Assembly (NCBI RefSeq): GCF_000422945.1
Contig: NZ_KE383964.1
Span: forward strand, 411,650 to 475,649
From: Daejeonella oryzae DSM 19973
GTDB taxonomy: Bacteria; Bacteroidota; Bacteroidia; Sphingobacteriales; Sphingobacteriaceae
DNA length: 64,000 nt
Direction: 5' to 3'
Each line of letters begins with the position of its first letter. Within the stretch, counting starts at the first letter, position 1. Shown piece after piece: positions 1-64,000 of the stretch. Made by a program: the position numbers and the translations under genes. The notes beneath the pieces are model-generated. The model did no database searches. It was not told where the DNA came from and saw nothing but the letters and a program-made list of their open reading frames with translations.

Positions 1-281
1 AATTCAAAGATTCTTCAACACTTCTCCGAATTGCTTTTTCAACTGCAATATTTAAGAATCTGCAGGCAGTTTTCAAATCTTTTTTAACGCTAATCCTGTG
101 AGGCCGGTCAAAAGTGCTCCGTAGGAATTTCAGGGTTCATTTGATAACAATGGCGATACTTTACAATCCTCTTCAGGAAAGAAACCTGATAGAAATGTTC
201 CATGTCTTGAAAATCAATTTTTATCCATATTCTGCTAAACAAAATATAAAAATGAACCTTAGATTTAAATAAATATTAATC

Positions 282-1058
282 ATGAAAATAGCTACATACA
301 ACGTTAACGGAGTTAACGGACGGCTTCCGGTATTGCTTCGCTGGCTGGAAGAAAGCGCTCCTGACGTAGTTTGCCTTCAGGAACTGAAAGCACCGCAGGA
401 AAAATTTCCTGAACAGGCTATTCTTGATGCAGGATATAAAGCTATCTGGCATGGACAAAAAAGCTGGAACGGTGTAGCAATTCTTTCAAAAGACGGTGAT
501 ATTGAAGAAGTTCATCGAGCCCTTCCAGGTGATGATGAAGATACGCAAAGTCGTTTTATTGAAGCCAATGTCAATGGTATCAGGCTTGTCTGCCTGTATT
601 TGCCTAATGGAAATCCAGCACCCGGACCGAAGTTTGATTATAAGCTTGACTGGTTTAAACGTCTTCAGCTTCATTCCAAAGAACTTCTTTCACTGGATAT
701 TCCTGTGGTTCTGGCCGGAGATTTTAATGTGATGCCTGCGGAAATAGATGTGTATAAACCGGAACGCTGGGTTAATGATGCACTCTTCCGCCCCGAAACT
801 CGTGCTGCTTTTAAAGAATTGGCCGAACAGGGATGGACGGATGCAATCCGGAAGCTTTATCCGGAGGAGATTATTTATACTTTTTGGGATTATTTCCGTA
901 ACGCATACGGACGAAATGCCGGTTTGCGCATAGATCATTTTTTGTTAAGTCGGCATTTTGATGAGCGGTTACGGGCTGCCGGTGTTGATCGACATGTTCG
1001 GGGATGGGAAAAAACCAGCGATCATGCGCCGGTTTGGATTGAATTAGGAGAAGGCTAG
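282..1058 (+). CDS. xth: Exodeoxyribonuclease III (AP endonuclease)
   Basis: This is a 258-residue, full-length member of the exonuclease III / endonuclease-exonuclease-phosphatase family. It cleaves DNA backbones at abasic sites and degrades 3' ends in base excision repair, in the cytoplasm. Visible catalytic motifs are NVNGVNGR at the N-terminus, CLQELKAP with the metal-binding Glu near residue 34, AGDFNVMP near 145, RIDHFLL near 226 and SDHAPVW at the C-terminus. The ATG start gives the canonical MKIATYNVNG opening of the family. The gene stands alone. The 281 bases to its left hold no gene I can recognise, and a long gap follows it. The family call is secure. Confidence 0.97.
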   Translation: MKIATYNVNGVNGRLPVLLRWLEESAPDVVCLQELKAPQEKFPEQAILDAGYKAIWHGQKSWNGVAILSKDGDIEEVHRALPGDDEDTQSRFIEANVNGIRLVCLYLPNGNPAPGPKFDYKLDWFKRLQLHSKELLSLDIPVVLAGDFNVMPAEIDVYKPERWVNDALFRPETRAAFKELAEQGWTDAIRKLYPEEIIYTFWDYFRNAYGRNAGLRIDHFLLSRHFDERLRAAGVDRHVRGWEKTSDHAPVWIELGEG

Positions 1059-1377
1059 GAGCTGTCAGTCAGGTTAAGAACAGTGCTGAACTTAGACGCC
1101 AGCATTGATATTTATAATACTCAAGAGTTTAAATTGATTTCAGTCAGTTACGGGTTTTACATGAAAAGAAATTGCAATCCGTAAGCACAATATTCTTGCT
1201 GGCAGATGAATCAGGAAAGTAAATATTGCATATTCAGAGCAAATTGATATTTATTTGCTTTTGAGGTCTTCAAAAGGATTTGATGTACTGTTATTATTTA
1301 GTGGTATGTTTGATAAGACATTTTTACACATCTTTTTGCGAATTCTCAAAGTGGACTGAAGAAGTTTTTAAAATACT
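1059..1377. other. Intergenic gap, nothing recognised
   Basis: This is a 319-base AT-rich spacer between xth and the CheB-CheR-kinase fusion. I see no open reading frame with a plausible start, no strong hairpin and no clear promoter element. It presumably carries the promoter of the downstream gene. Confidence 0.5.
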
Positions 1378-4300
1378 ATGTTAGTGACCGAACCACACCA
1401 CATCATTGCTATTGGCGCCTCTGCCGGTGGAATGGAAGAGATAAACACCTTTTTTGATCATACACCCTTAGATGGCGTTTCTTACGTAATTGTACAGCAT
1501 TTATCTCCGGATTTTAAAAGCAGGATGGTCGAATTACTCGCCAGGCATAGCAAACTTTTAGTTAAGGAAGCGAAAGATGGAATGACCGTAATATCTAACC
1601 AGGTTTATTTAATTCCCAATGATAAATTTATGACCATCCGTAACTGGAGGCTATATTTAACAGATAAGAATGAAGAACCAGCCCCTCATTTAACCATTAA
1701 TAAATTTTTCACTTCTCTTGCGGAATGCAGCGGAAGCAAGGCTATAGGGATCATTCTTTCAGGCTTAGGTTCTGATGGAACTAAAGGCATAATAGATATT
1801 AAAAAAGCGGGGGGGATGGTTATGGCCCGGAATCCCGAAACCTCAGAATTTGGCAGCATGCCTTCCAATGCCATTGCTACAGGGATGGTTGATTTTGTTA
1901 TGGAACCCCAATTAATGCCCGATGCGATTGAAGATTATGTAATGAACGAAGGTAAGATAGATGCAAATACCAAGGATGATGACAAAAATCTGGAAGATAT
2001 TATTAATTTAATAAAAGAGCGCCTGCCCCTTGATTTTTCAGATTATAAAAAATCAACTATTCTACGACGAATTAAAAGAAGAGCATCTTACAATAACTTT
2101 ACTAATCTGTCCAGCTATTTCCATTTTCTGAATGAAACACCAGATGAAGTGGCTACCCTGGCGCAGGATTTTCTGATCAGCGTAACTTCATTTTTTAGAG
2201 ATAAAGAAGCATATGAAATGCTTCAAAATAAAGTATTACCTGATTTACTTGATAAGTTAAGTAAGGATGAAGAATTAAAATTATGGGTAGCGGGTTGCGC
2301 TACCGGGGAAGAGGCTTATTCACTTGCCATACTTTTACGCGAGCAGTTAACCGGTAAATTTAAAGATGTTGTAGTAAAAATATTTGCAACGGATATTGAT
2401 AACCCGGCGTTGGTTCATGCCGGAAAAGGTATTTATACTTCAGGAATCACCAAAGATGTTTCTCAGAAAAGGCTTGACAGATTTTTTATAAAAGAAGGTG
2501 AAAGCTACCGGGTTAAACCAGAGATCCGTAAGATGGTGATCTTTGCTCAGCATGACCTGGTAAAAAATCCTCCGTATTGCAATATGCATTTTGTAAGCTG
2601 CCGGAATCTGCTTATTTACATGACCCCGATTCTGCAAAAAAAAATATATTTAATGCTGCTCTTCGGACTTAAAAAGGATGGTTATTTATTTTTAGGCTCC
2701 AGCGAAAACCCGATGCCTATTATTCAAAACCTGGAAGTAATAGATAAAAAATGGAAGATTTATAAAAATCTGGAATCTAACCGGGTGGTACGTTTTGATG
2801 CATTTTCTTTGCCTCTGCTGATTGATAAAAAGCAAACTCTTTCATCACCCTCAAGGGAAGATTCTTCACAAAATGTAAATACGGTGGAGGAAGCAGTGAA
2901 TGGAGTTTTGGTCGAACAGCTTGATTCCCTGGTAATATGTATTGATGAAAATAATCAGGTTGTTAAATCTTATGGCGACACTACCAAATATCTTCTTCAG
3001 AAGAATTTTAATTCTAACTTAACTGAGCTTTTACCACGACCACTTGCTATAGCGTTTAATACGCTTAGTAAAACTGCTGTAGAATCAGGCAAAAAAGCTT
3101 CCGTTTGCGGGATAAAAATTAAACATGATAAACTGGTTATTAAAGTCTGTTTGTCGATAAATCCTCTCATCATTAAAAAAGGAATGCAAAAATTCCGGAT
3201 GGTTACTCTTAGTGAAGATAAGTCTCTGGTCGCAACGCAACATGAAGAGGCTGTATTTGATGAAAAAATTTATTTAGATCAATATGTAATAAATTTGGAG
3301 GAGGAATTGGTTGATTTAAAAGACAAACTTAATTCTACTTACCTGCAGCTGGATGCTTCCAATGAGAATATGCAATCCTTTAATGAGGAACTGCTTTCTG
3401 CAAATGAAGAGATGCAAAGTACCAATGAAGAAATGCAATCTGTAAATGAGGAGCTGCATACCATTAATGCTGACTACCAGCTAAAGAACAAAGAGTTACT
3501 CGAATTAAATGACGATCTGAATAATTACTTCAGAAGTAATGTAAACGGGCAGCTATTTGTGAACAATGATCTGGAACTGATGAGATTTTCTCCGGGAACG
3601 GTAAAGCAGATTAATCTCCTGCCATCGGATGTAGGCAGACCTTTAAGTAATATTTCTACCAATATTAAATTTGAAACTATTTTGGAAGATATTAAAAAGG
3701 TTCTTAAAGAAGGAAGCATCATTGATAAGGAAATTGAAACTGATGATGGGAAATGGTACCAGATAATGACTATGCCTTATCTTCAACAAGCAGATAATAA
3801 GGTCACAGGTGCTATCATAACTTTTAATGACATCACTAAATTGAAAAAAACCCAACTTGAGCTGGACAAGAAAAATGAAAGTTTGCTTCGTATAAATGCC
3901 GATCTGGATAATTTTGTATATGCGGCTTCTCATGATCTTCTGGCACCACTTAGCAATATAGAAGGAAGTATTGCCGTGATGAATAAGATAAAAGTAACCG
4001 ATCCGAAGCTTAATGAATTTTTACAGGTTATCAATTCATCTGTTAAAAAATTCCGAAATCTGGTAAAAGATCTCTCTTCCATTGCCAAATTAGAAAGTGG
4101 AATGATGATTACAGAAATGGTTGACTTAAATGAATTAATTAATGACGTTGAATGGAGCTTGGAGAATAAAATTAAAACATCGGATGTTGAGATTAGCAGA
4201 GACCTGCAGGTTAAACAACTTCCATTTTCCAAAAAGAATTTAAGAAGCATTATATATAATCTGATTTCAAATAGCGTTAAATTTAAAAGAGAACAGCCTT

Positions 4301-4551
4301 GTACTATTCACATTAGAACTTTCAAAGAGGGAGATACTGTAATCTTATCAGTAGAGGATAATGGAATCGGAATTCCTAAAGAAAAATTAGGTGAAATTTT
4401 TAATATGTACGGCAGGCTCCAGCTCGATATAGAAGGACAGGGAATTGGCTTATATCTTGCAAAAAAATTAATAGATTCTACCGGAGGAAAAATTGTTGTA
4501 GAGAGTGAACAAGGTATAGGGAGTAATTTTAAAATTTATTTTAATGCATAA
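1378..4551 (+). CDS. CheB-CheR-PAS-histidine kinase fusion protein
   Basis: This 1057-residue soluble signalling fusion has, in order, a CheB methylesterase domain (about 8-185), a CheR methyltransferase domain (about 205-465), a glutamate-rich coiled coil (about 640-715), a PAS domain (about 715-815) and a histidine kinase core. The CheB part keeps its Ser in GASAGG, His in VQHLSP and Asp in SGLGSDG. The CheR part keeps the SAM loop WVAGCATGEEAYS. The kinase phospho-acceptor is His about 852 in ASHDLLAPLSN, and the ATPase motifs VEDNGIGIP and GQGIGLYLAKK are present. No transmembrane segment, receiver or output domain is present, and no chemotaxis receptor gene is nearby. Such fusions are common in Bacteroidota; their methylation target and signal are generally unknown. 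It is a single-gene unit as far as can be seen. Confidence 0.93.
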   Translation: MLVTEPHHIIAIGASAGGMEEINTFFDHTPLDGVSYVIVQHLSPDFKSRMVELLARHSKLLVKEAKDGMTVISNQVYLIPNDKFMTIRNWRLYLTDKNEEPAPHLTINKFFTSLAECSGSKAIGIILSGLGSDGTKGIIDIKKAGGMVMARNPETSEFGSMPSNAIATGMVDFVMEPQLMPDAIEDYVMNEGKIDANTKDDDKNLEDIINLIKERLPLDFSDYKKSTILRRIKRRASYNNFTNLSSYFHFLNETPDEVATLAQDFLISVTSFFRDKEAYEMLQNKVLPDLLDKLSKDEELKLWVAGCATGEEAYSLAILLREQLTGKFKDVVVKIFATDIDNPALVHAGKGIYTSGITKDVSQKRLDRFFIKEGESYRVKPEIRKMVIFAQHDLVKNPPYCNMHFVSCRNLLIYMTPILQKKIYLMLLFGLKKDGYLFLGSSENPMPIIQNLEVIDKKWKIYKNLESNRVVRFDAFSLPLLIDKKQTLSSPSREDSSQNVNTVEEAVNGVLVEQLDSLVICIDENNQVVKSYGDTTKYLLQKNFNSNLTELLPRPLAIAFNTLSKTAVESGKKASVCGIKIKHDKLVIKVCLSINPLIIKKGMQKFRMVTLSEDKSLVATQHEEAVFDEKIYLDQYVINLEEELVDLKDKLNSTYLQLDASNENMQSFNEELLSANEEMQSTNEEMQSVNEELHTINADYQLKNKELLELNDDLNNYFRSNVNGQLFVNNDLELMRFSPGTVKQINLLPSDVGRPLSNISTNIKFETILEDIKKVLKEGSIIDKEIETDDGKWYQIMTMPYLQQADNKVTGAIITFNDITKLKKTQLELDKKNESLLRINADLDNFVYAASHDLLAPLSNIEGSIAVMNKIKVTDPKLNEFLQVINSSVKKFRNLVKDLSSIAKLESGMMITEMVDLNELINDVEWSLENKIKTSDVEISRDLQVKQLPFSKKNLRSIIYNLISNSVKFKREQPCTIHIRTFKEGDTVILSVEDNGIGIPKEKLGEIFNMYGRLQLDIEGQGIGLYLAKKLIDSTGGKIVVESEQGIGSNFKIYFNA

Positions 4552-4692
4552 CTACAAGCCCGGGAAGTAAATACTTCCGATAATCTCAGTACTTCCTAAC
4601 CTAATTAGCAATTTGCTACAGCCGGAATTTCATAAATTATTAAAGGGTGATAAACTTATTAAGCGATCGATCATTCATATTGATTTAATTTT

Positions 4693-5061
4693 ATGAACGC
4701 CATAGATCAGTACATCAGCAAATTTCCGGAAGAAACTCAGGTACTTCTGGAAAAAATCCGGGTTGCAATTCAGACAGCAGCACCGGCAGCGGAAGAAACT
4801 ATTAAATATCAAATGCCCACCTATGTATTGATGGGAAACCTGGTTCATTTTGCGGCATATAAAAAACACATCGGGTTTTACCCCTCACCTTCAGCAATAG
4901 TGAAATTTAAAACTGAAATCTCAGGCTTCCGGAATTCAAAAGGGGCCGTTCAGTTTCCGCTTGATAAGGAAATCCCGCTTGAGCTGATCTCTAAAATTGT
5001 AAATTTCAGAGTTCAGGAAAATCTGGAAAAACATGGCTCGAAAAAAATCTTAAAAACTTAA
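4693..5061 (+). CDS. DUF1801 / YdhG-like protein
   Basis: This is a 122-residue small cytoplasmic protein of the DUF1801 family, which has a frataxin-like fold. It opens with an amphipathic helix (DQYISKFPEETQVLLEKI), then the family core PAAEETIKYQMPTY and HIGFYPSP, and ends in a helix rich in charged residues. B. subtilis YdhG-type relatives have been proposed as iron chaperones, but that role is not visible in the sequence. A second DUF1801 paralogue starts 71 bases downstream on the same strand, so the two may be co-transcribed. The ATG used is the first that leaves the family N-terminus intact. Confidence 0.85.
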   Translation: MNAIDQYISKFPEETQVLLEKIRVAIQTAAPAAEETIKYQMPTYVLMGNLVHFAAYKKHIGFYPSPSAIVKFKTEISGFRNSKGAVQFPLDKEIPLELISKIVNFRVQENLEKHGSKKILKT

Positions 5062-5132
5062 AATTATCTTCATCAGATTAATGATTGTTAAAAAGCAGAG
5101 TAAACTAATCAGGATAAATTATTAAGTTGAAT

Positions 5133-5549
5133 ATGGCCGACATTACAAAACAAACCGAAAAACAACTTGTAGCAGATTACTTCCGCAGGCTGAATCATCC
5201 TTTAAAAACCATTGTGCAGGCTTTAAGAGAAATTGTTCTTTTAACAGATACAGAGATTGCGGAGCAAATAAAGTGGAACTCAGCCTGCTTTTATTACAAT
5301 GGAGAAATGACAGCCTTTAATCCTAAAGAGTACAAAAGAGATATTGTGGTTTTTAACCTTTATAAACAAGATTCAGTCTTACTCGTATTTCCAACCGGAG
5401 GAATTGTAAATGATTCAACCGGTCTTTTAGAAGGAAAATTTAAGGATAGCAGAAAAATTGCCAAATTCGGAACCTTAGAGGATGTGAAAATGAAAGAAAA
5501 AGATCTGCAGTTTGTAATCAGAGAATGGCTGAAATTGGTGGAGAAATAA
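5133..5549 (+). CDS. DUF1801 domain protein
   Basis: This is a second, divergent DUF1801 paralogue of 138 residues if it starts at the ATG at 5133. A TTG two codons earlier is also in frame, but the ATG (MADITKQ) is preferred. The family pattern is visible: an N-terminal helix (VADYFRRLNHPLKTIVQAL), EQIKWNSACFYYNGEM in the core, and a C-terminal helix ending VIREWLKLVEK. It shares little direct identity with its neighbour apart from this fold pattern. Function is unknown. It is convergent with the DUF1206 gene that follows. Confidence 0.83.
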   Translation: MADITKQTEKQLVADYFRRLNHPLKTIVQALREIVLLTDTEIAEQIKWNSACFYYNGEMTAFNPKEYKRDIVVFNLYKQDSVLLVFPTGGIVNDSTGLLEGKFKDSRKIAKFGTLEDVKMKEKDLQFVIREWLKLVEK

Positions 5550-5620
5550 TTAAAAAAATCCCGGGGTTTATGTTCGCACTGCGTGTAAAATCAAATCAAA
5601 ATTAAGTTCTGATTAAATGA

Positions 5621-6427
5621 TTAATTGAAGTTTTCGTACCTGGCCCTGATAAAATTGAAAGTCCCGTAACAGATTAAACCCAGTCCAACCGCCGCCAGCA
5701 AATATGTTCCATAAGCAGCATTTTCAAGAAAACTGAAAGCTTCGGAGGTATCTCCTGCTTCCGATGAATTTGAATGGATGGCAGCATTGAAGAAAAGCCA
5801 TGCAATAACCAGCCAAACAACTCCTCTTGCTACATATCCAATCTTTCCGGCCATTAACAGGATTTCCTTATTGCTGCTGTAAGAAGCTTTTTGAGCATGT
5901 TTTTTGTATTTTTCTGAAAGTCCGTACCAAATCTGGTAAACACCAACAGCAAGCAATATTGCCGCACCTATTCCCACCATCCATTGTCCGAAAGGTTTTG
6001 ATAAAAGTTCCTGGGCCAGATTCTGCTGATCATCTCCGGAACCAGAAGGTTTGGATAATAAAACCTTTATTGCAGCTACCGCAACTGATCCGTAAACCAG
6101 GCCGCTAAATAAATATCTGGCTCTGGAAGACAGGCCTTTTGCGTCGCTGCCTTTCTTTTCAGTATCGCCCAAAGCTTGCATAATGCGCCATAAAGTATAG
6201 CTGATTAATCCTAAGGCAATAATAGCCAGCATGATTTTTCCTCCCGTTTGCTGGTATACAAAATCAAAAACTCCGGATTTATCGGTATTCTCTGCTGAGC
6301 GGCCGTTGATATTGAATGCAGCCATAAAAGCAAGTGTGCCCAACAGGCAGTAAACAATTCCTTTAGCTGTTAACCCAGCCTGTGCAATAGGTTTTTCCCG
6401 GGATTTAAGTGTTTTAGTTATTGACAT
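5621..6427 (-). CDS. DUF1206 integral membrane protein
   Basis: This 268-residue inner-membrane protein is built from three similar units of two hydrophobic helices, about six transmembrane segments. Each unit begins with a glycine-rich turn (AQAGLTAKGIVYCLLG, SSRARYLFSGLVYGS, AGKIGYVARGVVWLV). This threefold repeat and length match the DUF1206 family, whose function is not known. The ATG at 6427 gives a short basic cytoplasmic N-terminus before the first helix. It is transcribed alone, convergent with the DUF1801 pair. The 335 bases upstream, before the next small gene, hold two hairpins listed separately. Confidence 0.9.
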   Translation of the reverse strand: MSITKTLKSREKPIAQAGLTAKGIVYCLLGTLAFMAAFNINGRSAENTDKSGVFDFVYQQTGGKIMLAIIALGLISYTLWRIMQALGDTEKKGSDAKGLSSRARYLFSGLVYGSVAVAAIKVLLSKPSGSGDDQQNLAQELLSKPFGQWMVGIGAAILLAVGVYQIWYGLSEKYKKHAQKASYSSNKEILLMAGKIGYVARGVVWLVIAWLFFNAAIHSNSSEAGDTSEAFSFLENAAYGTYLLAAVGLGLICYGTFNFIRARYENFN

Positions 6428-6678
6428 ATTGCAAATAAAGAATTGAGTAATGAAAATGAATAACGTGTTGATTCAATTTAGCTAATTAAACTACGGCACA
6501 TACTATAACAACCACAATAGAGATTGTTTGAAAATAGAATAAATTGAAAGTTCTAATCAGTTATTATTCTACAATAAGTAAAAGCTGTTGAAGAGATTTT
6601 TAAAATGTTAAATAGAATAATCATTACGGTCTGTATTTAAGATTTCAATGATTTTTGTGATCCTGATATTCTATTCAG

Positions 6679-6705
6679 AAAATTTTACCGGAGCGGTAAA
6701 ATTTT
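6679..6705 (-). terminator. Second hairpin of a tandem pair
   Basis: Perfect 12-bp arms (AAAATTTTACCG / CGGTAAAATTTT) enclose a 3-base loop. It lies just beyond another hairpin, downstream of the small membrane-protein gene on the minus strand, and probably acts as a back-up terminator. The rest of 6428-6678 shows no gene and presumably holds the DUF1206 promoter. Confidence 0.6.
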
Positions 6706-6712
6706 AGGATAA

Positions 6713-6747
6713 AAAAATCCGCTTTAAAAATTTTAAAGCGGATTTTT
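6713..6747 (-). terminator. Rho-independent terminator of the small membrane protein gene
   Basis: Perfect 17-bp inverted repeat (core TCCGCTTTAAAA / TTTTAAAGCGGA) with a single central base and flanking A and T tracts, starting 16 bases beyond the stop codon at 6763. The A/T flanks make it potentially bidirectional. Confidence 0.8.
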
Positions 6748-6762
6748 AAAAGGATTTAGTGA

Positions 6763-6918
6763 TTAAACTCTTCCTCCACGTATTACTCTCAGCAAGATTG
6801 CGATGATAGCAATTACTAAAAGAATATGAATCAGGTTTCCGCCGAATGGAGAAACAAATGATCCGAAAATCCATACGATGATTAAAATTACTGCGATTAT
6901 GTAAAGTAAGTTGCCCAT
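6763..6918 (-). CDS. Small two-helix membrane protein, Lmo0937 family
   Basis: This is a 51-residue protein found by translating the gap between two larger genes. It has a hydrophobic helix (LLYIIAVILIIVWIFGSF), a Pro/Gly hinge (SPFGGN), a second hydrophobic helix (HILLVIAIIAILLRVI) and the basic tail RGGRV. This pattern matches the short Lmo0937-family membrane proteins, which are common in Bacteroidota and often linked to envelope stress; the stress link is family knowledge only. A strong tandem terminator follows the stop, which supports a free-standing, well-expressed gene. Function is unknown. Confidence 0.85.
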   Translation of the reverse strand: MGNLLYIIAVILIIVWIFGSFVSPFGGNLIHILLVIAIIAILLRVIRGGRV

Positions 6919-7135
6919 GATTTTTTTGTTTTAGTTTATAAATTCTTGTTCAAAACTACTTATGCCAAAATCATTCCATGATTTTTGACCTGCTTAAAGA
7001 ATTTTAAATAAAGCTTCAGGTATTATCTTTCATTACACACTTAATCTATTGACATATAATTAGATAATATTTGTAAAAAAGAATTAATTTTAATTTCAAT
7101 GCAAAATTAATTACGATATTCTTTAGCATTTAAAT

Positions 7136-8806
7136 ATGAACAGACTTAGCACCGCCGATTATGTTGTTTTCCTGATCTACTTCATTATTGTAGCTTCATA
7201 CGGATGGTGGGTTTATAAGCAAAAGCAATCTAAAAAAGAAAGTTCAAAGGACTTTTTCCTTGCTAAAGACAGTCTTACCTGGTGGGCTATCGGCGCTTCT
7301 CTTATAGCATCAAATATTTCAGCCGAACAATTTATCGGCATGAGCGGCTCAGGTTTTAAAATGGGTTTGGCCATTGCCACTTATGAGTGGATGGCAGCAT
7401 TTTCCCTGCTGGTAGTTGCCGTGTTTTTTATTCCGGTTTACCTCAAAAACAAAATTTATACCATGCCTCAGTTTCTGAATCAGCGGTATAATTCAACAGT
7501 ATCCATGATCATGGCAGTTTTCTGGCTGTTATTATATGTAGTTGTTAACCTAACCTCCATTTTATATCTGGGCGCATTGGCCATCAACAGCATTTCGGGT
7601 ATTAATTTAACTGCCTGTATGTATTTGCTGGCAATTTTTGCAATTGTTATTACCCTTGGCGGGATGAAAGTAATCGGATATACCGACGTGATTCAGGTGT
7701 TTTTTCTGATATTGGGAGGTTTGGCCACTACTTACCTCGCTTTGGATCTGGTAGCTTCACATTTTGGTTCATCAGGAGTTTTAAACGGGTTCAATTTATT
7801 AACAGAAAAGGCCAATGATCATTTTCATATGATCTTTAAAAAGGAAAATGTCAATTATTCTGATCTGCCCGGATTAAGCGTGCTGATAGGAGGTATGCTC
7901 ATTGTAAATCTTAACTACTGGGGCTGTAATCAATATATTACTCAAAGAGCCCTGGGCGCTGATCTGCAAACTGCAAGAAAAGGACTGTTATTTGCAGCCT
8001 GTTTAAAATTGCTAATGCCCTTAATTGTGGTAATCCCGGGTATTGCTGCGTATGTACTATATCAGGAAGGAAATTTCCAGAATGAGATGCTTCAGGGTGC
8101 TGAAGTAAATCCGGACAGAGCTTATCCTGTATTGCTCAACCTTCTTCCCGCAGGTTTAAAAGGACTCTCTTTCGCAGCTTTAACCGCCGCAATTGTCGCA
8201 TCTTTAGCCGGTAAAGCCAATAGTATTGCCACTATTTTCACGCTTGACATTTACAAAAAGATTATTAATAAAGAGGCCAGTGAAAACCGTCAGGTAAATA
8301 TTGGCCGGATCACCATTATTGTCTCCCTGTTGATGGCAATCCTGATTGCGCCTTATCTTGGAATTGATAAAAAAGGAGGTTTTCAGTACATTCAGGAATA
8401 TACCGGATTTGTATCTCCGGGAGTCTTCGCCATGTTTATTCTGGGATTTTTCTGGAAGAAAACTACCTCCAATGCGGCGCTGTTCGCCACGATAGGAGGT
8501 TTTATTTTATCGGTCGTATTTAAGGTTCTCCCTAATTATACAGATTTATCATTTCTGGAACCAATGGGTTTTGCTGTTGCAAATGCAGAAGGGATTTATG
8601 AAATCCCATTCATAGATCGTATGGGTTTCGTTTTTCTTATTTGCGTGATTGTAATGTATTTCATCAGTGTATACGAAACGCGTAACGGAGCAAATCCCAA
8701 AGGACTTGAAATTGATAAAAGCATGTTCAAAACAGCACCCGGATTTACGGTGGGAGCTTTGATTGTACTTGGATTGATCGTTGCCCTGTATTCGATTTAT
8801 TGGTAG
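7136..8806 (+). CDS. Sodium/solute symporter (SSS family, SGLT-like)
   Basis: This 556-residue inner-membrane carrier has about 14 hydrophobic segments, the usual length for SGLT-type members of the sodium:solute symporter family. It would bring a small solute, probably a sugar, into the cell with sodium. Typical stretches are ASLIASNISAEQFIGMSGSG in the first helices, EWMAAFSLLVVAVFFIPVY, and the SSS signature region GLSFAALTAAIVASLAGKAN. These resemble the Vibrio sodium/galactose carrier more than proline or pantothenate carriers, but the substrate cannot be fixed from sequence. It is monocistronic, with a 217-base upstream region, and convergent with a PAS gene. Confidence 0.92.
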   Translation: MNRLSTADYVVFLIYFIIVASYGWWVYKQKQSKKESSKDFFLAKDSLTWWAIGASLIASNISAEQFIGMSGSGFKMGLAIATYEWMAAFSLLVVAVFFIPVYLKNKIYTMPQFLNQRYNSTVSMIMAVFWLLLYVVVNLTSILYLGALAINSISGINLTACMYLLAIFAIVITLGGMKVIGYTDVIQVFFLILGGLATTYLALDLVASHFGSSGVLNGFNLLTEKANDHFHMIFKKENVNYSDLPGLSVLIGGMLIVNLNYWGCNQYITQRALGADLQTARKGLLFAACLKLLMPLIVVIPGIAAYVLYQEGNFQNEMLQGAEVNPDRAYPVLLNLLPAGLKGLSFAALTAAIVASLAGKANSIATIFTLDIYKKIINKEASENRQVNIGRITIIVSLLMAILIAPYLGIDKKGGFQYIQEYTGFVSPGVFAMFILGFFWKKTTSNAALFATIGGFILSVVFKVLPNYTDLSFLEPMGFAVANAEGIYEIPFIDRMGFVFLICVIVMYFISVYETRNGANPKGLEIDKSMFKTAPGFTVGALIVLGLIVALYSIYW

Positions 8807-8943
8807 AATTATAAAGGATGCCAGCGGGTTTAATACATTTAATAAGATTTCAGAATCTGATTATATAAAACAGAATTTGTTAATTCCGCTTCCTGTAATT
8901 TTTTTTGAAATAGAATACTTCATGTAATAAGCTTCAATCTAAC

Positions 8944-9555
8944 TCAGGCATTTGCTTTATCTACGATGGTTTTTATTGCGACATCCAGCTCTTCGGCACT
9001 TTGCAGCATGAGTGAAATAACATTCCTTAGATTGGGGTCCATTTCCATGTGTTGTAAAATAAGTCCTAAGCCTAAAATATTGGCAACCGGTTTTCTGATT
9101 ATGTGAGATTGATTGAATGCGATATCTCTTAAAATAACTTCTTTCTCATCCAGCGTTTTCAAAGATTCGGATAATACCATAGAGTTATTTCTGAATTCTG
9201 TGATGTCATAACCCAAACAAAATATTCCTTCCGGCTCTCCCTGCTCATTAATCATCGCTTTGTATTCCCATTGCGTAAACACAAACCCGCCTTTACCATC
9301 ATGTTTGCGGATGGTGGCGGGAAAAACCTTTTCCGGAAATTCAAAGCACTGGGCTGAAACCCGGTGACAAATTTCGGTATCATCAGGGTGTATGGTTGTG
9401 TAATAGGGTTGTCCAATAATTTCGCCATGAATATTACCGAAAGCCCTTTTGTATTTGTTGTTAATGTATGAATACTTGCCCTCCATATTTGAACATATAA
9501 TATAATAGAGCGTTGAGTTTTCCAGTAATTGCCTGGTTTCTGTAAGGTGGTTCAT
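8944..9555 (-). CDS. PAS domain protein with kinase-like H-box, no ATPase domain
   Basis: This 203-residue cytoplasmic protein has a PAS fold (about 10-125, including YSYINNKYKRAFGN and the PAC-like GEPEGIFCLGYDITEF). A helical hairpin follows that resembles a histidine-kinase dimerisation domain, with QSHIIRKPVANILGL near residue 150. It ends at residue 203 without any N, G1 or G2 box of a catalytic ATPase domain, so it cannot phosphorylate itself. This architecture (PAS plus DHp-like helices) recurs in Bacteroidota. It may serve as a phosphotransfer or dimerisation partner for another kinase. No receiver gene is adjacent. Confidence 0.8.
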   Translation of the reverse strand: MNHLTETRQLLENSTLYYIICSNMEGKYSYINNKYKRAFGNIHGEIIGQPYYTTIHPDDTEICHRVSAQCFEFPEKVFPATIRKHDGKGGFVFTQWEYKAMINEQGEPEGIFCLGYDITEFRNNSMVLSESLKTLDEKEVILRDIAFNQSHIIRKPVANILGLGLILQHMEMDPNLRNVISLMLQSAEELDVAIKTIVDKANA

Positions 9556-9790
9556 GAACTGTATTATTCTCCTGATAAATTATTAGGAGCAATGTATGAT
9601 AAATTGATTTAATTGATGGAAACGATTTCCTTTAAGAAAAGTTTCTTAATTGTATTAAAAATAATTGATATGATGAATTTAAGCTTCCGGGATCTTTACC
9701 AGCTTTATAAATTTGAATTAGTTAAAGATATCGAGGATTTTTTAGCAGGTGCGAAAATATCTTTTTAGCTTGCCTGTTAATTTGATTGAC

Positions 9791-10462
9791 ATGTACAACA
9801 AACTTTATCCGATTTATATCTTTCTTGCTTTGGTTATAGGGGGCTGTAAAAATATTACTGAGCCCGGTCAGGATAAAGACTCAGTTCAGGTAAATAAACC
9901 GGTGGACAACCATCTCAATTCCGGGAGAAATTCCATCAGCGATAGACCAGATTCTATCTTAGTGAGTTCAAAAAACAGGCAATTGCTGGTTTTAACATCG
10001 GGTGCTTTACAGCTCGTAGATCAGCAGTCCGGATCTTCAAAAGAGTTATCATTCGGGATTCCATCGAAACAAATGATCGAAACTATTAGTAAAGTTCTTG
10101 GTATGAAACCTGCAAATTTAGGTATCAACCAGGAATGCGGTGCAGGCCCACTGCAAATGGCTTCATGGAGCAATGGCCTAACCCTGGTTTCGCAGAAAAA
10201 AAGAGGCAGTAGCGATTGGGAATTTTCTGGCTGGTACATGGGGGTGTCACCCGGAAGCTCATCAAAATTAACAACCATGGCTGGCATTGGCATTGGTTCT
10301 TCAAGAAGTGAAACGGAAAGTGCATATGTTATTGATGTATCTAAGACTACCCTCGGTTATGAATTCTCTACCACTTCAGGATTATACGGAATTTTTGACG
10401 GAAGCGGAAAAGATGCAAAGATTAGCAGTTTGTGGAGCGGGCTCAGCTGTAATTTCAGATAG
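9791..10462 (+). CDS. Hypothetical lipoprotein
   Basis: This is a 223-residue predicted lipoprotein that I do not recognise. The N-terminus from the ATG at 9791 is a clear type II signal peptide (LYPIYIFLALVIGGC, lipidated Cys about 20). An upstream in-frame GTG at 9749 would bury that signal and is rejected. The mature part has a polar low-complexity linker, then a beta-rich Gly/Ser domain with GIGIGSSRSETESAYVID in the middle, which suggests a compact beta-sheet fold such as a small periplasmic or outer-membrane anchored domain. It has no obvious partner in the surrounding genes. Confidence 0.75.
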   Translation: MYNKLYPIYIFLALVIGGCKNITEPGQDKDSVQVNKPVDNHLNSGRNSISDRPDSILVSSKNRQLLVLTSGALQLVDQQSGSSKELSFGIPSKQMIETISKVLGMKPANLGINQECGAGPLQMASWSNGLTLVSQKKRGSSDWEFSGWYMGVSPGSSSKLTTMAGIGIGSSRSETESAYVIDVSKTTLGYEFSTTSGLYGIFDGSGKDAKISSLWSGLSCNFR

Positions 10463-10564
10463 ATAAGGATAATTACTTATCATAGAATTTGAAACAATAA
10501 TTAGATTAATGGATATGAAATTTATCCTTTATAATTAAAACTTATCAATCTTTAAACTTTAAAC

Positions 10565-11158
10565 ATGAATCTTCAGCTTAACCGTACTTCCTTTGGCGAT
10601 CCTGCAAATTCCGGAAATGTTTTATCGCCCGAAGAGGCAAATGAATTATTAAACGAATGGGTTATTAATTCACGTTTGCAGCTTCACATGAAACAGGTGG
10701 GATCTCTGATGAGATTATGGGCCAAAGAAAAGGAGGGATTAAATGATGCCGATCAGTGGCGCTGGGAATTATCAGGACTATTACATGATGCAGACTGGGA
10801 TCAATGGCCCGAACTGCACTGTAAAAAGATTATTGAAGAGCTGGAATCAAGGCAGGTTGATCCGGAGATTATTCATGCAATTGCATCACATGGTCCGGCT
10901 TATTTTGGCGTTGAACCTGTTACAAAAATGGATAAGATGTTGTATGCTTTTGATGAACTGAGCGGATTTATTCATGCATATTCTCTGATGCGGCCTGATG
11001 GATACGATAATATGGAGCTGAAAGGTGTGAAAAAAAGGCTGAAAGATAAAACCTTTGCCGCAAGTGTTTCCCGCGAAGATATAAGCGATGCTTGCCAAAA
11101 AGCCGGAATTCTTTTAGATGAGCTCATTCTCTTTGTGATTGAACGGCAAAAGGGTTAA
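10565..11158 (+). CDS. HD domain hydrolase
   Basis: This is a 197-residue cytoplasmic HD-superfamily protein. The metal-binding pair is in SGLLHDADWD (about residue 78), an earlier His sits in HMKQVGSLMRLWA, and a distal HAIASHGPAYFG supplies further ligands. These features fit the small HD hydrolases related to HDIG phosphohydrolases acting on nucleotides. The substrate is unknown. The gene ends 23 bases before the AlkB-like gene on the same strand, so the two may form a repair or sanitation pair. Confidence 0.87.
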   Translation: MNLQLNRTSFGDPANSGNVLSPEEANELLNEWVINSRLQLHMKQVGSLMRLWAKEKEGLNDADQWRWELSGLLHDADWDQWPELHCKKIIEELESRQVDPEIIHAIASHGPAYFGVEPVTKMDKMLYAFDELSGFIHAYSLMRPDGYDNMELKGVKKRLKDKTFAASVSREDISDACQKAGILLDELILFVIERQKG

Positions 11159-11181
11159 ATTTTCAGGTTAATATATTACAA

Positions 11182-11793
11182 ATGGATTTTTTTGAGAATG
11201 AAGGTACTGAACCTTCAAATTTGTTGCCGGAAGGAGGCACCGTTTATTACTACGGAAGAATTTTAAATCCTCAGTTAGCCGACGTATATTATACTGCATT
11301 GCTTAACACCATTCAATGGAAGAATGATGAAGCAATTATTTTCGGGAAACATATAATTACTAAACGGAAAGCCGCCTTGTATGGTGACAGCCATTATGCT
11401 TATACATATTCTAATACCACAAAAATTGCTTTACCCTGGACTAAAGAATTGATTGAGCTCAAACAAATTGCTGAAGAGAAAACCGGCAGTACCTATAATT
11501 CCTGCCTGCTTAATTTGTATCACAGCGGAGAGGAGGGAATGGCCTGGCACAGCGATGATGAGAAATCATTGGGGAAAAATACAAGCATCGCTTCGTTTAG
11601 CTTCGGTGCTTCACGCAAATTTGCATTTAAAAATAAGCTGAGTAAAGAAGTAATCTCTCTTATGCTGGAGCATGGGAGTTTACTGTTAATGAAAGATTCT
11701 ACCCAAAGTAACTGGCTGCATCGTTTGCCACCCAGCAAAAAAATAATCAGGCCAAGAATTAACCTGACTTTTAGAACATTCATGGGTCTGTAG
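11182..11793 (+). CDS. alkB: AlkB-like 2-oxoglutarate/Fe(II) dioxygenase
   Basis: This 203-residue dioxygenase is of the AlkB family, which removes alkyl groups from damaged bases in DNA or RNA by oxidative demethylation. The iron-binding triad is visible as H-x-D in MAWHSDDEKSLG (about residue 120) and a distal His in NWLHRLPPSKK. The 2-oxoglutarate-binding arginines lie in PRINLTFR at the C-terminus. The substrate-loop motif NLYHSGEEG is typical of the bacterial short type related to human ALKBH2/3. It follows the HD gene at 23 bases. Confidence 0.92.
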   Translation: MDFFENEGTEPSNLLPEGGTVYYYGRILNPQLADVYYTALLNTIQWKNDEAIIFGKHIITKRKAALYGDSHYAYTYSNTTKIALPWTKELIELKQIAEEKTGSTYNSCLLNLYHSGEEGMAWHSDDEKSLGKNTSIASFSFGASRKFAFKNKLSKEVISLMLEHGSLLLMKDSTQSNWLHRLPPSKKIIRPRINLTFRTFMGL

Positions 11794-11919
11794 GCAAATT
11801 TAAAATTGTAAAATTTCCACGCAAAAGCTAAAAGCGTTGTGGGTGGCAGTATGTTTTCCGAACAACAGATGCAGTACTTAAATAATTATAAAATTGCTTG
11901 GAAGTCAATAAATTATTTT

Positions 11920-11944
11920 TAGCTTTGTTATACAAAGTACTTTT
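11920..11944 (+). promoter_or_regulatory. -7 element overlapped by a palindromic operator
   Basis: TAGCTTTG (11920-11927) fits the Bacteroidota -7 consensus TAnnTTTG. CTTTG-N5-CAAAG (11923-11937) overlaps it and runs straight into TACTTTT, so AAAGTACTTT (11934-11943) forms a second interlocked palindrome. The same arrangement recurs at 12903-12927. The winged-helix regulator encoded downstream is the likely ligand, acting as an autorepressor. Confidence 0.7.
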
Positions 11945-11947
11945 AAA

Positions 11948-12571
11948 ATGAGTCAGGAGCAAGACCAGTTAGCAACATTGCATGAGATCCGGAATATCAT
12001 GGATCGTTCTTCACGCTTTATTTCATTGAGTGGCCTTTCTGGTATTGCAGCCGGATTTTCTGCGTTTATCGGTGCTGCTATTATCAAATGGTATCTGGTT
12101 ACACATGAAATTGATTATTCCCAAACGCTTGGTCAGAACTTTACACGCGAAACTATTTTGTTTCTCATTTCGGTGCTGGTTCTCGTTTTTATTCTTGCAC
12201 TTTCTTCGGCAACGTATTTTACCGCACGAAATGCCAAAAGAAACAATCATCGTATTTGGGACAGCAAGACCGAAAGAATGCTTGTCAATCTGTTTATTCC
12301 GCTTGCAGCGGGGGGGATTTTTTCTGCAGTTCTTATTTACCACAATCTGTTATTTCTTGTGGCTCCTGTCATGCTTATTTTTTATGGCTGCGCTTTATTA
12401 AATGCAAGTAAGTATACGCTCGGCGATATCAGATATCTGGGTATTTTAGAAATTATTCTGGGATTACTTGCAAGCTTTTTTGTTAGTTACGGATTAATAG
12501 CCTGGACAGTAGGATTTGGCCTGTTGCATGTAGTGTATGGTGCGCTGGTTTACTTTAAATACGAACGCTAA
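11948..12571 (+). CDS. Integral membrane protein of unknown function
   Basis: This is a 207-residue membrane protein with a short charged N-terminal helix (QDQLATLHEIRNIMDRSSRF) and about six hydrophobic segments. Examples are GIAAGFSAFIGAAII, LFLISVLVLVFILALSS, LLFLVAPVMLIFYGCALL and a C-terminal pair. I recognise no catalytic motif. It is the first gene behind an operator-like palindrome and is followed at 7 bases by a winged-helix regulator. In Bacteroidota this pair is a recurrent unit, suggesting that the membrane protein and regulator work together, perhaps in envelope homeostasis; that is inference. Confidence 0.82.
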   Translation: MSQEQDQLATLHEIRNIMDRSSRFISLSGLSGIAAGFSAFIGAAIIKWYLVTHEIDYSQTLGQNFTRETILFLISVLVLVFILALSSATYFTARNAKRNNHRIWDSKTERMLVNLFIPLAAGGIFSAVLIYHNLLFLVAPVMLIFYGCALLNASKYTLGDIRYLGILEIILGLLASFFVSYGLIAWTVGFGLLHVVYGALVYFKYER

Positions 12572-12578
12572 AATCGCT

Positions 12579-12887
12579 GTGAAAGATTATTTTGAAAATA
12601 TAAATAAAGCCTTTGAGAGCAGGGCACGTTTGGGCATTATGTCGGTGTTAATGGTGGATGATAAAATAGACTTTAGTTCTTTAAAAGATGTCTTGAAATT
12701 AACAGATGGAAATCTGGCAAGCCACCTGCGTGCCCTGGAAGAAGCAAATTATTTACAGGTAGAAAAACAGTTTGTAGGCCGAAAACCAAATACAACTTAC
12801 CATGCAACTGATAGGGGTCGGGAAGCTTTCAAAAGTCATTTGGATGCACTGGAACAACTTATTTTAAATAACAGGAAAGAAAGCTGA
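12579..12887 (+). CDS. Winged-helix transcriptional regulator
   Basis: This 102-residue DNA-binding protein is of the ArsR/MarR-like winged-helix group (HTH_34 type). A helix-turn-helix (about 30-60: DFSSLKDVLKLTDGNLASHL) is followed by a beta wing (LQVEKQFVGRKPNTTYHATD). The chosen start is the GTG at 12579, which gives VKDYFENINKAF, the usual family beginning, 7 bases after the preceding stop. An ATG at 12537 lies inside the upstream gene and is less likely. No metal-binding cysteines are present. It probably represses its own promoter and that of the next gene through the shared CTTTG-N5-CAAAG sites. Confidence 0.85.
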   Translation: MKDYFENINKAFESRARLGIMSVLMVDDKIDFSSLKDVLKLTDGNLASHLRALEEANYLQVEKQFVGRKPNTTYHATDRGREAFKSHLDALEQLILNNRKES

Positions 12888-12902
12888 TATTTTTTTACCT
12901 TT

Positions 12903-12927
12903 TAACTTTGCATTTCAAAGTACTTTT
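12903..12927 (+). promoter_or_regulatory. -7 element overlapped by the same palindromic operator
   Basis: TAACTTTG (12903-12910) fits TAnnTTTG and is overlapped by CTTTG-N5-CAAAG (12906-12920), continuing as TACTTTT. It matches the element at 11920-11944 in all three half-sites and in spacing, although the spacer bases differ. It would control the membrane-protein genes starting at 12971. Confidence 0.7.
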
Positions 12928-12970
12928 TATTGCTAATTGAGTTATTAAAAAAATAAATAAATTAAATGTC

Positions 12971-13309
12971 ATGATACCTACAAAGAATTTTAAGACAAAG
13001 CCTGTTCATCCGGCTTCAGTGGGTAAACGAATGCTGCAGGGAGCAGGGGTCGCTTTACTTCTAATCTCAGTTTTCCTGATCTCGGTACGGGATATTGATG
13101 AGGATTGGTCAGAGCTATGGGTTGTTAAACCTCTTATTATAGTTTCCTTATCAGGTGCTTTAGGTGGTTTATTTTTTTATAACATGGATCACCTGCGTAA
13201 TGAAGGTGCCCTGAGAAAAACAGTGGCTAATATACTGAGCCTGATTGTGTACCTCATTGTGCTGTGGCTCGGTATTGTGTTGGGGCTAAACGGTACTCTG
13301 TGGGATTAA
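12971..13309 (+). CDS. Small integral membrane protein
   Basis: This is a 112-residue protein with three predicted transmembrane helices (GAGVALLLISVFLISV, PLIIVSLSGALGGLFFYNM and ILSLIVYLIVLWLGIVLGL) joined by charged loops. I know no functional motif in it. Relatives are sometimes labelled potassium transporter, but nothing in the sequence supports that. It lies behind the second copy of the palindromic operator, so it is probably controlled by the adjacent winged-helix regulator. The DUF4153 gene follows 55 bases later on the same strand. Confidence 0.75.
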   Translation: MIPTKNFKTKPVHPASVGKRMLQGAGVALLLISVFLISVRDIDEDWSELWVVKPLIIVSLSGALGGLFFYNMDHLRNEGALRKTVANILSLIVYLIVLWLGIVLGLNGTLWD

Positions 13310-13364
13310 GCGGAACTAATTAAATGATATTAAGAACTTAAAAACCAATTAAAATATAAAAATC

Positions 13365-14609
13365 ATGAAAGACGAAATCTTAAATAATCTGAACGACCCA
13401 GGTCAACTTGAAAAACTTTACCGCAGCAGCAAAGCCTCTTTTAAGAGAGAGTTTGGAATACTATATCCGGAACTTAAAGGCAATCTAGTCGCCAGTTTCT
13501 GGAACGAGAGACTGAATTACGAAAATGATGAAATCAGCTGGGGTTCTGGCAGAGATTTAATATTTGTGATTGTTGCTGTGCTTTTCGCCGGCACTATTGC
13601 AAAACTTCCTGTGTATTTAAATATAAATGAAGATTATTTTTATCCCAGAAATATAGGTTTTATTATTTTTCCGGTGCTAGCTGCCTTTTTTGCCTGGAAG
13701 AATAATTTATCGAAAATGAAAATTGGACTTATTGCAGGTTTAATGGTTCTTGCTTTAATTTTCATCAATTCCCTTCCAGATGTTAAAAAAAGCGATACCT
13801 TAATTTTATCATGCATTCATTTACTCTTATTTCTATGGTCGATACTTGGATTTGCTTTTGTGGGTTCGATCAAAAATAGTGATGACAGGCGTCTCGGCTA
13901 TTTAAAATATAATGGTGATCTTTTAGTCATAACCACACTTATTGTTATAGCTGGAGCAATTCTTACCGGGATTACTATTGGTCTTTTCTCATTAATCGGG
14001 TTTAATATTGAAGAATTTTATTTTAAAAATATTGTTGTTTTCGGCCTGCCTGCTGCCCCAATAATAGGCACATATCTTACTCAAAGTAATCCTCAGCTGG
14101 TAGGTAAAGTTTCGCCCGTAATTGCAAAAATTTTCAGTCCTCTTGTATTAGTAATGCTGGTAATTTATCTGGTGGCAATGGTTTATTCAGGAAAAGATCC
14201 GTACAATGACCGGGAGTTTTTATTGATTTTTAATGCTTTGTTGATTGGGGTAATGGCCATTATATTCTTTTCTGTTGCCGAAACATCCAAATCAGTTAAA
14301 AGTAAACCGGAAGTCTGGATTCTTTTTCTACTTTCAATCGTAACCATTTTGGTGAACGGCATTGCCTTGTCAGCCATTTTGTTCCGAATTGCAGAATGGG
14401 GAATTACCCCAAACAGGGCTGCTGTTTTGGGTAGCAATGTTTTAATTCTGGTAAATCTCTTCCTGGTAGCAGCACAACTTTATAGAGTACTTTCAAAAAA
14501 AGCCGGTATTAGCGAAGTCGGAAAATCCATTGCATCCTATCTGCCCATCTATTTCCTGTGGACCATAATCGTCACTTTTATTTTCCCATTAATATTTGGA
14601 TTTAAATAA
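13365..14609 (+). CDS. DUF4153 polytopic membrane protein
   Basis: This is a 414-residue membrane protein. About 55 cytoplasmic residues at the N-terminus (DPGQLEKLYRSSKASFKREF) resemble a regulatory or docking segment. About ten to eleven hydrophobic helices follow. Length and pattern fit the DUF4153 family, whose function is not established. Charged loops such as YSGKDPYNDREFLLIF are typical. It is the last gene of the group controlled by the winged-helix regulator, and probably shares the transcript of the preceding small membrane protein. Confidence 0.8.
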   Translation: MKDEILNNLNDPGQLEKLYRSSKASFKREFGILYPELKGNLVASFWNERLNYENDEISWGSGRDLIFVIVAVLFAGTIAKLPVYLNINEDYFYPRNIGFIIFPVLAAFFAWKNNLSKMKIGLIAGLMVLALIFINSLPDVKKSDTLILSCIHLLLFLWSILGFAFVGSIKNSDDRRLGYLKYNGDLLVITTLIVIAGAILTGITIGLFSLIGFNIEEFYFKNIVVFGLPAAPIIGTYLTQSNPQLVGKVSPVIAKIFSPLVLVMLVIYLVAMVYSGKDPYNDREFLLIFNALLIGVMAIIFFSVAETSKSVKSKPEVWILFLLSIVTILVNGIALSAILFRIAEWGITPNRAAVLGSNVLILVNLFLVAAQLYRVLSKKAGISEVGKSIASYLPIYFLWTIIVTFIFPLIFGFK

Positions 14610-14952
14610 CTTAAGCCGTTCCTAATCCGTATGCGATTCTGAAGAAAAACCAGAATAAACTAATTTTTAAAATTAAGTATCGGACTGAAGATTTAGGAGT
14701 TAATGAAAGGTGGATGGATTAAGTAATTACTGATTTTATTGGAATTTCTTTCAACAGATTTTCGATATTTCAGTGAATTATACAGAATACTTTCCTCACT
14801 ATCAATATCTTCTCCGATAATTAAGAATTAGTTAATTTTAAATTAATAACTATTCTAGTTTTTTCATAGTATTACTGACAATTCTTTACTTGAACTTCGT
14901 ATTCATAATAGCGTATAAGATTAAGAATTACTAAAAAATATCAGGGGATTAA
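14610..14952. other. Intergenic gap, nothing recognised
   Basis: This is a 343-base AT-rich spacer ahead of the hybrid sensor kinase. I find no plausible coding frame and no strong inverted repeat. It presumably contains the 3' end of the DUF4153 transcript and the promoter of the kinase gene. Confidence 0.5.
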
Positions 14953-17900
14953 ATGGGATTTCTTAAAAAAGCAGTTTTACTGTTTACGCTTTTAGCTGGG
15001 ATAAATAATGTTTTTTCCCAGCAGAAAAGTAAATATACATTCTCTTACCTCAGTACAGATGAGGGCCTTTCACAAAGTAATGTAACCTGCGTGCTGCAGG
15101 ATTTTCAGGGTTTTATCTGGTTGGGTACACAGGATGGACTGAATAAATACGATGGTTCAAAATTTAAAATTTACAGAAATAATCCAGATAAGCCTTCCAG
15201 TCTAAGTGCAAATTATATAACAGCACTCCTGGAAGATAAGCACCAAAATTTATGGGTCGCAACTCAGGGCGGAGGATTAAATAAATTTGATCGTAAAAAG
15301 AATGAATTCAGGCATTACGAGTTTGATTCAAAAAAAGTAAATGGGTTAAGCAGCAATAACATTAAAACAATTTTTGAGGATCAAAACGGAAATATCTGGA
15401 TTGGCACCAATGATGCCGGCATCAGCGTTTTAAATCCCGAAAAAAATACTTTCACAAATTTTAAAAATCAACAGGGTGTTGTTAATAGTTTAAGTGATAA
15501 CCGGGTTAATGCCATTTATCAGGAGAAAAGCGGAGCTGTTTATATCGGTACAAGTAATGGCTTAAATCGCTTTGATCCGCGAAAGAAAAATTTTAACCAT
15601 TATGCTTTTGGTGCTGAAAAGAGTTCGGCCAGCCTAAAAATAAATGCAATTTTAGAAGACAGCCGGGGCAATCTGTGGGTTGGGTTGGATCAGGGCGGCG
15701 GGCTTAATCGTCTTAACCGGGGAGACAATTCATTTACCCGGTTTCTTCATCAGGATAAAAATCCAAATAGCCTGATTCTGAATGATGTTACGGAATTGAT
15801 AGAAGACAGTAAAGGCAATATTTGGATCGGAACCAGGAACGGCGGCTTAGACATTCTCGATCAGAATTTGAATTTTACAAATCTTCAGAAAGATGATTCG
15901 AATCCAACCTCACTAAACAGCAATTCTATACATTCGCTCTATCGCGATCATTCTGATAATATTTGGGTAGGTACCTATTCCGGCGGAGTAAATATTCATT
16001 TTGATTTTAAAGAAAATTTCGACTTGATAAAAACGCTGCCCACCAGAGTAAATAGTTTAAGTCACAATGAAATTCTGTCAGTTCTGGAAGATAAACAAGG
16101 TTATTTGTGGATCGGTACGGATGGGGGAGGTTTAAATCGATTCGACCGTAAAAACAATACTTTCAAACATTTTAAAAGAAATGATCAGGATTCTCATTCG
16201 ATAAAAGATAATGTAATTCTTTCTTTAGCGGAGGATAAGAACGGAACTATTTACATTGGAACTTTGGACAACGGTGTAATGCTGAAACCGGCAAATTCAA
16301 ATTCATTTAACAAATTAAATATCGACTGGCCAGAATTCGGGCCGGGAAAGCTATCGTCTCCAATGACTTTGTATGCTGATAGCAAGGGTAAATTATGGAT
16401 AGGAACCTGGGGCGGTGGGTTAATTTACTATGACCCCCTTAATAAAAGTAGTAAAACTTATAGTTTAGCTGAAAATGGAAAGCGTTCAAAATATTCCATC
16501 AAATCAAATATAATTTTCTCAATTTACGAAGACAGATCACAAAATATCTGGATTGGTACCGAAGCAAATGGTCTGAGCGTGCTCAATCAAAAAACCGGGG
16601 CAATAACAAACTATTCTCCTAATCGTCAAAATCATAACAGTTTAAGCGGAGGTCAGATTAATGCTTTTGTTGAAGATCAGCAAGGTAATATCTGGATTGC
16701 CACAAATAAAGGATTAAATCTTTTCGACAAAGTTTCCAGGACTTTTTCGGCTTTCCGGGTTAAAGACGGTTTGCCAAATGATGTGGTGCAGGGAATTTTG
16801 GATGATGGAAAAGGAAATCTTTGGCTCAGCACCAATAAGGGGATTTCTAAATTCAATATCAAATCTAAAATCTTCAGAAATTATAATAAAAGCGATGGAT
16901 TGCAGGGAAATGAATTTAAGCGCCGCTCGTTTTTCAAAAGTTCTTCAGGGGAAATGTTTTTTGGAGGAAGTAATGGTTTAAACGCTTTTTTCACTGATAA
17001 AATTAAAGATAATCAGTTCCTGCCTCCGGTTTTCATCACCAATTTTCAAATATTTAACAAAGATATTACGGTAGGAGATAAAAATTCCCCTTTATCACAG
17101 GCCATTACAGAAACCAGAGAAATTGTTCTTCCTTATTTTCAATCATCCATAGCTTTTGAATTTGCGGCTTTAAATTTTTACAAATCAGACAACAACCAAT
17201 ATGCATACAAGCTCGAAGGATTTGACAAAGACTGGATTTATGCCGGCACCAAAAAAACTGTTGCGTACACCAATGTCGATCCGGGAGAATATACTTTTAT
17301 GGTTAAAGCTTCTAATAACGACGGCATATGGAATGAAGAAGGTAGCTCTGTAAAGCTGGTAATTAATCCGCCTTTTTGGGGAACCTGGTATTTCAAAGTT
17401 TTGACAGTATTATTAATTTTTGGAGGAGCTTATTATTACAATTTATATAGGATAAGAGCCATTCAAAAGCATAATGACGAACTTGAGAAAAAGGTTAAAG
17501 AAAGAACTGAAAAAATATGGGAGCAGTCTGAATATTTGCAATCTTTAAACGAAGAATTACTTTGCCAGTCAGAAGAATTGCAAACACAGTCAGAGGAGCT
17601 TCATTCTCAATCCACGCATTTGCAGGTGCTTAATGAGGAATTAATTTCTCAAAAAGAACAGGAATATAAAGCTCGGCAGGATGCAGAAAAGGCTACCCTG
17701 GCAAAAAGTGTATTTCTGGCTACCATGAGTCATGAAATAAGAACACCGATGAACGGTGTGATTGGTATGGCTTCACTTCTTGCAGGGACTGATTTAAGCG
17801 AAGAACAGGATGAATATGTAAAAATTATCAATACCAGCGGTGAAGCTCTGATCGGAGTAATCGACCATATTCTTGATTTCTCTAAAATCGAGTCCGGGAG

Positions 17901-19254
17901 CATGGAAATTGAATACAAGGATTTTAATCTACGTCACTGTATTGAAAATGTGATGGACGTATTTTCAGATAAAGCAGCAAAGCAGCAAATCGATTTAATT
18001 TACGATCTGGATCGTCAGTTGCCTGTTATAATTCAAGGAGATAGTTTCAGGCTGAGACAAATTCTCATTAATTTTATTGGCAACGCATTAAAGTTTACGC
18101 ATAAAGGTGAGGTGTGTTTGCAGGTAAAACTTCAGGATAATTCAACAGGCGATCTCAGTATTTTATTTGTTCTTAAAGATACAGGTATCGGTATTCCTGA
18201 AAATAAACTTTCACGTCTTTTTAAAGCTTTTTCTCAGGTTGACTCTTCTACCACCCGAAAATATGGCGGAACAGGCCTGGGATTAGTTATCAGCGAAAAA
18301 CTTATAGATTTAATGGGTGGTAAGGTAGAAGTGAGCAGTAAGGAAGGTGTGGGAACTACTTTTAGCTTTACAATCAAAAGTAAGCTGGCAGAAAATTCTG
18401 TTCTTCCAGATGATCAGCTTGACTTAACATGCACAAAAGGAAAGCGTGTGTTGCTTGTGGATGATAATGTAAATAGCCTTTCTATTCTAAAATCGCAGCT
18501 TCAGAGTATTCATTTGCAGGTAATTACTGCATCATCAGCTAAAATGGCCTTGGGTATTTTAAAGCGGGATGTAAAGTTTGATCTTATCGTAACCGACATG
18601 CAAATGCCCGAAATGGACGGCTTGGGTTTAGCAGGCAGGTTGAAAATAAAAGTACCGCATATTCCTGTTATTCTTTTAAGTGCGGTGGGTGACGAGTCTA
18701 AAACAAAACATCCCGATCTTTTTAATGCTGTACTTACCAAGCCGGTTAAAGAAAGTCAGTTGTTTGCTGTGCTTCAATCAGAGTTACAATCCGAAAATAA
18801 AAAACCTGTCGAAATAAAGGCCAACAGCAGCATTCTCAATGAAGATTTTGCACAATTATATCCATTAAATATTCTGATCGCAGAAGATAATCTGATAAAT
18901 CAAAAACTGGCAACCAGAATTTTGTACAAACTCGGCTACAAAACTGTTGTTGCAAATAATGGGCTGGAAGCTGTGGAAATGCTGAAAAAAACTCCTTTTG
19001 ATGTTATTCTAATGGATATGCAAATGCCTGAGATGGATGGGTTAGAGGCTACCGCAATGATTAGAAAAACATCGGATCATCAGCCACAGATCATAGCTAT
19101 GACCGCTAACGCCTTACCCGAAGATCGTGAAGCGTGCATTCAGAGCGGGATGAACAATTATATTTCTAAGCCCATTAATCTGGAAATATTAGTTGATATT
19201 TTGCGGGACACAGCTTTGCTGATCAATACCGAGAATTGCGTAGTAGAAATTTGA
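14953..19254 (+). CDS. Propeller-type hybrid sensor histidine kinase with two receivers
   Basis: This 1433-residue transmembrane sensor starts with a signal peptide ([19 protein letters not shown]). A periplasmic two-component propeller follows, with about fourteen repeats of the LWIGT..GGLNRFD type (about 30-690), then a Y_Y_Y domain (about 720-800) and one transmembrane helix (about 810-830). A coiled coil rich in QSEEL repeats leads to the HisKA domain (His about 927 in [10 protein letters not shown]), the ATPase domain (DTGIGIP, GGTGLGL) and two receivers with Asp about 1215 and 1355 (DMQMPEMDG in both). Unlike classical hybrid regulators of glycan loci, it ends after the second receiver with no AraC output domain, so it must signal to a separate regulator. 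The neighbouring genes give no clue to its ligand. Confidence 0.93.
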
Positions 19255-19289
19255 GTTGATAGTTTTACTATTCAGATTTAAAATATCTT

Positions 19290-20165
19290 TTAATCAATAT
19301 TCCTGGCCAGTAAATGGCTAATGTCAATGAGGTTCGATTGATGAGCAATGCTGTTGGTAGTAATTATTTCTCCGGCTCCGTTTTTTCTCAACTCATCAAA
19401 AGAATTCCCGGCAAAAATTGCATGTACAGCAATGCAAGCCGGTGCAGTCATTCCTGTTTTTCTTAAAAGCCTCACCGTTTGGATCATGGTGCCAGCAGTT
19501 GAAATAATATCATCCACAATAACAGGCGTATGGTTTTTATATTTTTTGATTTCAGGTAAGGTAATTTGTACGTCCCGGTCACCAAGCCTGATTTTTTTAA
19601 GAATGAGATAAGGAGCCGCGGCATTTTTTGCTATTTCTGAAACCCATTGTTCGCTTTCTTCATCGGGCCCGATGAGTAGCGGATTTAAAATATGGCTTTT
19701 AATATATTCTGAAATTAGGGGAGAAGCGTGAATTACTTTACAGGGAATTGAATAAATTTCAGAAAGTGAATTTCTGCGATGCAGGTGCGGGTCAATGGTA
19801 ATTAGCTCATCGGCGAAGCCGGAAATAAGTTTTGCAAAATAATCAGAAGTAATTCCTTCGCCCGTTTTAAAAGATTTATCCTGTCGCATGTAAGCCAGGT
19901 ATGGAGCAACCAGGCAAATTGAATTTGCGCCCAATGATTTTAACGTTTTTGCAAGAAAATATAAGGGTATTATTTTCTTATCCGGATAATCCATTGTGCA
20001 AACAATAATTGCTTTCTTATTTTCCACACTGCTTTCAACCCGCAAATAGGTTTCCCCGTCGGGGAAATGACTGATAACTAATTTGCCCAAATTCGTTTGT
20101 AAAAACCCGGCTATTTCTTCTGCAAAGAATTGATTCCCGGGTAAGGCAAGTACAATATAATCCAT
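19290..20165 (-). CDS. prs: Ribose-phosphate pyrophosphokinase paralogue
   Basis: This is a 291-residue PRPP synthetase-family protein, somewhat shorter than the housekeeping enzyme (about 310). Conserved elements are HFPDGETYLRV, VAPYLAYMRQDK, TIDPHLHR and the PRPP-binding loop PVIVDDIISTAGTM. The reaction would make PRPP from ribose 5-phosphate and ATP. It is the last gene of a four-gene minus-strand set with an AMP-phosphorylase-like enzyme and two nucleases. It may therefore handle ribose phosphates released by nucleotide breakdown rather than supply bulk PRPP. Divergence from the standard enzyme leaves the exact substrate open. Confidence 0.87.
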   Translation of the reverse strand: MDYIVLALPGNQFFAEEIAGFLQTNLGKLVISHFPDGETYLRVESSVENKKAIIVCTMDYPDKKIIPLYFLAKTLKSLGANSICLVAPYLAYMRQDKSFKTGEGITSDYFAKLISGFADELITIDPHLHRRNSLSEIYSIPCKVIHASPLISEYIKSHILNPLLIGPDEESEQWVSEIAKNAAAPYLILKKIRLGDRDVQITLPEIKKYKNHTPVIVDDIISTAGTMIQTVRLLRKTGMTAPACIAVHAIFAGNSFDELRKNGAGEIITTNSIAHQSNLIDISHLLARNID

Positions 20166-20221
20166 TTTTCAATCAGCTTATTTTAAAAATATATAAATTG
20201 ATTCAGGTTTATTATTACTGT

Positions 20222-21721
20222 TTATTGAATGGTAATAATATTATTATTGTCTTTCATATATTCCAAAGCATAATTCAGTTCTCCGGTTGCTTCTGCGTAA
20301 ACGGTAAATAAAACATCACCTTTATTGACTTTTTTCCCTAGCGGAGAATGAAATAAAATACCAGCCGAAGCTGATCTGGGAGCACCCGCCAATTTTGCTA
20401 TCCGGGCAAGTTTTCGATTATCAACAGCTTTAACAATTCCTCCTTTTTCTGAAAGTACATCTTGTTTAAACCGGGCATACGCAGGTTCTTTAAATCCTCC
20501 CTGCTTGTGGCAAATGGATATAAATTTGGATAATGCTTTCCCACTTTTCAGGATAGTTTCTGCCTGCTTTTTTCCCGTTCCAACCGCAAACTGACCGGAT
20601 AATTCCAGTAATTCTCCGGCAAGCCAGATAGCAGTTTCCTTTAAATCCATAGGAGCAAATTCCTGATTTCTAAGTACAGAAAGTACGTCTAAAGCTTCCA
20701 GCGAAGGGCCAATTCCTCTGCCCACCGGCTGGGAGCCATCGGTTAATACAACTTTCACTTTTAAGCCGATCGCATTTCCAACAGCTTCGAAGTAAGATTG
20801 AAGCAATAGCGCTTCTTCAGCAGACCTGACTTTGGCAGTATCTCCCACAGGAATATCAATTAATACGTGAGTTGCACCTGCAGCTACTTTCTTGGATAAA
20901 ACAGATGCAATCATTTGTCCGCCACTATCTACTTCCAAAGCTTTTTCCACAGAAATCAGTATATCATCAGCCGGACTTAGTTGTACGGCTCCGCCCCAAA
21001 CTATACAGCCATTTTCCTGGCCAACCACCTGTTTAATTTCTGCCAGACTAAGATTTACGGGAGACATTGTTTCCATTGTATCTGCGGTTCCGGCAGGTGA
21101 GGTAATGGCTCTTGACGATGTTTTTGGTATGGTTAATCCGGCTGCGGCCACAATACTCACAATAATAGGTGTTGTCCGGTTACCCGGAAGACCGCCTACG
21201 CAATGTTTATCTAAGATAATTTTATTATTCCATTGAATTCTCTGACCTGTATTAATCATCGCCTTTGTTAAGCCGATTATCTCGTTTTTGGAAAGATTGT
21301 CTCCGGCGCATGCCGATATAAATGCCGCCAGTTCAATGTTGGAATACATTCCTGCCGCTATATCAGAAATGATTTCAGCAAACTCCTGCTCGCTTAATTC
21401 TTTATCGTATAGTTTGGCCCTTACCAGACTCAGCGAACTAATATGCTTTAAATGCGAAACGCTGATTAACTCCCCGTCATTAACACCCAGCCTTTTCATA
21501 GCTTCCATAGATAAGCCTGCCTCTCCGGATGAAAGCAAATCAGAATGAACTACGTTCAGCGTTGCGATAATGCTTTTTGAATTAAAGTGAACAACTATTC
21601 TTTTTAATGCGGTAAATCCCTCAGAAAGACATACCTGGCAATCTGCCCGCATAAAAATGATATTTTCCCGATAGGTATCAATCCCAATATTTTTTGCTTT
21701 TAATTGCTGCGGTTTATTCAT
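20222..21721 (-). CDS. AMP phosphorylase-like / thymidine phosphorylase family enzyme
   Basis: This 499-residue enzyme is of the pyrimidine/AMP phosphorylase superfamily. It is longer than bacterial DeoA (about 440) because of an N-terminal beta domain of about 80 residues, as in archaeal AMP phosphorylases. The active-site run KHCVGGLPGNRTTP followed by TIPKTSSRAITSPAGTADTM matches the AMP phosphorylase type, not the DeoA type, which has GGVGD and GGTLD. The predicted reaction is phosphorolysis of a nucleoside 5'-monophosphate to a free base and ribose 1,5-bisphosphate. Its start codon overlaps the stop of the beta-CASP gene by one base (TAATG), implying translational coupling. No ribose-1,5-bisphosphate isomerase or RuBisCO gene is seen here. 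Confidence 0.85.
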   Translation of the reverse strand: MNKPQQLKAKNIGIDTYRENIIFMRADCQVCLSEGFTALKRIVVHFNSKSIIATLNVVHSDLLSSGEAGLSMEAMKRLGVNDGELISVSHLKHISSLSLVRAKLYDKELSEQEFAEIISDIAAGMYSNIELAAFISACAGDNLSKNEIIGLTKAMINTGQRIQWNNKIILDKHCVGGLPGNRTTPIIVSIVAAAGLTIPKTSSRAITSPAGTADTMETMSPVNLSLAEIKQVVGQENGCIVWGGAVQLSPADDILISVEKALEVDSGGQMIASVLSKKVAAGATHVLIDIPVGDTAKVRSAEEALLLQSYFEAVGNAIGLKVKVVLTDGSQPVGRGIGPSLEALDVLSVLRNQEFAPMDLKETAIWLAGELLELSGQFAVGTGKKQAETILKSGKALSKFISICHKQGGFKEPAYARFKQDVLSEKGGIVKAVDNRKLARIAKLAGAPRSASAGILFHSPLGKKVNKGDVLFTVYAEATGELNYALEYMKDNNNIITIQ

Positions 21722-23085
21722 TAGACGTCAATTTTTTGATTTAACGAAGGAATGATAGAGTTCCAGCCATATACATCTTTTATTTTTACTCTTAATGAAT
21801 CTGCAGATTGCGGCTCACCATGAACGATGAAAATATATTCGGGCTTTTGCTTTAAAAGACTCAGCCAGTCTATTAACTCTTTTTGATCTGCATGGGCTGA
21901 TAAACCCTGCAGGTTTTCGATGCTGGCATTTACTGTATAATATTTGCCGTATAATTTCACTTCATTTGCTCCTTCAAGCAACTGCCTTCCCCGCGTACCT
22001 TCGGCCTGGAATCCTACCAGTAATATGGTGGCTGAAGGATCTTCCAGATATTTTTGAAAATAATTAAGAACGCGGCCGCCAGATCCCATTCCTCCGCCTG
22101 CAATAACAATCTTCGAACTATTATCCGCCACTAATTTTACAGAATCCTTAACTGTTTTTACGCATCGTATTTCCCGGCACATTTCTTTGCACTGATCGGC
22201 GCTGAGGCGGTGCCAGTTGGTATTGTTGAGAAAAATATCCAGGACCTTATTTCCCATCGGGCTATCCATGTACACCGGTATGTTTGCTATTTTACCCGTT
22301 TTTCTTAATTGCCAGATCAGGTACATGAGCATTTGGGTTCGCTCAACTGCAAAACTCGGGATAATAACAATTCCTTTCTTTTCAAAGGAATTATTAATTA
22401 TCGAGGCTAAATTATCTTCAGAATTTCTGGGGTGAAGGCGTCCGCCGTAGGTTGATTCTATGAATAAAACAGTTGCTTCTTCAGGTTTTTTGGGAGCATA
22501 CATCAGCGGGTCAACCTCCCGGCCAATATCTCCCGAAAAAACAAGTAATTTTTTGCCGATTTTCAATTCAATAAAAGTGGATCCAATAATATGTCCGTTG
22601 TATCTGAACCGGCAATGAATGTCATCATCTATTTTTAGCCATTCATCCGGAGGCTGAGGAGAAAAATGCGGTACTGTATTTTTTACATCTTCTGATGTGT
22701 ATAATGGTTTTGCGGGATTATGCTTTGAATATCCATTTTCATTTGCTCTTTTGGCATCCTCTTCCTGGATTCTGGCACTATCCTGCAATATAATTTCTGC
22801 GACTTCAAGGGTTGGAGAAGTCCCCCATATCTTACCTTTATAACCCGCATTAACAAGTTTTGGTAAATAACCAACATGATCCAGATGGCCATGAGTCAGG
22901 AGAATGACATCAATGAGTGAAGGATTTATCTCAAGTTCTTCCCAATTTAATAAGCGGAGTTTTTTGATTCCCTGAAATAAACCGCAGTCCACTAGGATAT
23001 TTTTCTGATGCGTTTTAATAAGGTATTTTGAGCCTGTCACCGTTCCCGCGGCACCTAAAAAACTAATCTCAATGTTATTATTCAT
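21721..23085 (-). CDS. Beta-CASP metallo-beta-lactamase RNA exonuclease
   Basis: This is a 454-residue metallo-beta-lactamase protein with an inserted beta-CASP domain, the architecture of CPSF73/RNase J-like mRNA-processing nucleases. Zinc ligands are visible in LLTHGHLDHVGYLP and in VFSGDIG. The beta-CASP region contains IPSFAVERTQ and GGGMGSGGRV, and the C-terminal ligands are in LSAHADQKEL and IVHGE. I start it at the ATG at 23085 (MNNNIEISFLG). An in-frame start 12 codons upstream adds a segment absent from this fold. It couples to the AMP-phosphorylase-like gene by a one-base overlap, so RNA degradation may feed nucleotide phosphorolysis. Confidence 0.9.
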   Translation of the reverse strand: MNNNIEISFLGAAGTVTGSKYLIKTHQKNILVDCGLFQGIKKLRLLNWEELEINPSLIDVILLTHGHLDHVGYLPKLVNAGYKGKIWGTSPTLEVAEIILQDSARIQEEDAKRANENGYSKHNPAKPLYTSEDVKNTVPHFSPQPPDEWLKIDDDIHCRFRYNGHIIGSTFIELKIGKKLLVFSGDIGREVDPLMYAPKKPEEATVLFIESTYGGRLHPRNSEDNLASIINNSFEKKGIVIIPSFAVERTQMLMYLIWQLRKTGKIANIPVYMDSPMGNKVLDIFLNNTNWHRLSADQCKEMCREIRCVKTVKDSVKLVADNSSKIVIAGGGMGSGGRVLNYFQKYLEDPSATILLVGFQAEGTRGRQLLEGANEVKLYGKYYTVNASIENLQGLSAHADQKELIDWLSLLKQKPEYIFIVHGEPQSADSLRVKIKDVYGWNSIIPSLNQKIDV

Positions 23086-23163
23086 AGATATTATTTTAGT
23101 TATTCCCAGAACAGATGACAAACTGAGGATATCAGTTCCCTAATTTTTATTTCCGCTTTTAAG

Positions 23164-24006
23164 TTAATTATGACAAAGCTGATGACCTTCTTCAAGAATC
23201 AGGGGAATGCGGGAAGGTTTTATTCCGATGTCACTCAGGTAATATTCTCGATCACAGATTTCTTTGCACAAAACAATGTTTTTATCCAGCAATTGCTGCT
23301 TTTCGAATTTGGAAAGCGTAGTAAGGCAGGTAATCGGATATAGTTCAAGCATGTCAATCTGATCTTTTAAACTATTTTTTTTGGGATAATCCCATCCAAG
23401 CATCTGTAGCCCGGCACAGATTCCATATTGGATTGCATCGTGGGTGAACCGGGTATTAGTAACCACCCAGCCCTGATGAATTTTATGGGCATGACCCGGA
23501 ATCTGAATCCATTTTTGTTCCACATCCTTAAACCTTGACTGAATGTAAAGCGGGATTTTTACGTCACAAACAATTCCGGGCTGATTATGATATTTGCATT
23601 CGATCATAAAATAATGATCTTCTTTTTCAGCTATTACATCTATCTCATGATACACACATTTGCCTTTTACAATTTCCCCTAGTTTTATGGAGTACCCCTG
23701 GTGTTTTAATATTTCCCCAATAAATTTTTCAAAAGGATAGCCCGAAGGCCCCAGTTCCATAATGGCTCCTTTTAAATGATATTTTGCAGCCAGGTGACCC
23801 GAGCGTTCCCGGAGAAGATTATGAGCAATACGATAAATTTTTTTTGTAGAAATTCCTTCGTACAATTTTGGCTTTAATTCATTTAGAATTAATTGGGCCT
23901 GTTCTTCATCAGCCCCTGCATTTATCAGTGATCGCTTAAATTTTTCGGTAGAAAATGTGACTTTCAGTCCGCTGGCTTTGGTTATGATCAGGTCGCTTGA
24001 TTTCAT
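23164..24006 (-). CDS. ATP-cone domain fused to a restriction-endonuclease-like nuclease
   Basis: This is a 280-residue two-domain protein. The N-terminus (about 5-92) is an ATP-cone, the nucleotide-sensing module of ribonucleotide reductase and NrdR. The middle (about 95-215) is a PD-(D/E)XK nuclease fold of the Mrr type, with the catalytic Asp in YHEIDVIAEK and the E-C-K pair in YFMIECKYH. The C-terminal 60 residues are cysteine- and histidine-containing but unrecognised. It heads the four-gene minus-strand set, behind two Crp/Fnr-type promoter modules. A nuclease gated by ATP or dATP level is a reasonable inference; the substrate (DNA or RNA) is unknown. Confidence 0.85.
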   Translation of the reverse strand: MKSSDLIITKASGLKVTFSTEKFKRSLINAGADEEQAQLILNELKPKLYEGISTKKIYRIAHNLLRERSGHLAAKYHLKGAIMELGPSGYPFEKFIGEILKHQGYSIKLGEIVKGKCVYHEIDVIAEKEDHYFMIECKYHNQPGIVCDVKIPLYIQSRFKDVEQKWIQIPGHAHKIHQGWVVTNTRFTHDAIQYGICAGLQMLGWDYPKKNSLKDQIDMLELYPITCLTTLSKFEKQQLLDKNIVLCKEICDREYYLSDIGIKPSRIPLILEEGHQLCHN

Positions 24007-24044
24007 AGGCAGACTTCTTTAGTAAAGGAGCGGAATCCGGTATA

Positions 24045-24088
24045 CAAATATTTACATATCAAACTGTGCCTAAGATGACCATCGTCAT
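24045..24088 (-). promoter_or_regulatory. Crp/Fnr-type palindrome plus -7 core (proximal)
   Basis: The palindrome ATGAC-CATC-GTCAT (24075-24088) has its centre exactly 35 bp upstream of a TTTG -7 core (24045-24048 on the minus strand), placing the site near -42. It drives the ATP-cone/nuclease operon with a leader of about 30 bases. The spacing is identical to seven other modules in this island. Confidence 0.7.
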
Positions 24089-24120
24089 AACATGCGATGA
24101 TTTAAAAACGTGATTATAAA

Positions 24121-24164
24121 TAAATATGCCTTACCTGCGAAATGAAAGGGATGACGAAGGTCGC
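24121..24164 (-). promoter_or_regulatory. Crp/Fnr-type palindrome plus -7 core (distal, weak)
   Basis: The degenerate palindrome ATGAC-GAAG-GTCGC (24151-24164) lies exactly 35 bp, centre to centre, from TTTA (24121-24124, minus strand). It sits 76 bp upstream of the proximal module and may be a second promoter for the same operon. The imperfect right arm and the TTTA core make it the weakest of the set. Confidence 0.4.
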
Positions 24165-24252
24165 TGTGAAATATTAATCACTGCGAATGCAGAAATAATA
24201 GTTATAAAGAGTAGAGTTTTACTAATAATGAAGATTAAAACAAAAAGGATTT

Positions 24253-24708
24253 TTACAGATTCAGTATTGCCCATCCCTGGGAGTGTCTGATAATTATTTC
24301 TCCGTTAGCACTGGGAACGTAGGAGATGAATGAGAATAAACTACTCTTTTCAATTTTTCTTTGAATTAATGTGTTTTCACATTGGGCAAGGATAACTCCT
24401 TTAGTAAGCAAATCTGTAAGTCTCTCTTCAAATGGGCCACTCTTTTCAAACAATTTTACTCCATCGCCAAAGGCAACTAATTCAATTTCCAGTTTACCTT
24501 TCAACCGGGGATCGGCCATTGCATTTTTAATATTCCTAAGTATTCCGGAAATTTTCTTTTCATCACCGTTATTGAGGACATATAAAGCTTTATAATTAGA
24601 AAGGGTTGCTTCTGCTCCTGTAAAAACATGATTTTGTGTCTGTGCAGATGCAGGTGCAGTAAACATGAAAAAACAAGCGGTTACTATCAGGATGGATAAT
24701 TTCTTCAT
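24253..24708 (-). CDS. Exported DsrE-like protein
   Basis: This 151-residue protein has a cleavable signal peptide (MKKLSILIVTACFFMFTAPA, cut after ASA) and a DsrE/DsrF-like domain, recognisable from YKALYVLNNGDEKKISGILR, ELVAFGDGVKLF and TKGVILAQCENTL. Relatives carry or transfer sulfane sulfur. A single Cys lies in the position where DsrE proteins have their conserved one (AQCENT). It is the third gene behind the TsdA-like and SoxB-like genes on the same strand, 93 bases from the latter, which fits a periplasmic role in thiosulfate or persulfide handling. Confidence 0.82.
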   Translation of the reverse strand: MKKLSILIVTACFFMFTAPASAQTQNHVFTGAEATLSNYKALYVLNNGDEKKISGILRNIKNAMADPRLKGKLEIELVAFGDGVKLFEKSGPFEERLTDLLTKGVILAQCENTLIQRKIEKSSLFSFISYVPSANGEIIIRHSQGWAILNL

Positions 24709-24801
24709 AAGAATAGTATTTGGTAAGAATTAATAAAACGGGAATGATTTTAATGATGCGTTATAATAAATAAATCAGGTGGTTTATTTATTCACAAGAT
24801 G

Positions 24802-26532
24802 CTAAATAAATTTATAATCGTAACCTTCTAACTGAGATAATAAGTCAGCCGGCTGATCTGTTGCCGTAACTCTTCCTTCAATTTTTGGAGATACCGGCGA
24901 ATGTACCGCAAGATACTCGGTTAAGATTTGGTGCAGCGAAGAATTTAGCTTTCTGGCACTCTTTACATTTTCCACACGGCATAAAGTATCATCAGGATCG
25001 CCCTCTCTTTCGCAGGCCACAATGCTGTACATTTTTTCCTTATCTATTTTTTTGCCTTTGACTTTTACCCAATTCAGCCGTTTGCCTTTTTCATTATATG
25101 CCGTAAAATTTATTTCCATGCCGCAGAATCGTACCACCCATCCTCCGAAACGTTCCGCAGGATTATCGGCAAACACATTGTGCAGTTCTTTTTCAAGCCA
25201 TTCCCATAATTGCTGACCCGAAATTTCACCTTCTTTTGCAATGCTTTCTACAGGAAGCATGCTCCATAAAAATTCATAAGTGATCTCTGCTAAACCCGTT
25301 TTCGCATCCGGAATTAAAGGCGGACAAAAACGAAACCCGTTGCTTAATGCTATATCCGGTTTGAATTTCCACATAATCGCATCGGTAATCATATTATCCA
25401 TTGGATTTTCTAAAACGTAATACCTCACCAATGGAACCCTGCTTTTCCCAATTACTTTATCCAGTTCTTTTTTATAAGGATCTCTTGCTTTTAAAACCAA
25501 ATCCATCATTTCCTGATCGGGCTTATATATTTCCGGGTCAACATCTAAAAGCTGGTAATTATGATCTTTTATTTTCCCGTCTTCCAGAACTATATCCAGT
25601 TTGGAAATGAATGAGCCAAAAGCACCCGGTTCGGTAACCCTTGTGTACCTGGCATCGATAGGTTTTCGAACACGTTCATGCGTATCAGCACCCAAAATAT
25701 AATCCACACCCTCAATCTCCTGATTATTTCCCAGATCTACCTGCTGAGCCAAACCCATATGCGTTACAAGAAAAACCATTTCGCATTTTTCATATTTTCT
25801 CAGAATACGAACATATTTTGCAACGTTTAATTCCGGTTTGGTAAATTTAATTCCCTCGCTGTACGCAGGAGACTGACGTTTTGGTGTTAAAGGATCGTTA
25901 TAGCCTATAAATCCAATTTTTAAGCTGCCCATATTGCTTGTCCAATATGGAGGATACATTAAGTCGCCATTCTCATTATCTTTTGTATCGTGGAACATAT
26001 TGGCGCAAATTTTTTGGGCCTGGTAAAATCCCATATCCTCACGCATTATTTCTTTCCCATATACAACTTCCCAGTTTCCGGGCAAAACCAGATCATACCC
26101 AATATTATTTATCAGGGGCACAATAGCTTTGCCTTCGCTCAATGCTGCAACGGCGCCACCCTGAAAGCAATCGCCACCGTCAATAATTAACGTGTTATCC
26201 GGATTTTGTGATTTAAGCGTATGCAGCATAGTTTTGAGAACTGCAAATCCGCCTCTTTTTTTATAAACTTCTTTCTCATTCTCCCAAAAGAATTCATCAT
26301 GGGTATAAAGCTGGGCATGTATATCCGCCGTATGAAGCAAAGTAATGCGTTTAGCTTTACCTTGCTGCAAAGTTTTACTTTTCAGGATTTCCTGTTCATG
26401 ATTTATATCTCCGGTTATTGCTGATGCAACCTGCGGTAACCCGCTTAAGGCTAAGCCGGCCATGCCTACGGTTTTGATAAAATTGCGACGCTCAGTATGG
26501 CAATTGCAGGTTTCGGAATTAGGCATAGTCAT
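24802..26532 (-). CDS. SoxB-like metallophosphoesterase (5'-nucleotidase family), Tat-exported
   Basis: This 576-residue periplasmic protein has a Tat-type signal (ERRNFIKTVGMAGLALSG) and a calcineurin-like phosphoesterase domain (about 60-340) joined to a 5'-nucleotidase C-terminal domain (about 375-540). The closest pattern is the thiosulfohydrolase SoxB: HTADIHAQLYT, DGGDCFQGG, LPGNWEVVYGK and VTHMGLAQQVDL. The usual last metal motif GGHTHD reads GADTHER, so one metal-binding His appears as Asp. SoxB cleaves sulfate from a carrier-bound sulfane chain, but no SoxYZ, SoxAX or SoxCD genes lie in the window. It follows the TsdA-like gene by 50 bases. A 5'-nucleotidase role remains possible. 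Confidence 0.8.
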   Translation of the reverse strand: MTMPNSETCNCHTERRNFIKTVGMAGLALSGLPQVASAITGDINHEQEILKSKTLQQGKAKRITLLHTADIHAQLYTHDEFFWENEKEVYKKRGGFAVLKTMLHTLKSQNPDNTLIIDGGDCFQGGAVAALSEGKAIVPLINNIGYDLVLPGNWEVVYGKEIMREDMGFYQAQKICANMFHDTKDNENGDLMYPPYWTSNMGSLKIGFIGYNDPLTPKRQSPAYSEGIKFTKPELNVAKYVRILRKYEKCEMVFLVTHMGLAQQVDLGNNQEIEGVDYILGADTHERVRKPIDARYTRVTEPGAFGSFISKLDIVLEDGKIKDHNYQLLDVDPEIYKPDQEMMDLVLKARDPYKKELDKVIGKSRVPLVRYYVLENPMDNMITDAIMWKFKPDIALSNGFRFCPPLIPDAKTGLAEITYEFLWSMLPVESIAKEGEISGQQLWEWLEKELHNVFADNPAERFGGWVVRFCGMEINFTAYNEKGKRLNWVKVKGKKIDKEKMYSIVACEREGDPDDTLCRVENVKSARKLNSSLHQILTEYLAVHSPVSPKIEGRVTATDQPADLLSQLEGYDYKFI

Positions 26533-26582
26533 AATTAATCTTTTTAAAATTTGATTACCAGCATTTGCATGAAGAATTAGAA

Positions 26583-27668
26583 TTATTTACCGCCGGTTTT
26601 CGAGGCTTTAACAATCGGGTCATACGGGCCGTATTTGTGTTGTTTTGCCGAAAATTTATCAGCGTATGGACCGAACGGGAAATCGAACGGTTTTTTTGAA
26701 GTGTCTTTCCAGTCGCCGCTTTGATCTTTATGAGGCCGCGGCATAGAATTTACATAGGCAGCCACATCCCAAGCTTCTTCATCACTTAGCTGCTGATTTT
26801 CGTGAGTAGCGCCTAATGGCATATTATTTTTCACGTAGCCAGAGAATCCGGACAAACGAAATAAACCTGCGCCATCATTATAACTATTTTTTCCCCAGAG
26901 GGGAGGATAGAGATATCCGGTTTGCTCGGGATTGGCTAAGCCTTCACCATTTTTACCATGGCAAGACTGACATTTACCGGAATAAACTACCGCACCTTTT
27001 TTAGGGTCTGCAGCCCGGTCAAGAAAGGCAAGCTTTTCTAAGCCGGCACCTGCCGGAATTTTACCTTTTTCTATACCGGTTCCAAGCCATTTCATATAAG
27101 CAAGCATAGCTTTCATCTCTTTGCTTGTACTATCCAGCGCCTTCCCATTTAAACTGCGTTCAAAACAGTCGTTAATTCTTTTTACAGTAGATTCTTTAGT
27201 GCCGGAGCGGGCCCTGAATTTGGGATACGTAGAATAAACGGCCGAGTAATTATTCCCCCAGGGTTTTGTTCCTGCATCGAGATGACAGTTTTGACAATTC
27301 ATTCCGTTGCTGATACTGGCAACTTTGCCTTTGGGACCCAAATATGTAGATGTATGGGCAATTAATTCCTTACCATAAAGGATTATTTCCCCTTCTGTTC
27401 CCGAGGGCAGCGTACTTTCATCCGGGGCGGTCCATAACGCACTTGCTACATTAGTTTTAGTATTCTCTATTGCAGGAGAACTGGCTTCAGTAACTGGAAC
27501 TTGAGGAGTGGATTGCAATTGATCTGCTGATCTTTCATCCGTTCCTGACTCAAATAGGATACTTATAAAAATACCTGCAACAACTAAGAAAAGTACAGAA
27601 ATGATTATTACCGAGCGGGATACGCTGATTATAGCTTTTTCAACTTCATTTTGCTTATTGTGAGGCAT
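26583..27668 (-). CDS. tsdA: Diheme cytochrome c, thiosulfate dehydrogenase (TsdA)-like
   Basis: This 361-residue periplasmic protein is held by an N-terminal helix (VIIISVLFLVVAGIFISILF) and has two c-type heme sites, CQNCH at 125-129 and CQSCH at 233-237. Between them lies TVKRINDCFERSLNG. In characterised TsdA enzymes the Cys of this motif is an axial ligand of the active-site heme, and here it is Cys168. TsdA oxidises two thiosulfates to tetrathionate or runs the reverse reaction. A Crp/Fnr-type activator module lies upstream. The SoxB-like and DsrE-like genes follow on the same strand, making a compact thiosulfate unit. Confidence 0.85.
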   Translation of the reverse strand: MPHNKQNEVEKAIISVSRSVIIISVLFLVVAGIFISILFESGTDERSADQLQSTPQVPVTEASSPAIENTKTNVASALWTAPDESTLPSGTEGEIILYGKELIAHTSTYLGPKGKVASISNGMNCQNCHLDAGTKPWGNNYSAVYSTYPKFRARSGTKESTVKRINDCFERSLNGKALDSTSKEMKAMLAYMKWLGTGIEKGKIPAGAGLEKLAFLDRAADPKKGAVVYSGKCQSCHGKNGEGLANPEQTGYLYPPLWGKNSYNDGAGLFRLSGFSGYVKNNMPLGATHENQQLSDEEAWDVAAYVNSMPRPHKDQSGDWKDTSKKPFDFPFGPYADKFSAKQHKYGPYDPIVKASKTGGK

Positions 27669-27733
27669 TTTGAATTATTCTTAAGATGTAAAGCACTTAT
27701 AAATTTCTATTTACTCATGCAGAATTATATAAA

Positions 27734-27777
27734 TAAAGTTATAATACACGTGAACAATCATTTGTAACAAAAGTCAC
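27734..27777 (-). promoter_or_regulatory. Crp/Fnr-type palindrome plus -7 element for tsdA
   Basis: The site GTAAC-AAAA-GTCAC (27764-27777) is centred exactly 35 bp upstream of the TTTA core of TAACTTTA (27734-27741, minus strand). The 337-base gap 27669-28005 holds this module and otherwise shows no gene. Confidence 0.68.
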
Positions 27778-28005
27778 ATAGCAAAGGTTACCGAAGAATA
27801 GGTATTTGAACAAACCCGGAAGATGTTCATTTTTAAATTAAAAGATAGGTTTATCTGTTTAACTAATTCTGCTAAAATTGACTGAAGCCTTTAATCAACA
27901 GAAATAAATTTCTTAGCTTAAATTTAAGCAATGGATTTTTGAAAAAGAATAGAAAATACGCTTAGGAATTCTGCATATCCAGGTCTCTACAGAAAAAATA
28001 GTTAA

Positions 28006-28635
28006 TTAAAATTCTTTAAGGAGTTTTATTTCGTTCCGGTAAAGTAAAATTTTGCCATCATTTTCTAATTGTTTTAGCAGACGGGAAACAACTACTCTTG
28101 ATGTGGCCAATTCATCGGCAATTAAATAATGAGAAACTTTAATAACACTCGAGCCGGAAAGACGCTGTTTTTCTCTGAGATAGGAGATAAGCCGTTCATC
28201 AAGTTTATGAAAAGCAATGCTCTCAATTGATTTAAGTAATTCTAAGAAACGTTCATTAAAACTGCGCATAATGTAGTTTTTCCAGCTGGGATATTTACAA
28301 AGCCATTCATCCAGTTTAGTATGCGGAATGGCGATCAGTTCCACATCATCTTCGGCAATTGCCTTTACTTCACTTTTTTTGGCTTCTACGCAGCAACTAT
28401 AGGCCATTGAACAGCTTTCGTTGCTCGACAAATAATAAAGTAATATTTCTTTTCCGTTTTCATCCATGCGCAGCACTTTGATATTGCCATTGACAATGAT
28501 GGGCATCATACGGATGTATTTACCATAATCCATGATAATATCACCTTCTTTATAATGCTTTAACTCACCAAACTCCTGCATTTCTTTAACAAGCGCAGGT
28601 TCAAAAGTCGAATCGAAAGTTGCTGTATTATTCAT
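28006..28635 (-). CDS. Crp/Fnr family transcriptional regulator with cysteine cluster
   Basis: This 209-residue regulator has an N-terminal cyclic-nucleotide-binding-type beta barrel (about 15-115), a long dimer helix (about 120-150) and a C-terminal winged helix with recognition helix SRVVVSRLLKQLE (about 178-190). The barrel carries Cys75, Cys81 and Cys82 in ESCSMAYSCCVEA, plus Cys113. These could sense redox state or persulfides, or bind a metal cluster. The Fnr-type N-terminal cysteine array is absent, and the cAMP-binding residues of Crp are not evident. It begins 6 bases after the porin gene and is co-transcribed with it. Its location among sulfur genes makes it the best candidate to bind the repeated palindromes of this island. 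Confidence 0.92.
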   Translation of the reverse strand: MNNTATFDSTFEPALVKEMQEFGELKHYKEGDIIMDYGKYIRMMPIIVNGNIKVLRMDENGKEILLYYLSSNESCSMAYSCCVEAKKSEVKAIAEDDVELIAIPHTKLDEWLCKYPSWKNYIMRSFNERFLELLKSIESIAFHKLDERLISYLREKQRLSGSSVIKVSHYLIADELATSRVVVSRLLKQLENDGKILLYRNEIKLLKEF

Positions 28636-28641
28636 AGGATC

Positions 28642-30066
28642 TTAGAAATGATAATTTAACACAAAATTATATTGAAGTATATTTACTTTATTAATTTCAA
28701 AACGGGTGTTGTCGTACGTTTTACCATTATTAATTTTTCCTGCAATCAGGAATTGAGCTTCAAGGCCTTTAAACGTTCCTGTAAAAGAATATCGGGCATC
28801 GGCATTAATCTGTGTATACGAAGGTAAGCCATACTTATTTAACTTGTAGTTTTTTACGTCGGGCATTTGATAATAACCTGCTGACAAAGATGTGTTCATC
28901 CCTGAGCGGGGAATATTATAATTCACTTTTGCCATAAAAGCATGAACATCACCAAATCCCTCATTTCGTTCCCTTGGAAGAAAGGTAAAAAAAGGCTCTC
29001 GTCCCCATTCACGGGGCATTAAATAGCGTCCATGAGCTGTGATCCGATTGTAGTTTAAGCTGGCTTCAAATATCTTATTTCTCCAACCGGCTCTTGTACC
29101 TAAAGAAACGGCTTTACCTCCTTTTTCAAAATAGGTTCTGGCAGCATCCGGATTTCCTCCATCATTCACCGCATCCTGTCTGATCAGCTGTGCGGAAGCA
29201 AATACTGAACTTTTGTTTTTAATAGGGAACATCAAATCTGCCTGCAGCATAGCGGTGTTAAAAACATTTTCGGAGAATAGGTCCCAGGCCTGAAGTTTTA
29301 AGTTATTGATGTTTGTGCTAATTCCTAAAATAGCAGCAGATTTACTTTCAATAGAATTTAGGTATGCTGATTTTGTTCCGTCTGTATTTAAACCAGCCGG
29401 ATAAATTCCCATTGATTCACCTGTGTTATACCATTTTGTAGTTCCTCTCGGAGAAATAGCGTAGAGCCAGCCACCCTCAATTTTTGTATTTTTAATCTCG
29501 TTGAATTCTATATACAGACCTTCTACTCCTGTAGAGCGCATTCGCCCATCCTGTAAATTAATGAAAGGAGTATTAATTAACTGCCGGCCTGCAGTTGCTG
29601 AAGATTTTTTATAATTGTATTTGAGATGTACTTCTTCTAAACGGGTGATGAATTTTTTATTAGCCGGATCCTGAATATCAAAAAGAGAAGATTCATAGCG
29701 GTTTAATTGCCCTGTTACAGAGTCGGCTAAGGTAAAGTCGGAAGAGCCCATATTGTAAATGTATGATCCGCTTAGAGCAAGCTGAAAGCCATGTAAGGGT
29801 GCGGTTTCATAACGAATGCTGCCACCAACCGCATTTGCATAATAATCCGTCAGGCCCTTTTTATTATCAGTTGCCATAAAAAAGTATCTGAAGTGGCCAT
29901 CGATCTGAGCCTTTTTTAAAGCCGAAAGTAAAGAAGTCGAGTCTACATTTTTAAGCCCTTCGCTTTTCTCAATTTCAGATTGCTCAGCAATTTCCTGATT
30001 TTGTGCAAAGAGCATAGTTCCGCCGGTAAATAATATTAGCATTACTGCTAACATGATTTTTTTCAT
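28642..30066 (-). CDS. OprD-like outer-membrane porin
   Basis: This is a 474-residue outer-membrane beta-barrel. I start it at the ATG at 30066, which gives a signal peptide (KKIMLAVMLILFTGGTMLFA); an in-frame start 49 codons upstream precedes this signal and is unlikely. Family marks of OprD-type substrate-specific porins are GHFRYFFMATDN at the start of the barrel, GRQLINTPFINLQDGRMRST in the middle and alternating aromatic beta strands ending LNYHF. OprD relatives admit small organic or inorganic anions. Lying between a split YeeE/YedE pair and the Crp/Fnr gene, it may let sulfur oxyanions into the periplasm; that is inference. Confidence 0.82.
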   Translation of the reverse strand: MKKIMLAVMLILFTGGTMLFAQNQEIAEQSEIEKSEGLKNVDSTSLLSALKKAQIDGHFRYFFMATDNKKGLTDYYANAVGGSIRYETAPLHGFQLALSGSYIYNMGSSDFTLADSVTGQLNRYESSLFDIQDPANKKFITRLEEVHLKYNYKKSSATAGRQLINTPFINLQDGRMRSTGVEGLYIEFNEIKNTKIEGGWLYAISPRGTTKWYNTGESMGIYPAGLNTDGTKSAYLNSIESKSAAILGISTNINNLKLQAWDLFSENVFNTAMLQADLMFPIKNKSSVFASAQLIRQDAVNDGGNPDAARTYFEKGGKAVSLGTRAGWRNKIFEASLNYNRITAHGRYLMPREWGREPFFTFLPRERNEGFGDVHAFMAKVNYNIPRSGMNTSLSAGYYQMPDVKNYKLNKYGLPSYTQINADARYSFTGTFKGLEAQFLIAGKINNGKTYDNTRFEINKVNILQYNFVLNYHF

Positions 30067-30124
30067 TTTTATCGAGTTTAGAAAAAGGGAAGAATGTTTA
30101 CAGAACATGGTCCGAAAACAAACA

Positions 30125-30164
30125 TCCCGGAACAATACTCCGTGTTTCAGAATTAATTCCGGGA
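30125..30164 (-). other. Inverted repeat in the porin leader
   Basis: TCCCGGAA (30125-30132) and TTCCGGGA (30157-30164) pair perfectly across a 24-base loop, 59 bases ahead of the porin start. No T tract follows. It could be an mRNA leader structure or a protein-binding site. Confidence 0.4.
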
Positions 30165-30179
30165 GGTTAATAAAATGGA

Positions 30180-30205
30180 ATATGGGGCTTTTGAGATCCC
30201 CATAT
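30180..30205 (-). terminator. Hairpin after the YeeE/YedE pair
   Basis: Perfect 8-bp arms ATATGGGG / CCCCATAT enclose a 10-base loop, 51 bases beyond the second YeeE/YedE stop. On the minus strand it is followed by a T-rich stretch. It probably ends or attenuates the upstream usp-yeeE transcript before the porin. Confidence 0.55.
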
Positions 30206-30255
30206 ATAAACAATATTTGATGCTGATTTCCTGACTGAAAAGATTAGTTTGAAAA

Positions 30256-30669
30256 TTAATGAGGCAATTTATCTCTCAATAATCCATACAAATATGTTCC
30301 AACCAGCGCAAAGAAAAATACAATAATCATGGACAGGAAACCGTAGCCGATGTTTACGACCATGGGTCCGGGGCAGGCACCGCTTAATGCCCAGCCAAGT
30401 CCAAAGATTGATCCTCCTAAAAGATAGCGTGTAACTGATTTTTCCTTTGGAGCAAATACGATCGGGTTACCGTGGAAATCCCTGATTTTATATTTTTTAA
30501 TTAACGCAACGCCAATTACGCCCAGAATTACGGCAGTACCAATAATTCCATACATGTGAAAGGATTGAAAACGGAACATTTCCTGTATCCGGAACCATGA
30601 AATGGCTTCTGATTTAGCCATTGCAATGCCGAAGACTATACCGAGTAAGCCAAATTTTAAAAATTTCAT
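30256..30669 (-). CDS. YeeE/YedE-family membrane protein, C-terminal half type
   Basis: This 137-residue membrane protein has about four hydrophobic segments and the family Cys motif LSGACPGPMVVNIGYG (Cys about 99). It corresponds to one half of the YeeE/YedE (TsuA) thiosulfate transporter fold, in which conserved cysteines guide thiosulfate through the membrane. It starts 4 bases after the partner gene that encodes the other half, and would pair with it. Two-piece versions of this kind (PmpA/PmpB type) are known beside persulfide-responsive genes. Confidence 0.85.
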   Translation of the reverse strand: MKFLKFGLLGIVFGIAMAKSEAISWFRIQEMFRFQSFHMYGIIGTAVILGVIGVALIKKYKIRDFHGNPIVFAPKEKSVTRYLLGGSIFGLGWALSGACPGPMVVNIGYGFLSMIIVFFFALVGTYLYGLLRDKLPH

Positions 30670-30673
30670 AGTA

Positions 30674-31231
30674 TTAAAATATTAATGGGAATATTAAAAA
30701 TGTCATTATTAAACCGCCTGCAAAAAATCCGATTACAGCAATAAGAGAGGGAACCTGCAGGTCAGATAGACCGCTGATTGCATGCCCTGATGTACAGCCG
30801 CCCGCATAACGTGATCCGAAGCCCACCATTAATCCTCCTAAAGCCAAAACAAGAAATCCCTTCAGTGAAAAAACAGCCTCCATGCTGAATAATTCTGCCG
30901 GTTGTAATGAAGCAGGAGCAGCAAAGCCTAACTGATTTAAATCTGTTATTGTTGCTTGCGAAATTTGTACCGGCGCATCGGTAGAGAGATAATGTTTGGC
31001 TAAAAAGCCACCGATAATAGCACCAACCAGAAATACCAGGTTCCAGATTTGTGATTTCCAGTTAAAGTCAAAAAATTTAACCTTTTTACCCAGGCCGCTT
31101 GCAGCACAGATGGTTCTTAAGTTTGATGAAAAGCCAAATGATTGTCCGAAATATAAAAGGAAAAACATGATTCCGGCTATCAGAGCCCCTGAGAACCACC
31201 ATGACCAGGTTTGTGTTATGATATCTATCAT
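30674..31231 (-). CDS. YeeE/YedE-family membrane protein, N-terminal half type
   Basis: This 185-residue membrane protein has about five hydrophobic helices and the signature GSRYAGGCTSGHAISGLSDL, containing the conserved Cys of the YeeE/YedE family. With the next gene, 4 bases downstream, it completes a split transporter predicted to import thiosulfate or a related sulfur compound. It starts 2 bases after the UspA gene stop, so usp and both halves form one tight operon. A full-length single-chain YeeE is about 350 residues, close to the sum of the two products. Confidence 0.87.
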   Translation of the reverse strand: MIDIITQTWSWWFSGALIAGIMFFLLYFGQSFGFSSNLRTICAASGLGKKVKFFDFNWKSQIWNLVFLVGAIIGGFLAKHYLSTDAPVQISQATITDLNQLGFAAPASLQPAELFSMEAVFSLKGFLVLALGGLMVGFGSRYAGGCTSGHAISGLSDLQVPSLIAVIGFFAGGLIMTFLIFPLIF

Positions 31232-31233
31232 GA

Positions 31234-32076
31234 TTATTTAGTGTTATTTAAATGAAATGAAATAATGGGCTTGAACAAGTGATTGATCAATTTTTCGGTT
31301 GCACTTTGATGGAACATTCCACCTTTTCCGTGTGTACCGATACAAATCAGATCCATATTATTCATTTGGTTAAAATGAATTACGCCGTTCTCTACATCCT
31401 TATCATTGATCAAATGACATTCGTAATTTGTAATATTATTAAGCTCCGCAAATTTTTTCATATTTGATTCAACCGTAGCCAAATCTCCCTGTGTACTACC
31501 GCTTGTTATTTGTAGCAAATGTAGCTTGATGCCAAATGCATTGATCAGTTTATGCAAAAGAGATATGTCTTCTTTTACCGGATTGCTGAAATTATATACT
31601 AATAAAATATTGCTGATTATAAGATCCGAGCGATCGCACATCAGGGAAAGCAATGGAGTTTTAGACTTGCGGGCTATCACCTGTGTTTCTGATCCTGATA
31701 ATTTTTCTTTTAAACCCCATGCGCCTTTTGTACCCATTACTATTAAATCAAAATGATTTATTTCTGAGAATTTTAAAATAGCATCTGTTGTTTTTCCAAG
31801 TACCAAATGGGTTTGAATCTGATCTCCGTACAGGCTCTTCAGATTTGCTAATTTTCTTTCAGCTATTTCTTTTTGCTTTAAAACGTAGTTGATGTCAATT
31901 TCTCCGCAAGTTCTGATTTCGCCATTAGCATCAATTGTTACGGTGTCAGGCACTTCTAAAACATGTAGAAAGTTAATTTCAATGTCTGATTTTTCTTCAA
32001 GCTTTTTTACCATCAGGTAAGCAAATTCTGCCTGAACTGAGAAATCGGTAGGGATAAGTATTTTTAAACTTTCCAT
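31234..32076 (-). CDS. Tandem universal stress protein (UspA family)
   Basis: This 280-residue cytoplasmic protein has two UspA folds. The first (about 1-145) carries the ATP-loop VMGTKGAWGLKEKLSGSETQ. The second (about 150-280) carries IGTHGKGGMFHQSATEKLIN. Both loops keep the Gly-rich spacing and a Ser/Thr, so nucleotide binding is plausible. Usp proteins are induced by stress and by low oxygen and often sit beside sulfur-transport and metallo-beta-lactamase genes in Bacteroidota. It leads the usp-yeeE-yeeE operon with 2- and 4-base gaps. Its upstream region (32077-32190) shows no convincing copy of the Crp/Fnr module. Confidence 0.92.
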   Translation of the reverse strand: MESLKILIPTDFSVQAEFAYLMVKKLEEKSDIEINFLHVLEVPDTVTIDANGEIRTCGEIDINYVLKQKEIAERKLANLKSLYGDQIQTHLVLGKTTDAILKFSEINHFDLIVMGTKGAWGLKEKLSGSETQVIARKSKTPLLSLMCDRSDLIISNILLVYNFSNPVKEDISLLHKLINAFGIKLHLLQITSGSTQGDLATVESNMKKFAELNNITNYECHLINDKDVENGVIHFNQMNNMDLICIGTHGKGGMFHQSATEKLINHLFKPIISFHLNNTK

Positions 32077-32190
32077 ATAATTTGTTGATTTAGATTATTT
32101 GATGGCAAATTAGCATCAATTCTTAAGCAGACTTTTTTCAAATCCGGATGATGTCAATATATTCCGGTAATGTTTTTAAAGCGGGGAGTA

Positions 32191-32502
32191 TTATTTAACA
32201 AATTGCTTTATATCTTCCCAGGTACCGCCATTCACTACATTTTTAAACCCATTCTGTTCTAAAATTGCTTTTGCCTGGCCGCTTCTGTTGCCACTGCGAC
32301 AGAAAACAACAATGTTTTTCTTGTCTTTAAATTGCTCTAATTGTGCGGGTACAATATCCAGAGGGATATTTACTGAACCTGGTACATGGCCTTCGGCAAA
32401 TTCACCCCGACTTCTTACATCCACTAAAAATGCTCCTTCTTCAATAATGTTTTTTAGATCTACTGGTTCTGAACCACCGAATATCTGTTTAAATATGTTC
32501 AT
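32191..32502 (-). CDS. Single-domain rhodanese (sulfurtransferase)
   Basis: This 103-residue rhodanese homology domain protein has the active-site loop VVFCRSGNRSGQA, whose Cys (about 69) would carry a persulfide. Upstream motifs FLVDVRSRGEFAEGHVPGS and the C-terminal NGGTWEDIKQF are canonical. It moves sulfane sulfur between thiosulfate or persulfide donors and acceptors in the cytoplasm. It lies downstream of the DUF2892 and DUF6132 genes on the same strand and probably belongs to their transcript. Confidence 0.94.
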   Translation of the reverse strand: MNIFKQIFGGSEPVDLKNIIEEGAFLVDVRSRGEFAEGHVPGSVNIPLDIVPAQLEQFKDKKNIVVFCRSGNRSGQAKAILEQNGFKNVVNGGTWEDIKQFVK

Positions 32503-32646
32503 TTTTTTAAAATTTAAATTGTTGAATTGTAAATTATATCATATATGCTGTTTATCCAATCAGGCCCTTTATCCATCCGGCTTTGCCGTTTATTAAGTGA
32601 AATTATTTATGATCTTACCTGGATTTGAATTATCAGTTTCCTGATT

Positions 32647-32874
32647 TTATTCCTGTACTTTTTCTTCTGCAAACTGCTTTTTGTTTTCTTTTTTAAACAT
32701 GCCCAGCAATAAAGCTCCCATGGCCGCACCATAAATTGTGCTGTTTAGCGGTTGAGATGTTATGGCGCAAGTGCCGGAGGTACAACCTATCTGCTGCCAG
32801 TAAAAATATCCTGTGAAGGCGCCGATTATTGCTCCTGTTAGATATAAAATATTATTATTAAACCACTTCTTCAT
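32647..32874 (-). CDS. DUF6132-like small membrane protein
   Basis: This 75-residue protein has two transmembrane segments (NNILYLTGAIIGAFTGYFYW and STIYGAAMGALLLGMF) separated by a conserved loop with two cysteines, QIGCTSGTCAITSQP. The paired Cys in the loop suggests a thiol or metal role. The start at 32874 is chosen because it gives MKKWFNNN directly before the first helix. A longer frame reaching 33024 is the overlap shadow of the preceding gene. It overlaps that gene's end by 17 bases, a mark of translational coupling. This family is often found with rhodanese and DUF2892 genes. Confidence 0.8.
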   Translation of the reverse strand: MKKWFNNNILYLTGAIIGAFTGYFYWQQIGCTSGTCAITSQPLNSTIYGAAMGALLLGMFKKENKKQFAEEKVQE

Positions 32875-33094
32875 AGGTGGTATCTTTAATAGTTCCCGAA
32901 GACTTTCTAATTTTTGGAGCACATACGGCTGTTCCGCAACAACCCGCATTAAACACGGCCATGCTGCTAAACAATAAACCCGCAACACCCAGAAGTACAT
33001 CACTGATAATGAAAGCCTGTACAATTATAGCCAGACCAATCATCAGTCTTAGGAATCGGATAATTGACCAGTTTGTTAAAATAGTTTGTCTCAT
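32858..33094 (-). CDS. DUF2892 (YgaP-type) membrane protein
   Basis: This 78-residue protein resembles the membrane anchor part of YgaP-like rhodaneses (DUF2892): two hydrophobic helices (RLMIGLAIIVQAFII and VLLGVAGLLFSSMAV) and a terminal cysteine-rich stretch FNAGCCGTAVCAPK. In E. coli the DUF2892 helices and a rhodanese domain are one polypeptide. Here they are separate genes of one operon, with DUF6132 between them. A Crp/Fnr-type activator module with a perfect TAnnTTTG lies 43 bases upstream of the start. Confidence 0.85.
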   Translation of the reverse strand: MRQTILTNWSIIRFLRLMIGLAIIVQAFIISDVLLGVAGLLFSSMAVFNAGCCGTAVCAPKIRKSSGTIKDTTYEEVV

Positions 33095-33136
33095 GGTATT
33101 CCTGATTTAAATATATCCCAATTTGTTTTGGTACAA

Positions 33137-33180
33137 CAAAAGTACAGGCTTAAAGAAAGAATATTGGTAACAAAGGTTAC
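33137..33180 (-). promoter_or_regulatory. Crp/Fnr-type palindrome plus consensus -7 element
   Basis: GTAAC-AAAG-GTTAC (33167-33180), a perfect 5-bp palindrome, is centred exactly 35 bp upstream of the TTTG of TACTTTTG (33137-33144, minus strand), a full TAnnTTTG match. It would drive DUF2892, DUF6132 and rhodanese with a leader of about 36 bases. This is the best-formed module of the set. Confidence 0.8.
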
Positions 33181-33296
33181 AAATGGGATTTTTAAAATCA
33201 GGGAAAGATTATGCGATAGTATTAATATTAAACCACTTAAATCTGATAGCTATACAGAAGGGTACTATTTATAATTAACATCGGGGAGCTTGAATT

Positions 33297-33596
33297 CTAG
33301 TGAAGGCGGTAATTCCCAATGTGTTTTTCGCTTTCTTTTAAGCTTTTTTTCTGTTTAAAATATTTAAAAAATCCGGTTATCAGAATGAGTACTGCCATAA
33401 TCCAGAATGCAATTTCAAACCATAATCCATAATCAATCTCGATTAAATTGTTTACAGACATTCCGGCAATAGAGAAATATAGTGATGTGCGGATGAATGC
33501 TAGAAGAGTTCGGTCGTTACCCATTGAAGTTCTCTCAATTGCCAGGCGTTCCCGCAAAATGAGGTCTTTATTAATCTGTTTGTTTAAGTCATTCAT
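33297..33596 (-). CDS. DUF202 membrane protein
   Basis: This 99-residue protein has the DUF202 signature at the N-terminus (RERLAIERTSMGNDRTLLAF, then RTSLYFSIAGMS) and two hydrophobic helices, the second being FWIMAVLILITGFFKYF. The ATG at 33596 is preferred over a TTG four codons earlier. It has a basic C-terminal tail. The function of the family is not known, although some members accompany transporters. A terminator lies between the preceding persulfide dioxygenase gene and this one, so it may have its own promoter. Confidence 0.83.
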   Translation of the reverse strand: MNDLNKQINKDLILRERLAIERTSMGNDRTLLAFIRTSLYFSIAGMSVNNLIEIDYGLWFEIAFWIMAVLILITGFFKYFKQKKSLKESEKHIGNYRLH

Positions 33597-33665
33597 TATG
33601 ATTTTCAACTAAGTTTATTCCTTATTATTCATATCGCTGCAAACTCCGGGATGAAATATAAATAT

Positions 33666-33695
33666 AAAAGCTGCCCGGGGGTGTGGGCAGCTTTT
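33666..33695 (-). terminator. Rho-independent terminator after persulfide dioxygenase gene
   Basis: Perfect 11-bp arms AAAAGCTGCCC / GGGCAGCTTTT with an 8-base loop, 20 bases beyond the stop at 33715. A/T tracts flank it. Confidence 0.85.
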
Positions 33696-33714
33696 AATAC
33701 AATGGTCTGATTAC

Positions 33715-35115
33715 TTAGGAAACTACCGGTTCTCCGGCATTTACCCATTCATTAATGCTTCCTGAGAAATTAAGAACATTTGTATATCCATTTTTTGCTA
33801 AGATGGAATAACCGATTGTTGCTCTGTCTCCACTCTGGCAATGAATAATTACTTTTTTGTCTTTGCTGATTTTATCTAAATTCTCCGGCAAAGTTCCAAC
33901 AAATATGTTTTCGGCTTTAGCTATATGGCCTGCCTTAAATTCAGAAGCGCCTCTTAAATCTACCACCTGTACTCCGTTATTTTGAATCAGTCGTTTAGTT
34001 TCTTCGAGAGATATTACATTAGCTTTCTGCAATGTACCGCCAGCTTCGGTCCATGTAGAAGTAGAAGGTACATAACCTTCAATCTTATCCAGTCCGATTC
34101 GCATTAACTTCCTGGTAAGATCATCTAGTTGACCTTCATCAGCTAAAAGCATAAACGGCTCTTCGTATTTTAAGAACCATCCGGCCCAGGTTGCGAAAGA
34201 ATTATTTCCCTGAATGTTGATACTTCCCGGAATAAAGCCTGCTGCAAAATCGGTTTTAACGCGTGCATCCAGTAATTTCATTCCCTTAGCCATATTGGCT
34301 TTTAATTCTTCAGCGCTAAGTTTTTTAAGTTTTGGGACTTCAGTTAAAAGCGGACGATCTACTTTATTCAGCTTTTTCATCATCGCAAAATACTTCGGCG
34401 GTTCCGGTTGATCTTCGAGTAAATATTTGACAAAGCCTTTTTCGTCCTGCCCGTATTGAAATGCCCAGTTCCTTAATTTTTCATATCCTACGGTTGTGCT
34501 AGGTACAGAACCTAAGGCTTTACCACATGCCGAACCGGCACCATGACCAGGCCAAACCTGAATGAAATCAGGCAGGGCATCAAATTTTTTGATGGATTGA
34601 TACATTTGCTGAGCGCCAATATCCTGGGTTCCTTTCATCCCCGCTGCCTTTTCAAGCAAATCAGGTCTGCCAATATCTCCAACAAAAACAAAGTCGCCGG
34701 TGAACAGCATAACCGGTTTGTTAATTGCCGGATTATCAGTTAATAGAAAGCTGATGCTTTCCGGAGTATGACCCGGAGTATGCAATACGTCAATAGTAAG
34801 ATTTCCTACTTTTATTTTATCGCCATCTTTTAATCCTACATGAGGAAATTCATATTCCCAGCCAGAACCGCCTTCATCAGAAAGATACATATCCGCTCCG
34901 GTGAGTTCTGCAAGCTCTCTTGAACCTGCAAGAAAATCGGCATGAATATGGGTTTCTAAAATATGAGTGATTTTCATGTTATTGGCTTTCGCTATTTCAA
35001 GATAGGTATCCACATCCCGCTTAGCATCAATAACTGCGGCCACGCCGGCTTTCTGACAACCAATGAAATAACTTGCCTGAGCAAGGCTTTTGTCGTAAAT
35101 GTGTTGAAAAAACAT
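33715..35115 (-). CDS. Persulfide dioxygenase-rhodanese fusion (MBL fold)
   Basis: This 466-residue cytoplasmic protein has an ETHE1-like metallo-beta-lactamase domain (about 1-240) with the iron-ligand motif ETHIHADFLAG, VLHTPGHTPESIS and FTGDFVFVGDIGRPDL. Two rhodanese domains follow. The first (about 270-355) has no Cys in its active loop (LLADEG) and is catalytically dead. The second (about 370-466) has VIIHCQSGDRAT with the active Cys. This is the CstB/BlrA-type layout. It oxidises low-molecular-weight persulfides to sulfite and can then form thiosulfate. It has its own Crp/Fnr module and terminator. The TauE-like exporter upstream would remove the sulfite product. Confidence 0.93.
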   Translation of the reverse strand: MFFQHIYDKSLAQASYFIGCQKAGVAAVIDAKRDVDTYLEIAKANNMKITHILETHIHADFLAGSRELAELTGADMYLSDEGGSGWEYEFPHVGLKDGDKIKVGNLTIDVLHTPGHTPESISFLLTDNPAINKPVMLFTGDFVFVGDIGRPDLLEKAAGMKGTQDIGAQQMYQSIKKFDALPDFIQVWPGHGAGSACGKALGSVPSTTVGYEKLRNWAFQYGQDEKGFVKYLLEDQPEPPKYFAMMKKLNKVDRPLLTEVPKLKKLSAEELKANMAKGMKLLDARVKTDFAAGFIPGSINIQGNNSFATWAGWFLKYEEPFMLLADEGQLDDLTRKLMRIGLDKIEGYVPSTSTWTEAGGTLQKANVISLEETKRLIQNNGVQVVDLRGASEFKAGHIAKAENIFVGTLPENLDKISKDKKVIIHCQSGDRATIGYSILAKNGYTNVLNFSGSINEWVNAGEPVVS

Positions 35116-35151
35116 AATTATTTTTTTTTATTTTTTAATTTATTGATAGTA

Positions 35152-35195
35152 CAAATATGCGATGATTTTTTGCTGAATATGGTAACATTAGTTGC
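35152..35195 (-). promoter_or_regulatory. Crp/Fnr-type palindrome plus -7 core for persulfide dioxygenase
   Basis: GTAAC-ATTA-GTTGC (35182-35195; one mismatch between arms) is centred exactly 35 bp upstream of a TTTG core (35152-35155, minus strand, in CATATTTG). Confidence 0.7.
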
Positions 35196-35270
35196 ATTGA
35201 AATGGCGGTTTGTATCAAATTTTTCAGGCTTAAATCAAGTTCGCTTTTAAAATTTTATGTGTAATTATTT

Positions 35271-36086
35271 TTAATGTCCTCCGATTGAAGGAAAAAATAT
35301 TTCTTTCACAATAATGTAGATTCCCATTATTAAAACAAACCATCCAAATGATTTTTTAAGTTTATCACCCGATATTTTCTTTGACAATACAATTCCTATA
35401 AATATGCCGATTACGGCAAAAGCAGTAAAACCGCCTAATAATTTCCAGTCTATTACCTGAGCTCCCTGTAAATCTCCGGTAAAACCGATTAATGATTTTA
35501 CGGCGATAATAAAAAGGGAAGTTCCCACAGCCAGTTTCATAGGCATTCTTGCCAGTATTACCAAAGCCGGAATAATCAGGAATCCGCCGCCGGCGCCTAC
35601 TAATCCTGTAAGCATACCAACCAACGTTCCTTCCAATAAGATCATCGGGTAATTATAAGTGATTGGTGTATTTTCATCTGCTTCTTTGGTAGTTCCCGGC
35701 CTGATCATACTTACCGAAGCAAGGATCATTACGACAGCGAAAAGCAGCATTAATGCAATAGACTTGGTAATAACGAGTGAGCCAATAGAGAAAAGTTCCT
35801 GAGGAATCATCGGCACCAGCCACATTCGCGTAGCATAAACTGCGGCAATTGAAGGAATTCCAAAGATTAAAACGGTTTTAAAATCAACCCGCTTTTGTAT
35901 TGCACTTTGTACCCCGCCAACTAACGCGGTAGAGCCTACAATAAATAAGGAATAAGCAGTAGCCAGAACCGGATCAATTCCCATAATATAAACCAGGATA
36001 GGTACTGTTAAAATAGAACCTCCGCTTCCTATTAATCCTAATGATACACCTACAATTGCAGCCAGAATAAAACCTAAAATTTCCAT
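35271..36086 (-). CDS. TauE/SafE sulfite/sulfonate exporter family protein
   Basis: This 271-residue inner-membrane protein has about eight transmembrane segments arranged as two similar halves. The paired glycine motifs LIGSGGSILTVPILV (start) and LVGAGGGFLIIPALVIL (middle) are the TauE/SafE signature. Relatives export sulfite or sulfonates, or transport related anions. The gene sits just upstream of the persulfide dioxygenase gene and has its own Crp/Fnr-type module, which fits removal of sulfite made by that enzyme. The substrate assignment is inferred from family and context. Confidence 0.92.
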   Translation of the reverse strand: MEILGFILAAIVGVSLGLIGSGGSILTVPILVYIMGIDPVLATAYSLFIVGSTALVGGVQSAIQKRVDFKTVLIFGIPSIAAVYATRMWLVPMIPQELFSIGSLVITKSIALMLLFAVVMILASVSMIRPGTTKEADENTPITYNYPMILLEGTLVGMLTGLVGAGGGFLIIPALVILARMPMKLAVGTSLFIIAVKSLIGFTGDLQGAQVIDWKLLGGFTAFAVIGIFIGIVLSKKISGDKLKKSFGWFVLIMGIYIIVKEIFFPSIGGH

Positions 36087-36110
36087 TTAATTTCTTAATT
36101 AGTATGGATG

Positions 36111-36154
36111 CAAATGTCACCTAAGTTAAAGTTCTTATTGGTTACAAAAGTTAC
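36111..36154 (-). promoter_or_regulatory. Crp/Fnr-type palindrome plus -7 core for tauE
   Basis: GTTAC-AAAA-GTTAC (36141-36154) is centred exactly 35 bp upstream of a TTTG core (36111-36114, minus strand, in GACATTTG), with a leader of about 18 bases. Confidence 0.7.
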
Positions 36155-36252
36155 ATTGCCGGAAATCATTATCATGGTAATTTTAGCGGGTTTAGAAAAT
36201 TTTTGGATGTAAAAAAATTGCAGAAGATTTGAGGTCACAGCATCATAAATAA

Positions 36253-36740
36253 TTAATCATTATCATCGTTATAATCCTGATTATTTGTTTCATTTAGTAC
36301 ACCACTTCTTATTTCAGAATGTCTTATCTGCCCGCCAAGGTAACCCGTTCTGGCCACCAGACCAAAACTTATCAATGTTATTATTAATGTGATTATCGCT
36401 GCCGTTCTGTTAATAAGCTATTGATTGCAGTAAGATACATTGATATTAATGAAAAGAAACCGGTTATACCCAGCCCGATTAAAGCATATAATGCAAAATC
36501 CTCATGCTGTTTAATTATACTTTCTGAAACCCCCTGAAGTCTCTCGACAGTTTCTTCAGCTTCTTCACCGGTTAGGTAGGAGATACCCGCTCCCATAGCT
36601 GAAATGATGAGCAAAATATAGGAAGCAATTTTTGTATGGTTGCTTTTAACCCAAAGTCCATAGGCCAGAACTAATCCGCCTAAGATCGAACCGAAAATAG
36701 GAAGATGAGTTATTAATAAGTGAATATGCGTTTGATCCAT
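36253..36740 (-). pseudogene. DUF2231-like membrane protein, split by a frameshift
   Basis: From the ATG at 36740 the frame reads MDQTHIHLLITHLPIFGS, three further hydrophobic helices, and stops at 36393 after INSLLTERQR. Immediately past the break, another frame continues LINRTAAIITLIITLISFGL, then VARTGYLGGQIRHSEI and an acidic tail, ending at 36253. That continuation is a fourth helix plus the conserved Arg/His tail I associate with this family, so one base appears to be missing near 36405-36420. His-rich helix ends suggest heme or metal binding, which is inference. A perfect -7 element and an Fnr-like site lie directly upstream. Either the gene is recently inactivated, or the break is a sequencing error or a programmed shift. 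Confidence 0.75.
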
Positions 36741-36752
36741 GATTTTTTTTAT

Positions 36753-36796
36753 CAAAGTTATAGCCAGCACATTTACTAAACTCTGATAGAAATCAC
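36753..36796 (-). promoter_or_regulatory. Fnr-like palindrome plus consensus -7 element
   Basis: TGAT-AGAA-ATCA (36784-36795), the classical Fnr half-site pair, is centred exactly 35 bp upstream of the TTTG of TAACTTTG (36753-36760, minus strand). The predicted transcript would begin only about 6 bases before the ATG at 36740, so the mRNA would be almost leaderless. Confidence 0.65.
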
Positions 36797-36824
36797 GAAG
36801 ATAAATGATTGAATTACAGATTTC

Positions 36825-37919
36825 TTAGCTGAGTGAAACACCAATTAGTTTACCAATTCCAAAAGTAATTGCTGCTGCTGCCAGACCGAATATAACTTGT
36901 CGGAAACCTGAAAACCACACATTCTTTCCGGTGAATAAAGTAATAGCAGCGCCGATTATAAAAAGCCCCGCCGCACTTATGGCAACACTTATAAGAACGG
37001 CTTTTATTCCTGTGGTAAACATGAAAGGTATTACAGGTATAACAGCGCCAATGGCAAATAAAATAAAAGAATAAACTGCGGCTTCAAGGGCTGAACCCTT
37101 AAGTTCCTCGGGATTAATTCCCAATTCCTCTCTTACTAAGATTTCGTGTGCGGTAGTTGTATCTTTCATGATTTCGGCAGCCATTTGATGTGCCTGATCA
37201 GTGGGAATACCTTTGGCAATATAAATTAAGGCAAGTTCTTTCATTTCTCCTTCGGGATTGGTTTCCAGCTCTTCCATTTCTATCTGCATCTGGTTTTCAT
37301 AAAGCTCCTGCGAACTTTTTACCGAAATCCATTCTCCCAATGACATAGACAATGCACCGGCTAATAAACCTGCTACTCCGGCCAGCAAAACTCCTTCCTG
37401 GCCCGAAGTTGCTCCGGCAATTCCCATCACCAAACTGAAATTGGAAACCAGTCCATCATTCCCTCCCAAAACTGCCGCTCTGATAGCATTACCTCCAACA
37501 GAGCGATGCCGGGATTCAAATTTCGAAAGCTGTATTCCCGTTACTTTTTCTTCTTTTTCAAGAATGGAGCGGAGAATTTTTACGTGTGTGGTTTCAGTGC
37601 CCGTTATAGCGAGTTTGTTTTTTTGCTTTGTACTGATTATGGCATTAGAAATGCTTTTTTCGGTATCCATTAACACACCAAGAACATAATCATATCCAAA
37701 CGTTTTACCAATAAAATTCAGGGTTTTTGCTCTCCATGAGGGCTGCATTAAATTTTCTAAACTGATGTTTTCTTTCCTGGCAAAGGCTTCGGCATGACCT
37801 TTTTCAATATCGCTCATCTGACTAAACACATGGGCGATAGTTGGATCTTCTTCATGCCCGGCAAGCTTATCGTACAAATAACTTGCATCTATTTCGGTCT
37901 GAATATTTTTATTCCTCAT
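36825..37919 (-). CDS. Ferritin-like/CCC1-VIT1 fusion membrane protein
   Basis: This 364-residue protein has a cytoplasmic rubrerythrin-like four-helix domain (about 1-135), with carboxylate/His ligands in DASYLYDKLAGHEEDP, MSDIEKGHAEAF and HVKILRSILEKEEK. A C-terminal CCC1/VIT1 membrane domain (about 145-364) opens with AAVLGGNDGLVSNFSLVMG. This is the erythrin-vacuolar iron transport (MbfA-type) layout that exports Fe(II) or Mn(II) under oxidative or iron stress. It lies within the sulfur island on the same strand, but its short upstream region lacks the Crp/Fnr module seen at its neighbours. Confidence 0.92.
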   Translation of the reverse strand: MRNKNIQTEIDASYLYDKLAGHEEDPTIAHVFSQMSDIEKGHAEAFARKENISLENLMQPSWRAKTLNFIGKTFGYDYVLGVLMDTEKSISNAIISTKQKNKLAITGTETTHVKILRSILEKEEKVTGIQLSKFESRHRSVGGNAIRAAVLGGNDGLVSNFSLVMGIAGATSGQEGVLLAGVAGLLAGALSMSLGEWISVKSSQELYENQMQIEMEELETNPEGEMKELALIYIAKGIPTDQAHQMAAEIMKDTTTAHEILVREELGINPEELKGSALEAAVYSFILFAIGAVIPVIPFMFTTGIKAVLISVAISAAGLFIIGAAITLFTGKNVWFSGFRQVIFGLAAAAITFGIGKLIGVSLS

Positions 37920-37997
37920 TAATATAACTTGTTTAAAAAGTTTAATTACAGAATTAATTACAACTACCTAAGTGCTGAATATAAATAGGTAAAAGTT

Positions 37998-38465
37998 TCA
38001 GATACTGAGTTCTTTTAGCCCGTATTTTACAATGAGCGCCAGTTGCCCGGCATGATAAGCCGTGTGAGTAGTAATGCGGCCCAAGGTTTCTATTTTGGTT
38101 TTTGTACCAAACTCTTTGGTTGTTATAATTTCCTCCCATGAGTTTTGGGGTTGCATCAGAATGCTGTTTTTCAGAACATCATATGATTTTTGCACATAAT
38201 TCAGTAAATCCTGCAGATTGGTCCATTGGCCGGTGTCTTTTTGAGAAATCACTGTTTGAGCATGAACCTGTACCTCCAAAGCGTTAAATACATTTTTAGC
38301 AAAGAGTAGTTCTACATCTCCGATATGGCGAATGAGAAAGCCCGCTGAATTTGGAGCCGGAGCAAGAGTTTTAGGTAAATCGGCCTCAGAAATAGTATTT
38401 AGCTGATTGGAAAACCGGGTTCTGCCTTCTATCCATAAAGCAATCAGTTGATGTGTCGTATCCAT
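37998..38465 (-). CDS. DinB-family (four-helix, metal-binding) protein
   Basis: This is a 155-residue DinB/YfiT-like protein, not related to DNA polymerase IV. The three metal-binding histidines are in MDTTHQLI or FLIRHIGDVE (about residue 48) and ITTHTAYHAGQLAL (about 138-142). Relatives are thiol-dependent transferases using bacillithiol or similar thiols, which would suit a sulfur-stress island. It lies 92 bases after the MFS gene on the same strand and may share its promoter; no separate module is seen. Confidence 0.88.
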   Translation of the reverse strand: MDTTHQLIALWIEGRTRFSNQLNTISEADLPKTLAPAPNSAGFLIRHIGDVELLFAKNVFNALEVQVHAQTVISQKDTGQWTNLQDLLNYVQKSYDVLKNSILMQPQNSWEEIITTKEFGTKTKIETLGRITTHTAYHAGQLALIVKYGLKELSI

Positions 38466-38557
38466 TTAATTTTAATTATTACAGAAATCAGGTACTCTTA
38501 AAATTAAGTATAATTTTTCCCGGGAAGGGTCTGAAGTTAGTTTAAAAATTCTTAAGT

Positions 38558-39808
38558 TTATTGAGCAGCAACCATTGGTTTTAGTTTTGAAGCACAATTA
38601 AAACTAATAATTCCGCAGCGCATGCGAATTTGGATTACTATAGCTGAAAATACGGTCAAAAACCCAATACTCCCAATTGCAAAGTTAATGCCCAGAGAAT
38701 CTGCCAGAATGCCTGAAATGATTGCTCCGAAAGCATAACCTGAATCACGCCACAATCTGAATATTCCGATGCTTTCTGCTCTTTGATCAGGATGAGTATC
38801 ATCCGCGATAGCGGCCAAAAAAGCCGGGTAAACAACCGCGGTTCCCAGGCCTAAAATCACCGAAATTAACGCATAGTGTATTTGTGAGGAGGCATAAACC
38901 AATAAAATGATTGCGATTCCCTGCAACAGCATACCCCAGAATAATAATTTTTTCTTGCAAATCAAGTCGGCAAGTTTGCCCGTAAATAATTGCCCTATTC
39001 CCCAAACGGCGGGGTAAATGGCAACAGTAATGCCTATTTCTGCTAAACTGTATCCTTTGCTTGCTAATAAAACCGGGAACAGACCCCAGATCATTCCATC
39101 ATTAAGGTTATTAATTAATCCGGCCTGACTAATGGAAGATAGATTTGGATGCCTGAATGAAGTGTCCAGAAATATATTTTTAAGTGGATTTATGTGAGAG
39201 ATATTGCTTTCGCTGCTAACAAATTTACGGGTGTCATTCACAAGAAATATCGTGGCCAGTAATCCTAAAACCGATAATCCTATTCCAATCATAAAAGGGT
39301 AAGGTCTTAGACCGCAGGTACCGGCAATATATCCGCTCAGTAATGCAACTAAAGCAACCGCTAAATAACCCGCAAACTCGTTTAATCCCATGGCAAAGCC
39401 GCGGTCTTTTTCTCCAACCAGATCTATTTTCATTACAACTGTTGAAGACCATGTTAAGCCCTGGTTTATTCCCAATAAAATATTAGCCAGAATAATCCAG
39501 TTCCAGGTAGGTCCAAACATGAGCAGAAATGGAACCGGAAGAGCGATAATCCAGCCGTAAATAAGCAGATTTTTCCTTCCGACTTTGTTGGCAAGTGTTC
39601 CGGCAAAATAATTGGTGATGGCTTTAGTAAATCCAAAAACAACAATAAAGGAGAGGATTGCAGATTTTGCCAGCATTGCAAATTCCTGCTCAGCAAGCTG
39701 GGGCAAAATGGTCCTTTCTAAACCAATCATTCCTCCAACAAATCCATTTATTATTACCAGAATGGTAAACTGTTTCCAGTTTTCCTTCAGTCCCAGTTTT
39801 ATTTCCAT
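38558..39808 (-). CDS. Major facilitator superfamily transporter
   Basis: This is a 416-residue, twelve-helix MFS carrier. The cytoplasmic loop 2-3 motif is AGTLANKVGRKNLLIYG and its counterpart in the second half is TGKLADLICKKKLLFWG. A long central loop separates helices 6 and 7. It lacks the marks of sugar-specific branches and resembles drug or small-anion exporters; the substrate is unknown. A perfect GTAAC-AATT-GTTAC site at the standard 35-bp spacing lies upstream, so it is probably co-regulated with the thiosulfate and persulfide genes and may export a sulfur stress product. Confidence 0.88.
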   Translation of the reverse strand: MEIKLGLKENWKQFTILVIINGFVGGMIGLERTILPQLAEQEFAMLAKSAILSFIVVFGFTKAITNYFAGTLANKVGRKNLLIYGWIIALPVPFLLMFGPTWNWIILANILLGINQGLTWSSTVVMKIDLVGEKDRGFAMGLNEFAGYLAVALVALLSGYIAGTCGLRPYPFMIGIGLSVLGLLATIFLVNDTRKFVSSESNISHINPLKNIFLDTSFRHPNLSSISQAGLINNLNDGMIWGLFPVLLASKGYSLAEIGITVAIYPAVWGIGQLFTGKLADLICKKKLLFWGMLLQGIAIILLVYASSQIHYALISVILGLGTAVVYPAFLAAIADDTHPDQRAESIGIFRLWRDSGYAFGAIISGILADSLGINFAIGSIGFLTVFSAIVIQIRMRCGIISFNCASKLKPMVAAQ

Positions 39809-39833
39809 AGTTTGAGTACTATTCTGATAAGTT

Positions 39834-39877
39834 CAAATCTTGGAAAATTTTAGGATCAGATTGGTAACAATTGTTAC
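39834..39877 (-). promoter_or_regulatory. Crp/Fnr-type palindrome plus -7 core for the MFS gene
   Basis: GTAAC-AATT-GTTAC (39864-39877), fully palindromic including the spacer, is centred exactly 35 bp upstream of a TTTG core (39834-39837, minus strand, in AAGATTTG), with a leader of about 20 bases. Confidence 0.75.
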
Positions 39878-39940
39878 GCAAGCATATGGTTTGTGAATAC
39901 AATCTTAAGTGAACCCTTCTAATAAAATTAATGAAAATAA

Positions 39941-39977
39941 AATACCCGATCTGGCTCATAAGTCAAAATCGGGTATT
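39941..39977 (-). terminator. Terminator after prfC
   Basis: Perfect 10-bp arms AATACCCGAT / ATCGGGTATT enclose a 17-base loop, 51 bases beyond the prfC stop. On the minus strand it is followed by a T-rich stretch. It insulates the MFS promoter from prfC. Confidence 0.75.
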
Positions 39978-40028
39978 CCTGAATATAAAGGATAAAAGCC
40001 TTTTAGAATTTTTTAAAAGATCTGTTTG

Positions 40029-41636
40029 CTACTTTACAGTTTTGTTTTTCTGATTCTCTAATTCTGATGTAAAATGAAAATCGAGTTCCGGGAAAGTAGT
40101 TCTTGTTGATTGCAGATCCCAGTCGTTTGAAGCTAAAAATACCAGCCTGTTTTCTTTATCGCGGGCCACATAAGAGGAGCGGCGCTGAGCGAAATTTTCC
40201 AGTTCTTTTTTGGATTGTGCGGTTACCCATGTAGCTTTATGGATATTCAATGGTCTGAAATCACATTTTGCGCCGTACTCGTGTTCCAGTCTGAAACTGA
40301 TAACTTCAAACTGAAGTTCTCCGACAGTTCCGATGATTTTTCGATTTCCCGGCTGCTGAATGAAAAGCTGCGCCAGACCTTCTTCTGTTAACTGACGAAT
40401 ACCTTTTTCGAGCTGTTTGGCTTTAAATGGATCTTTGTTTTCCATTTCTTTAAATATCTCGGGAGAAAAGCTTGGAATTCCTTTAAAATGTAAAGGTTCA
40501 CCTTCAGTAATTGTATCTCCGATTTTAAAGTTGCCACTGTCATACAAACCAATTACATCACCCGGCCATGCGGTCTCAATGATATTTTTTTCATTGGCCA
40601 TAAAATCAAGAGGGTTACTGAAACGCAGTTTTTTATCCAGTCTGCTGTGATAGTAGAATTTATGACGTTCGAAGTTTCCGGAGCAGATTCTTAGAAAAGC
40701 GATCCGGTCACGGTGCTTGGGATCAAGATTTGCGTGAATTTTAAATACAAATCCGGTAAAAGTATCTTCATCAGCAAAAACGGTTCGCTCTACGGCCTCA
40801 TGACTCGAAGGGCTGGGAGCAATATTGATAAATGTTTCCAGTAATTCGCTTACTCCAAAGTTATTGATAGCACTTCCGAAAAATACGGGGGCAAGCAGTC
40901 CTTCATTATAAAGTTCTGTATTGTACGGATCAAAAACACCTTTCACTAATTCTATGTCATCACGCAAGTGATTAATTAAAGGTATTGGAAGAAATTCTGA
41001 TAAGGAGCTTACTTCCAGATTTTTTACCTTTATTTTAGGTTCAGAAATTTTTGTTTTGTTTGGTTCAAAAAGATTTAATTCCTCATTGTAAATATCATAA
41101 ACACCTTTAAATGAATGACCCTGACCGATAGGCCAGGTTAGGGGAGTAACCGATATTTTAAGAATATTCTCGATTTCTTCCATAATGTCGTAAACATCTT
41201 TACCCTCCCGGTCCATTTTATTAATAAAAATAATAACCGGAGTGTTTCTCATCCGGCAAACCTCCATTAATTTTTGAGTTTGCTCTTCTACACCTTTAAC
41301 CGAGTCAATCACCAGGATTACACTATCCACCGCAGTAAGCGTTCTGTAAGTATCTTCAGCAAAATCCTTGTGACCAGGAGTATCTAAAATATTAATGCGT
41401 TTATCGCCATAATTAAATGCCATTACTGAAGTTGCAACGGATATACCTCTCTGCTTTTCGATTTCCATGAAATCGGATTTAGAGGTTTGGTTTATCTTAT
41501 TTCGTTTTACCGCACCGGCAGTATTGATGGCACCACCAAACAAAAGTAATTTCTCTGTCAGGGTGGTTTTACCGGCATCCGGGTGACTAATAATCGCGAA
41601 TGTTTTTCGTCTGTCAATTTCAGAACGATTGATCAT
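40029..41636 (-). CDS. prfC: Peptide chain release factor 3
   Basis: This is a 535-residue GTPase of full family length. It removes release factors 1 and 2 from the ribosome after termination. GTP-binding motifs are [14 protein letters not shown] (G1), the switch region around [25 protein letters not shown] (G3) and [11 protein letters not shown] (G4). The C-terminal RF3-specific domains follow, with [17 protein letters not shown]. It is monocistronic, with its own terminator. Nothing unusual is seen in it. Confidence 0.97.
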
Positions 41637-41891
41637 AAAAGTAATTTGAGACCGGAGGATAATCCGGTTAATAAATAAATGTTAAAAAATTGCTCTAAAA
41701 TCAGGCTCTTCATTGTGTGTAAGCCTTCCGCAGGAAGAAAAACAGGATCTAAGGCGGTGTAGGTAAAGAGTGAACAGATGCAGTTTTTATTGCGGCAAAT
41801 ATATCATTTTAGAAAAGAGCTGCCAAATGGTGCAAATTACAATAAGATTGCATTGAAATCAGTATTTAGAAACAGGTTTTTTAAATACTAA

Positions 41892-44800
41892 TTAACGCAG
41901 AATGGTAATACTTCCTGAAAATTTCATTCCCTCCAGTTGGGTTTGAATGATGTAATAATACGTTCCAACCGGAAGGTTTTCTCCATTTCTGGTACCATTC
42001 CAGGGAATGGCGTAGCCGTCAGAATAATAAACTTTTTCGCCGTAACGGTTAAATATGCTGACTTTTACATCCGGATAATCTACCAGTTCCTTAATAACCC
42101 AGAAATCGTTAAAGCCATCGCCGTTAGGTGTAAATGTATTCGAGATTTTTAAGGCCTCCAGCACTTCAATCTTTATCTGATCTTCAGTGACACAACCTCT
42201 TTTATCTGTAACGGTTAATGTGTAGGTAATTTCTTCGTTGGCAGTTATTACCGGATTTTTAATATTAGCATTACTAATGTTGATATTCGGCGACCATCTA
42301 TACTGTACATCAGTTTCATTAACTGTCGGATTTAAAGTATAAGAAGTGTTTCTCAGTAATATTTTATCTTCACCTGCATCCACTGTTGGTGGCGGAATAA
42401 ACCTGATTGTAAGTTCATCCTGAACTACATCGCAGCTACTGTTTATATTGGAGCTTAGTGTGAGGATAACCGAACCATTTTCCACATCAGAAGGAGAAGG
42501 AATGTAAACTGCCTTTAAATCATTTTCTGAAGGGCTAAAAGTTCCGTAACCTGAACTGCTCCATACTCCGGCACCTGATAAATTTACCTGTCCATTCAGT
42601 TTAACGTTTTCATCCTGAGCGCAAACTTCCAGATCTTGTCCGGCACTTACAAGCGGCACATCCTGAAAGTTGATTCTCATGGTAGAAACTGATGGAATAC
42701 AATCATCGTTACTTGTTGAGGTTAAAGTCATGATCACCGATCCGGCTGCCTTGTCTTCTGCAGATGGAATATACTTTGCATTTAAGAAGTTATTTATAGG
42801 ATAAAATAATCCGGTTCCGCTGCTGGTCCAAACGCCGGTTGTGGTGCCACCGCTTATTCTACCCGCCAAACTTACCGAGTCTGTACTGATACAAACGCTC
42901 TGATTTCTTCCGGCATTGGCTACAGGAAATTCATTTACTTCTACAGGTATAGATGCAGTGCTTTTACAGCCGTCAACTTCCATGGTTAACGTGTAAGTTC
43001 CGGCATTACGCTGACTCACACTACTGATTAATGGATTTTGCTCGGTGGATATAAAATTGTCGGGCCCATTCCATGTGTAAGTAGCTCCGGTAACGGAAAG
43101 ACTCATCAATTGGATGGAATTTCCAATGCAAACCGGCGAATTACTGTTTATCGGAGGAATAACCGGACTTGGTTTTACATGCACCACATATGTAAACGGA
43201 ATTCCTGCGCAGCCATTTACAAACGGAGTAATAATATATGAAACATAGACACCTGCCGCTCCGGTATTTAATAAATTTTCATTAATAGTTGATGAATTTT
43301 GGTCTGATACTGCCGGATTACTTATATCGGCAATAGCCGGTCTGCTCCATGTAAAACTAGCTGAAGGGATATTTGAAGTAATACTGTAATTCAGATCTTC
43401 GCTGCTGCAAATGGTACTAAAAGGAGCACTCGTTACCAAAGCCGAAGGATTAACGGTTACTGTGTAATTAAATACGGAAGCTTCACAATCGCTGGTGCGT
43501 GAATAAAAATTATAAATGACATCAACCGGCCGATCAGTTATGTTATATAAATTCTCTTTAATTGTGCTTGATATTTGATTTGAAATTGACGGATTTCCGA
43601 TTCCTTCAACGGCATTTCTGCTCCAGAAAAAAATCGTTTCGGGTATGTTAAACTCCACCGCAAAATTGGATGCCTCTCCATTACAAATAGTATCCCTCGA
43701 AAGATTAAGAGGTTGCGGAACTGGATTTACCGTAAGTGTGTAAGTAAACGGTGTACCTGTACAGCCATTACTTTCCGGGATAATGATATAGTTAACTTCA
43801 AGGGGATCAGCACTTGTGTTTGTTAATGTTTCATTGATATTGTTTGATGTTTGATTTGAAACTCCCGGCTGACTGATGCCATCGACTGTTGCACGACTCC
43901 AGTTAAAAGAACTGCCTGGAATGTTAGATGTAATTTCATAATTCTGTGGAGAATTGCTGCACAAATCAGCTATTGAAGCACTTGTTATTATAGGTGATGG
44001 GTTAACCGTTACCTGTACTTCGGTCCGGTCGCTTACACACTCATTTACGATAGTTTGAACATAATAAGAAATATTACTGCTTAATACCGGTGTAGTAAAA
44101 TTAGCTGTATTGGCCAGCAGATTTCCTCCGCTTGCGGCATCAAACCATTGATATGTACCTGTTGAACCACTGGCAGCTAAATTTGCTGCAGATCCGGTAC
44201 AGATATTCGTACTAACGCTTATTGGTGGCGGAGGAATAGAATTTACAATAACTTTAACTTCTTTTCGTGCACTTGTTAAACCGTTTAATGTACTTTGAAC
44301 ATAATATGAGGTGTTACTTATTAAAGGAGGAGTGTTAAAAATTGCTCCTCTGCCAAGTAAATTACCATCTTCCGGTGAATCGAACCATGCATATGAACCT
44401 CCGGCTGGAACTGCTGTAAGTGTGGCCGAATTGCCGGAGCAAATAGTTTGGTCTGAGGATGTGGGTGCGGGAGGGATAGCATTGAAATTAATTATGACAT
44501 TATCAGTTTGGGGTCCGCAACTTCCCGCCGGATCATTGCTTGTTAATGTTAATACAACAGATGTCTCACCGGCTGCAGGGGTGTAAGTAGTATTTAGTAA
44601 TGCAGGATTTGAAAAAGTTCCCAATCCTCCCGTCCATAAAAAACTTTCGGTATTACTTGTAGTACCTGCTAAGGTGGCACTGTTTCCTGCCGGAACTATT
44701 TGATCAGGACCGGCATTTACAGCGGGTAAAATATCGATTGTGACTAGTGCAGTTTTCTGATCTCCCCCACAAGTACCGCTAGCTTCAATGGTGTTAGTAA

Positions 44801-47186
44801 TTGTATAATTTCCGGACTGACTCGCTTTTAAATCAATTTCGCCGGTACTGGTATTCACGAAAACTAAGCCTGCGGGGCTGGCACTAAAGGAACCCGCACT
44901 ACCTGAACCAGGAAAAAAGGGACGCGGATTTGGTTCGGCAGGACAATAGGAATTGTTAAAAGAAAAACTGGCATCCAGTAAGGTAGTTATTGTTAGAGTT
45001 GCGCTGCTTTCCTCTCCGCAAGGGCCATTATTTTTAAAGGTGATAACATACGTTTGGGGGATGCTGGCACTAATATTAATCTCACCTGTAGACGTATTGA
45101 CAAATTGCAATCCCGCCGGAGAGGCAGAAAAAGTTCCTCCCGCAGGATTATTTATCAGAGGGATTGCATTAGGTGCTGTACTGCAAAAGGTCCCTGAAGA
45201 ATATTTAAATTCCGGATTAAACTTAGGATAAATTGAAGCTGTAACCGGAACTCTGGCACTTGTGCAATTCGCCGAAATTGATTGTACATAGTACGTTCTG
45301 TTTGCGTTTAAAGCTGGAGTTATAAATGAGTTGCCGGTCGAAACTAAAGTACCTCCGGTCGCAGCATCATACCACTCAATAATACCACTTGCTGATGTTG
45401 CGGTTAAGCTGGCTGTTAATCCGGAACAAACGGTAGCGCCGGTTACGTCTGGTACCGCAGGCAATGGGTCTACCACAACAATAACCGCTGTCCTGCTGCT
45501 GGCACAATTGTTTAAAACAGTTTGAACATAATAAGTTGTACTTGAATTCAGAACAGGAGTAATAAAAAGCGAATTTGAGATCAAGCGATTTCCGCCCACT
45601 GCTGCATCATACCATTCTATTTTTCCTCCTGATGAAGTAGCTGAAAGAGATGCCTGATTGCCGGCGCAGATATTAACTCCGCTGGCAGCTGGAGCTTCCG
45701 GAACAGGAAGTATAGAAACCGTAACCGGAGTTCGTGAACTAGTACATCCGTTTATGGTGTTTTGTACATAATAAGTGGTTACACTGCTCAGCGCCGGCGT
45801 TACGAAGACGGCCTCACTGCTAAGTAAATTCCCGCCTGATGATTCGTCAAACCATTCAAATGTTCCGCCTGGAGATGTTGCAGTTAAAGTTGCATTAGAA
45901 CCTGAGCAGATCAGAACACCGGCTGCATACGGGTTGGCTGTTGCAGGATTAACAGTAACTATTACCTCTATTCTAGGACTTACACATCCATTAACAGTCG
46001 ATTGAACGTAATAAGTCGCGGAGCTTAGTAAAGGGGGAGTAGTAAAAGATGCCCCGGTACCTATTGCTGTTCCTCCGCTGGCTTTACTAAACCACTCAAA
46101 ACTGCCCGCAGAACCGCTTGCCATAAGTGTTGCGGTAGAGTTAGCACAAATCGTTAATCCTTCAGAAATCGGGGCTTCCGGAATTGGGTTTACACTTACA
46201 ATGACCGCTGTTCTTTTACTTATGCAGCCGTTTAAGCTGGTTTCAACATAATAGGTTTTAGTAGCTGTTAATACCGGGGTTGAAAAATCAGGACTTATGA
46301 TCAGGGGATTTCCGCCCTCGGGCACATCAAACCATCTGTAAATTCCTCCGGGACCGGTAGCGGTTAAATTGGTTGACTCTCCGGAACAGATAGTTTGTCC
46401 TGAAGCCGTTGGAGCATCCGGAACCGGAATGACATCAACCTGAACAGGAAGACGGTTGCTCAGGCAGCCATTTACAATTGCTTGAACGTAATATTGCCTG
46501 CTTTCAAAAATGGGTGGTGTCGTATACGTTGATCCTGTTGCGATTGGGCTTCCGCCCGAAGCGGTATCAAACCATTCATATGAGGTACCACCTGCGGCAC
46601 TGATGTTGGCAATAGATCCCGCACAAACGGTAGCTCCCGAAACAGTTGGTCCCGGTACTATGAATATAGTTACAGGAGTTCTGCTGCTGGGACATCCGGA
46701 TACAGAAGTTTCAACAAAATAAGTAGCAGGCCCTGTAAGCAGAGGAGGAGTATAGCTGCTGCCTGTGTACAAAAGATTTCCACCACTTGGCGCATCATAC
46801 CATTGGTAGGTTCCTCCCGGTGCAGTTGCTGTTAAAGTTGTTGTGGTATTGATACAAATTGTGGCGCCCGAAACTGTGGGTGGATCAGGAATTGCAGCAC
46901 TGGTAATTTCAATTTGCGTAATTCCCGGAGAACAACCTGATGCGTTATCAATAACAGTTACTGCGTATGTTCCTGCTTTGTTTACACTTATTGTTGGAGT
47001 GGTTTCACCGGTATTCCATGAATATGTGTAAGAACTTCCTCCGCTGGCCACTGCTGCCAGGCTTACCGGTATGCCGGAACAAATTGTATTATTTGAAGAA
47101 TTTATACTAACATTAAGCGTACAGTTTTGTGAATATGCCTGAAAACAGAGCATCAGCAAAATAAACAAAAACTGTATTCTTTTCAT
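41892..47186 (-). CDS. Giant Ig-repeat surface protein with type B T9SS sorting domain
   Basis: This 1764-residue secreted protein has a signal peptide (MKRIQFLFILLMLCFQAYS). After an N-terminal PKD-like domain come seven tandem Ig-like modules of about 80 residues, each with ICSGS.ATLTA, YEWFD..SGG and TYYVQT.VNGC. Two beta-sandwich units (STGEI) follow, then two more Ig-like modules, three modules with the F-W-S-R core (e.g. SFNWSRATVDG), three further adhesin-like domains, and a C-terminal gliding-motility type domain starting SNTFTPNGDGFNDFW and ending SGSITILR. The C-terminus directs export by the type IX system and attachment to the cell surface. No catalytic domain is seen, so adhesion or matrix binding is likely. 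An ATG start is used; a TTG two codons earlier is possible. Confidence 0.92.
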   Translation of the reverse strand: MKRIQFLFILLMLCFQAYSQNCTLNVSINSSNNTICSGIPVSLAAVASGGSSYTYSWNTGETTPTISVNKAGTYAVTVIDNASGCSPGITQIEITSAAIPDPPTVSGATICINTTTTLTATAPGGTYQWYDAPSGGNLLYTGSSYTPPLLTGPATYFVETSVSGCPSSRTPVTIFIVPGPTVSGATVCAGSIANISAAGGTSYEWFDTASGGSPIATGSTYTTPPIFESRQYYVQAIVNGCLSNRLPVQVDVIPVPDAPTASGQTICSGESTNLTATGPGGIYRWFDVPEGGNPLIISPDFSTPVLTATKTYYVETSLNGCISKRTAVIVSVNPIPEAPISEGLTICANSTATLMASGSAGSFEWFSKASGGTAIGTGASFTTPPLLSSATYYVQSTVNGCVSPRIEVIVTVNPATANPYAAGVLICSGSNATLTATSPGGTFEWFDESSGGNLLSSEAVFVTPALSSVTTYYVQNTINGCTSSRTPVTVSILPVPEAPAASGVNICAGNQASLSATSSGGKIEWYDAAVGGNRLISNSLFITPVLNSSTTYYVQTVLNNCASSRTAVIVVVDPLPAVPDVTGATVCSGLTASLTATSASGIIEWYDAATGGTLVSTGNSFITPALNANRTYYVQSISANCTSARVPVTASIYPKFNPEFKYSSGTFCSTAPNAIPLINNPAGGTFSASPAGLQFVNTSTGEINISASIPQTYVITFKNNGPCGEESSATLTITTLLDASFSFNNSYCPAEPNPRPFFPGSGSAGSFSASPAGLVFVNTSTGEIDLKASQSGNYTITNTIEASGTCGGDQKTALVTIDILPAVNAGPDQIVPAGNSATLAGTTSNTESFLWTGGLGTFSNPALLNTTYTPAAGETSVVLTLTSNDPAGSCGPQTDNVIINFNAIPPAPTSSDQTICSGNSATLTAVPAGGSYAWFDSPEDGNLLGRGAIFNTPPLISNTSYYVQSTLNGLTSARKEVKVIVNSIPPPPISVSTNICTGSAANLAASGSTGTYQWFDAASGGNLLANTANFTTPVLSSNISYYVQTIVNECVSDRTEVQVTVNPSPIITSASIADLCSNSPQNYEITSNIPGSSFNWSRATVDGISQPGVSNQTSNNINETLTNTSADPLEVNYIIIPESNGCTGTPFTYTLTVNPVPQPLNLSRDTICNGEASNFAVEFNIPETIFFWSRNAVEGIGNPSISNQISSTIKENLYNITDRPVDVIYNFYSRTSDCEASVFNYTVTVNPSALVTSAPFSTICSSEDLNYSITSNIPSASFTWSRPAIADISNPAVSDQNSSTINENLLNTGAAGVYVSYIITPFVNGCAGIPFTYVVHVKPSPVIPPINSNSPVCIGNSIQLMSLSVTGATYTWNGPDNFISTEQNPLISSVSQRNAGTYTLTMEVDGCKSTASIPVEVNEFPVANAGRNQSVCISTDSVSLAGRISGGTTTGVWTSSGTGLFYPINNFLNAKYIPSAEDKAAGSVIMTLTSTSNDDCIPSVSTMRINFQDVPLVSAGQDLEVCAQDENVKLNGQVNLSGAGVWSSSGYGTFSPSENDLKAVYIPSPSDVENGSVILTLSSNINSSCDVVQDELTIRFIPPPTVDAGEDKILLRNTSYTLNPTVNETDVQYRWSPNINISNANIKNPVITANEEITYTLTVTDKRGCVTEDQIKIEVLEALKISNTFTPNGDGFNDFWVIKELVDYPDVKVSIFNRYGEKVYYSDGYAIPWNGTRNGENLPVGTYYYIIQTQLEGMKFSGSITILR
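45236..46894 (-). repeat. Seven tandem Ig-like coding repeats
   Basis: About 240-base imperfect coding repeats within the giant T9SS protein, each encoding one Ig-like module with a conserved Cys pair (near I-C-S/A-G and N-G-C). DNA identity is low to moderate, so the modules are old duplications. Confidence 0.75.
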
Positions 47187-47276
47187 AGTCAAAAACTCAT
47201 CAATTCCACAGAAACATTTTTTTTGGAAAGATAGGAAAAGGGTATTACGGATAATGCTGCTCTTTGTTTTAACAGA

Positions 47277-48497
47277 TTATTTTAATTTTAAATAGGAAAG
47301 AATTTTCTCTGCCTCCGCCGGATATATAGCAATACGATGGCTTCGTAATAAGTATGGCGTTTTAACGTTTTTTCCGGCAAGTTGAAAAGTGATCAGTTTG
47401 GATGAGGCTACCGGCATATGGCAATCGATGCAATCTGTACTTAAAGCGCTTGCACCAAGTCCTTTAATCTCAGGATGAGCACCTGTCTTATGGCAGTTCA
47501 TGCATTTTTGAGAATAAAGAACAGGGTTATTTTTTTCCGTTACATGCGTGTTATGACAGGATGAACAATCCATATCACTTTTAATAAAACAAGCGCTTGA
47601 TGAAAGCATTCCATATTGATTGCCGTGTACATCGGGTTCTGATTTGTTCCTGCTGTATTGGGGATAATAATAATTTGAAAGAGTATCTCCGGGACTAAAT
47701 GTAAAAGTGGCTTTCTGCGTTAACTGATCATTTCCGGAATGGCAAACAGCGCACATATCAATTTTTTGCTGCCGCGATAATTTATTGATCTCAGTAATGT
47801 ATTTCGGAACTTTTGTTGTTGGATTATCGGTATGAAAATTCACATGTTCTGCTGCCGCACCATGGCAGCGCTGACAATCAATTCCATATATGGCCGATCC
47901 TTTAACAATTTCTTCTGATACCGATAAACTGCCGGTTTTGACGATTTTTGTTTCCGCAAATGAGCCATGACATTCAAAACAGCGGCTTAAAATAGCTCGT
48001 TTATCGTATATACGGTCGACAGGAAATCCGGGACTGTTGATCCATTTGTTAATTGGTTTGTAATAACTGAGTGGTAATTGAAAGAGGCTGTTATCTTCCC
48101 AATAAGCATAAGTTCTGGCTTTTTCACCTGATCCGAAAGCAATATCAAACCTGTGAGCGTTAATTTCTTTATTATTGAAATACGCAACCTGGTACATGCG
48201 CTTATCCCGCTCTTCGATCACAACTTTTAAACTATCGCTAAAAGCGAATGTGGTATTTGCCTTTGGAAATTCTTTCAGATCGCTGCCCAGTTCGGCGGAG
48301 GTATGAAAATGTGCTGTTTCAGAAAAGGATTTTTTAGTACTGTGGCATTTTACACAGCTTTTTGGATCAGCATATGCAGGGCCTCTATTATCAGCAATAC
48401 TATCTTCTTTAAATCCGGAACATTGGGACAGGGCTACTACTAAAATCCCGATCATAAGGATGATTATAAGCGGTCGTTTGGCAGTACTGTTTAACAT
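47277..48497 (-). CDS. Seven-heme cytochrome c lipoprotein
   Basis: This 406-residue periplasmic or outer-membrane-associated lipoprotein (lipobox VVALSQC near residue 26) has seven CxxCH heme sites: CVKCH, CFECH, CQRCH, CAVCH, CSSCH, CMNCH and CIDCH. The pattern resembles the cytochrome c554-like family, with LPLSYYKPINKWINSPGF before the second heme. Its electron donor and acceptor are unknown. It begins 5 bases after the GH5 gene on the same strand, so it appears to belong to the polysaccharide-utilisation operon, an unusual partner for glycan-degrading enzymes. Confidence 0.9.
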   Translation of the reverse strand: MLNSTAKRPLIIILMIGILVVALSQCSGFKEDSIADNRGPAYADPKSCVKCHSTKKSFSETAHFHTSAELGSDLKEFPKANTTFAFSDSLKVVIEERDKRMYQVAYFNNKEINAHRFDIAFGSGEKARTYAYWEDNSLFQLPLSYYKPINKWINSPGFPVDRIYDKRAILSRCFECHGSFAETKIVKTGSLSVSEEIVKGSAIYGIDCQRCHGAAAEHVNFHTDNPTTKVPKYITEINKLSRQQKIDMCAVCHSGNDQLTQKATFTFSPGDTLSNYYYPQYSRNKSEPDVHGNQYGMLSSSACFIKSDMDCSSCHNTHVTEKNNPVLYSQKCMNCHKTGAHPEIKGLGASALSTDCIDCHMPVASSKLITFQLAGKNVKTPYLLRSHRIAIYPAEAEKILSYLKLK

Positions 48498-48502
48498 GTT
48501 GA

Positions 48503-50257
48503 TTATTTTGAAAAGAGAAATGATTTCAAGTTGAATCCGCCCTTCTCCATGTAAATACGAATTGTGTTGTTTCCTTTATTCAGGATTATATTATTTAAAC
48601 TCACCGTCTGCCATTTTTGTGATCCTCCGGTATCGGGAATTTCAACAAATTTTGCCGGAGTTTCATTTGCCTTAAGTGTTAGTTTTCCTCCGCTTTTATC
48701 CGATGCAACGTTAAATTTAATTGAATAAGAGCCATTTTCGGTTGAGAAAACAGTATAATTCAGCCATTCTCCATCTTCAATTTTACCTATATAAAAGCTA
48801 TTGTTTTCAATAGAATCGGGATAAATATCAACACCTTCGTTTCGATATGCTTTGCCCATGTTCCAGCCGGTGCGGTCGGTGCCTGTTGAAATATAATATT
48901 CTGTAGAATCGGTATCGTAATAAGCTTCATTGCTTCGGCCCAGATCGAAATCTGCAGCCTGAATAAGTCTGCCTGTGATATGTTTTTTAAATGGAATTGC
49001 CGCAGAACTATTTACCTGTCTGAACATGGCATCCAGTACATCATAATGAATTATGTTATTTTCGATTTTGGTGTTTTCAGACATTTGCATCAGGGTTTTA
49101 GACGCAGCTTCGGCAGATGGTTTGGGACCTTTTCCTGCCCAGAAATTTAATAATTGCTGATAATCTTCAGTAACTTTTATTTCCAGAGGATTGTTAATGC
49201 CCATTTTTTTAAGCGGCCACCAGCACCATCCAATCTCATTACGTTCCATTAAGCTGATTGCTTGGTTAAACCATACGTTTGAATTTTCACCTGTTTCTCC
49301 TAACCAAACGGGGACATTATATTTATCGCGGATGTCTAAGAAATGCTGTATTGAGGCCTGGTTGTTATAATTCCAGTATTTATGGAAACTAACCACCATT
49401 TTATCATCCCATGGCGGCAAAATTCCATTGTAATTATTTCCCCAGCCATTTCCTTCTATGATGATAATATGTTTTTTATCAACTTCCCGGATGGCATTAG
49501 TTACATCGACCATTAATTTTTTCAAGGGTATATTCTGCGATTCTTTGAGCCCGTTTTTATCCTCCGGATCCATAAAGCCCCAGTTGGGCTCGTTGATAAT
49601 ATCATAAGCGCCAATCCATGGTTCATTGGCATATCGCTCTGCAAGTTTGCGCCACAAAGCAATCATTTTATTTTTATTCTCTTCGCTATCCCATAACGAA
49701 ACTTTGTTCGGATCGCGGTCTGAGATATTGTTGTCATTTCCCTGTCCACCCGGCGCAGCATGCAAATCGAGAATAAGATACATTTGATTTGCTTTACACC
49801 ATTCCAGCAAACTGTCGGTCATGGCAAAACCTTCTTCCTTCCAGGTATTTTGACCCTTGACCGGTTCTTCTTCTATGGCTAAGGTGTACAGGTTAAAATG
49901 CATCGGCAATCTAACCGAATTGAAACCCCAAGCCTTCATTGAATCTATATCTGCTTTGCGGGTATGATTATTTAGCCATGCAGCATAAAACTCGTTGGTT
50001 TTATATTTTCCTATGAGCTCTTCTATGCTGGCTTTAATGCGATGCTGTTGTCCTTCTTTAGGAAAGCGAAGCATATAACCCTCCTGAAGCATCCATCCGC
50101 CCAATCCCATTCCTCTCAGAAGTACTTTTTCGCCTTTATCATTTACAATATATTTTCCTTTAACATCTAAAAAGCCCTGCGCATGTGCATTGATTATATT
50201 AAAGAAAATAAGTAAACATGCTATAACGCCAATAGATAGTTTTGCTGAATGTCTCAT
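48503..50257 (-). CDS. GH5 glycoside hydrolase with C-terminal CBM6-type domain
   Basis: This is a 584-residue secreted enzyme. After a signal peptide, a GH5 TIM barrel (about 30-375) carries the acid/base Glu in YDIINEPNWG and the nucleophile in VWLGETGENSN, with RGMGLGGWMLQEGYM at the front of the barrel. A carbohydrate-binding module of CBM6 type fills about 440-584 (IEDGEWLNYTV, NTIRIYMEKGGFN). GH5 members of this kind act on beta-glucans, but the subfamily cannot be fixed by eye. It is fourth among the enzymes and binding proteins after the SusC/SusD pair and is followed at 5 bases by the seven-heme cytochrome. Confidence 0.92.
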   Translation of the reverse strand: MRHSAKLSIGVIACLLIFFNIINAHAQGFLDVKGKYIVNDKGEKVLLRGMGLGGWMLQEGYMLRFPKEGQQHRIKASIEELIGKYKTNEFYAAWLNNHTRKADIDSMKAWGFNSVRLPMHFNLYTLAIEEEPVKGQNTWKEEGFAMTDSLLEWCKANQMYLILDLHAAPGGQGNDNNISDRDPNKVSLWDSEENKNKMIALWRKLAERYANEPWIGAYDIINEPNWGFMDPEDKNGLKESQNIPLKKLMVDVTNAIREVDKKHIIIIEGNGWGNNYNGILPPWDDKMVVSFHKYWNYNNQASIQHFLDIRDKYNVPVWLGETGENSNVWFNQAISLMERNEIGWCWWPLKKMGINNPLEIKVTEDYQQLLNFWAGKGPKPSAEAASKTLMQMSENTKIENNIIHYDVLDAMFRQVNSSAAIPFKKHITGRLIQAADFDLGRSNEAYYDTDSTEYYISTGTDRTGWNMGKAYRNEGVDIYPDSIENNSFYIGKIEDGEWLNYTVFSTENGSYSIKFNVASDKSGGKLTLKANETPAKFVEIPDTGGSQKWQTVSLNNIILNKGNNTIRIYMEKGGFNLKSFLFSK

Positions 50258-50289
50258 TATGAAGAAAGAAGGTTTTTAATTCAAATTAA

Positions 50290-51741
50290 TTACCAAACGT
50301 ATGTTCCAACCGCACCGCTTAATAGGGTTGTGCTCACCATTTTGCCACCTGATTTTATATTAAACGTTTGTGAGCTATTACCGGAATTAAGCACAATAAG
50401 CACTTTTTTACCTTCCGGATTTCTGAAAGCTACGTTTTGTAAAGAGGCTATATTGTTTGATTCAATTCTCACAGAACCGGGCCGGGCAAATTTTGAAGCA
50501 TGTGCAATAATATAATAGGCAACATTGCGGGTTATAGAATTATTATCAATGCTGATGGCGCCAAGACAGTTGGTACAACCTCCATTTGTATGCGGACGGT
50601 AATTAGCATCGGCTGCCAGGTTCCATTCCAAAACATTACGGCTCCAGTTTCGGGTTGCGCCAATAATCAGATTACTTATATGCCATTGAAGGTCTCCGCC
50701 AAAATTGCCTGGTCCGCCAACCCATTGTTCAGTAAAATAAATGCCCTTATCGGGATGAGCGTTATGCACCGTACTTAAGGCGCTGATATCACCGCCGTAT
50801 AAATGAAATGCAGAACCGCTTATATATTTTTTAGCCTGCGGATCATTCAAAACAGAGATCGGGTAATCCGGCTTATCGGCATTATGGTCGTAGATTATTA
50901 TTTTCGTTTTAATAGTTGCTGCTTCGAATGCCGGCCCTAAATGATCTTTAATAAAGGCAGCCTGTTCATTAGCCAGCATGAGCATACTAGGATTATTCCC
51001 ACCATGCAATGGTTCGTTTTGAGGGGTTATTGCATCAATTATAATCCCTTCCTTTTTCATTTCCAGGATATACTTTACAAGATAATTTGCATACACTGTG
51101 TAATATTCGGGTTTCAGCTTGCCGCCGATAAAACTGCCGTTTGTTTTCATCCAGGCAGGAGCGGTCCATGGCGATCCCATAATTTTAATATCCGGATTTA
51201 GTGCAATTATTTGCTTCAGAACAGGTATCAGTTCGGTTCTTTCACGGTCAAGTGAAAAGGTTTTAAGCGTTTCGTCGGTTTGGCCAGCCGACATGTCATT
51301 GTATGTAAATGGAACAGAACTCAGATCAGAAGCTCCAATACTAATACGCAGGTAACTAACACCGATATGAGTACTATCAGTTAAGAACAGTTCTTTTAAT
51401 AATGCATCTTTGGCGCTGCTATTTAATGAGTTTATGAGCGATGCACTTCCTCCAGTTAAGGTATAGCCGAAACCTTCAATAGTTTGAAAAGATTTTGATT
51501 CATCAATTTCAATAGTAGGAAGCGGGTTCGCAGTACTTGAAAAGAGCAGGCTTGTGTTTTGCTTACTGAATAAAACAGATCGATCGGGGGTTGTGAGATA
51601 AAATAATACATCCGTTTTAAGAGGCTCCGGTTTCGGAGGATTTACCGGGGGAGTATCACCACCCGTTGTTTTCTTTGTGCAGCCTGCAATTAGCAGTACC
51701 AGAACTATCAGATTTAAAAATCTCCAACTCAATATATTCAT
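50290..51741 (-). CDS. GH30 glycoside hydrolase (glucosylceramidase / beta-1,6-glucanase type)
   Basis: This 483-residue lipoprotein (lipobox VLLIAGC, Cys about 21) has a GH30 barrel and side beta domain. The acid/base Glu is in AITPQNEPLHGG and the nucleophile in GIYFTEQWVGG. FQTIEGFGYTLTGGSA marks the family N-terminus, and the C-terminal beta strands read VLIVLNSGNSSQTFNI. GH30 subfamily 3 enzymes cut beta-1,6-glucan, which fits partnership with the adjacent GH16 and GH5 enzymes on branched beta-1,3/1,6-glucans. The enzyme is probably anchored facing the periplasm or cell surface. Confidence 0.92.
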   Translation of the reverse strand: MNILSWRFLNLIVLVLLIAGCTKKTTGGDTPPVNPPKPEPLKTDVLFYLTTPDRSVLFSKQNTSLLFSSTANPLPTIEIDESKSFQTIEGFGYTLTGGSASLINSLNSSAKDALLKELFLTDSTHIGVSYLRISIGASDLSSVPFTYNDMSAGQTDETLKTFSLDRERTELIPVLKQIIALNPDIKIMGSPWTAPAWMKTNGSFIGGKLKPEYYTVYANYLVKYILEMKKEGIIIDAITPQNEPLHGGNNPSMLMLANEQAAFIKDHLGPAFEAATIKTKIIIYDHNADKPDYPISVLNDPQAKKYISGSAFHLYGGDISALSTVHNAHPDKGIYFTEQWVGGPGNFGGDLQWHISNLIIGATRNWSRNVLEWNLAADANYRPHTNGGCTNCLGAISIDNNSITRNVAYYIIAHASKFARPGSVRIESNNIASLQNVAFRNPEGKKVLIVLNSGNSSQTFNIKSGGKMVSTTLLSGAVGTYVW

Positions 51742-51750
51742 ATATAATCC

Positions 51751-52620
51751 TTATTTCTCGATCATTTTATAAACACGAACGTAATCAACTTCCATTTTTT
51801 GCGGTAAAACTGCAGGATCTACACCCTGAGCACCGCCCCAGTTTCCACCGAAAGCAACATTAAGCAGAAGATGAAATTTTTTGTCAAATGGCCAAACGGC
51901 AGAGCCTTTTCCTTCATTTACGAACTGATATATTTGTTCGCCGTCTATAAACCCTTTAACCGAATAAGGTGTCCAGTCAACCCTGTAGGTATGAAAATCT
52001 GTACTTGCACCGGGAATTATTTTTGTAGCGGATTTTTGCGTGCCAATGGAATGATTATAAGCTTCGGTATGCACGGTGATATGAACTTTATTCTGATCAT
52101 AACCAACGTGTTCCATAATGTCAATCTCTCCAGACTTTGGCCAGCCGCCATAAGCCCATTCTGTTGGAAGCATCCATATAGCAGGCCAGGTGCCCTTGCC
52201 TGAAGGTAATTTTGCCTTTACTTCAAAGCGGCCGTAAAGGAAATCTCCTTTTCCTTTTGAAACAAGCCTTGCCGAAGTATATTCGCGGCCATTCATGTTT
52301 TCTTTACGTGCAGTGATGGTCATAATGCCATTTTCTACAGCGATATTATTCAAGCTGTTTGTGTAATACTGGAGCTCGTTATTTCCCCATCCATCACCAC
52401 CAATATCATATCCCCATTTGCTTGAATTGGGCAAACCGGCGTAGTCAAATTCATCAGCCCAAACCGGAGTGGCTTCGAAAACCCATCCTTTATCAACCGG
52501 AATTGTGGTAACCGGGGGTGGGATAGATGCTTTTGGAGTATCGCTTTTGGAACAGGAATTAAACAGAAGTATGCAACAACTCGCAATTAAAGTAGGAATC
52601 ATAGTGGTTTGAGTTTTCAT
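51751..52620 (-). CDS. GH16 glycoside hydrolase (laminarinase type)
   Basis: This 289-residue lipoprotein (lipobox ILLFNSC) has a GH16 jelly-roll catalytic domain. The catalytic motif GEIDIMEHVGYD holds both Glu residues, with WPAIWMLPTEWAYGGWPKSG just before it and FDKKFHLLLNVAFGGNWGG near the end. This pattern is that of beta-1,3-glucanases (GH16 subfamily 3). It would make the first cut in laminarin-like glucans at the cell surface. It starts beyond a strong hairpin that separates it from the SusC/SusD/binding-protein part, and ends 9 bases before the GH30 gene. Confidence 0.94.
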   Translation of the reverse strand: MKTQTTMIPTLIASCCILLFNSCSKSDTPKASIPPPVTTIPVDKGWVFEATPVWADEFDYAGLPNSSKWGYDIGGDGWGNNELQYYTNSLNNIAVENGIMTITARKENMNGREYTSARLVSKGKGDFLYGRFEVKAKLPSGKGTWPAIWMLPTEWAYGGWPKSGEIDIMEHVGYDQNKVHITVHTEAYNHSIGTQKSATKIIPGASTDFHTYRVDWTPYSVKGFIDGEQIYQFVNEGKGSAVWPFDKKFHLLLNVAFGGNWGGAQGVDPAVLPQKMEVDYVRVYKMIEK

Positions 52621-52690
52621 GGTACATGAAAGAAATTAAACTTATCAGGAAGTAAGAGTAAGGGGTAAATATTGTATTTTAATAAATCAA

Positions 52691-52723
52691 TTAAGCTTGC
52701 CGGAAATTTTCCGGCAAGCTTAA
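52691..52723 (-). terminator. Large perfect hairpin between binding-protein and GH16 genes
   Basis: Perfect 16-bp arms (core AAGCTTGCCGGAAA / TTTCCGGCAAGCTT) with one central base, 14 bases beyond the stop at 52737. The T tract after it on the minus strand is weak, so it may attenuate transcription or stabilise the 3' end of the susCD transcript rather than fully terminate. Confidence 0.65.
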
Positions 52724-52736
52724 GAAAGAAATCTTA

Positions 52737-54164
52737 TTACTGTAATTTAATATCATCAATATAGAAGAGACCGGCAATGTGATTGCCTTCACCTCCAATT
52801 TGAATCACAAGTCTGTCCAGATCTTTTCTGCTGACAGCTCCGCTAAAGTCGAAGGTAAGTTCTACCCAGCGATCTGTTTGAGTAACCTGCTGAACAACTT
52901 CCACCTGGTTAGACCATGGCTGCGCAGATGTTCCGTCCTGCAACTTTACAGAAACCTGCTTTAATAATCTTGGATTAGCCCATGATTCACCGGCGGCAGT
53001 TGTAAAGTCGTTCGAACCCGGGATGTACACTTTTAGGGTGATTTTATTGCGTGTAGTCAGATCAAACTTGTAATTAAAATCTGCAAACATATTTGCGAAC
53101 ATAAAGCCTGGTCCTTCCTGCTTTATATACATAGCTGCTTTAGCAGAGGCATTGATGGGAAGCGGAAGCGGATTATCATAACTTTCATTTAAAGTCAGGG
53201 TCTCTTTTTTCCATGTTACATTTCCATCCACATCAAAATTATCAAATATGTCTTCTGATTTTATCGGCTTGGCTTCAATAGGTCTGGTATAACCTTCACG
53301 TACCAAACGCTGCCACCAGGCATCAGAAGGTTTTTTAGAATTGCCCTTTATGTACAATTCATCTTGTGTTAATGATAAGATTTCATAACGGGTTGATCCG
53401 GAATAATATCCTATGAAACCACCTCCGGAAATGACAAGAAATTTTTTGCCATTTTCTTCAATAATACTCCAGGCCGAATTGGCTGATGGAGTATATGGAA
53501 CTGTTAAATCATTGCTTCCGGATGCAGTACCGCCAAGATCTCCAACAAATTCCCAGTTAGAAAATGTATTACCATTATTGTTATTGGTAAACTTAAAGCC
53601 ATTCAGGTTAAAAGTTACCCGGTCATCATAGTAACCTTCGCCGGCTTTATCATTAGCACCGGCCTGATACCATTCAGGAGTGGAAGCACCAGCCGGACCT
53701 ACACCCAGATGTCCTTTGGTTTCCCCTTCAATACGCCATGTTTTACCATTTGCAGCAGCTGCTCCGCCGGTAAGCATGTTATAATCATCGCGATTAAGCA
53801 TTGCAACATTTGTTTGTGCGATGGTGATAGTTTGTGTATTGGAGGTATAACCACCTTTGGTAAATACGGTTAATTTAACGGTGTACGTTCCTTTTAAAGG
53901 ATACGATCCGTTTATTTGTCCGCCGTCGCCGGTATTGCCATTACCCAGATCCCAAACTGCTGTTATAGTTCCGGGAGTTTCATTCACAAATGAAACTACG
54001 TTTGGATTGCTTGCATCCGGCTTCACGCTAAACTTCACAAGATCTGAAGTAGGGACCGGCCCTAAAGAGCCATTAAATTCCTCCGGACTGCATGAAGCGA
54101 GTAATAATCCTGCGAAAGCAGCGACCAGATAATATAATCTTGAAATTTTGATTATAGATTTCAT
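52737..54164 (-). CDS. Surface glycan-binding lipoprotein with PKD domain
   Basis: This is a 475-residue lipoprotein (lipobox GLLLASC, Cys about 25). A PKD-like domain (about 35-118: VSFVNETPGTITAVWDLGNG) is followed by a middle domain rich in Asn/Gly and aromatic residues, and a C-terminal jelly-roll binding domain (about 330-475) ending LFYIDDIKLQ. The place directly after SusD and the layout match surface glycan-binding proteins of beta-glucan loci, which hold polysaccharide at the outer membrane. No catalytic motif is seen. Confidence 0.85.
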   Translation of the reverse strand: MKSIIKISRLYYLVAAFAGLLLASCSPEEFNGSLGPVPTSDLVKFSVKPDASNPNVVSFVNETPGTITAVWDLGNGNTGDGGQINGSYPLKGTYTVKLTVFTKGGYTSNTQTITIAQTNVAMLNRDDYNMLTGGAAAANGKTWRIEGETKGHLGVGPAGASTPEWYQAGANDKAGEGYYDDRVTFNLNGFKFTNNNNGNTFSNWEFVGDLGGTASGSNDLTVPYTPSANSAWSIIEENGKKFLVISGGGFIGYYSGSTRYEILSLTQDELYIKGNSKKPSDAWWQRLVREGYTRPIEAKPIKSEDIFDNFDVDGNVTWKKETLTLNESYDNPLPLPINASAKAAMYIKQEGPGFMFANMFADFNYKFDLTTRNKITLKVYIPGSNDFTTAAGESWANPRLLKQVSVKLQDGTSAQPWSNQVEVVQQVTQTDRWVELTFDFSGAVSRKDLDRLVIQIGGEGNHIAGLFYIDDIKLQ

Positions 54165-54178
54165 AATACTTTATAGAT

Positions 54179-55696
54179 TTAATATCCAGGGTTTTGAACC
54201 AGTTTAGTGTTTGTTAATTCTGAAAGCGGAACAGGAAGAATTTCGTGTTTACCTGCTTTAAATCCTCTTGAGGCTAAAACAGAGGCTGCTCTTCCGGTTC
54301 TTACCAGGTCATACCAGCGATGTCCTTCTGAGGCCAGTTCCAAACGTCTTTCTAAATAAATATTATCCAGAGTTGCTGTGGTAGGATTCAAACCCACACG
54401 TGAGCGAACTGCATTTAATAAAGCGGCAGCTCTAACTAAATCACCACCTCCCTGAACCAATGCTTCTGCTTCCATCAGATAGGTATCCGCAAGACGAATC
54501 TCGATATAATCGTTCGGCCAGTTTAATTCAGGAATTCCACCTCCTTTTGATTGATACTCAAGCTTTGGTGCAAATTTTTCAATGAAATAACCGCTGTTTA
54601 AGTATCCTTTTTCGTAAGATGCTTTCCCGATTTTTTCAAGACTATCTACATCAGCAACTGTATACGGATAACGAGGATCCTTTTTCATGATGTTTACAAA
54701 ATCAGTAAGAAACGGATTAAAACTCCATCCGGAAACATAAATAGGACCTGAATAACCCCGTGGGCCAAACATGGTTACAGCTACGTTTCCTTCAAATCTA
54801 CCCCAGCTTCCCCAATCTGAATTGGCCTGTGTAGTTTTCACAATTTCGAGAATTGATTCGCTGTTAAATTTATTATTTGGTTTGAAGATATCGGCAAAAT
54901 TAGTTAACAACTTATAACCATACTTGCTTGTTCCGCCCGGAGTTCCATTTACTTCAGCAAATTGCTGAGCAGCGGCAGTCCATTTTTTCTGGTAAAGCAA
55001 CACTTTACCTAATAAGGCTTTAGCAGTTCCCTGCGTAACACGTCCGCCTTCCATTGCAGCCGGTACTGTAAGCGGAAGATTTGGAATAGCATCTGCCAAA
55101 TCCTTTTCAACCTGCGCATAAATCAGTTCCGGGGCTACCTGTGTTGCATTGTATATTTCATCAGTAGAAACCGGTGCGGTAAAAAGCGGCACATTTTTAA
55201 ATAATCTTACCAGATCAAAATAGTAATAAGCCCGGAGGAATTTTGCTTCAGCAGTATATCTGCTTGTAGTGGCTGCATCAAGACCGGGAATTCCGGTTTC
55301 GATTTTAGACAACAGCACATTGGTGCGTGAAACCCCTGTAAAGTTTCTGTTCCAGTAATCGCCCTGCGGACCCTTTGACGGATCTAAAGTATAATTACTC
55401 CAAACCTGCCAGGTTTCCATATCGGCTGATCCGCCACCACCGGCAACGTGATCATCAGACGCACTGTTTAATGCACCGAAATTATGGTAGGTATTTACGG
55501 TTTCAAATCCCATTGGATCATAAGCAGCAACCAATCCGGCAAAAGCCTGATCCGGATTTTGGTAATAGGTGGATTCCAGAAGTGTGCCTTTGGGATCTAC
55601 TTCCAGGAAATCTTTTTGACAGGCCGTTATAATTAGCAAACCGGCTGTTACAGCTGTGATTGCTTGAATGTTAAATCTTTTCATTTGTTTATTCAT
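54179..55696 (-). CDS. SusD-like outer-membrane nutrient-binding lipoprotein
   Basis: This SusD/RagB-family protein has 505 residues from the ATG at 55696, chosen because it lies 4 bases after the SusC stop. An ATG at 55684 is also possible, and a frame reaching 55714 overlaps SusC. The lipobox is AGLLIITAC followed by QKDFLEVDP. Tetratricopeptide-like helices include KFLRAYYYFDLVRLF, TAKALLGKVLLYQKKW and LADTYLMEAEALVQGGG. The C-terminal DIYLERRLELASEGHRWYDL-type segment is typical. It caps the SusC channel and captures glycan pieces at the cell surface. Confidence 0.95.
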   Translation of the reverse strand: MNKQMKRFNIQAITAVTAGLLIITACQKDFLEVDPKGTLLESTYYQNPDQAFAGLVAAYDPMGFETVNTYHNFGALNSASDDHVAGGGGSADMETWQVWSNYTLDPSKGPQGDYWNRNFTGVSRTNVLLSKIETGIPGLDAATTSRYTAEAKFLRAYYYFDLVRLFKNVPLFTAPVSTDEIYNATQVAPELIYAQVEKDLADAIPNLPLTVPAAMEGGRVTQGTAKALLGKVLLYQKKWTAAAQQFAEVNGTPGGTSKYGYKLLTNFADIFKPNNKFNSESILEIVKTTQANSDWGSWGRFEGNVAVTMFGPRGYSGPIYVSGWSFNPFLTDFVNIMKKDPRYPYTVADVDSLEKIGKASYEKGYLNSGYFIEKFAPKLEYQSKGGGIPELNWPNDYIEIRLADTYLMEAEALVQGGGDLVRAAALLNAVRSRVGLNPTTATLDNIYLERRLELASEGHRWYDLVRTGRAASVLASRGFKAGKHEILPVPLSELTNTKLVQNPGY

Positions 55697-55700
55697 TAAA

Positions 55701-58700
55701 TTATAATCCAACATTTAAACCGAACAGGAAGGAGCGGGACTGAGGATAAATACCTCTGTCGATTCCGTAACTTCCTCCGGTTCCAATTTCAGGATCAAAA
55801 CCGGTGTATTTTGTAAATGTAACCAGGTTATTGCTGCTTACATAGATACGAGCCTTGCTTAATCCTGCTTTGCTGGTAAGTGAAGATGGTAAGGTGTAAC
55901 CCAGTTGCAATGTTTTAATCCGGAAATATGCTCCATCCTCTAAGAAGAAATCTGAAGGATTTGAGAAATTTCTGTTTTCATCATTGGTAGTTAACCTCGG
56001 ATAAGTATTGGATGATCCTTCTCCGGACCAACGGTTTAAAGCTTTAGACTGCCAGTTTGCATTCGGAATATCTAATCTTCTAAGTCCCTGAAAAATTTGA
56101 TTTCCTGAAACTCCCTGACCGAAAACTAACAGATCAAGATTTTTCCAGTTTGCATTCATTGTAAATCCGTAAGTAATGTTTGGAGTAGGATCTCCAATGA
56201 AAGTACGATCTGCCTGATCTATTTTTCCATCTGAATTAATATCCGACCAACGGAAATCACCAGGCTTTGCATTTGGTTGAATTAAACCATTAGCTCCTGT
56301 ATAGGCATTAATTTCTGCCTGATTCTGGAATATTCCATTAGATTGAAAGCCATAGAACGAACCAATAGCTTCGCCAACAGCGATCCGTGTGATTGGATAT
56401 GCGCTGTTTTGGATGTTGGCACCGCCATCTAAAAAGGATTTTCCTTCTCCTAAATAAGTTACTTCATTTTGAAGGAAAGATAAATTGCTTCGTACGTTCA
56501 GGTTTAATTTACCTAGTTGTTTCTGATACCCAAGTTCGAATTCAAGACCTCTGTTTTCCATATCGGCAACATTACCCCATGGAGAACCGGTTGAGCCTAC
56601 ATAACCCGGAAGTGCAATAGTTTGCAGAATTCCGCTTGTTTTTTTATTGTACCAGTCGAACGTGAAGTTGAAATTCTGAAACAGAATCGCATCTAAACCA
56701 ATATTTAACTGGCTGGTTTCTTCCCATTTCAAATCCGGATTTGCCGGAGCATCCGGACTATAACCAATGTAGTAATTATCATAGCCGAAAACATAATTAC
56801 GGTTTGCACCTACGGTAGAAATATAACGGAAATCACCTAAGTTATCATTTCCTACAATACCATAAGAACCTCTGATTTTCAACGTATTTACAACGTTATT
56901 TTCTACCCAGAAATCTTCACGTGAAGGTACCCATCCAACAGAAGCAGAAGGAAAATAACCGTATTTATTATTACTACCGAATCGGGATGAACCATCTCTA
57001 CGGATGATACCTGTGAAAAGGTATTTTTCCCCGTAATCATAAATAACCCTTCCAAATAATGAACTTACAGTATGATTAATTCCTTCGTAAGCATCAGAAG
57101 TTCTGTTTGCAGTTGGAACTTTCAGGTTAAAAGATGCTTCATCAAATGAATTTGCAGCAATATTAGAAAAGGAAAGATATACTCCGCTTGAATTGTTATC
57201 TCGATAAGCTCCTTGTCCGGCTAATACAGTAAAATTATGTTTATCTATAGTTTGAGTATAGGATGCTGTATTTTCAAGATTCCAGTTAAATGCCTGGTTT
57301 CTGTCGCGGTTAAAAGCAGTTTGGCTACTTTGCTGCGCAGGATTTAAATAATACAATGGTCTGAAACTTTCACCTCCCCAATAGGCAAGTTTAGCTCCTA
57401 CAGTTGAACGGAACTTTAAACCTTTAATTGGCTCTACTTCTGCGTATACGTTTCCTACTATATTATCAGACCATCCGTAATTGCCCAGTTGTGTTTGGAT
57501 ATAAGCAAAAGGATTGGTCATTTCCTGTCCCACCGCCTGTGAAATTCCATAAGGATTTCCGTTGGCATCGCGAACTACCCGCTGTGTACTGTATGGAGAA
57601 GCTCCTGCCACAGCCGGATCAGTAATAACAATTGGAGTGATAGGATCAAGGTTGATCACAGAACTTAACGGACCGCCAAATTCAGTGTTTGTTCCCAATC
57701 CTCCCTGAGATTTAATGTGAGAATAACCTACGTTCTGACCCACATTTAACCAGTCTTTAATTTTATGAGCTGAGTTTAAACGGATATTATAACGGTTATA
57801 ATTTGATATGTCGCTGGCAATAATACCTTGCTGATCAAAATATCCAAAAGAAGTATAATAGGTAGATTTTTCATTTCCGCCACTTAAGCTTATTTCGTGA
57901 TTCTGGATTTTTGCATTATCATTAAAAAGCGCATCCTGCCAGTTTGTACCTTCACCATATGATTGCGGATCTGCGTAAACAATACCACCACCACCGGCAA
58001 CAGAAGCTTCATTTCTTAAAGTTGCATACTCTGTAGCATTTAACATGTCCAGTCTTCTAACCGGCGACTGAGTTCCGTAATAGGCAGCATAATTAATATT
58101 CATGCTTCCTGATTTACCTTTTTTGGTAGTTACCAGGATTACACCGCTTGCTGCCCTTGCACCATAAATTGCAGCAGATGCCGCATCTTTAAGTACCTGG
58201 ATAGATTCAATGTCATTTTGGTTCAGGTAATCAATACCACCAACATCCACAACAACTCCGTCTACAACATATAACGGATCACTGTTTCCTAAAGTGGTAG
58301 TACCTCTAACACGTACAGTTGCAGAAGCGCCCGGTGCACCGGAGCTAGATGCAACAGTTAAGCCAGATGCCCGACCCTGAAGAGCTTGTTCAACCCTGCT
58401 AATCTGCTGATTCTCGATGTCTTTAGAATCAACGCCAGATATAGCGCCGGTTACAACACTTTTCTTTTGAGTTCCGTAACCTACAACCACAACTTCTTGT
58501 AAAGCACTGGAACTTTCTAATAAAGAAATGTTAATTGAATTTGAATTGTTAACTGTAAAAGTTTGGGTTTCCATACCCAGTTGTTTAAATTCTAATACAG
58601 ATCCGGCTTTTGGAACCCGTATAGAAAATTTTCCGGCTTCATCAGTGCTGGTGCCGGTAGTAGTACCCATAACTGTAACAGTAACTCCGGGCAATGGTAA

Positions 58701-58814
58701 TCCATCAGATTTTGAAGTCACTTTTCCACTTACCTGAAATTCTTGTACCTGAGAGAAAACAGGACTAAAGAGCGCACAGTAAATGAAGAGAACTAGCGTA
58801 ATCATTCTTTTCAT
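55701..58814 (-). CDS. SusC/RagA-type TonB-dependent outer-membrane transporter
   Basis: This is a 1037-residue outer-membrane importer. A signal peptide (MITLVLFIYCALFSPVFS) leads to a carboxypeptidase-like beta-sandwich domain (GKVTSKSDGLPLPGVTVTVM), then the TonB box and plug (VVVVGYGTQKKSVVTGAIS, and the SusC signature IESIQVLKDAASAAIYGARA). A 22-strand barrel follows and ends FLFGLNVGL. With the SusD-like lid it takes up oligosaccharides using TonB energy. It is the first gene of the minus-strand glycan locus. Transcription runs away from the propeller/LuxR regulator gene at 59097. Confidence 0.96.
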   Translation of the reverse strand: MKRMITLVLFIYCALFSPVFSQVQEFQVSGKVTSKSDGLPLPGVTVTVMGTTTGTSTDEAGKFSIRVPKAGSVLEFKQLGMETQTFTVNNSNSINISLLESSSALQEVVVVGYGTQKKSVVTGAISGVDSKDIENQQISRVEQALQGRASGLTVASSSGAPGASATVRVRGTTTLGNSDPLYVVDGVVVDVGGIDYLNQNDIESIQVLKDAASAAIYGARAASGVILVTTKKGKSGSMNINYAAYYGTQSPVRRLDMLNATEYATLRNEASVAGGGGIVYADPQSYGEGTNWQDALFNDNAKIQNHEISLSGGNEKSTYYTSFGYFDQQGIIASDISNYNRYNIRLNSAHKIKDWLNVGQNVGYSHIKSQGGLGTNTEFGGPLSSVINLDPITPIVITDPAVAGASPYSTQRVVRDANGNPYGISQAVGQEMTNPFAYIQTQLGNYGWSDNIVGNVYAEVEPIKGLKFRSTVGAKLAYWGGESFRPLYYLNPAQQSSQTAFNRDRNQAFNWNLENTASYTQTIDKHNFTVLAGQGAYRDNNSSGVYLSFSNIAANSFDEASFNLKVPTANRTSDAYEGINHTVSSLFGRVIYDYGEKYLFTGIIRRDGSSRFGSNNKYGYFPSASVGWVPSREDFWVENNVVNTLKIRGSYGIVGNDNLGDFRYISTVGANRNYVFGYDNYYIGYSPDAPANPDLKWEETSQLNIGLDAILFQNFNFTFDWYNKKTSGILQTIALPGYVGSTGSPWGNVADMENRGLEFELGYQKQLGKLNLNVRSNLSFLQNEVTYLGEGKSFLDGGANIQNSAYPITRIAVGEAIGSFYGFQSNGIFQNQAEINAYTGANGLIQPNAKPGDFRWSDINSDGKIDQADRTFIGDPTPNITYGFTMNANWKNLDLLVFGQGVSGNQIFQGLRRLDIPNANWQSKALNRWSGEGSSNTYPRLTTNDENRNFSNPSDFFLEDGAYFRIKTLQLGYTLPSSLTSKAGLSKARIYVSSNNLVTFTKYTGFDPEIGTGGSYGIDRGIYPQSRSFLFGLNVGL

Positions 58815-59096
58815 AAAAGATAATTTTTAGTTATTTAGTTAAAATTGGTTAGTTAGGTTACTTTTAATTAGGTAACGCTTTTTCAAAAGTAATTGCAAAA
58901 CACTACACTCGTCTTTTTATCACTACTACATAACCTATACAAACGCTTATAAATCTTCTAATAAAGGCTATTTAAGCCGCAACATAAATACTACATCATC
59001 ATAACTTCATTCTATTATTAATTTCTATATTTATCCCATAAGTTAATGATATAAATAGCCCAAAATGCTGCATCTGTATATTAAATTCTTTGTGTT

Positions 59097-62018
59097 ATGA
59101 ACGTGTTCCGGATACTTTTTATACTCTTTTTTTGCTCATTTAATGTAGTTGCACAAAATCAGATCGGCACACCTCAAATTCTCAATTACAGTAATCTTAC
59201 CTATAAAGCAGGTACTCAAAACTGGGATTCGGGACAGGACAAGCAAGGGGTTATGTATTTTGGGAATAATGAGGGGCTGCTTACTTTTAATGGTAAGTTC
59301 TGGAATCTTTATCCCCTCCCTAATAAAACAGTGGTAAGGTCATTAGAAATTGACGAGAGCGGAAGAATATATGTGGGCGGGCAGGATGAGGTAGGGTATT
59401 TTTTCCCGGATGGAAACGGAAAACTGGTATATCATTCCCTCAAAGAACTTTTGCCTAAAAATGAACATCAGTTTGCTGATATATGGAATATCTGTATAGT
59501 TAACCGGCAGGTTTTTTTCAGATCTGTAAGTAAAATACTCCATCTAAAAGACGGACTCCTTAAAATTGTTAAACCTGATACCGAATGGGTATTTCTGGAG
59601 AAAGCAAAAAACCGCTTATATGCTCAGGAGCGTAAAAGAGGTTTGATAACTTACAGCAATGGTATTTGGAAACCTATTTGTCAGGATCCAGTGCTTAACA
59701 AAATTACAATCACCTCGATACTGGAATATGGCAATGATGCCTTGTTAATTACCACGTTAAAAAACGGACTGTTCCTGCTTATAGATTCAAAGTTAATTCC
59801 CAAAAAAACGGATATAGATCAGATTCTTTACAGCGATCGAATCTATTGTGCTGTTGGTGTTAATAATGACTGGTATGCTCTAGGAACAACTTCCGCCGGA
59901 GTCTTAATTATTGATAAAAATGGAAAACTGATTCAGAAATATTCTTTTCCGGAAGGACTTCAAAAAAATAATATCAGAAACGTATTTATTGATCATAACA
60001 AAAATTTATGGCTGGGCCTTGATGATGGAATTGATTTTATGGCCATTAACAGTGCTATAAAGCAAATATATCCCGATAATAATAAGCAGGTAACCAGTTA
60101 TGCCATGCGCATTTTTAATCAGAAATTATATATAGGCACCTCCAATGGATTATTCCGTTCTACACCTCTCTCAGCTACCGAAAAGGATATCAGTTTATCA
60201 AACGGTACTTTCTCAGAAGTAAAAAATACAAAGGGCCAGGTTTGGGGTTTAGACGAAATCAATAATAATTTGTTGCTTGCCCATGAAGACGGCATGTTTG
60301 TGGTCAATGAAAATTCAGTTGAACAGGTATACTCTTCGCAGGGCACCTGGCTATTTAATCCGGTATCTGATTTTTTTCCTACTGATCATGTTATTGCCGG
60401 TACATATACCGGGCTGCACAGCCTGGCTTTTAGAAATGGAAAATTTATTGATCAGGGCCGGATTTCCGGTATTAAAGATCCCTTACGGTTTACATTGTAT
60501 GATGCAGCCAGTAATTCTATCTGGGCTTCTCATCCGTATCACGGTATTTACCGCATCGAACTAACTTCAGATTACAGGCAAATTAAAAAAACTACACTTT
60601 ATACAAAGAATAACGGATTACCGTCAACACTGTATAATTATGTATTCAGAATTAAAAACCGAACGGTTGTAGCTACCGAAAAGGGCATTTACGAGTATAA
60701 CAGCGCAAATAATAAATTCGTAAAATCTCCACAGCTTTACGAACCGCTAAAAAATATTCCAATACAATATCTTAAAGAAGATCAAGCCGGAAATATTTGG
60801 TTTGTAAGCAATAAGGAAGTCGGGATTATAGATTTTAACAAACCAAAACCTGGAAAAACATATTCTCTGGTTTATTTTCCGGAGCTTTCATCAAAAGTGG
60901 TGGGAGGCTTTGAGTCCATTTATCCGGTAGATGAAAATAATATTTTTATAGGAGCCAATAAAGGGGTGTTTCATCTCAATTATCAGAAATATATTCAGAA
61001 TATTAATAAACTTAGTTTATTGATTGGAGAGGTTCGCACATCCGGAAAAAAAGACTCTGTTATTTTTGGGGGATATTTTCTTAAAGATACCCAGCTTGCT
61101 TCTGTTCAGGATCCTAAATCTGATGTGGCTTTTAGCAAAAGCAATTTCAATTCCATTCATTTTGAGTACGCATCCACGCTTTATGAGCAGCAGAATAATA
61201 TACAATTCAGTTATCAGCTTGCCGGTTTTGATAAAGAATGGTCTGCCTGGTCAGAGAAAAGTGAAAAGGATTACACCAATCTGCCTGCCGGGAAATATAT
61301 TTTTAAAGTGAAAGCCCGCAACAACCTTGGAAATTCATCTGATCCGGTATCATATACTTTTGAAATTTTACCGGCCTGGTATCAAAGCACGCTGAGCTAT
61401 TTGGTCTATTTTCTATTGCTGGTCTCGCTGATTAACCTGATTGTTAAATGGCAGCATAAAAGACATCTTAAAGAACAGGAAAAGTTAAAATATCTGTACC
61501 GGCTGGAGGTTGAAAGGAATGAGAACGAAATTGTTAAGCTTCAAAATGAAAAGCTGGAAGCAGACGTAAATTTTAAGAATAAAGAACTGGCCAGCACCAC
61601 CATGCATTTGGTTCAGCGGGGGAAAGTTTTGGCAAAAATTAAAGAAGTTGTTTCAAATCTGGCTAAAATGCCCAATGCCGATGACAATTCGTCTGATTTG
61701 AAACAGATTTCCCGCTTACTAAATGAAGTTGAAAAAAGAGATGCCGATTGGGATCAGTTTTCTATCCATTTTGATCATGTTCATTCTAATTTCTTATCAG
61801 AAATTAAAGAAAGGCACCCCAACCTTACTCCTAATGAATTAAAATTATGTGCTTACCTTAAAATGAACCTTTCTTCAAAAGAGATTGCCCAGCTAATGAG
61901 TATTACCATCAGAGCTGTGGAAGTAAGCCGTTACCGTTTGAGAAAGAAACTTGGCATACCCTCAGAAGTTAACCTGTTTGATTATCTGATGCAAACTATT
62001 CAGAAAGATGTTTCCTGA
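59097..62018 (+). CDS. Propeller/Y_Y_Y transmembrane regulator with LuxR-type HTH
   Basis: This 973-residue inner-membrane one-component regulator has a signal peptide (FRILFILFFCSFNVVAQ) and a periplasmic two-component propeller (about 25-640) with WDSGQDKQGVMYFGN and LWLGLDDGIDF. A Y_Y_Y domain (about 670-755) leads to a transmembrane helix (about 768-786), a cytoplasmic coiled coil and a C-terminal LuxR/GerE helix-turn-helix (about 905-965: LTPNELKLCAYLKMNLSSKE, then IRAVEVSRYRLRKKLG). No kinase or receiver domains are present. It is divergent from SusC and is the likely local activator of the beta-glucan locus, sensing glycan fragments in the periplasm. Confidence 0.93.
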   Translation: MNVFRILFILFFCSFNVVAQNQIGTPQILNYSNLTYKAGTQNWDSGQDKQGVMYFGNNEGLLTFNGKFWNLYPLPNKTVVRSLEIDESGRIYVGGQDEVGYFFPDGNGKLVYHSLKELLPKNEHQFADIWNICIVNRQVFFRSVSKILHLKDGLLKIVKPDTEWVFLEKAKNRLYAQERKRGLITYSNGIWKPICQDPVLNKITITSILEYGNDALLITTLKNGLFLLIDSKLIPKKTDIDQILYSDRIYCAVGVNNDWYALGTTSAGVLIIDKNGKLIQKYSFPEGLQKNNIRNVFIDHNKNLWLGLDDGIDFMAINSAIKQIYPDNNKQVTSYAMRIFNQKLYIGTSNGLFRSTPLSATEKDISLSNGTFSEVKNTKGQVWGLDEINNNLLLAHEDGMFVVNENSVEQVYSSQGTWLFNPVSDFFPTDHVIAGTYTGLHSLAFRNGKFIDQGRISGIKDPLRFTLYDAASNSIWASHPYHGIYRIELTSDYRQIKKTTLYTKNNGLPSTLYNYVFRIKNRTVVATEKGIYEYNSANNKFVKSPQLYEPLKNIPIQYLKEDQAGNIWFVSNKEVGIIDFNKPKPGKTYSLVYFPELSSKVVGGFESIYPVDENNIFIGANKGVFHLNYQKYIQNINKLSLLIGEVRTSGKKDSVIFGGYFLKDTQLASVQDPKSDVAFSKSNFNSIHFEYASTLYEQQNNIQFSYQLAGFDKEWSAWSEKSEKDYTNLPAGKYIFKVKARNNLGNSSDPVSYTFEILPAWYQSTLSYLVYFLLLVSLINLIVKWQHKRHLKEQEKLKYLYRLEVERNENEIVKLQNEKLEADVNFKNKELASTTMHLVQRGKVLAKIKEVVSNLAKMPNADDNSSDLKQISRLLNEVEKRDADWDQFSIHFDHVHSNFLSEIKERHPNLTPNELKLCAYLKMNLSSKEIAQLMSITIRAVEVSRYRLRKKLGIPSEVNLFDYLMQTIQKDVS

Positions 62019-62108
62019 TTTCCCTATATAGATTTTAAGATTTATTCCCAGATTTTCAAAGTTTAATTAAATCAGCATCTTAAAGAAATAGCAGATATGT
62101 AAACCATT

Positions 62109-62132
62109 TTACTAAAAATATTAGTAATTTTA
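62109..62132 (+). promoter_or_regulatory. Palindrome overlapping the -7 element of dinB-dnaE
   Basis: TTACTAA-AAATA-TTAGTAA (62109-62127) is a perfect 7-bp inverted repeat. It overlaps TAATTTTA (62125-62132), a near match to TAnnTTTG, 20 bases ahead of the dinB start. This placement suits a repressor such as a LexA-type SOS regulator. No LexA gene is in the window, so the regulator is not identified. Confidence 0.55.
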
Positions 62133-62152
62133 CAGGCCAATAGGATTCCAAC

Positions 62153-63322
62153 ATGGCCACTCATTTAAATCGTCGTTTTATTTCTCACTTTGATCTGGAT
62201 ACCTTTTTTGTAAGCGTAGAGCGGTTGAAAAACAGCAAGTTAAATGGTGTTCCTTTAATTGTTGGAGGCACCAGTGACAGGGGAGTTGTAGCTGCCTGCA
62301 GCTATGAAACACGTGCTTTTGGTGTACATAGTGCCATGCCCATGAAACTGGCTTTAAGGCTTTGCCCTCAGGCGCAAGTTGTTAAAGGCGATCATGATAG
62401 TTACAGCCATTATTCCCGGGCAGTAACTGATATAATTAAAGAGAATGTTCCGGTTTATGAAAAGGCCAGTATTGATGAATTCTATATGGATCTCACCGGC
62501 ATGGACAAATTTTTTGGCTGCAGCAAATTCACCGCCGAGCTGAAGCAAAAAGTAATGAAGGAAACCGGACTTCCAATCTCCTATGCACTTGCCTCCAATA
62601 AACTGATTTCTAAAATTGCAACCAATGAAGCCAAACCAAACGGACAGCTGGAAATTTATCTGGGTGAAGAAAAACCTTTTCTGGCACCTCTTGCCATTGA
62701 AAAAATGCCGGGTATTGGCCAAAAGACATCGGGCCTGTTAAGGCAAATGGGGGTAGAAACCATTAAGGTTCTGAGTGAAATTCCGCCGAGGATGCTTGAA
62801 AGCCGCTTTGGGAAAACCGGCATAGATCTTTCAAGGCGGGCCAACGGGATTGATATTACACCGGTTATTCCTTATTCAGAGCAGAAAAGTATTGGCAAGG
62901 AAGATACATTTGAGAATGATACCATTGATGTACATTTTCTTTACAGCCAGTTGGTTCGCATGACCGAAAATGTTGCTTTTCAGTTACGCCAGCAAAAAAA
63001 ACTATGCGGATGCGTGACGGTAAAACTGCGCTATGCAAACTTTGATACCTACACCAAACAAGCAGTGATCAGCTATACTGCATCAGATAATACCATCCTG
63101 GCAACAGCAAAAGAATTATTTAAGAAATTATATGATAAGCGACTGTTGGTACGGCTTATTGGAGTGCGGCTAAGTCATTTAGTGCAGGGTCAGCACCAGA
63201 TTGATTTATTTACCGAAACCGAAGAAAGTATCCGCTTGTACCAGGCAATGGATCATATCCGGAGAAGGTTTGGGGAGGACGCTGTATTCAGAGCAGCAGC
63301 AAAAAACTTAAGCAGGGTATAA
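62153..63322 (+). CDS. dinB: DNA polymerase IV (Y-family)
   Basis: This 389-residue Y-family translesion polymerase has catalytic carboxylates in HFDLDTFFVSVERL (about residue 14) and KASIDEFYMDLTG (about 110). A helix-hairpin-helix lies in IEKMPGIGQKTSGLLRQMG and a little-finger domain occupies the last 130 residues. The C-terminus lacks a clear clamp-binding motif except IDLFTE. It is followed at one base by a DnaE-type gene, the two-gene core of the mutagenic dinB/imuB-dnaE2 cassette. The palindrome at its promoter suggests DNA-damage control. Confidence 0.94.
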   Translation: MATHLNRRFISHFDLDTFFVSVERLKNSKLNGVPLIVGGTSDRGVVAACSYETRAFGVHSAMPMKLALRLCPQAQVVKGDHDSYSHYSRAVTDIIKENVPVYEKASIDEFYMDLTGMDKFFGCSKFTAELKQKVMKETGLPISYALASNKLISKIATNEAKPNGQLEIYLGEEKPFLAPLAIEKMPGIGQKTSGLLRQMGVETIKVLSEIPPRMLESRFGKTGIDLSRRANGIDITPVIPYSEQKSIGKEDTFENDTIDVHFLYSQLVRMTENVAFQLRQQKKLCGCVTVKLRYANFDTYTKQAVISYTASDNTILATAKELFKKLYDKRLLVRLIGVRLSHLVQGQHQIDLFTETEESIRLYQAMDHIRRRFGEDAVFRAAAKNLSRV

Positions 63323-63323
63323 A

Positions 63324-64000
63324 ATGTATATCAACTGCAAAACCTATTTTAGTTATCGCTATGGCACTTATGGTACCGAGGAATTAGTGAATCAGGCCGC
63401 TGAATTGGGCTTACGCTCTTTGGCACTCACCAATATTAACGGTACCCCGGATGCCTGGGATTTTGTGGATTTTTGCCGCAAAAAAGAAATCAGACCAATC
63501 CTTGGTTCTGAAATCCGGAACGGAAATAATTTGTGCTATATACTTCTGGCTAAGAATAATACAGGGCTGATGCAGATTAATCGCTTTATTTCAGAGCAAA
63601 AAAGAAGTAAAACTGATTTTCCGGAAAGGCCCGAACCGGGAGAGAGCGTATATATTATTTACCCGCTTGGTAAACTGCCGCCCGAGAGCCTGACTGAAAA
63701 CGAATTGATTGCTGTAAAACCTTCCGAGATTAACAAACTGCTGAGATTACCTGTAAATAAATATCCTGATAAGTATGTAATAGGACAGCCGGTAACATTT
63801 CAAAATAAACGGTATTTTAATGTTCACCGACTATTGAGGGCCGTAGATCAGAACACGCTGATCAGCAAACTAACTCCGCAGGATATTGCTTCGCCGGATG
63901 AAGTTTTTAGACCTGAAGCCGAATTGATGGCCATTTTTACGACCTTTCCGGCGATGATCTCACGAACTATTCTGCTAACCCAGGAATGCGTTATAGAAAC
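63324..64000 (+). CDS. DNA polymerase III alpha subunit (DnaE2-like), 5' part only
   Basis: The frame from the ATG at 63324 stays open to the window edge (225 codons), one base after the dinB stop. The N-terminus is a PHP domain: MYINCKTYFSYRYGTYG, then LALTNINGTPDAWDFV and IRPILGSEIR. In most DnaE PHP domains the first metal motif is H-x-H; here the matching residues are N-C-K, so the domain is probably inactive. The gene partner and the degenerate PHP domain suggest the error-prone DnaE type that works with dinB in translesion synthesis. The polymerase domain itself lies beyond the window. Confidence 0.85.
   Translation, partial: MYINCKTYFSYRYGTYGTEELVNQAAELGLRSLALTNINGTPDAWDFVDFCRKKEIRPILGSEIRNGNNLCYILLAKNNTGLMQINRFISEQKRSKTDFPERPEPGESVYIIYPLGKLPPESLTENELIAVKPSEINKLLRLPVNKYPDKYVIGQPVTFQNKRYFNVHRLLRAVDQNTLISKLTPQDIASPDEVFRPEAELMAIFTTFPAMISRTILLTQECVIE

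Follow-up and report, generated by a model that had tools for sequence, protein, structure and literature searches.

What does a bacterium gain from placing two predicted nucleases, a mononucleotide (NMP) phosphorylase-like enzyme and a paralogue of PRPP synthetase (Prs) side by side? In Daejeonella oryzae DSM 19973, such a set lies within the window (the whole stretch of 64,000 nucleotides that was analysed) as four consecutive open reading frames on the minus strand, running from 24006 to 19290. The first gene (23164-24006, minus strand) encodes a 280-residue protein with an ATP-cone-like domain and a Mrr-type nuclease domain, and the second (21721-23121, minus strand) a beta-CASP metallo-hydrolase of 466 residues counted from a TTG codon, although translation more likely begins at Met13 (23085). 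They are followed by the phosphorylase-like enzyme with its N-terminal extension (20222-21721, minus strand, 499 residues) and the Prs paralogue (19290-20165, minus strand, 291 residues), whose pyrophosphate loop reads GPDEESEQWV. Direct reading of TAATG on the minus strand showed that the beta-CASP stop and the phosphorylase start overlap by one base at 21721, and the four-gene set with a one-base overlap described in the first-pass annotation was thereby confirmed. The nuclease and beta-CASP genes are separated by 42 bases (78 with the start at 23085) and the phosphorylase and Prs paralogue genes by 56 bases; no minus-strand terminator-like site was found in either gap. Promoter and terminator scans gave matches at chance level, and repeats and base composition of the region showed nothing notable.

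The two nuclease genes were assigned with unequal clarity. The 280-residue protein scored 29.9 bits against Mrr_cat (cut-off 21). Its match to the ATP-cone model PF03477 (21.9 bits, E 0.00025) fell below the gathering score of 25.8, so that this is the single weak label in the set; the nuclease, beta-CASP, phosphorylase and Prs labels given earlier were all borne out by family models. D123, E136 and K138 of this protein were invariant in all four aligned copies, and the gene was also present in loci L003, L004, L023 and L026. Its structure model (pLDDT 56.9) was too poor for a structure search. The 466-residue protein matched Beta-Casp (109.6 bits) and RMMBL (69.9 bits) and has the MBL, beta-CASP and RMMBL architecture with the metal motifs present, suggesting that it is probably an RNase. 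The metal and catalytic motifs HxHxDH, GH, GD, EST, SAHAD and HGE were retained in their commonest variants in an alignment of 35 rows, in which the window's own protein was entered more than once. Its best NCBIfam matches were type VII CRISPR Cas14 (385.7 bits) and aCPSF1 (277.7 bits); the beta-CASP motifs are shared with both, but the scores are far under the cut-offs of 800 and 580.2, and unlike a type VII CRISPR system the gene set has no repeat array between 18900 and 28000. The presence of the nuclease, and this only, suggests RNA as a possible source of NMPs.

The phosphorylase exceeded the cut-offs of NF003338 (670.4 bits, cut-off 434) and TIGR02645 (601.3 bits, cut-off 434.6). The AMP phosphorylase model TIGR03327 aligned over 1-490 of 500, N-terminal extension included, and its score of 501.8 bits missed the cut-off of 535. 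The enzyme also matched the structure of the archaeal NMP phosphorylase TK0352 of Thermococcus kodakarensis (PDB 4ga5, E 1.5e-98); both lie on the same side of the superfamily and carry the SSRAITSxAGTAD motif. They differ in the TIGR03327 score and in the neighbours, which are here the Prs paralogue and the beta-CASP nuclease. The archaeal enzyme has been described as connecting nucleosides with NMPs via ribose 1,5-bisphosphate (R15P; PMC9700705). An ordinary thymidine or uridine phosphorylase beside an ordinary prs would agree with the public annotation of relatives. However, the DeoA and PyNP models were far under their cut-offs (TIGR02643, 148.7 against 570.7; TIGR02644, 213.3 against 409.05; NF004490, 202.3 against 269), and the substrate motif differs from the DeoA type: S(R/K)(A/S)(I/V)TS(P/A)(A/S)GT was found in 57 of 57 family rows, some of them repeat reads of one gene, and in none of 26 DeoA-type rows, all of which carry SGRxLxHxGGT. 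In the phosphorylase tree DeoA stood apart from the remainder with a support of 100/100; it included eight of the 26 DeoA-type rows and four fusion proteins trimmed to the phosphorylase part, and omitted 11 loci repeating genes already present as well as L106-L125. Profiles, motif and tree thus place the enzyme on the AMP/NMP-phosphorylase side of the superfamily and not with DeoA, as had been proposed. Together with the fusions described below, they make the thymidine/uridine reading very improbable.

In five relatives the phosphorylase is fused to PhnN, an R15P kinase (TIGR02322, cut-off 156). The PhnN parts scored 158.2 (L024), 183.9 (L025), 192.2 (L118), 179.7 (L085) and 178.9 bits (L086), and the phosphorylase parts belong to the same family as the window's enzyme (519.7-604 bits). 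Every one of these fusions adjoins NadC; the four included in the tree formed one clade (100/99), the fifth, L118, being among the omitted rows. They thus differ from the window's set in having an R15P kinase where that set has the Prs paralogue, and in their pyridine-carboxylate setting. The fusion of PhnN to the phosphorylase points to R15P as the phosphorylase product and is a strong hint that the family makes R15P from mononucleotides.

Which enzyme would then consume R15P in D. oryzae? In the archaeal pentose bisphosphate pathway, or NMP shunt, R15P passes to R15P isomerase and RuBisCO. Neither the isomerase model TIGR00511 nor RuBisCO PF00016 had a match in the window genome, so that the earlier observation of their absence holds genome-wide, and no protein there exceeded the PhnN cut-off (best 44 bits against 156). 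The isomerase and PhnN checks were extended to 16 of the 22 surveyed loci, plus genomes G198 and G253. No isomerase over the cut-off was detected in these 18 other phosphorylase genomes, one of which (G311) gave a sub-cut-off match of 188.2 bits. In the 13 genomes with both phosphorylase and paralogue, isomerase and PhnN were each over the cut-off in none; four of five phosphorylase-only genomes had neither over the cut-off. In the paralogue-less Rickettsiales and Legionellales, the scanned phosphorylase neighbours (DsbA-like, Lnt, UvrD, EAL/GGDEF, cytidylyltransferase, AAA/DUF4143 and one unmatched protein) included none that fits as an R15P enzyme.

The Prs paralogue matched NF005537 (378.5 bits, cut-off 322) and was also above the TIGR01251 cut-off (204.6 against 113 bits). 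Its AlphaFold2 model (pLDDT 90.2, ligand-free) superposed on 3mbi with Z 32.9 and 2.0 Å over 281 residues, showing the two-domain type I PRTase fold, which the structure comparison also found in human PAP39 and PAP41. In E. coli Prs, D170, D220 and D221 bind ribose 5-phosphate (R5P), and H131 and R99 bind the ADP phosphates (PMC9232217); the motif-matched counterparts in the paralogue are D168, D218, D219, H127 and K97. Fourteen aligned paralogues shared the motifs FPDxE, RQD, DPH, KxR and DDIxS, with F34, P35, D36, E38, R94, Q95, D96, H127, K191, R193, D218, D219 and T226 invariant.

The Prs pyrophosphate loop, SPDxGGxxRA, holds the C1 diphosphate. The paralogue lacks the PDxG(G/A) of this loop, having PDxES instead: compared with PRPP synthetase it has ES for GG or GA, QWV for xRA, and DPHLHR in place of DLHAxQ, while keeping the fold and the adenine-nucleotide, Mg and R5P residues. 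GPDxESxQWV was present in 36 of 36 readable paralogues scoring above 225 bits, many of them closely related and six from near-identical Legionella clusters, and SPDxGGxxRA in six of six canonical Prs; solved archaeal Prs read PDKGA, PDRGA and PDDGG in the alignments. The 225 bits are phmmer scores to the window protein, and the line was set after viewing the list of 44 rows. L029, which ends before the loop because its frame is broken in the record, was left out, as was the next row below the line, L105 (genome G362; 142 bits, under the family cut-off and without phosphorylase), which reads GPDEESAPLV. Because the loop is rebuilt and the nucleotide- and ribose-phosphate-binding residues are retained, the paralogue is probably something other than an ordinary PRPP synthetase.

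These results bear on the earlier proposal that a working PRPP synthetase takes the place of isomerase and RuBisCO, with NMP-derived R15P or R5P passing to PRPP and the bases being recaptured by phosphoribosyltransferases. A Prs paralogue does stand in that place, it retains the fold, nearly all catalytic residues and a score above the TIGR01251 cut-off, and PhnN joins the phosphorylase to PRPP in sister clusters. A 2026 preprint (PMC13252144) describes the universally conserved catalytic residues as retained in all of its major PRPS classes and assumes that PRPP synthesis has been maintained; in its scheme the window paralogue may fall in classes II or IV-XI, or outside. The loop rebuilt in 36 of 36 paralogues nevertheless makes PRPP a questionable product, and the window genome already holds a canonical prs elsewhere (346.7 bits). 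Alternatively, the paralogue may be non-catalytic with ribose phosphates and instead sense nucleotides as a regulatory subunit of either the phosphorylase or the canonical Prs. PRPS pseudoenzymes exist, according to the same preprint, and PAP39 and PAP41 share the fold of the paralogue; the invariance of catalytic K191 and R193 and of the Mg- and ribose-binding Asp in 14 copies is unlike a decayed enzyme, and we regard a purely regulatory role as quite unlikely.

The set was not confined to one strain. Its core (beta-CASP nuclease, phosphorylase and Prs paralogue) recurs in Bacteroidota and Proteobacteria, in agreement with the conservation outside this strain that the first-pass annotation had called for. 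Nor is it a chance neighbourhood: of 22 loci, 17 have the beta-CASP gene and 16 the Prs paralogue within the stretch compared, and three have the ATP-cone/nuclease gene there; some contigs stop inside the cluster. The gene family is also carried on plasmids. Relatives are publicly annotated as "thymidine phosphorylase family protein" and "ribose-phosphate pyrophosphokinase". Among 142 Alphaproteobacteria, the paralogue was over the cut-off in eight genomes and the phosphorylase in 19, and all eight fell within the 19 (hypergeometric p 2.3e-8). The two genes adjoin in seven of the eight, the eighth being split across contigs. The paralogue therefore depends on the phosphorylase, as argued from this co-occurrence. 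The phosphorylase can function without a known R15P consumer, as shown by 11 of the 19 that lack the paralogue and by the four of five paralogue-less genomes above. Phosphoketolase, suggested earlier as a partner, was absent from the window genome. With an E limit of 1e-60 it was found in three of 21 genomes with both genes, none of 16 with the phosphorylase only and one of 24 without. It adjoins the paralogue in G309, and an apparent phosphoketolase lies inside the L088 cluster; it is hence an occasional partner of the set, not a general one.

A role under oxygen stress had also been proposed. In Bradyrhizobium diazoefficiens, bll3117-bll3116-bll3115 are predicted to form one operon, which carries a FixK2 box at -74 and is expressed less in a fixK2 mutant (PMC9104804), and they are among the genes and proteins listed as induced by microoxia (PMC6515984). 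Their annotations there (thymidine phosphorylase family, ribose-phosphate pyrophosphokinase and MBL hydrolase) liken them to the same three genes of the window; the gene order differs and no ATP-cone gene is named in the operon. This low-oxygen induction of a counterpart lends support to the proposed role. It also weighs against PRPP as the end-point, since PRPP synthesis costs two phosphoanhydride bonds, which would be odd for an operon induced when respiration fails, and we consider that proposal unlikely. In the window, a Crp/Fnr-type regulator (28006-28635, minus strand; HTH_Crp_2 36.2 bits, cNMP_binding 35.7 bits) is only a candidate regulator of the set. The sequence TTGATNNNNATCAA, which we take to be the FNR-type box consensus, had no match with up to two mismatches upstream of the set in 24007-24252; the whole window had 82 such matches against 76.7 (sd 8.7) expected by chance. 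A universal stress protein (31234-32076, minus strand; PF00582, 73.4 bits) 7 kb upstream possibly shares a stress response with the set and lies outside the operon. The lxa locus of Burkholderia cenocepacia was rejected as a home of the set: "thymidine phosphorylase" and "ribose-phosphate" were absent from those parts of the lxa literature that were searched. A word search of the open-licence literature brought up the Bradyrhizobium papers and archaeal work and, among the papers listed, no biochemical account of the bacterial gene set. The FixK2-controlled, microoxia-induced operon of Bradyrhizobium is already in print; the loop signature of the paralogue, its co-occurrence with the phosphorylase and the PhnN fusions are new here.

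Taken together, we tentatively favour, at somewhat below even confidence, a bacterial variant of the archaeal NMP shunt, with the remodelled Prs standing in for R15P isomerase and RuBisCO. We infer the substrates and the direction of every step. The two nucleases would cut RNA (or DNA) to 5'-mononucleotides. The phosphorylase, in a step well supported by family and fusions, would convert NMP and phosphate to base and R15P. The paralogue might then shift the single C1 phosphate (R15P + AMP = R5P + ADP), consistent with retained adenine-nucleotide and ribose-5-phosphate sites and with the loss of the glycines of the C1-diphosphate loop. This would be the reverse of the PRPP synthetase reaction (PRPP + AMP = R5P + ATP) minus one phosphate. 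R5P could be fed into the pentose phosphate pathway or, in genomes that have the enzyme, to phosphoketolase, and ADP would be usable by adenylate kinase. On balance, AMP and phosphate would yield ADP and pentose phosphate when AMP is high and respiration is failing. Against this route, the loop argument draws on sequence and a ligand-free model, the phosphorylase also occurs in genomes without any known R15P consumer, the preprint cited above takes PRPP synthesis to be kept, the TIGR03327 cut-off was missed, the window genome has no phosphoketolase, the ATP-cone gene occurs in three of 22 loci, and the conversion of R15P and AMP to R5P and ADP is uphill under standard conditions.

The opposite direction (R5P + ADP to R15P + AMP, then base + R15P to NMP + phosphate) should be downhill and would provide a cheap salvage without PRPP or ATP. 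The sequence evidence for it is identical, and archaeal NMP phosphorylase links nucleosides and NMPs via R15P (PMC9700705). However, the adjacent nuclease suggests breakdown and low-oxygen induction fits breakdown at least equally, and salvage is unlikely. Within the favoured breakdown route, it is a doubtful but serious proposition that the NF005537 protein with GPDxESxQWV acts as an R15P:AMP phosphotransferase, which would be new as an enzyme, and forms with the NMP phosphorylase an energy-saving low-oxygen route from RNA or AMP to pentose phosphate in bacteria.

If this is true, the family is doubly misannotated, the "thymidine phosphorylase" being an NMP phosphorylase and the "ribose-phosphate pyrophosphokinase" a different phosphoribosyl enzyme, and the loop signature would sort genomes at once. 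It would also offer a clear test of the pyrophosphate loop as what sets the group that a Prs-type enzyme transfers. R15P would have a third fate besides isomerase/RuBisCO and PhnN, the FixK2-controlled Bradyrhizobium operon would be supplied with a function, and R15P metabolism would enter ordinary bacteria as a response to oxygen limitation.

The four genes occupy 24006 to 19290 on the minus strand in the order ATP-cone-like/Mrr nuclease, beta-CASP metallo-hydrolase, phosphorylase and Prs paralogue, and the beta-CASP stop codon overlaps the phosphorylase start by one base. The beta-CASP frame is listed with a TTG start at 23121; translation more probably begins at Met13 (23085). The phosphorylase passed the models NF003338 and TIGR02645, fell 33 bits short of the cut-off of the AMP phosphorylase model TIGR03327, and lay far under the cut-offs of the thymidine and pyrimidine-nucleoside phosphorylase models. 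Its nearest solved relative is 4ga5, the Thermococcus kodakarensis enzyme. According to two papers, the Thermococcus protein phosphorolyses NMPs to ribose 1,5-bisphosphate (R15P) and was formerly misannotated as thymidine phosphorylase (PMC8376864, PMC9700705). The signature S(R/K)(A/S)(I/V)TS(P/A)(A/S)GT was present in 57/57 family rows, some of which are the same gene read repeatedly, and SGRxLxHxGGT in 26/26 DeoA-type rows; DeoA split off with full support in a tree of 54 rows. Judged from its sequence, the window phosphorylase is very unlikely to be a thymidine phosphorylase.

Related loci and the tree placed the closest phosphorylases in Bacteroidota, which points to this phylum for the host genome (3.4 Mb) as well. 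The phosphorylase model had one further match in the host genome, a weak one of 31 bits that is probably TrpD, and a second, canonical prs is present elsewhere in that genome. A profile search of the host genome found no R15P isomerase, RuBisCO or PhnN (the R15P kinase) over cut-off. Upstream of the set, on the same strand, lies an island of sulfur-metabolism genes (24253-36086) containing DsrE-like, SoxB-like and SoxA/TsdA-like cytochrome c genes, a Crp/Fnr regulator, an OprD-like porin, a split sulfur transporter, Usp, rhodanese, an MBL-rhodanese protein and TauE.

In the alignment, the metal and catalytic motifs of the beta-CASP protein were intact, and the protein is likely active; by analogy with its family, its substrate would be RNA and its products mononucleotides. 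The first gene of the set encodes an Mrr-type nuclease domain in which D123, E136 and K138 are conserved in four copies, a pattern consistent with a PD-(D/E)xK site. Its ATP-cone match was under the cut-off, and the protein may sense ATP or dATP. The predicted structure of this protein was too poor for use.

The phosphorylase is rare in the phylum of the window, with matches over the cut-off in 3/296 sampled genomes, plus a shortened copy (428 bits) in genome G002. This copy (locus L032, 1549-2418) ends after about 300 residues; by ORF reading, an apparent transposase fragment follows it and a metal-efflux-like gene precedes it, which suggests that the module is mobile and subject to decay. 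The 22 related loci came from Bacteroidota, Legionella and other Gammaproteobacteria, and Alphaproteobacteria. The fetched stretches contained beta-CASP in at least 17, the Prs paralogue in at least 16 and the ATP-cone/nuclease in at least 3, which are lower bounds because some contigs stop within the cluster. The window's order of all four genes recurred in L004 and on a Pontibacter plasmid (L026); L003 kept this order with other genes interspersed, and in L023 the nuclease gene stood at the end of the cluster. In the eight plasmid neighbourhoods with annotation in which the bacterial phosphorylase is unfused (L026, L027, L028, L087, L088, L089, L090 and L091), Prs was annotated in all except L089 (7/8) and an MBL hydrolase in all except L027 and L091 (6/8). 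A heavy-metal P-type ATPase was annotated near the phosphorylase in L027, L028, L087 and L090, and an E1-E2 ATPase domain was found in the neighbourhoods of L004 and L005. The phosphorylases of L027 (Dysgonomonadaceae bacterium zrk40 plasmid, Bacteroidota) and L090 (Roseovarius plasmid) are nearly identical and are followed by the same gene order; either the transfer was recent, or the plasmid filed under zrk40 came from a co-cultured organism.

In PRPP synthetases, the GG/GA loop of this fold binds the PRPP diphosphate. In the first alignment of Prs-like proteins from the loci, the loop read GPDxESxQWV in 29/29 paralogues versus SPDxGGxxRA in 6/6 canonical Prs, and the canonical DLHAxQ was replaced by DPHLHR in the same 29/29. 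The new loop form held in 36/36 readable paralogues over 225 bits, a line drawn after the list was seen, versus SPDxGGxxRA in 6/6 canonical proteins; rows L105 and L029 stood outside this count. Three solved archaeal Prs carry PDKGA, PDRGA and PDDGG in the loop, so the first loop glycine is general; at the DLHAxQ site they carry NPH, EPH and DIH, so the histidine alone is common. Around the loop, F34, P35, D36, E38, R94, Q95, D96, H127, D168, K191, R193, D218, D219 and T226 were invariant in 14 aligned paralogues. Their E. coli Prs counterparts, paired by motif, are reported to bind R5P and ADP: D170, D220 and D221 hold the ribose phosphate, and H131 and R99 the ADP phosphates (PMC9232217). 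The predicted structure was confident (pLDDT 90.2) and superposed on PRPP synthetases (3mbi, Z 32.9, 2.0 Å over 281 residues). That the loop has a single fixed new form while the rest of the active site is intact suggests selection for a changed function rather than decay. A 2026 preprint (PMC13252144) defines new bacterial PRPS classes, reported to retain the universally conserved catalytic residues, and its main text contains neither "phosphorylase" nor "Legionell". Among the papers listed, in part only the ten best-ranked, none describes the loop change, the R15P link or a PhnN-phosphorylase fusion.

Such fusions, with PhnN joined to the phosphorylase N-terminus, were found in five related loci: L024 (Oceanobacter, 158.2 bits against the PhnN cut-off of 156), L025 (Pacificitalea, 183.9), L085 (Variovorax, 179.7), L086 (Paraburkholderia, 178.9) and L118 (an alphaproteobacterium, 192.2). 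All five also passed the phosphorylase model, and the four included in the tree formed one clade. PhnN is described as converting R15P to PRPP (PMC9700705), and the fusion of an R15P kinase to the phosphorylase points to R15P as the metabolite passed between the two parts. The paralogue was not found over cut-off in the two fusion genomes tested (G311 and G376), as expected if PhnN substitutes for it. A NadC-type gene directly precedes the fusion in 5/5 loci (L024 4482-9389, L025 4490-9413, L085 7159-11134, L086 7127-9869, L118 1495-4475). The pair could form a PRPP-recycling route, in which quinolinate + PRPP would give NaMN + CO2 + PPi, NaMN + Pi would give nicotinate + R15P, and R15P + ATP would regenerate PRPP. 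Part of a TRAP or TTT transporter lies close to the pair in L024, L025 and L085, and an FRG-domain gene is annotated nearby in L085 (5484-6293), as is an FRG-like gene by ORF reading in L086 (9903-10745). Bordetella Bug27 is reported to bind quinolinate, and Variovorax bug27 orthologues to adjoin nadC and phnN, which was interpreted as NAD metabolism; "thymidine phosphorylase" is absent from the main text of that paper (PMC11452294).

Co-occurrence was examined in 142 sampled genomes of Alphaproteobacteria, the class to which G304 (Sphingobium) belongs. The model of the paralogue was over cut-off in 8/142 and that of the phosphorylase in 19/142, and 8/8 paralogue genomes fell inside the 19 (hypergeometric p 2.3e-8, a guide only, as related genomes are not independent). 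The two genes adjoin in 7/8 and lie on separate contigs in G382, while 11/19 phosphorylase-positive genomes had no paralogue over cut-off. A paralogue found only with the phosphorylase, but not the reverse, is the pattern expected of a downstream enzyme. Rickettsiales MAGs (L017 and L019; G305 and G306) retain the phosphorylase; the paralogue model matched nothing in G305 and gave a partial match of just 18 bits in G306, and no full Prs was seen. Genome G362, with no phosphorylase over cut-off, encodes a divergent Prs (L105, 1504-2364; 311-312 bits against the paralogue cut-off of 322) with the loop GPDEESAPLV, possibly another functional change.

For Bradyrhizobium, both the gene set and its regulation by low oxygen are already in the literature. 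In B. diazoefficiens, bll3117-bll3116-bll3115 is predicted to form one operon, which has a FixK2 box at -74, and a fixK2 mutant at 0.5% oxygen showed bll3117 down 6.6-fold and bll3115 down 30.6-fold, in a table that also lists a phosphoketolase/acetate kinase operon (PMC9104804). The three genes are also rows of what is probably Table 2, microoxia-induced genes/proteins, of PMC6515984. This operon was matched to the window set by annotation. FNR-like boxes in the window were at chance level, and phosphoketolase was not found in the host genome. Phosphoketolase was present in 3/21 genomes carrying phosphorylase and paralogue, and in G309 its match starts 12 bases past the end of the paralogue match on the same strand. 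In L088 (Pseudorhizobium), the paralogue and the MBL gene flank a gene that is annotated as xylulose 5-phosphate 3-epimerase and that, judged by length, probably encodes a phosphoketolase.

As a hypothesis for the central enzyme step, we start from the canonical Prs reaction reversed, PRPP + AMP -> R5P (ribose 5-phosphate) + ATP. R15P is PRPP without the outer phosphate, and the same chemistry by the paralogue would be R15P + AMP = R5P + ADP, with the acidic loop residue disfavouring a second phosphate. For AMP the sum would be 2 AMP + Pi -> adenine + R5P + ADP. The proposal would fit the neighbouring phosphorylase, which putatively makes R15P, the low-oxygen induction of the Bradyrhizobium operon, and the 13 checked genomes carrying phosphorylase and paralogue, which had neither R15P isomerase nor PhnN over cut-off. 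However, 4/5 checked phosphorylase-only genomes also had neither over cut-off, which implies some other fate of R15P there and counts against it. The breakdown direction would require high AMP and drained R5P, and the opposite direction of the same reactions would be base salvage without PRPP. The module itself is real and conserved, and we read it as a bacterial variant of the archaeal NMP shunt.
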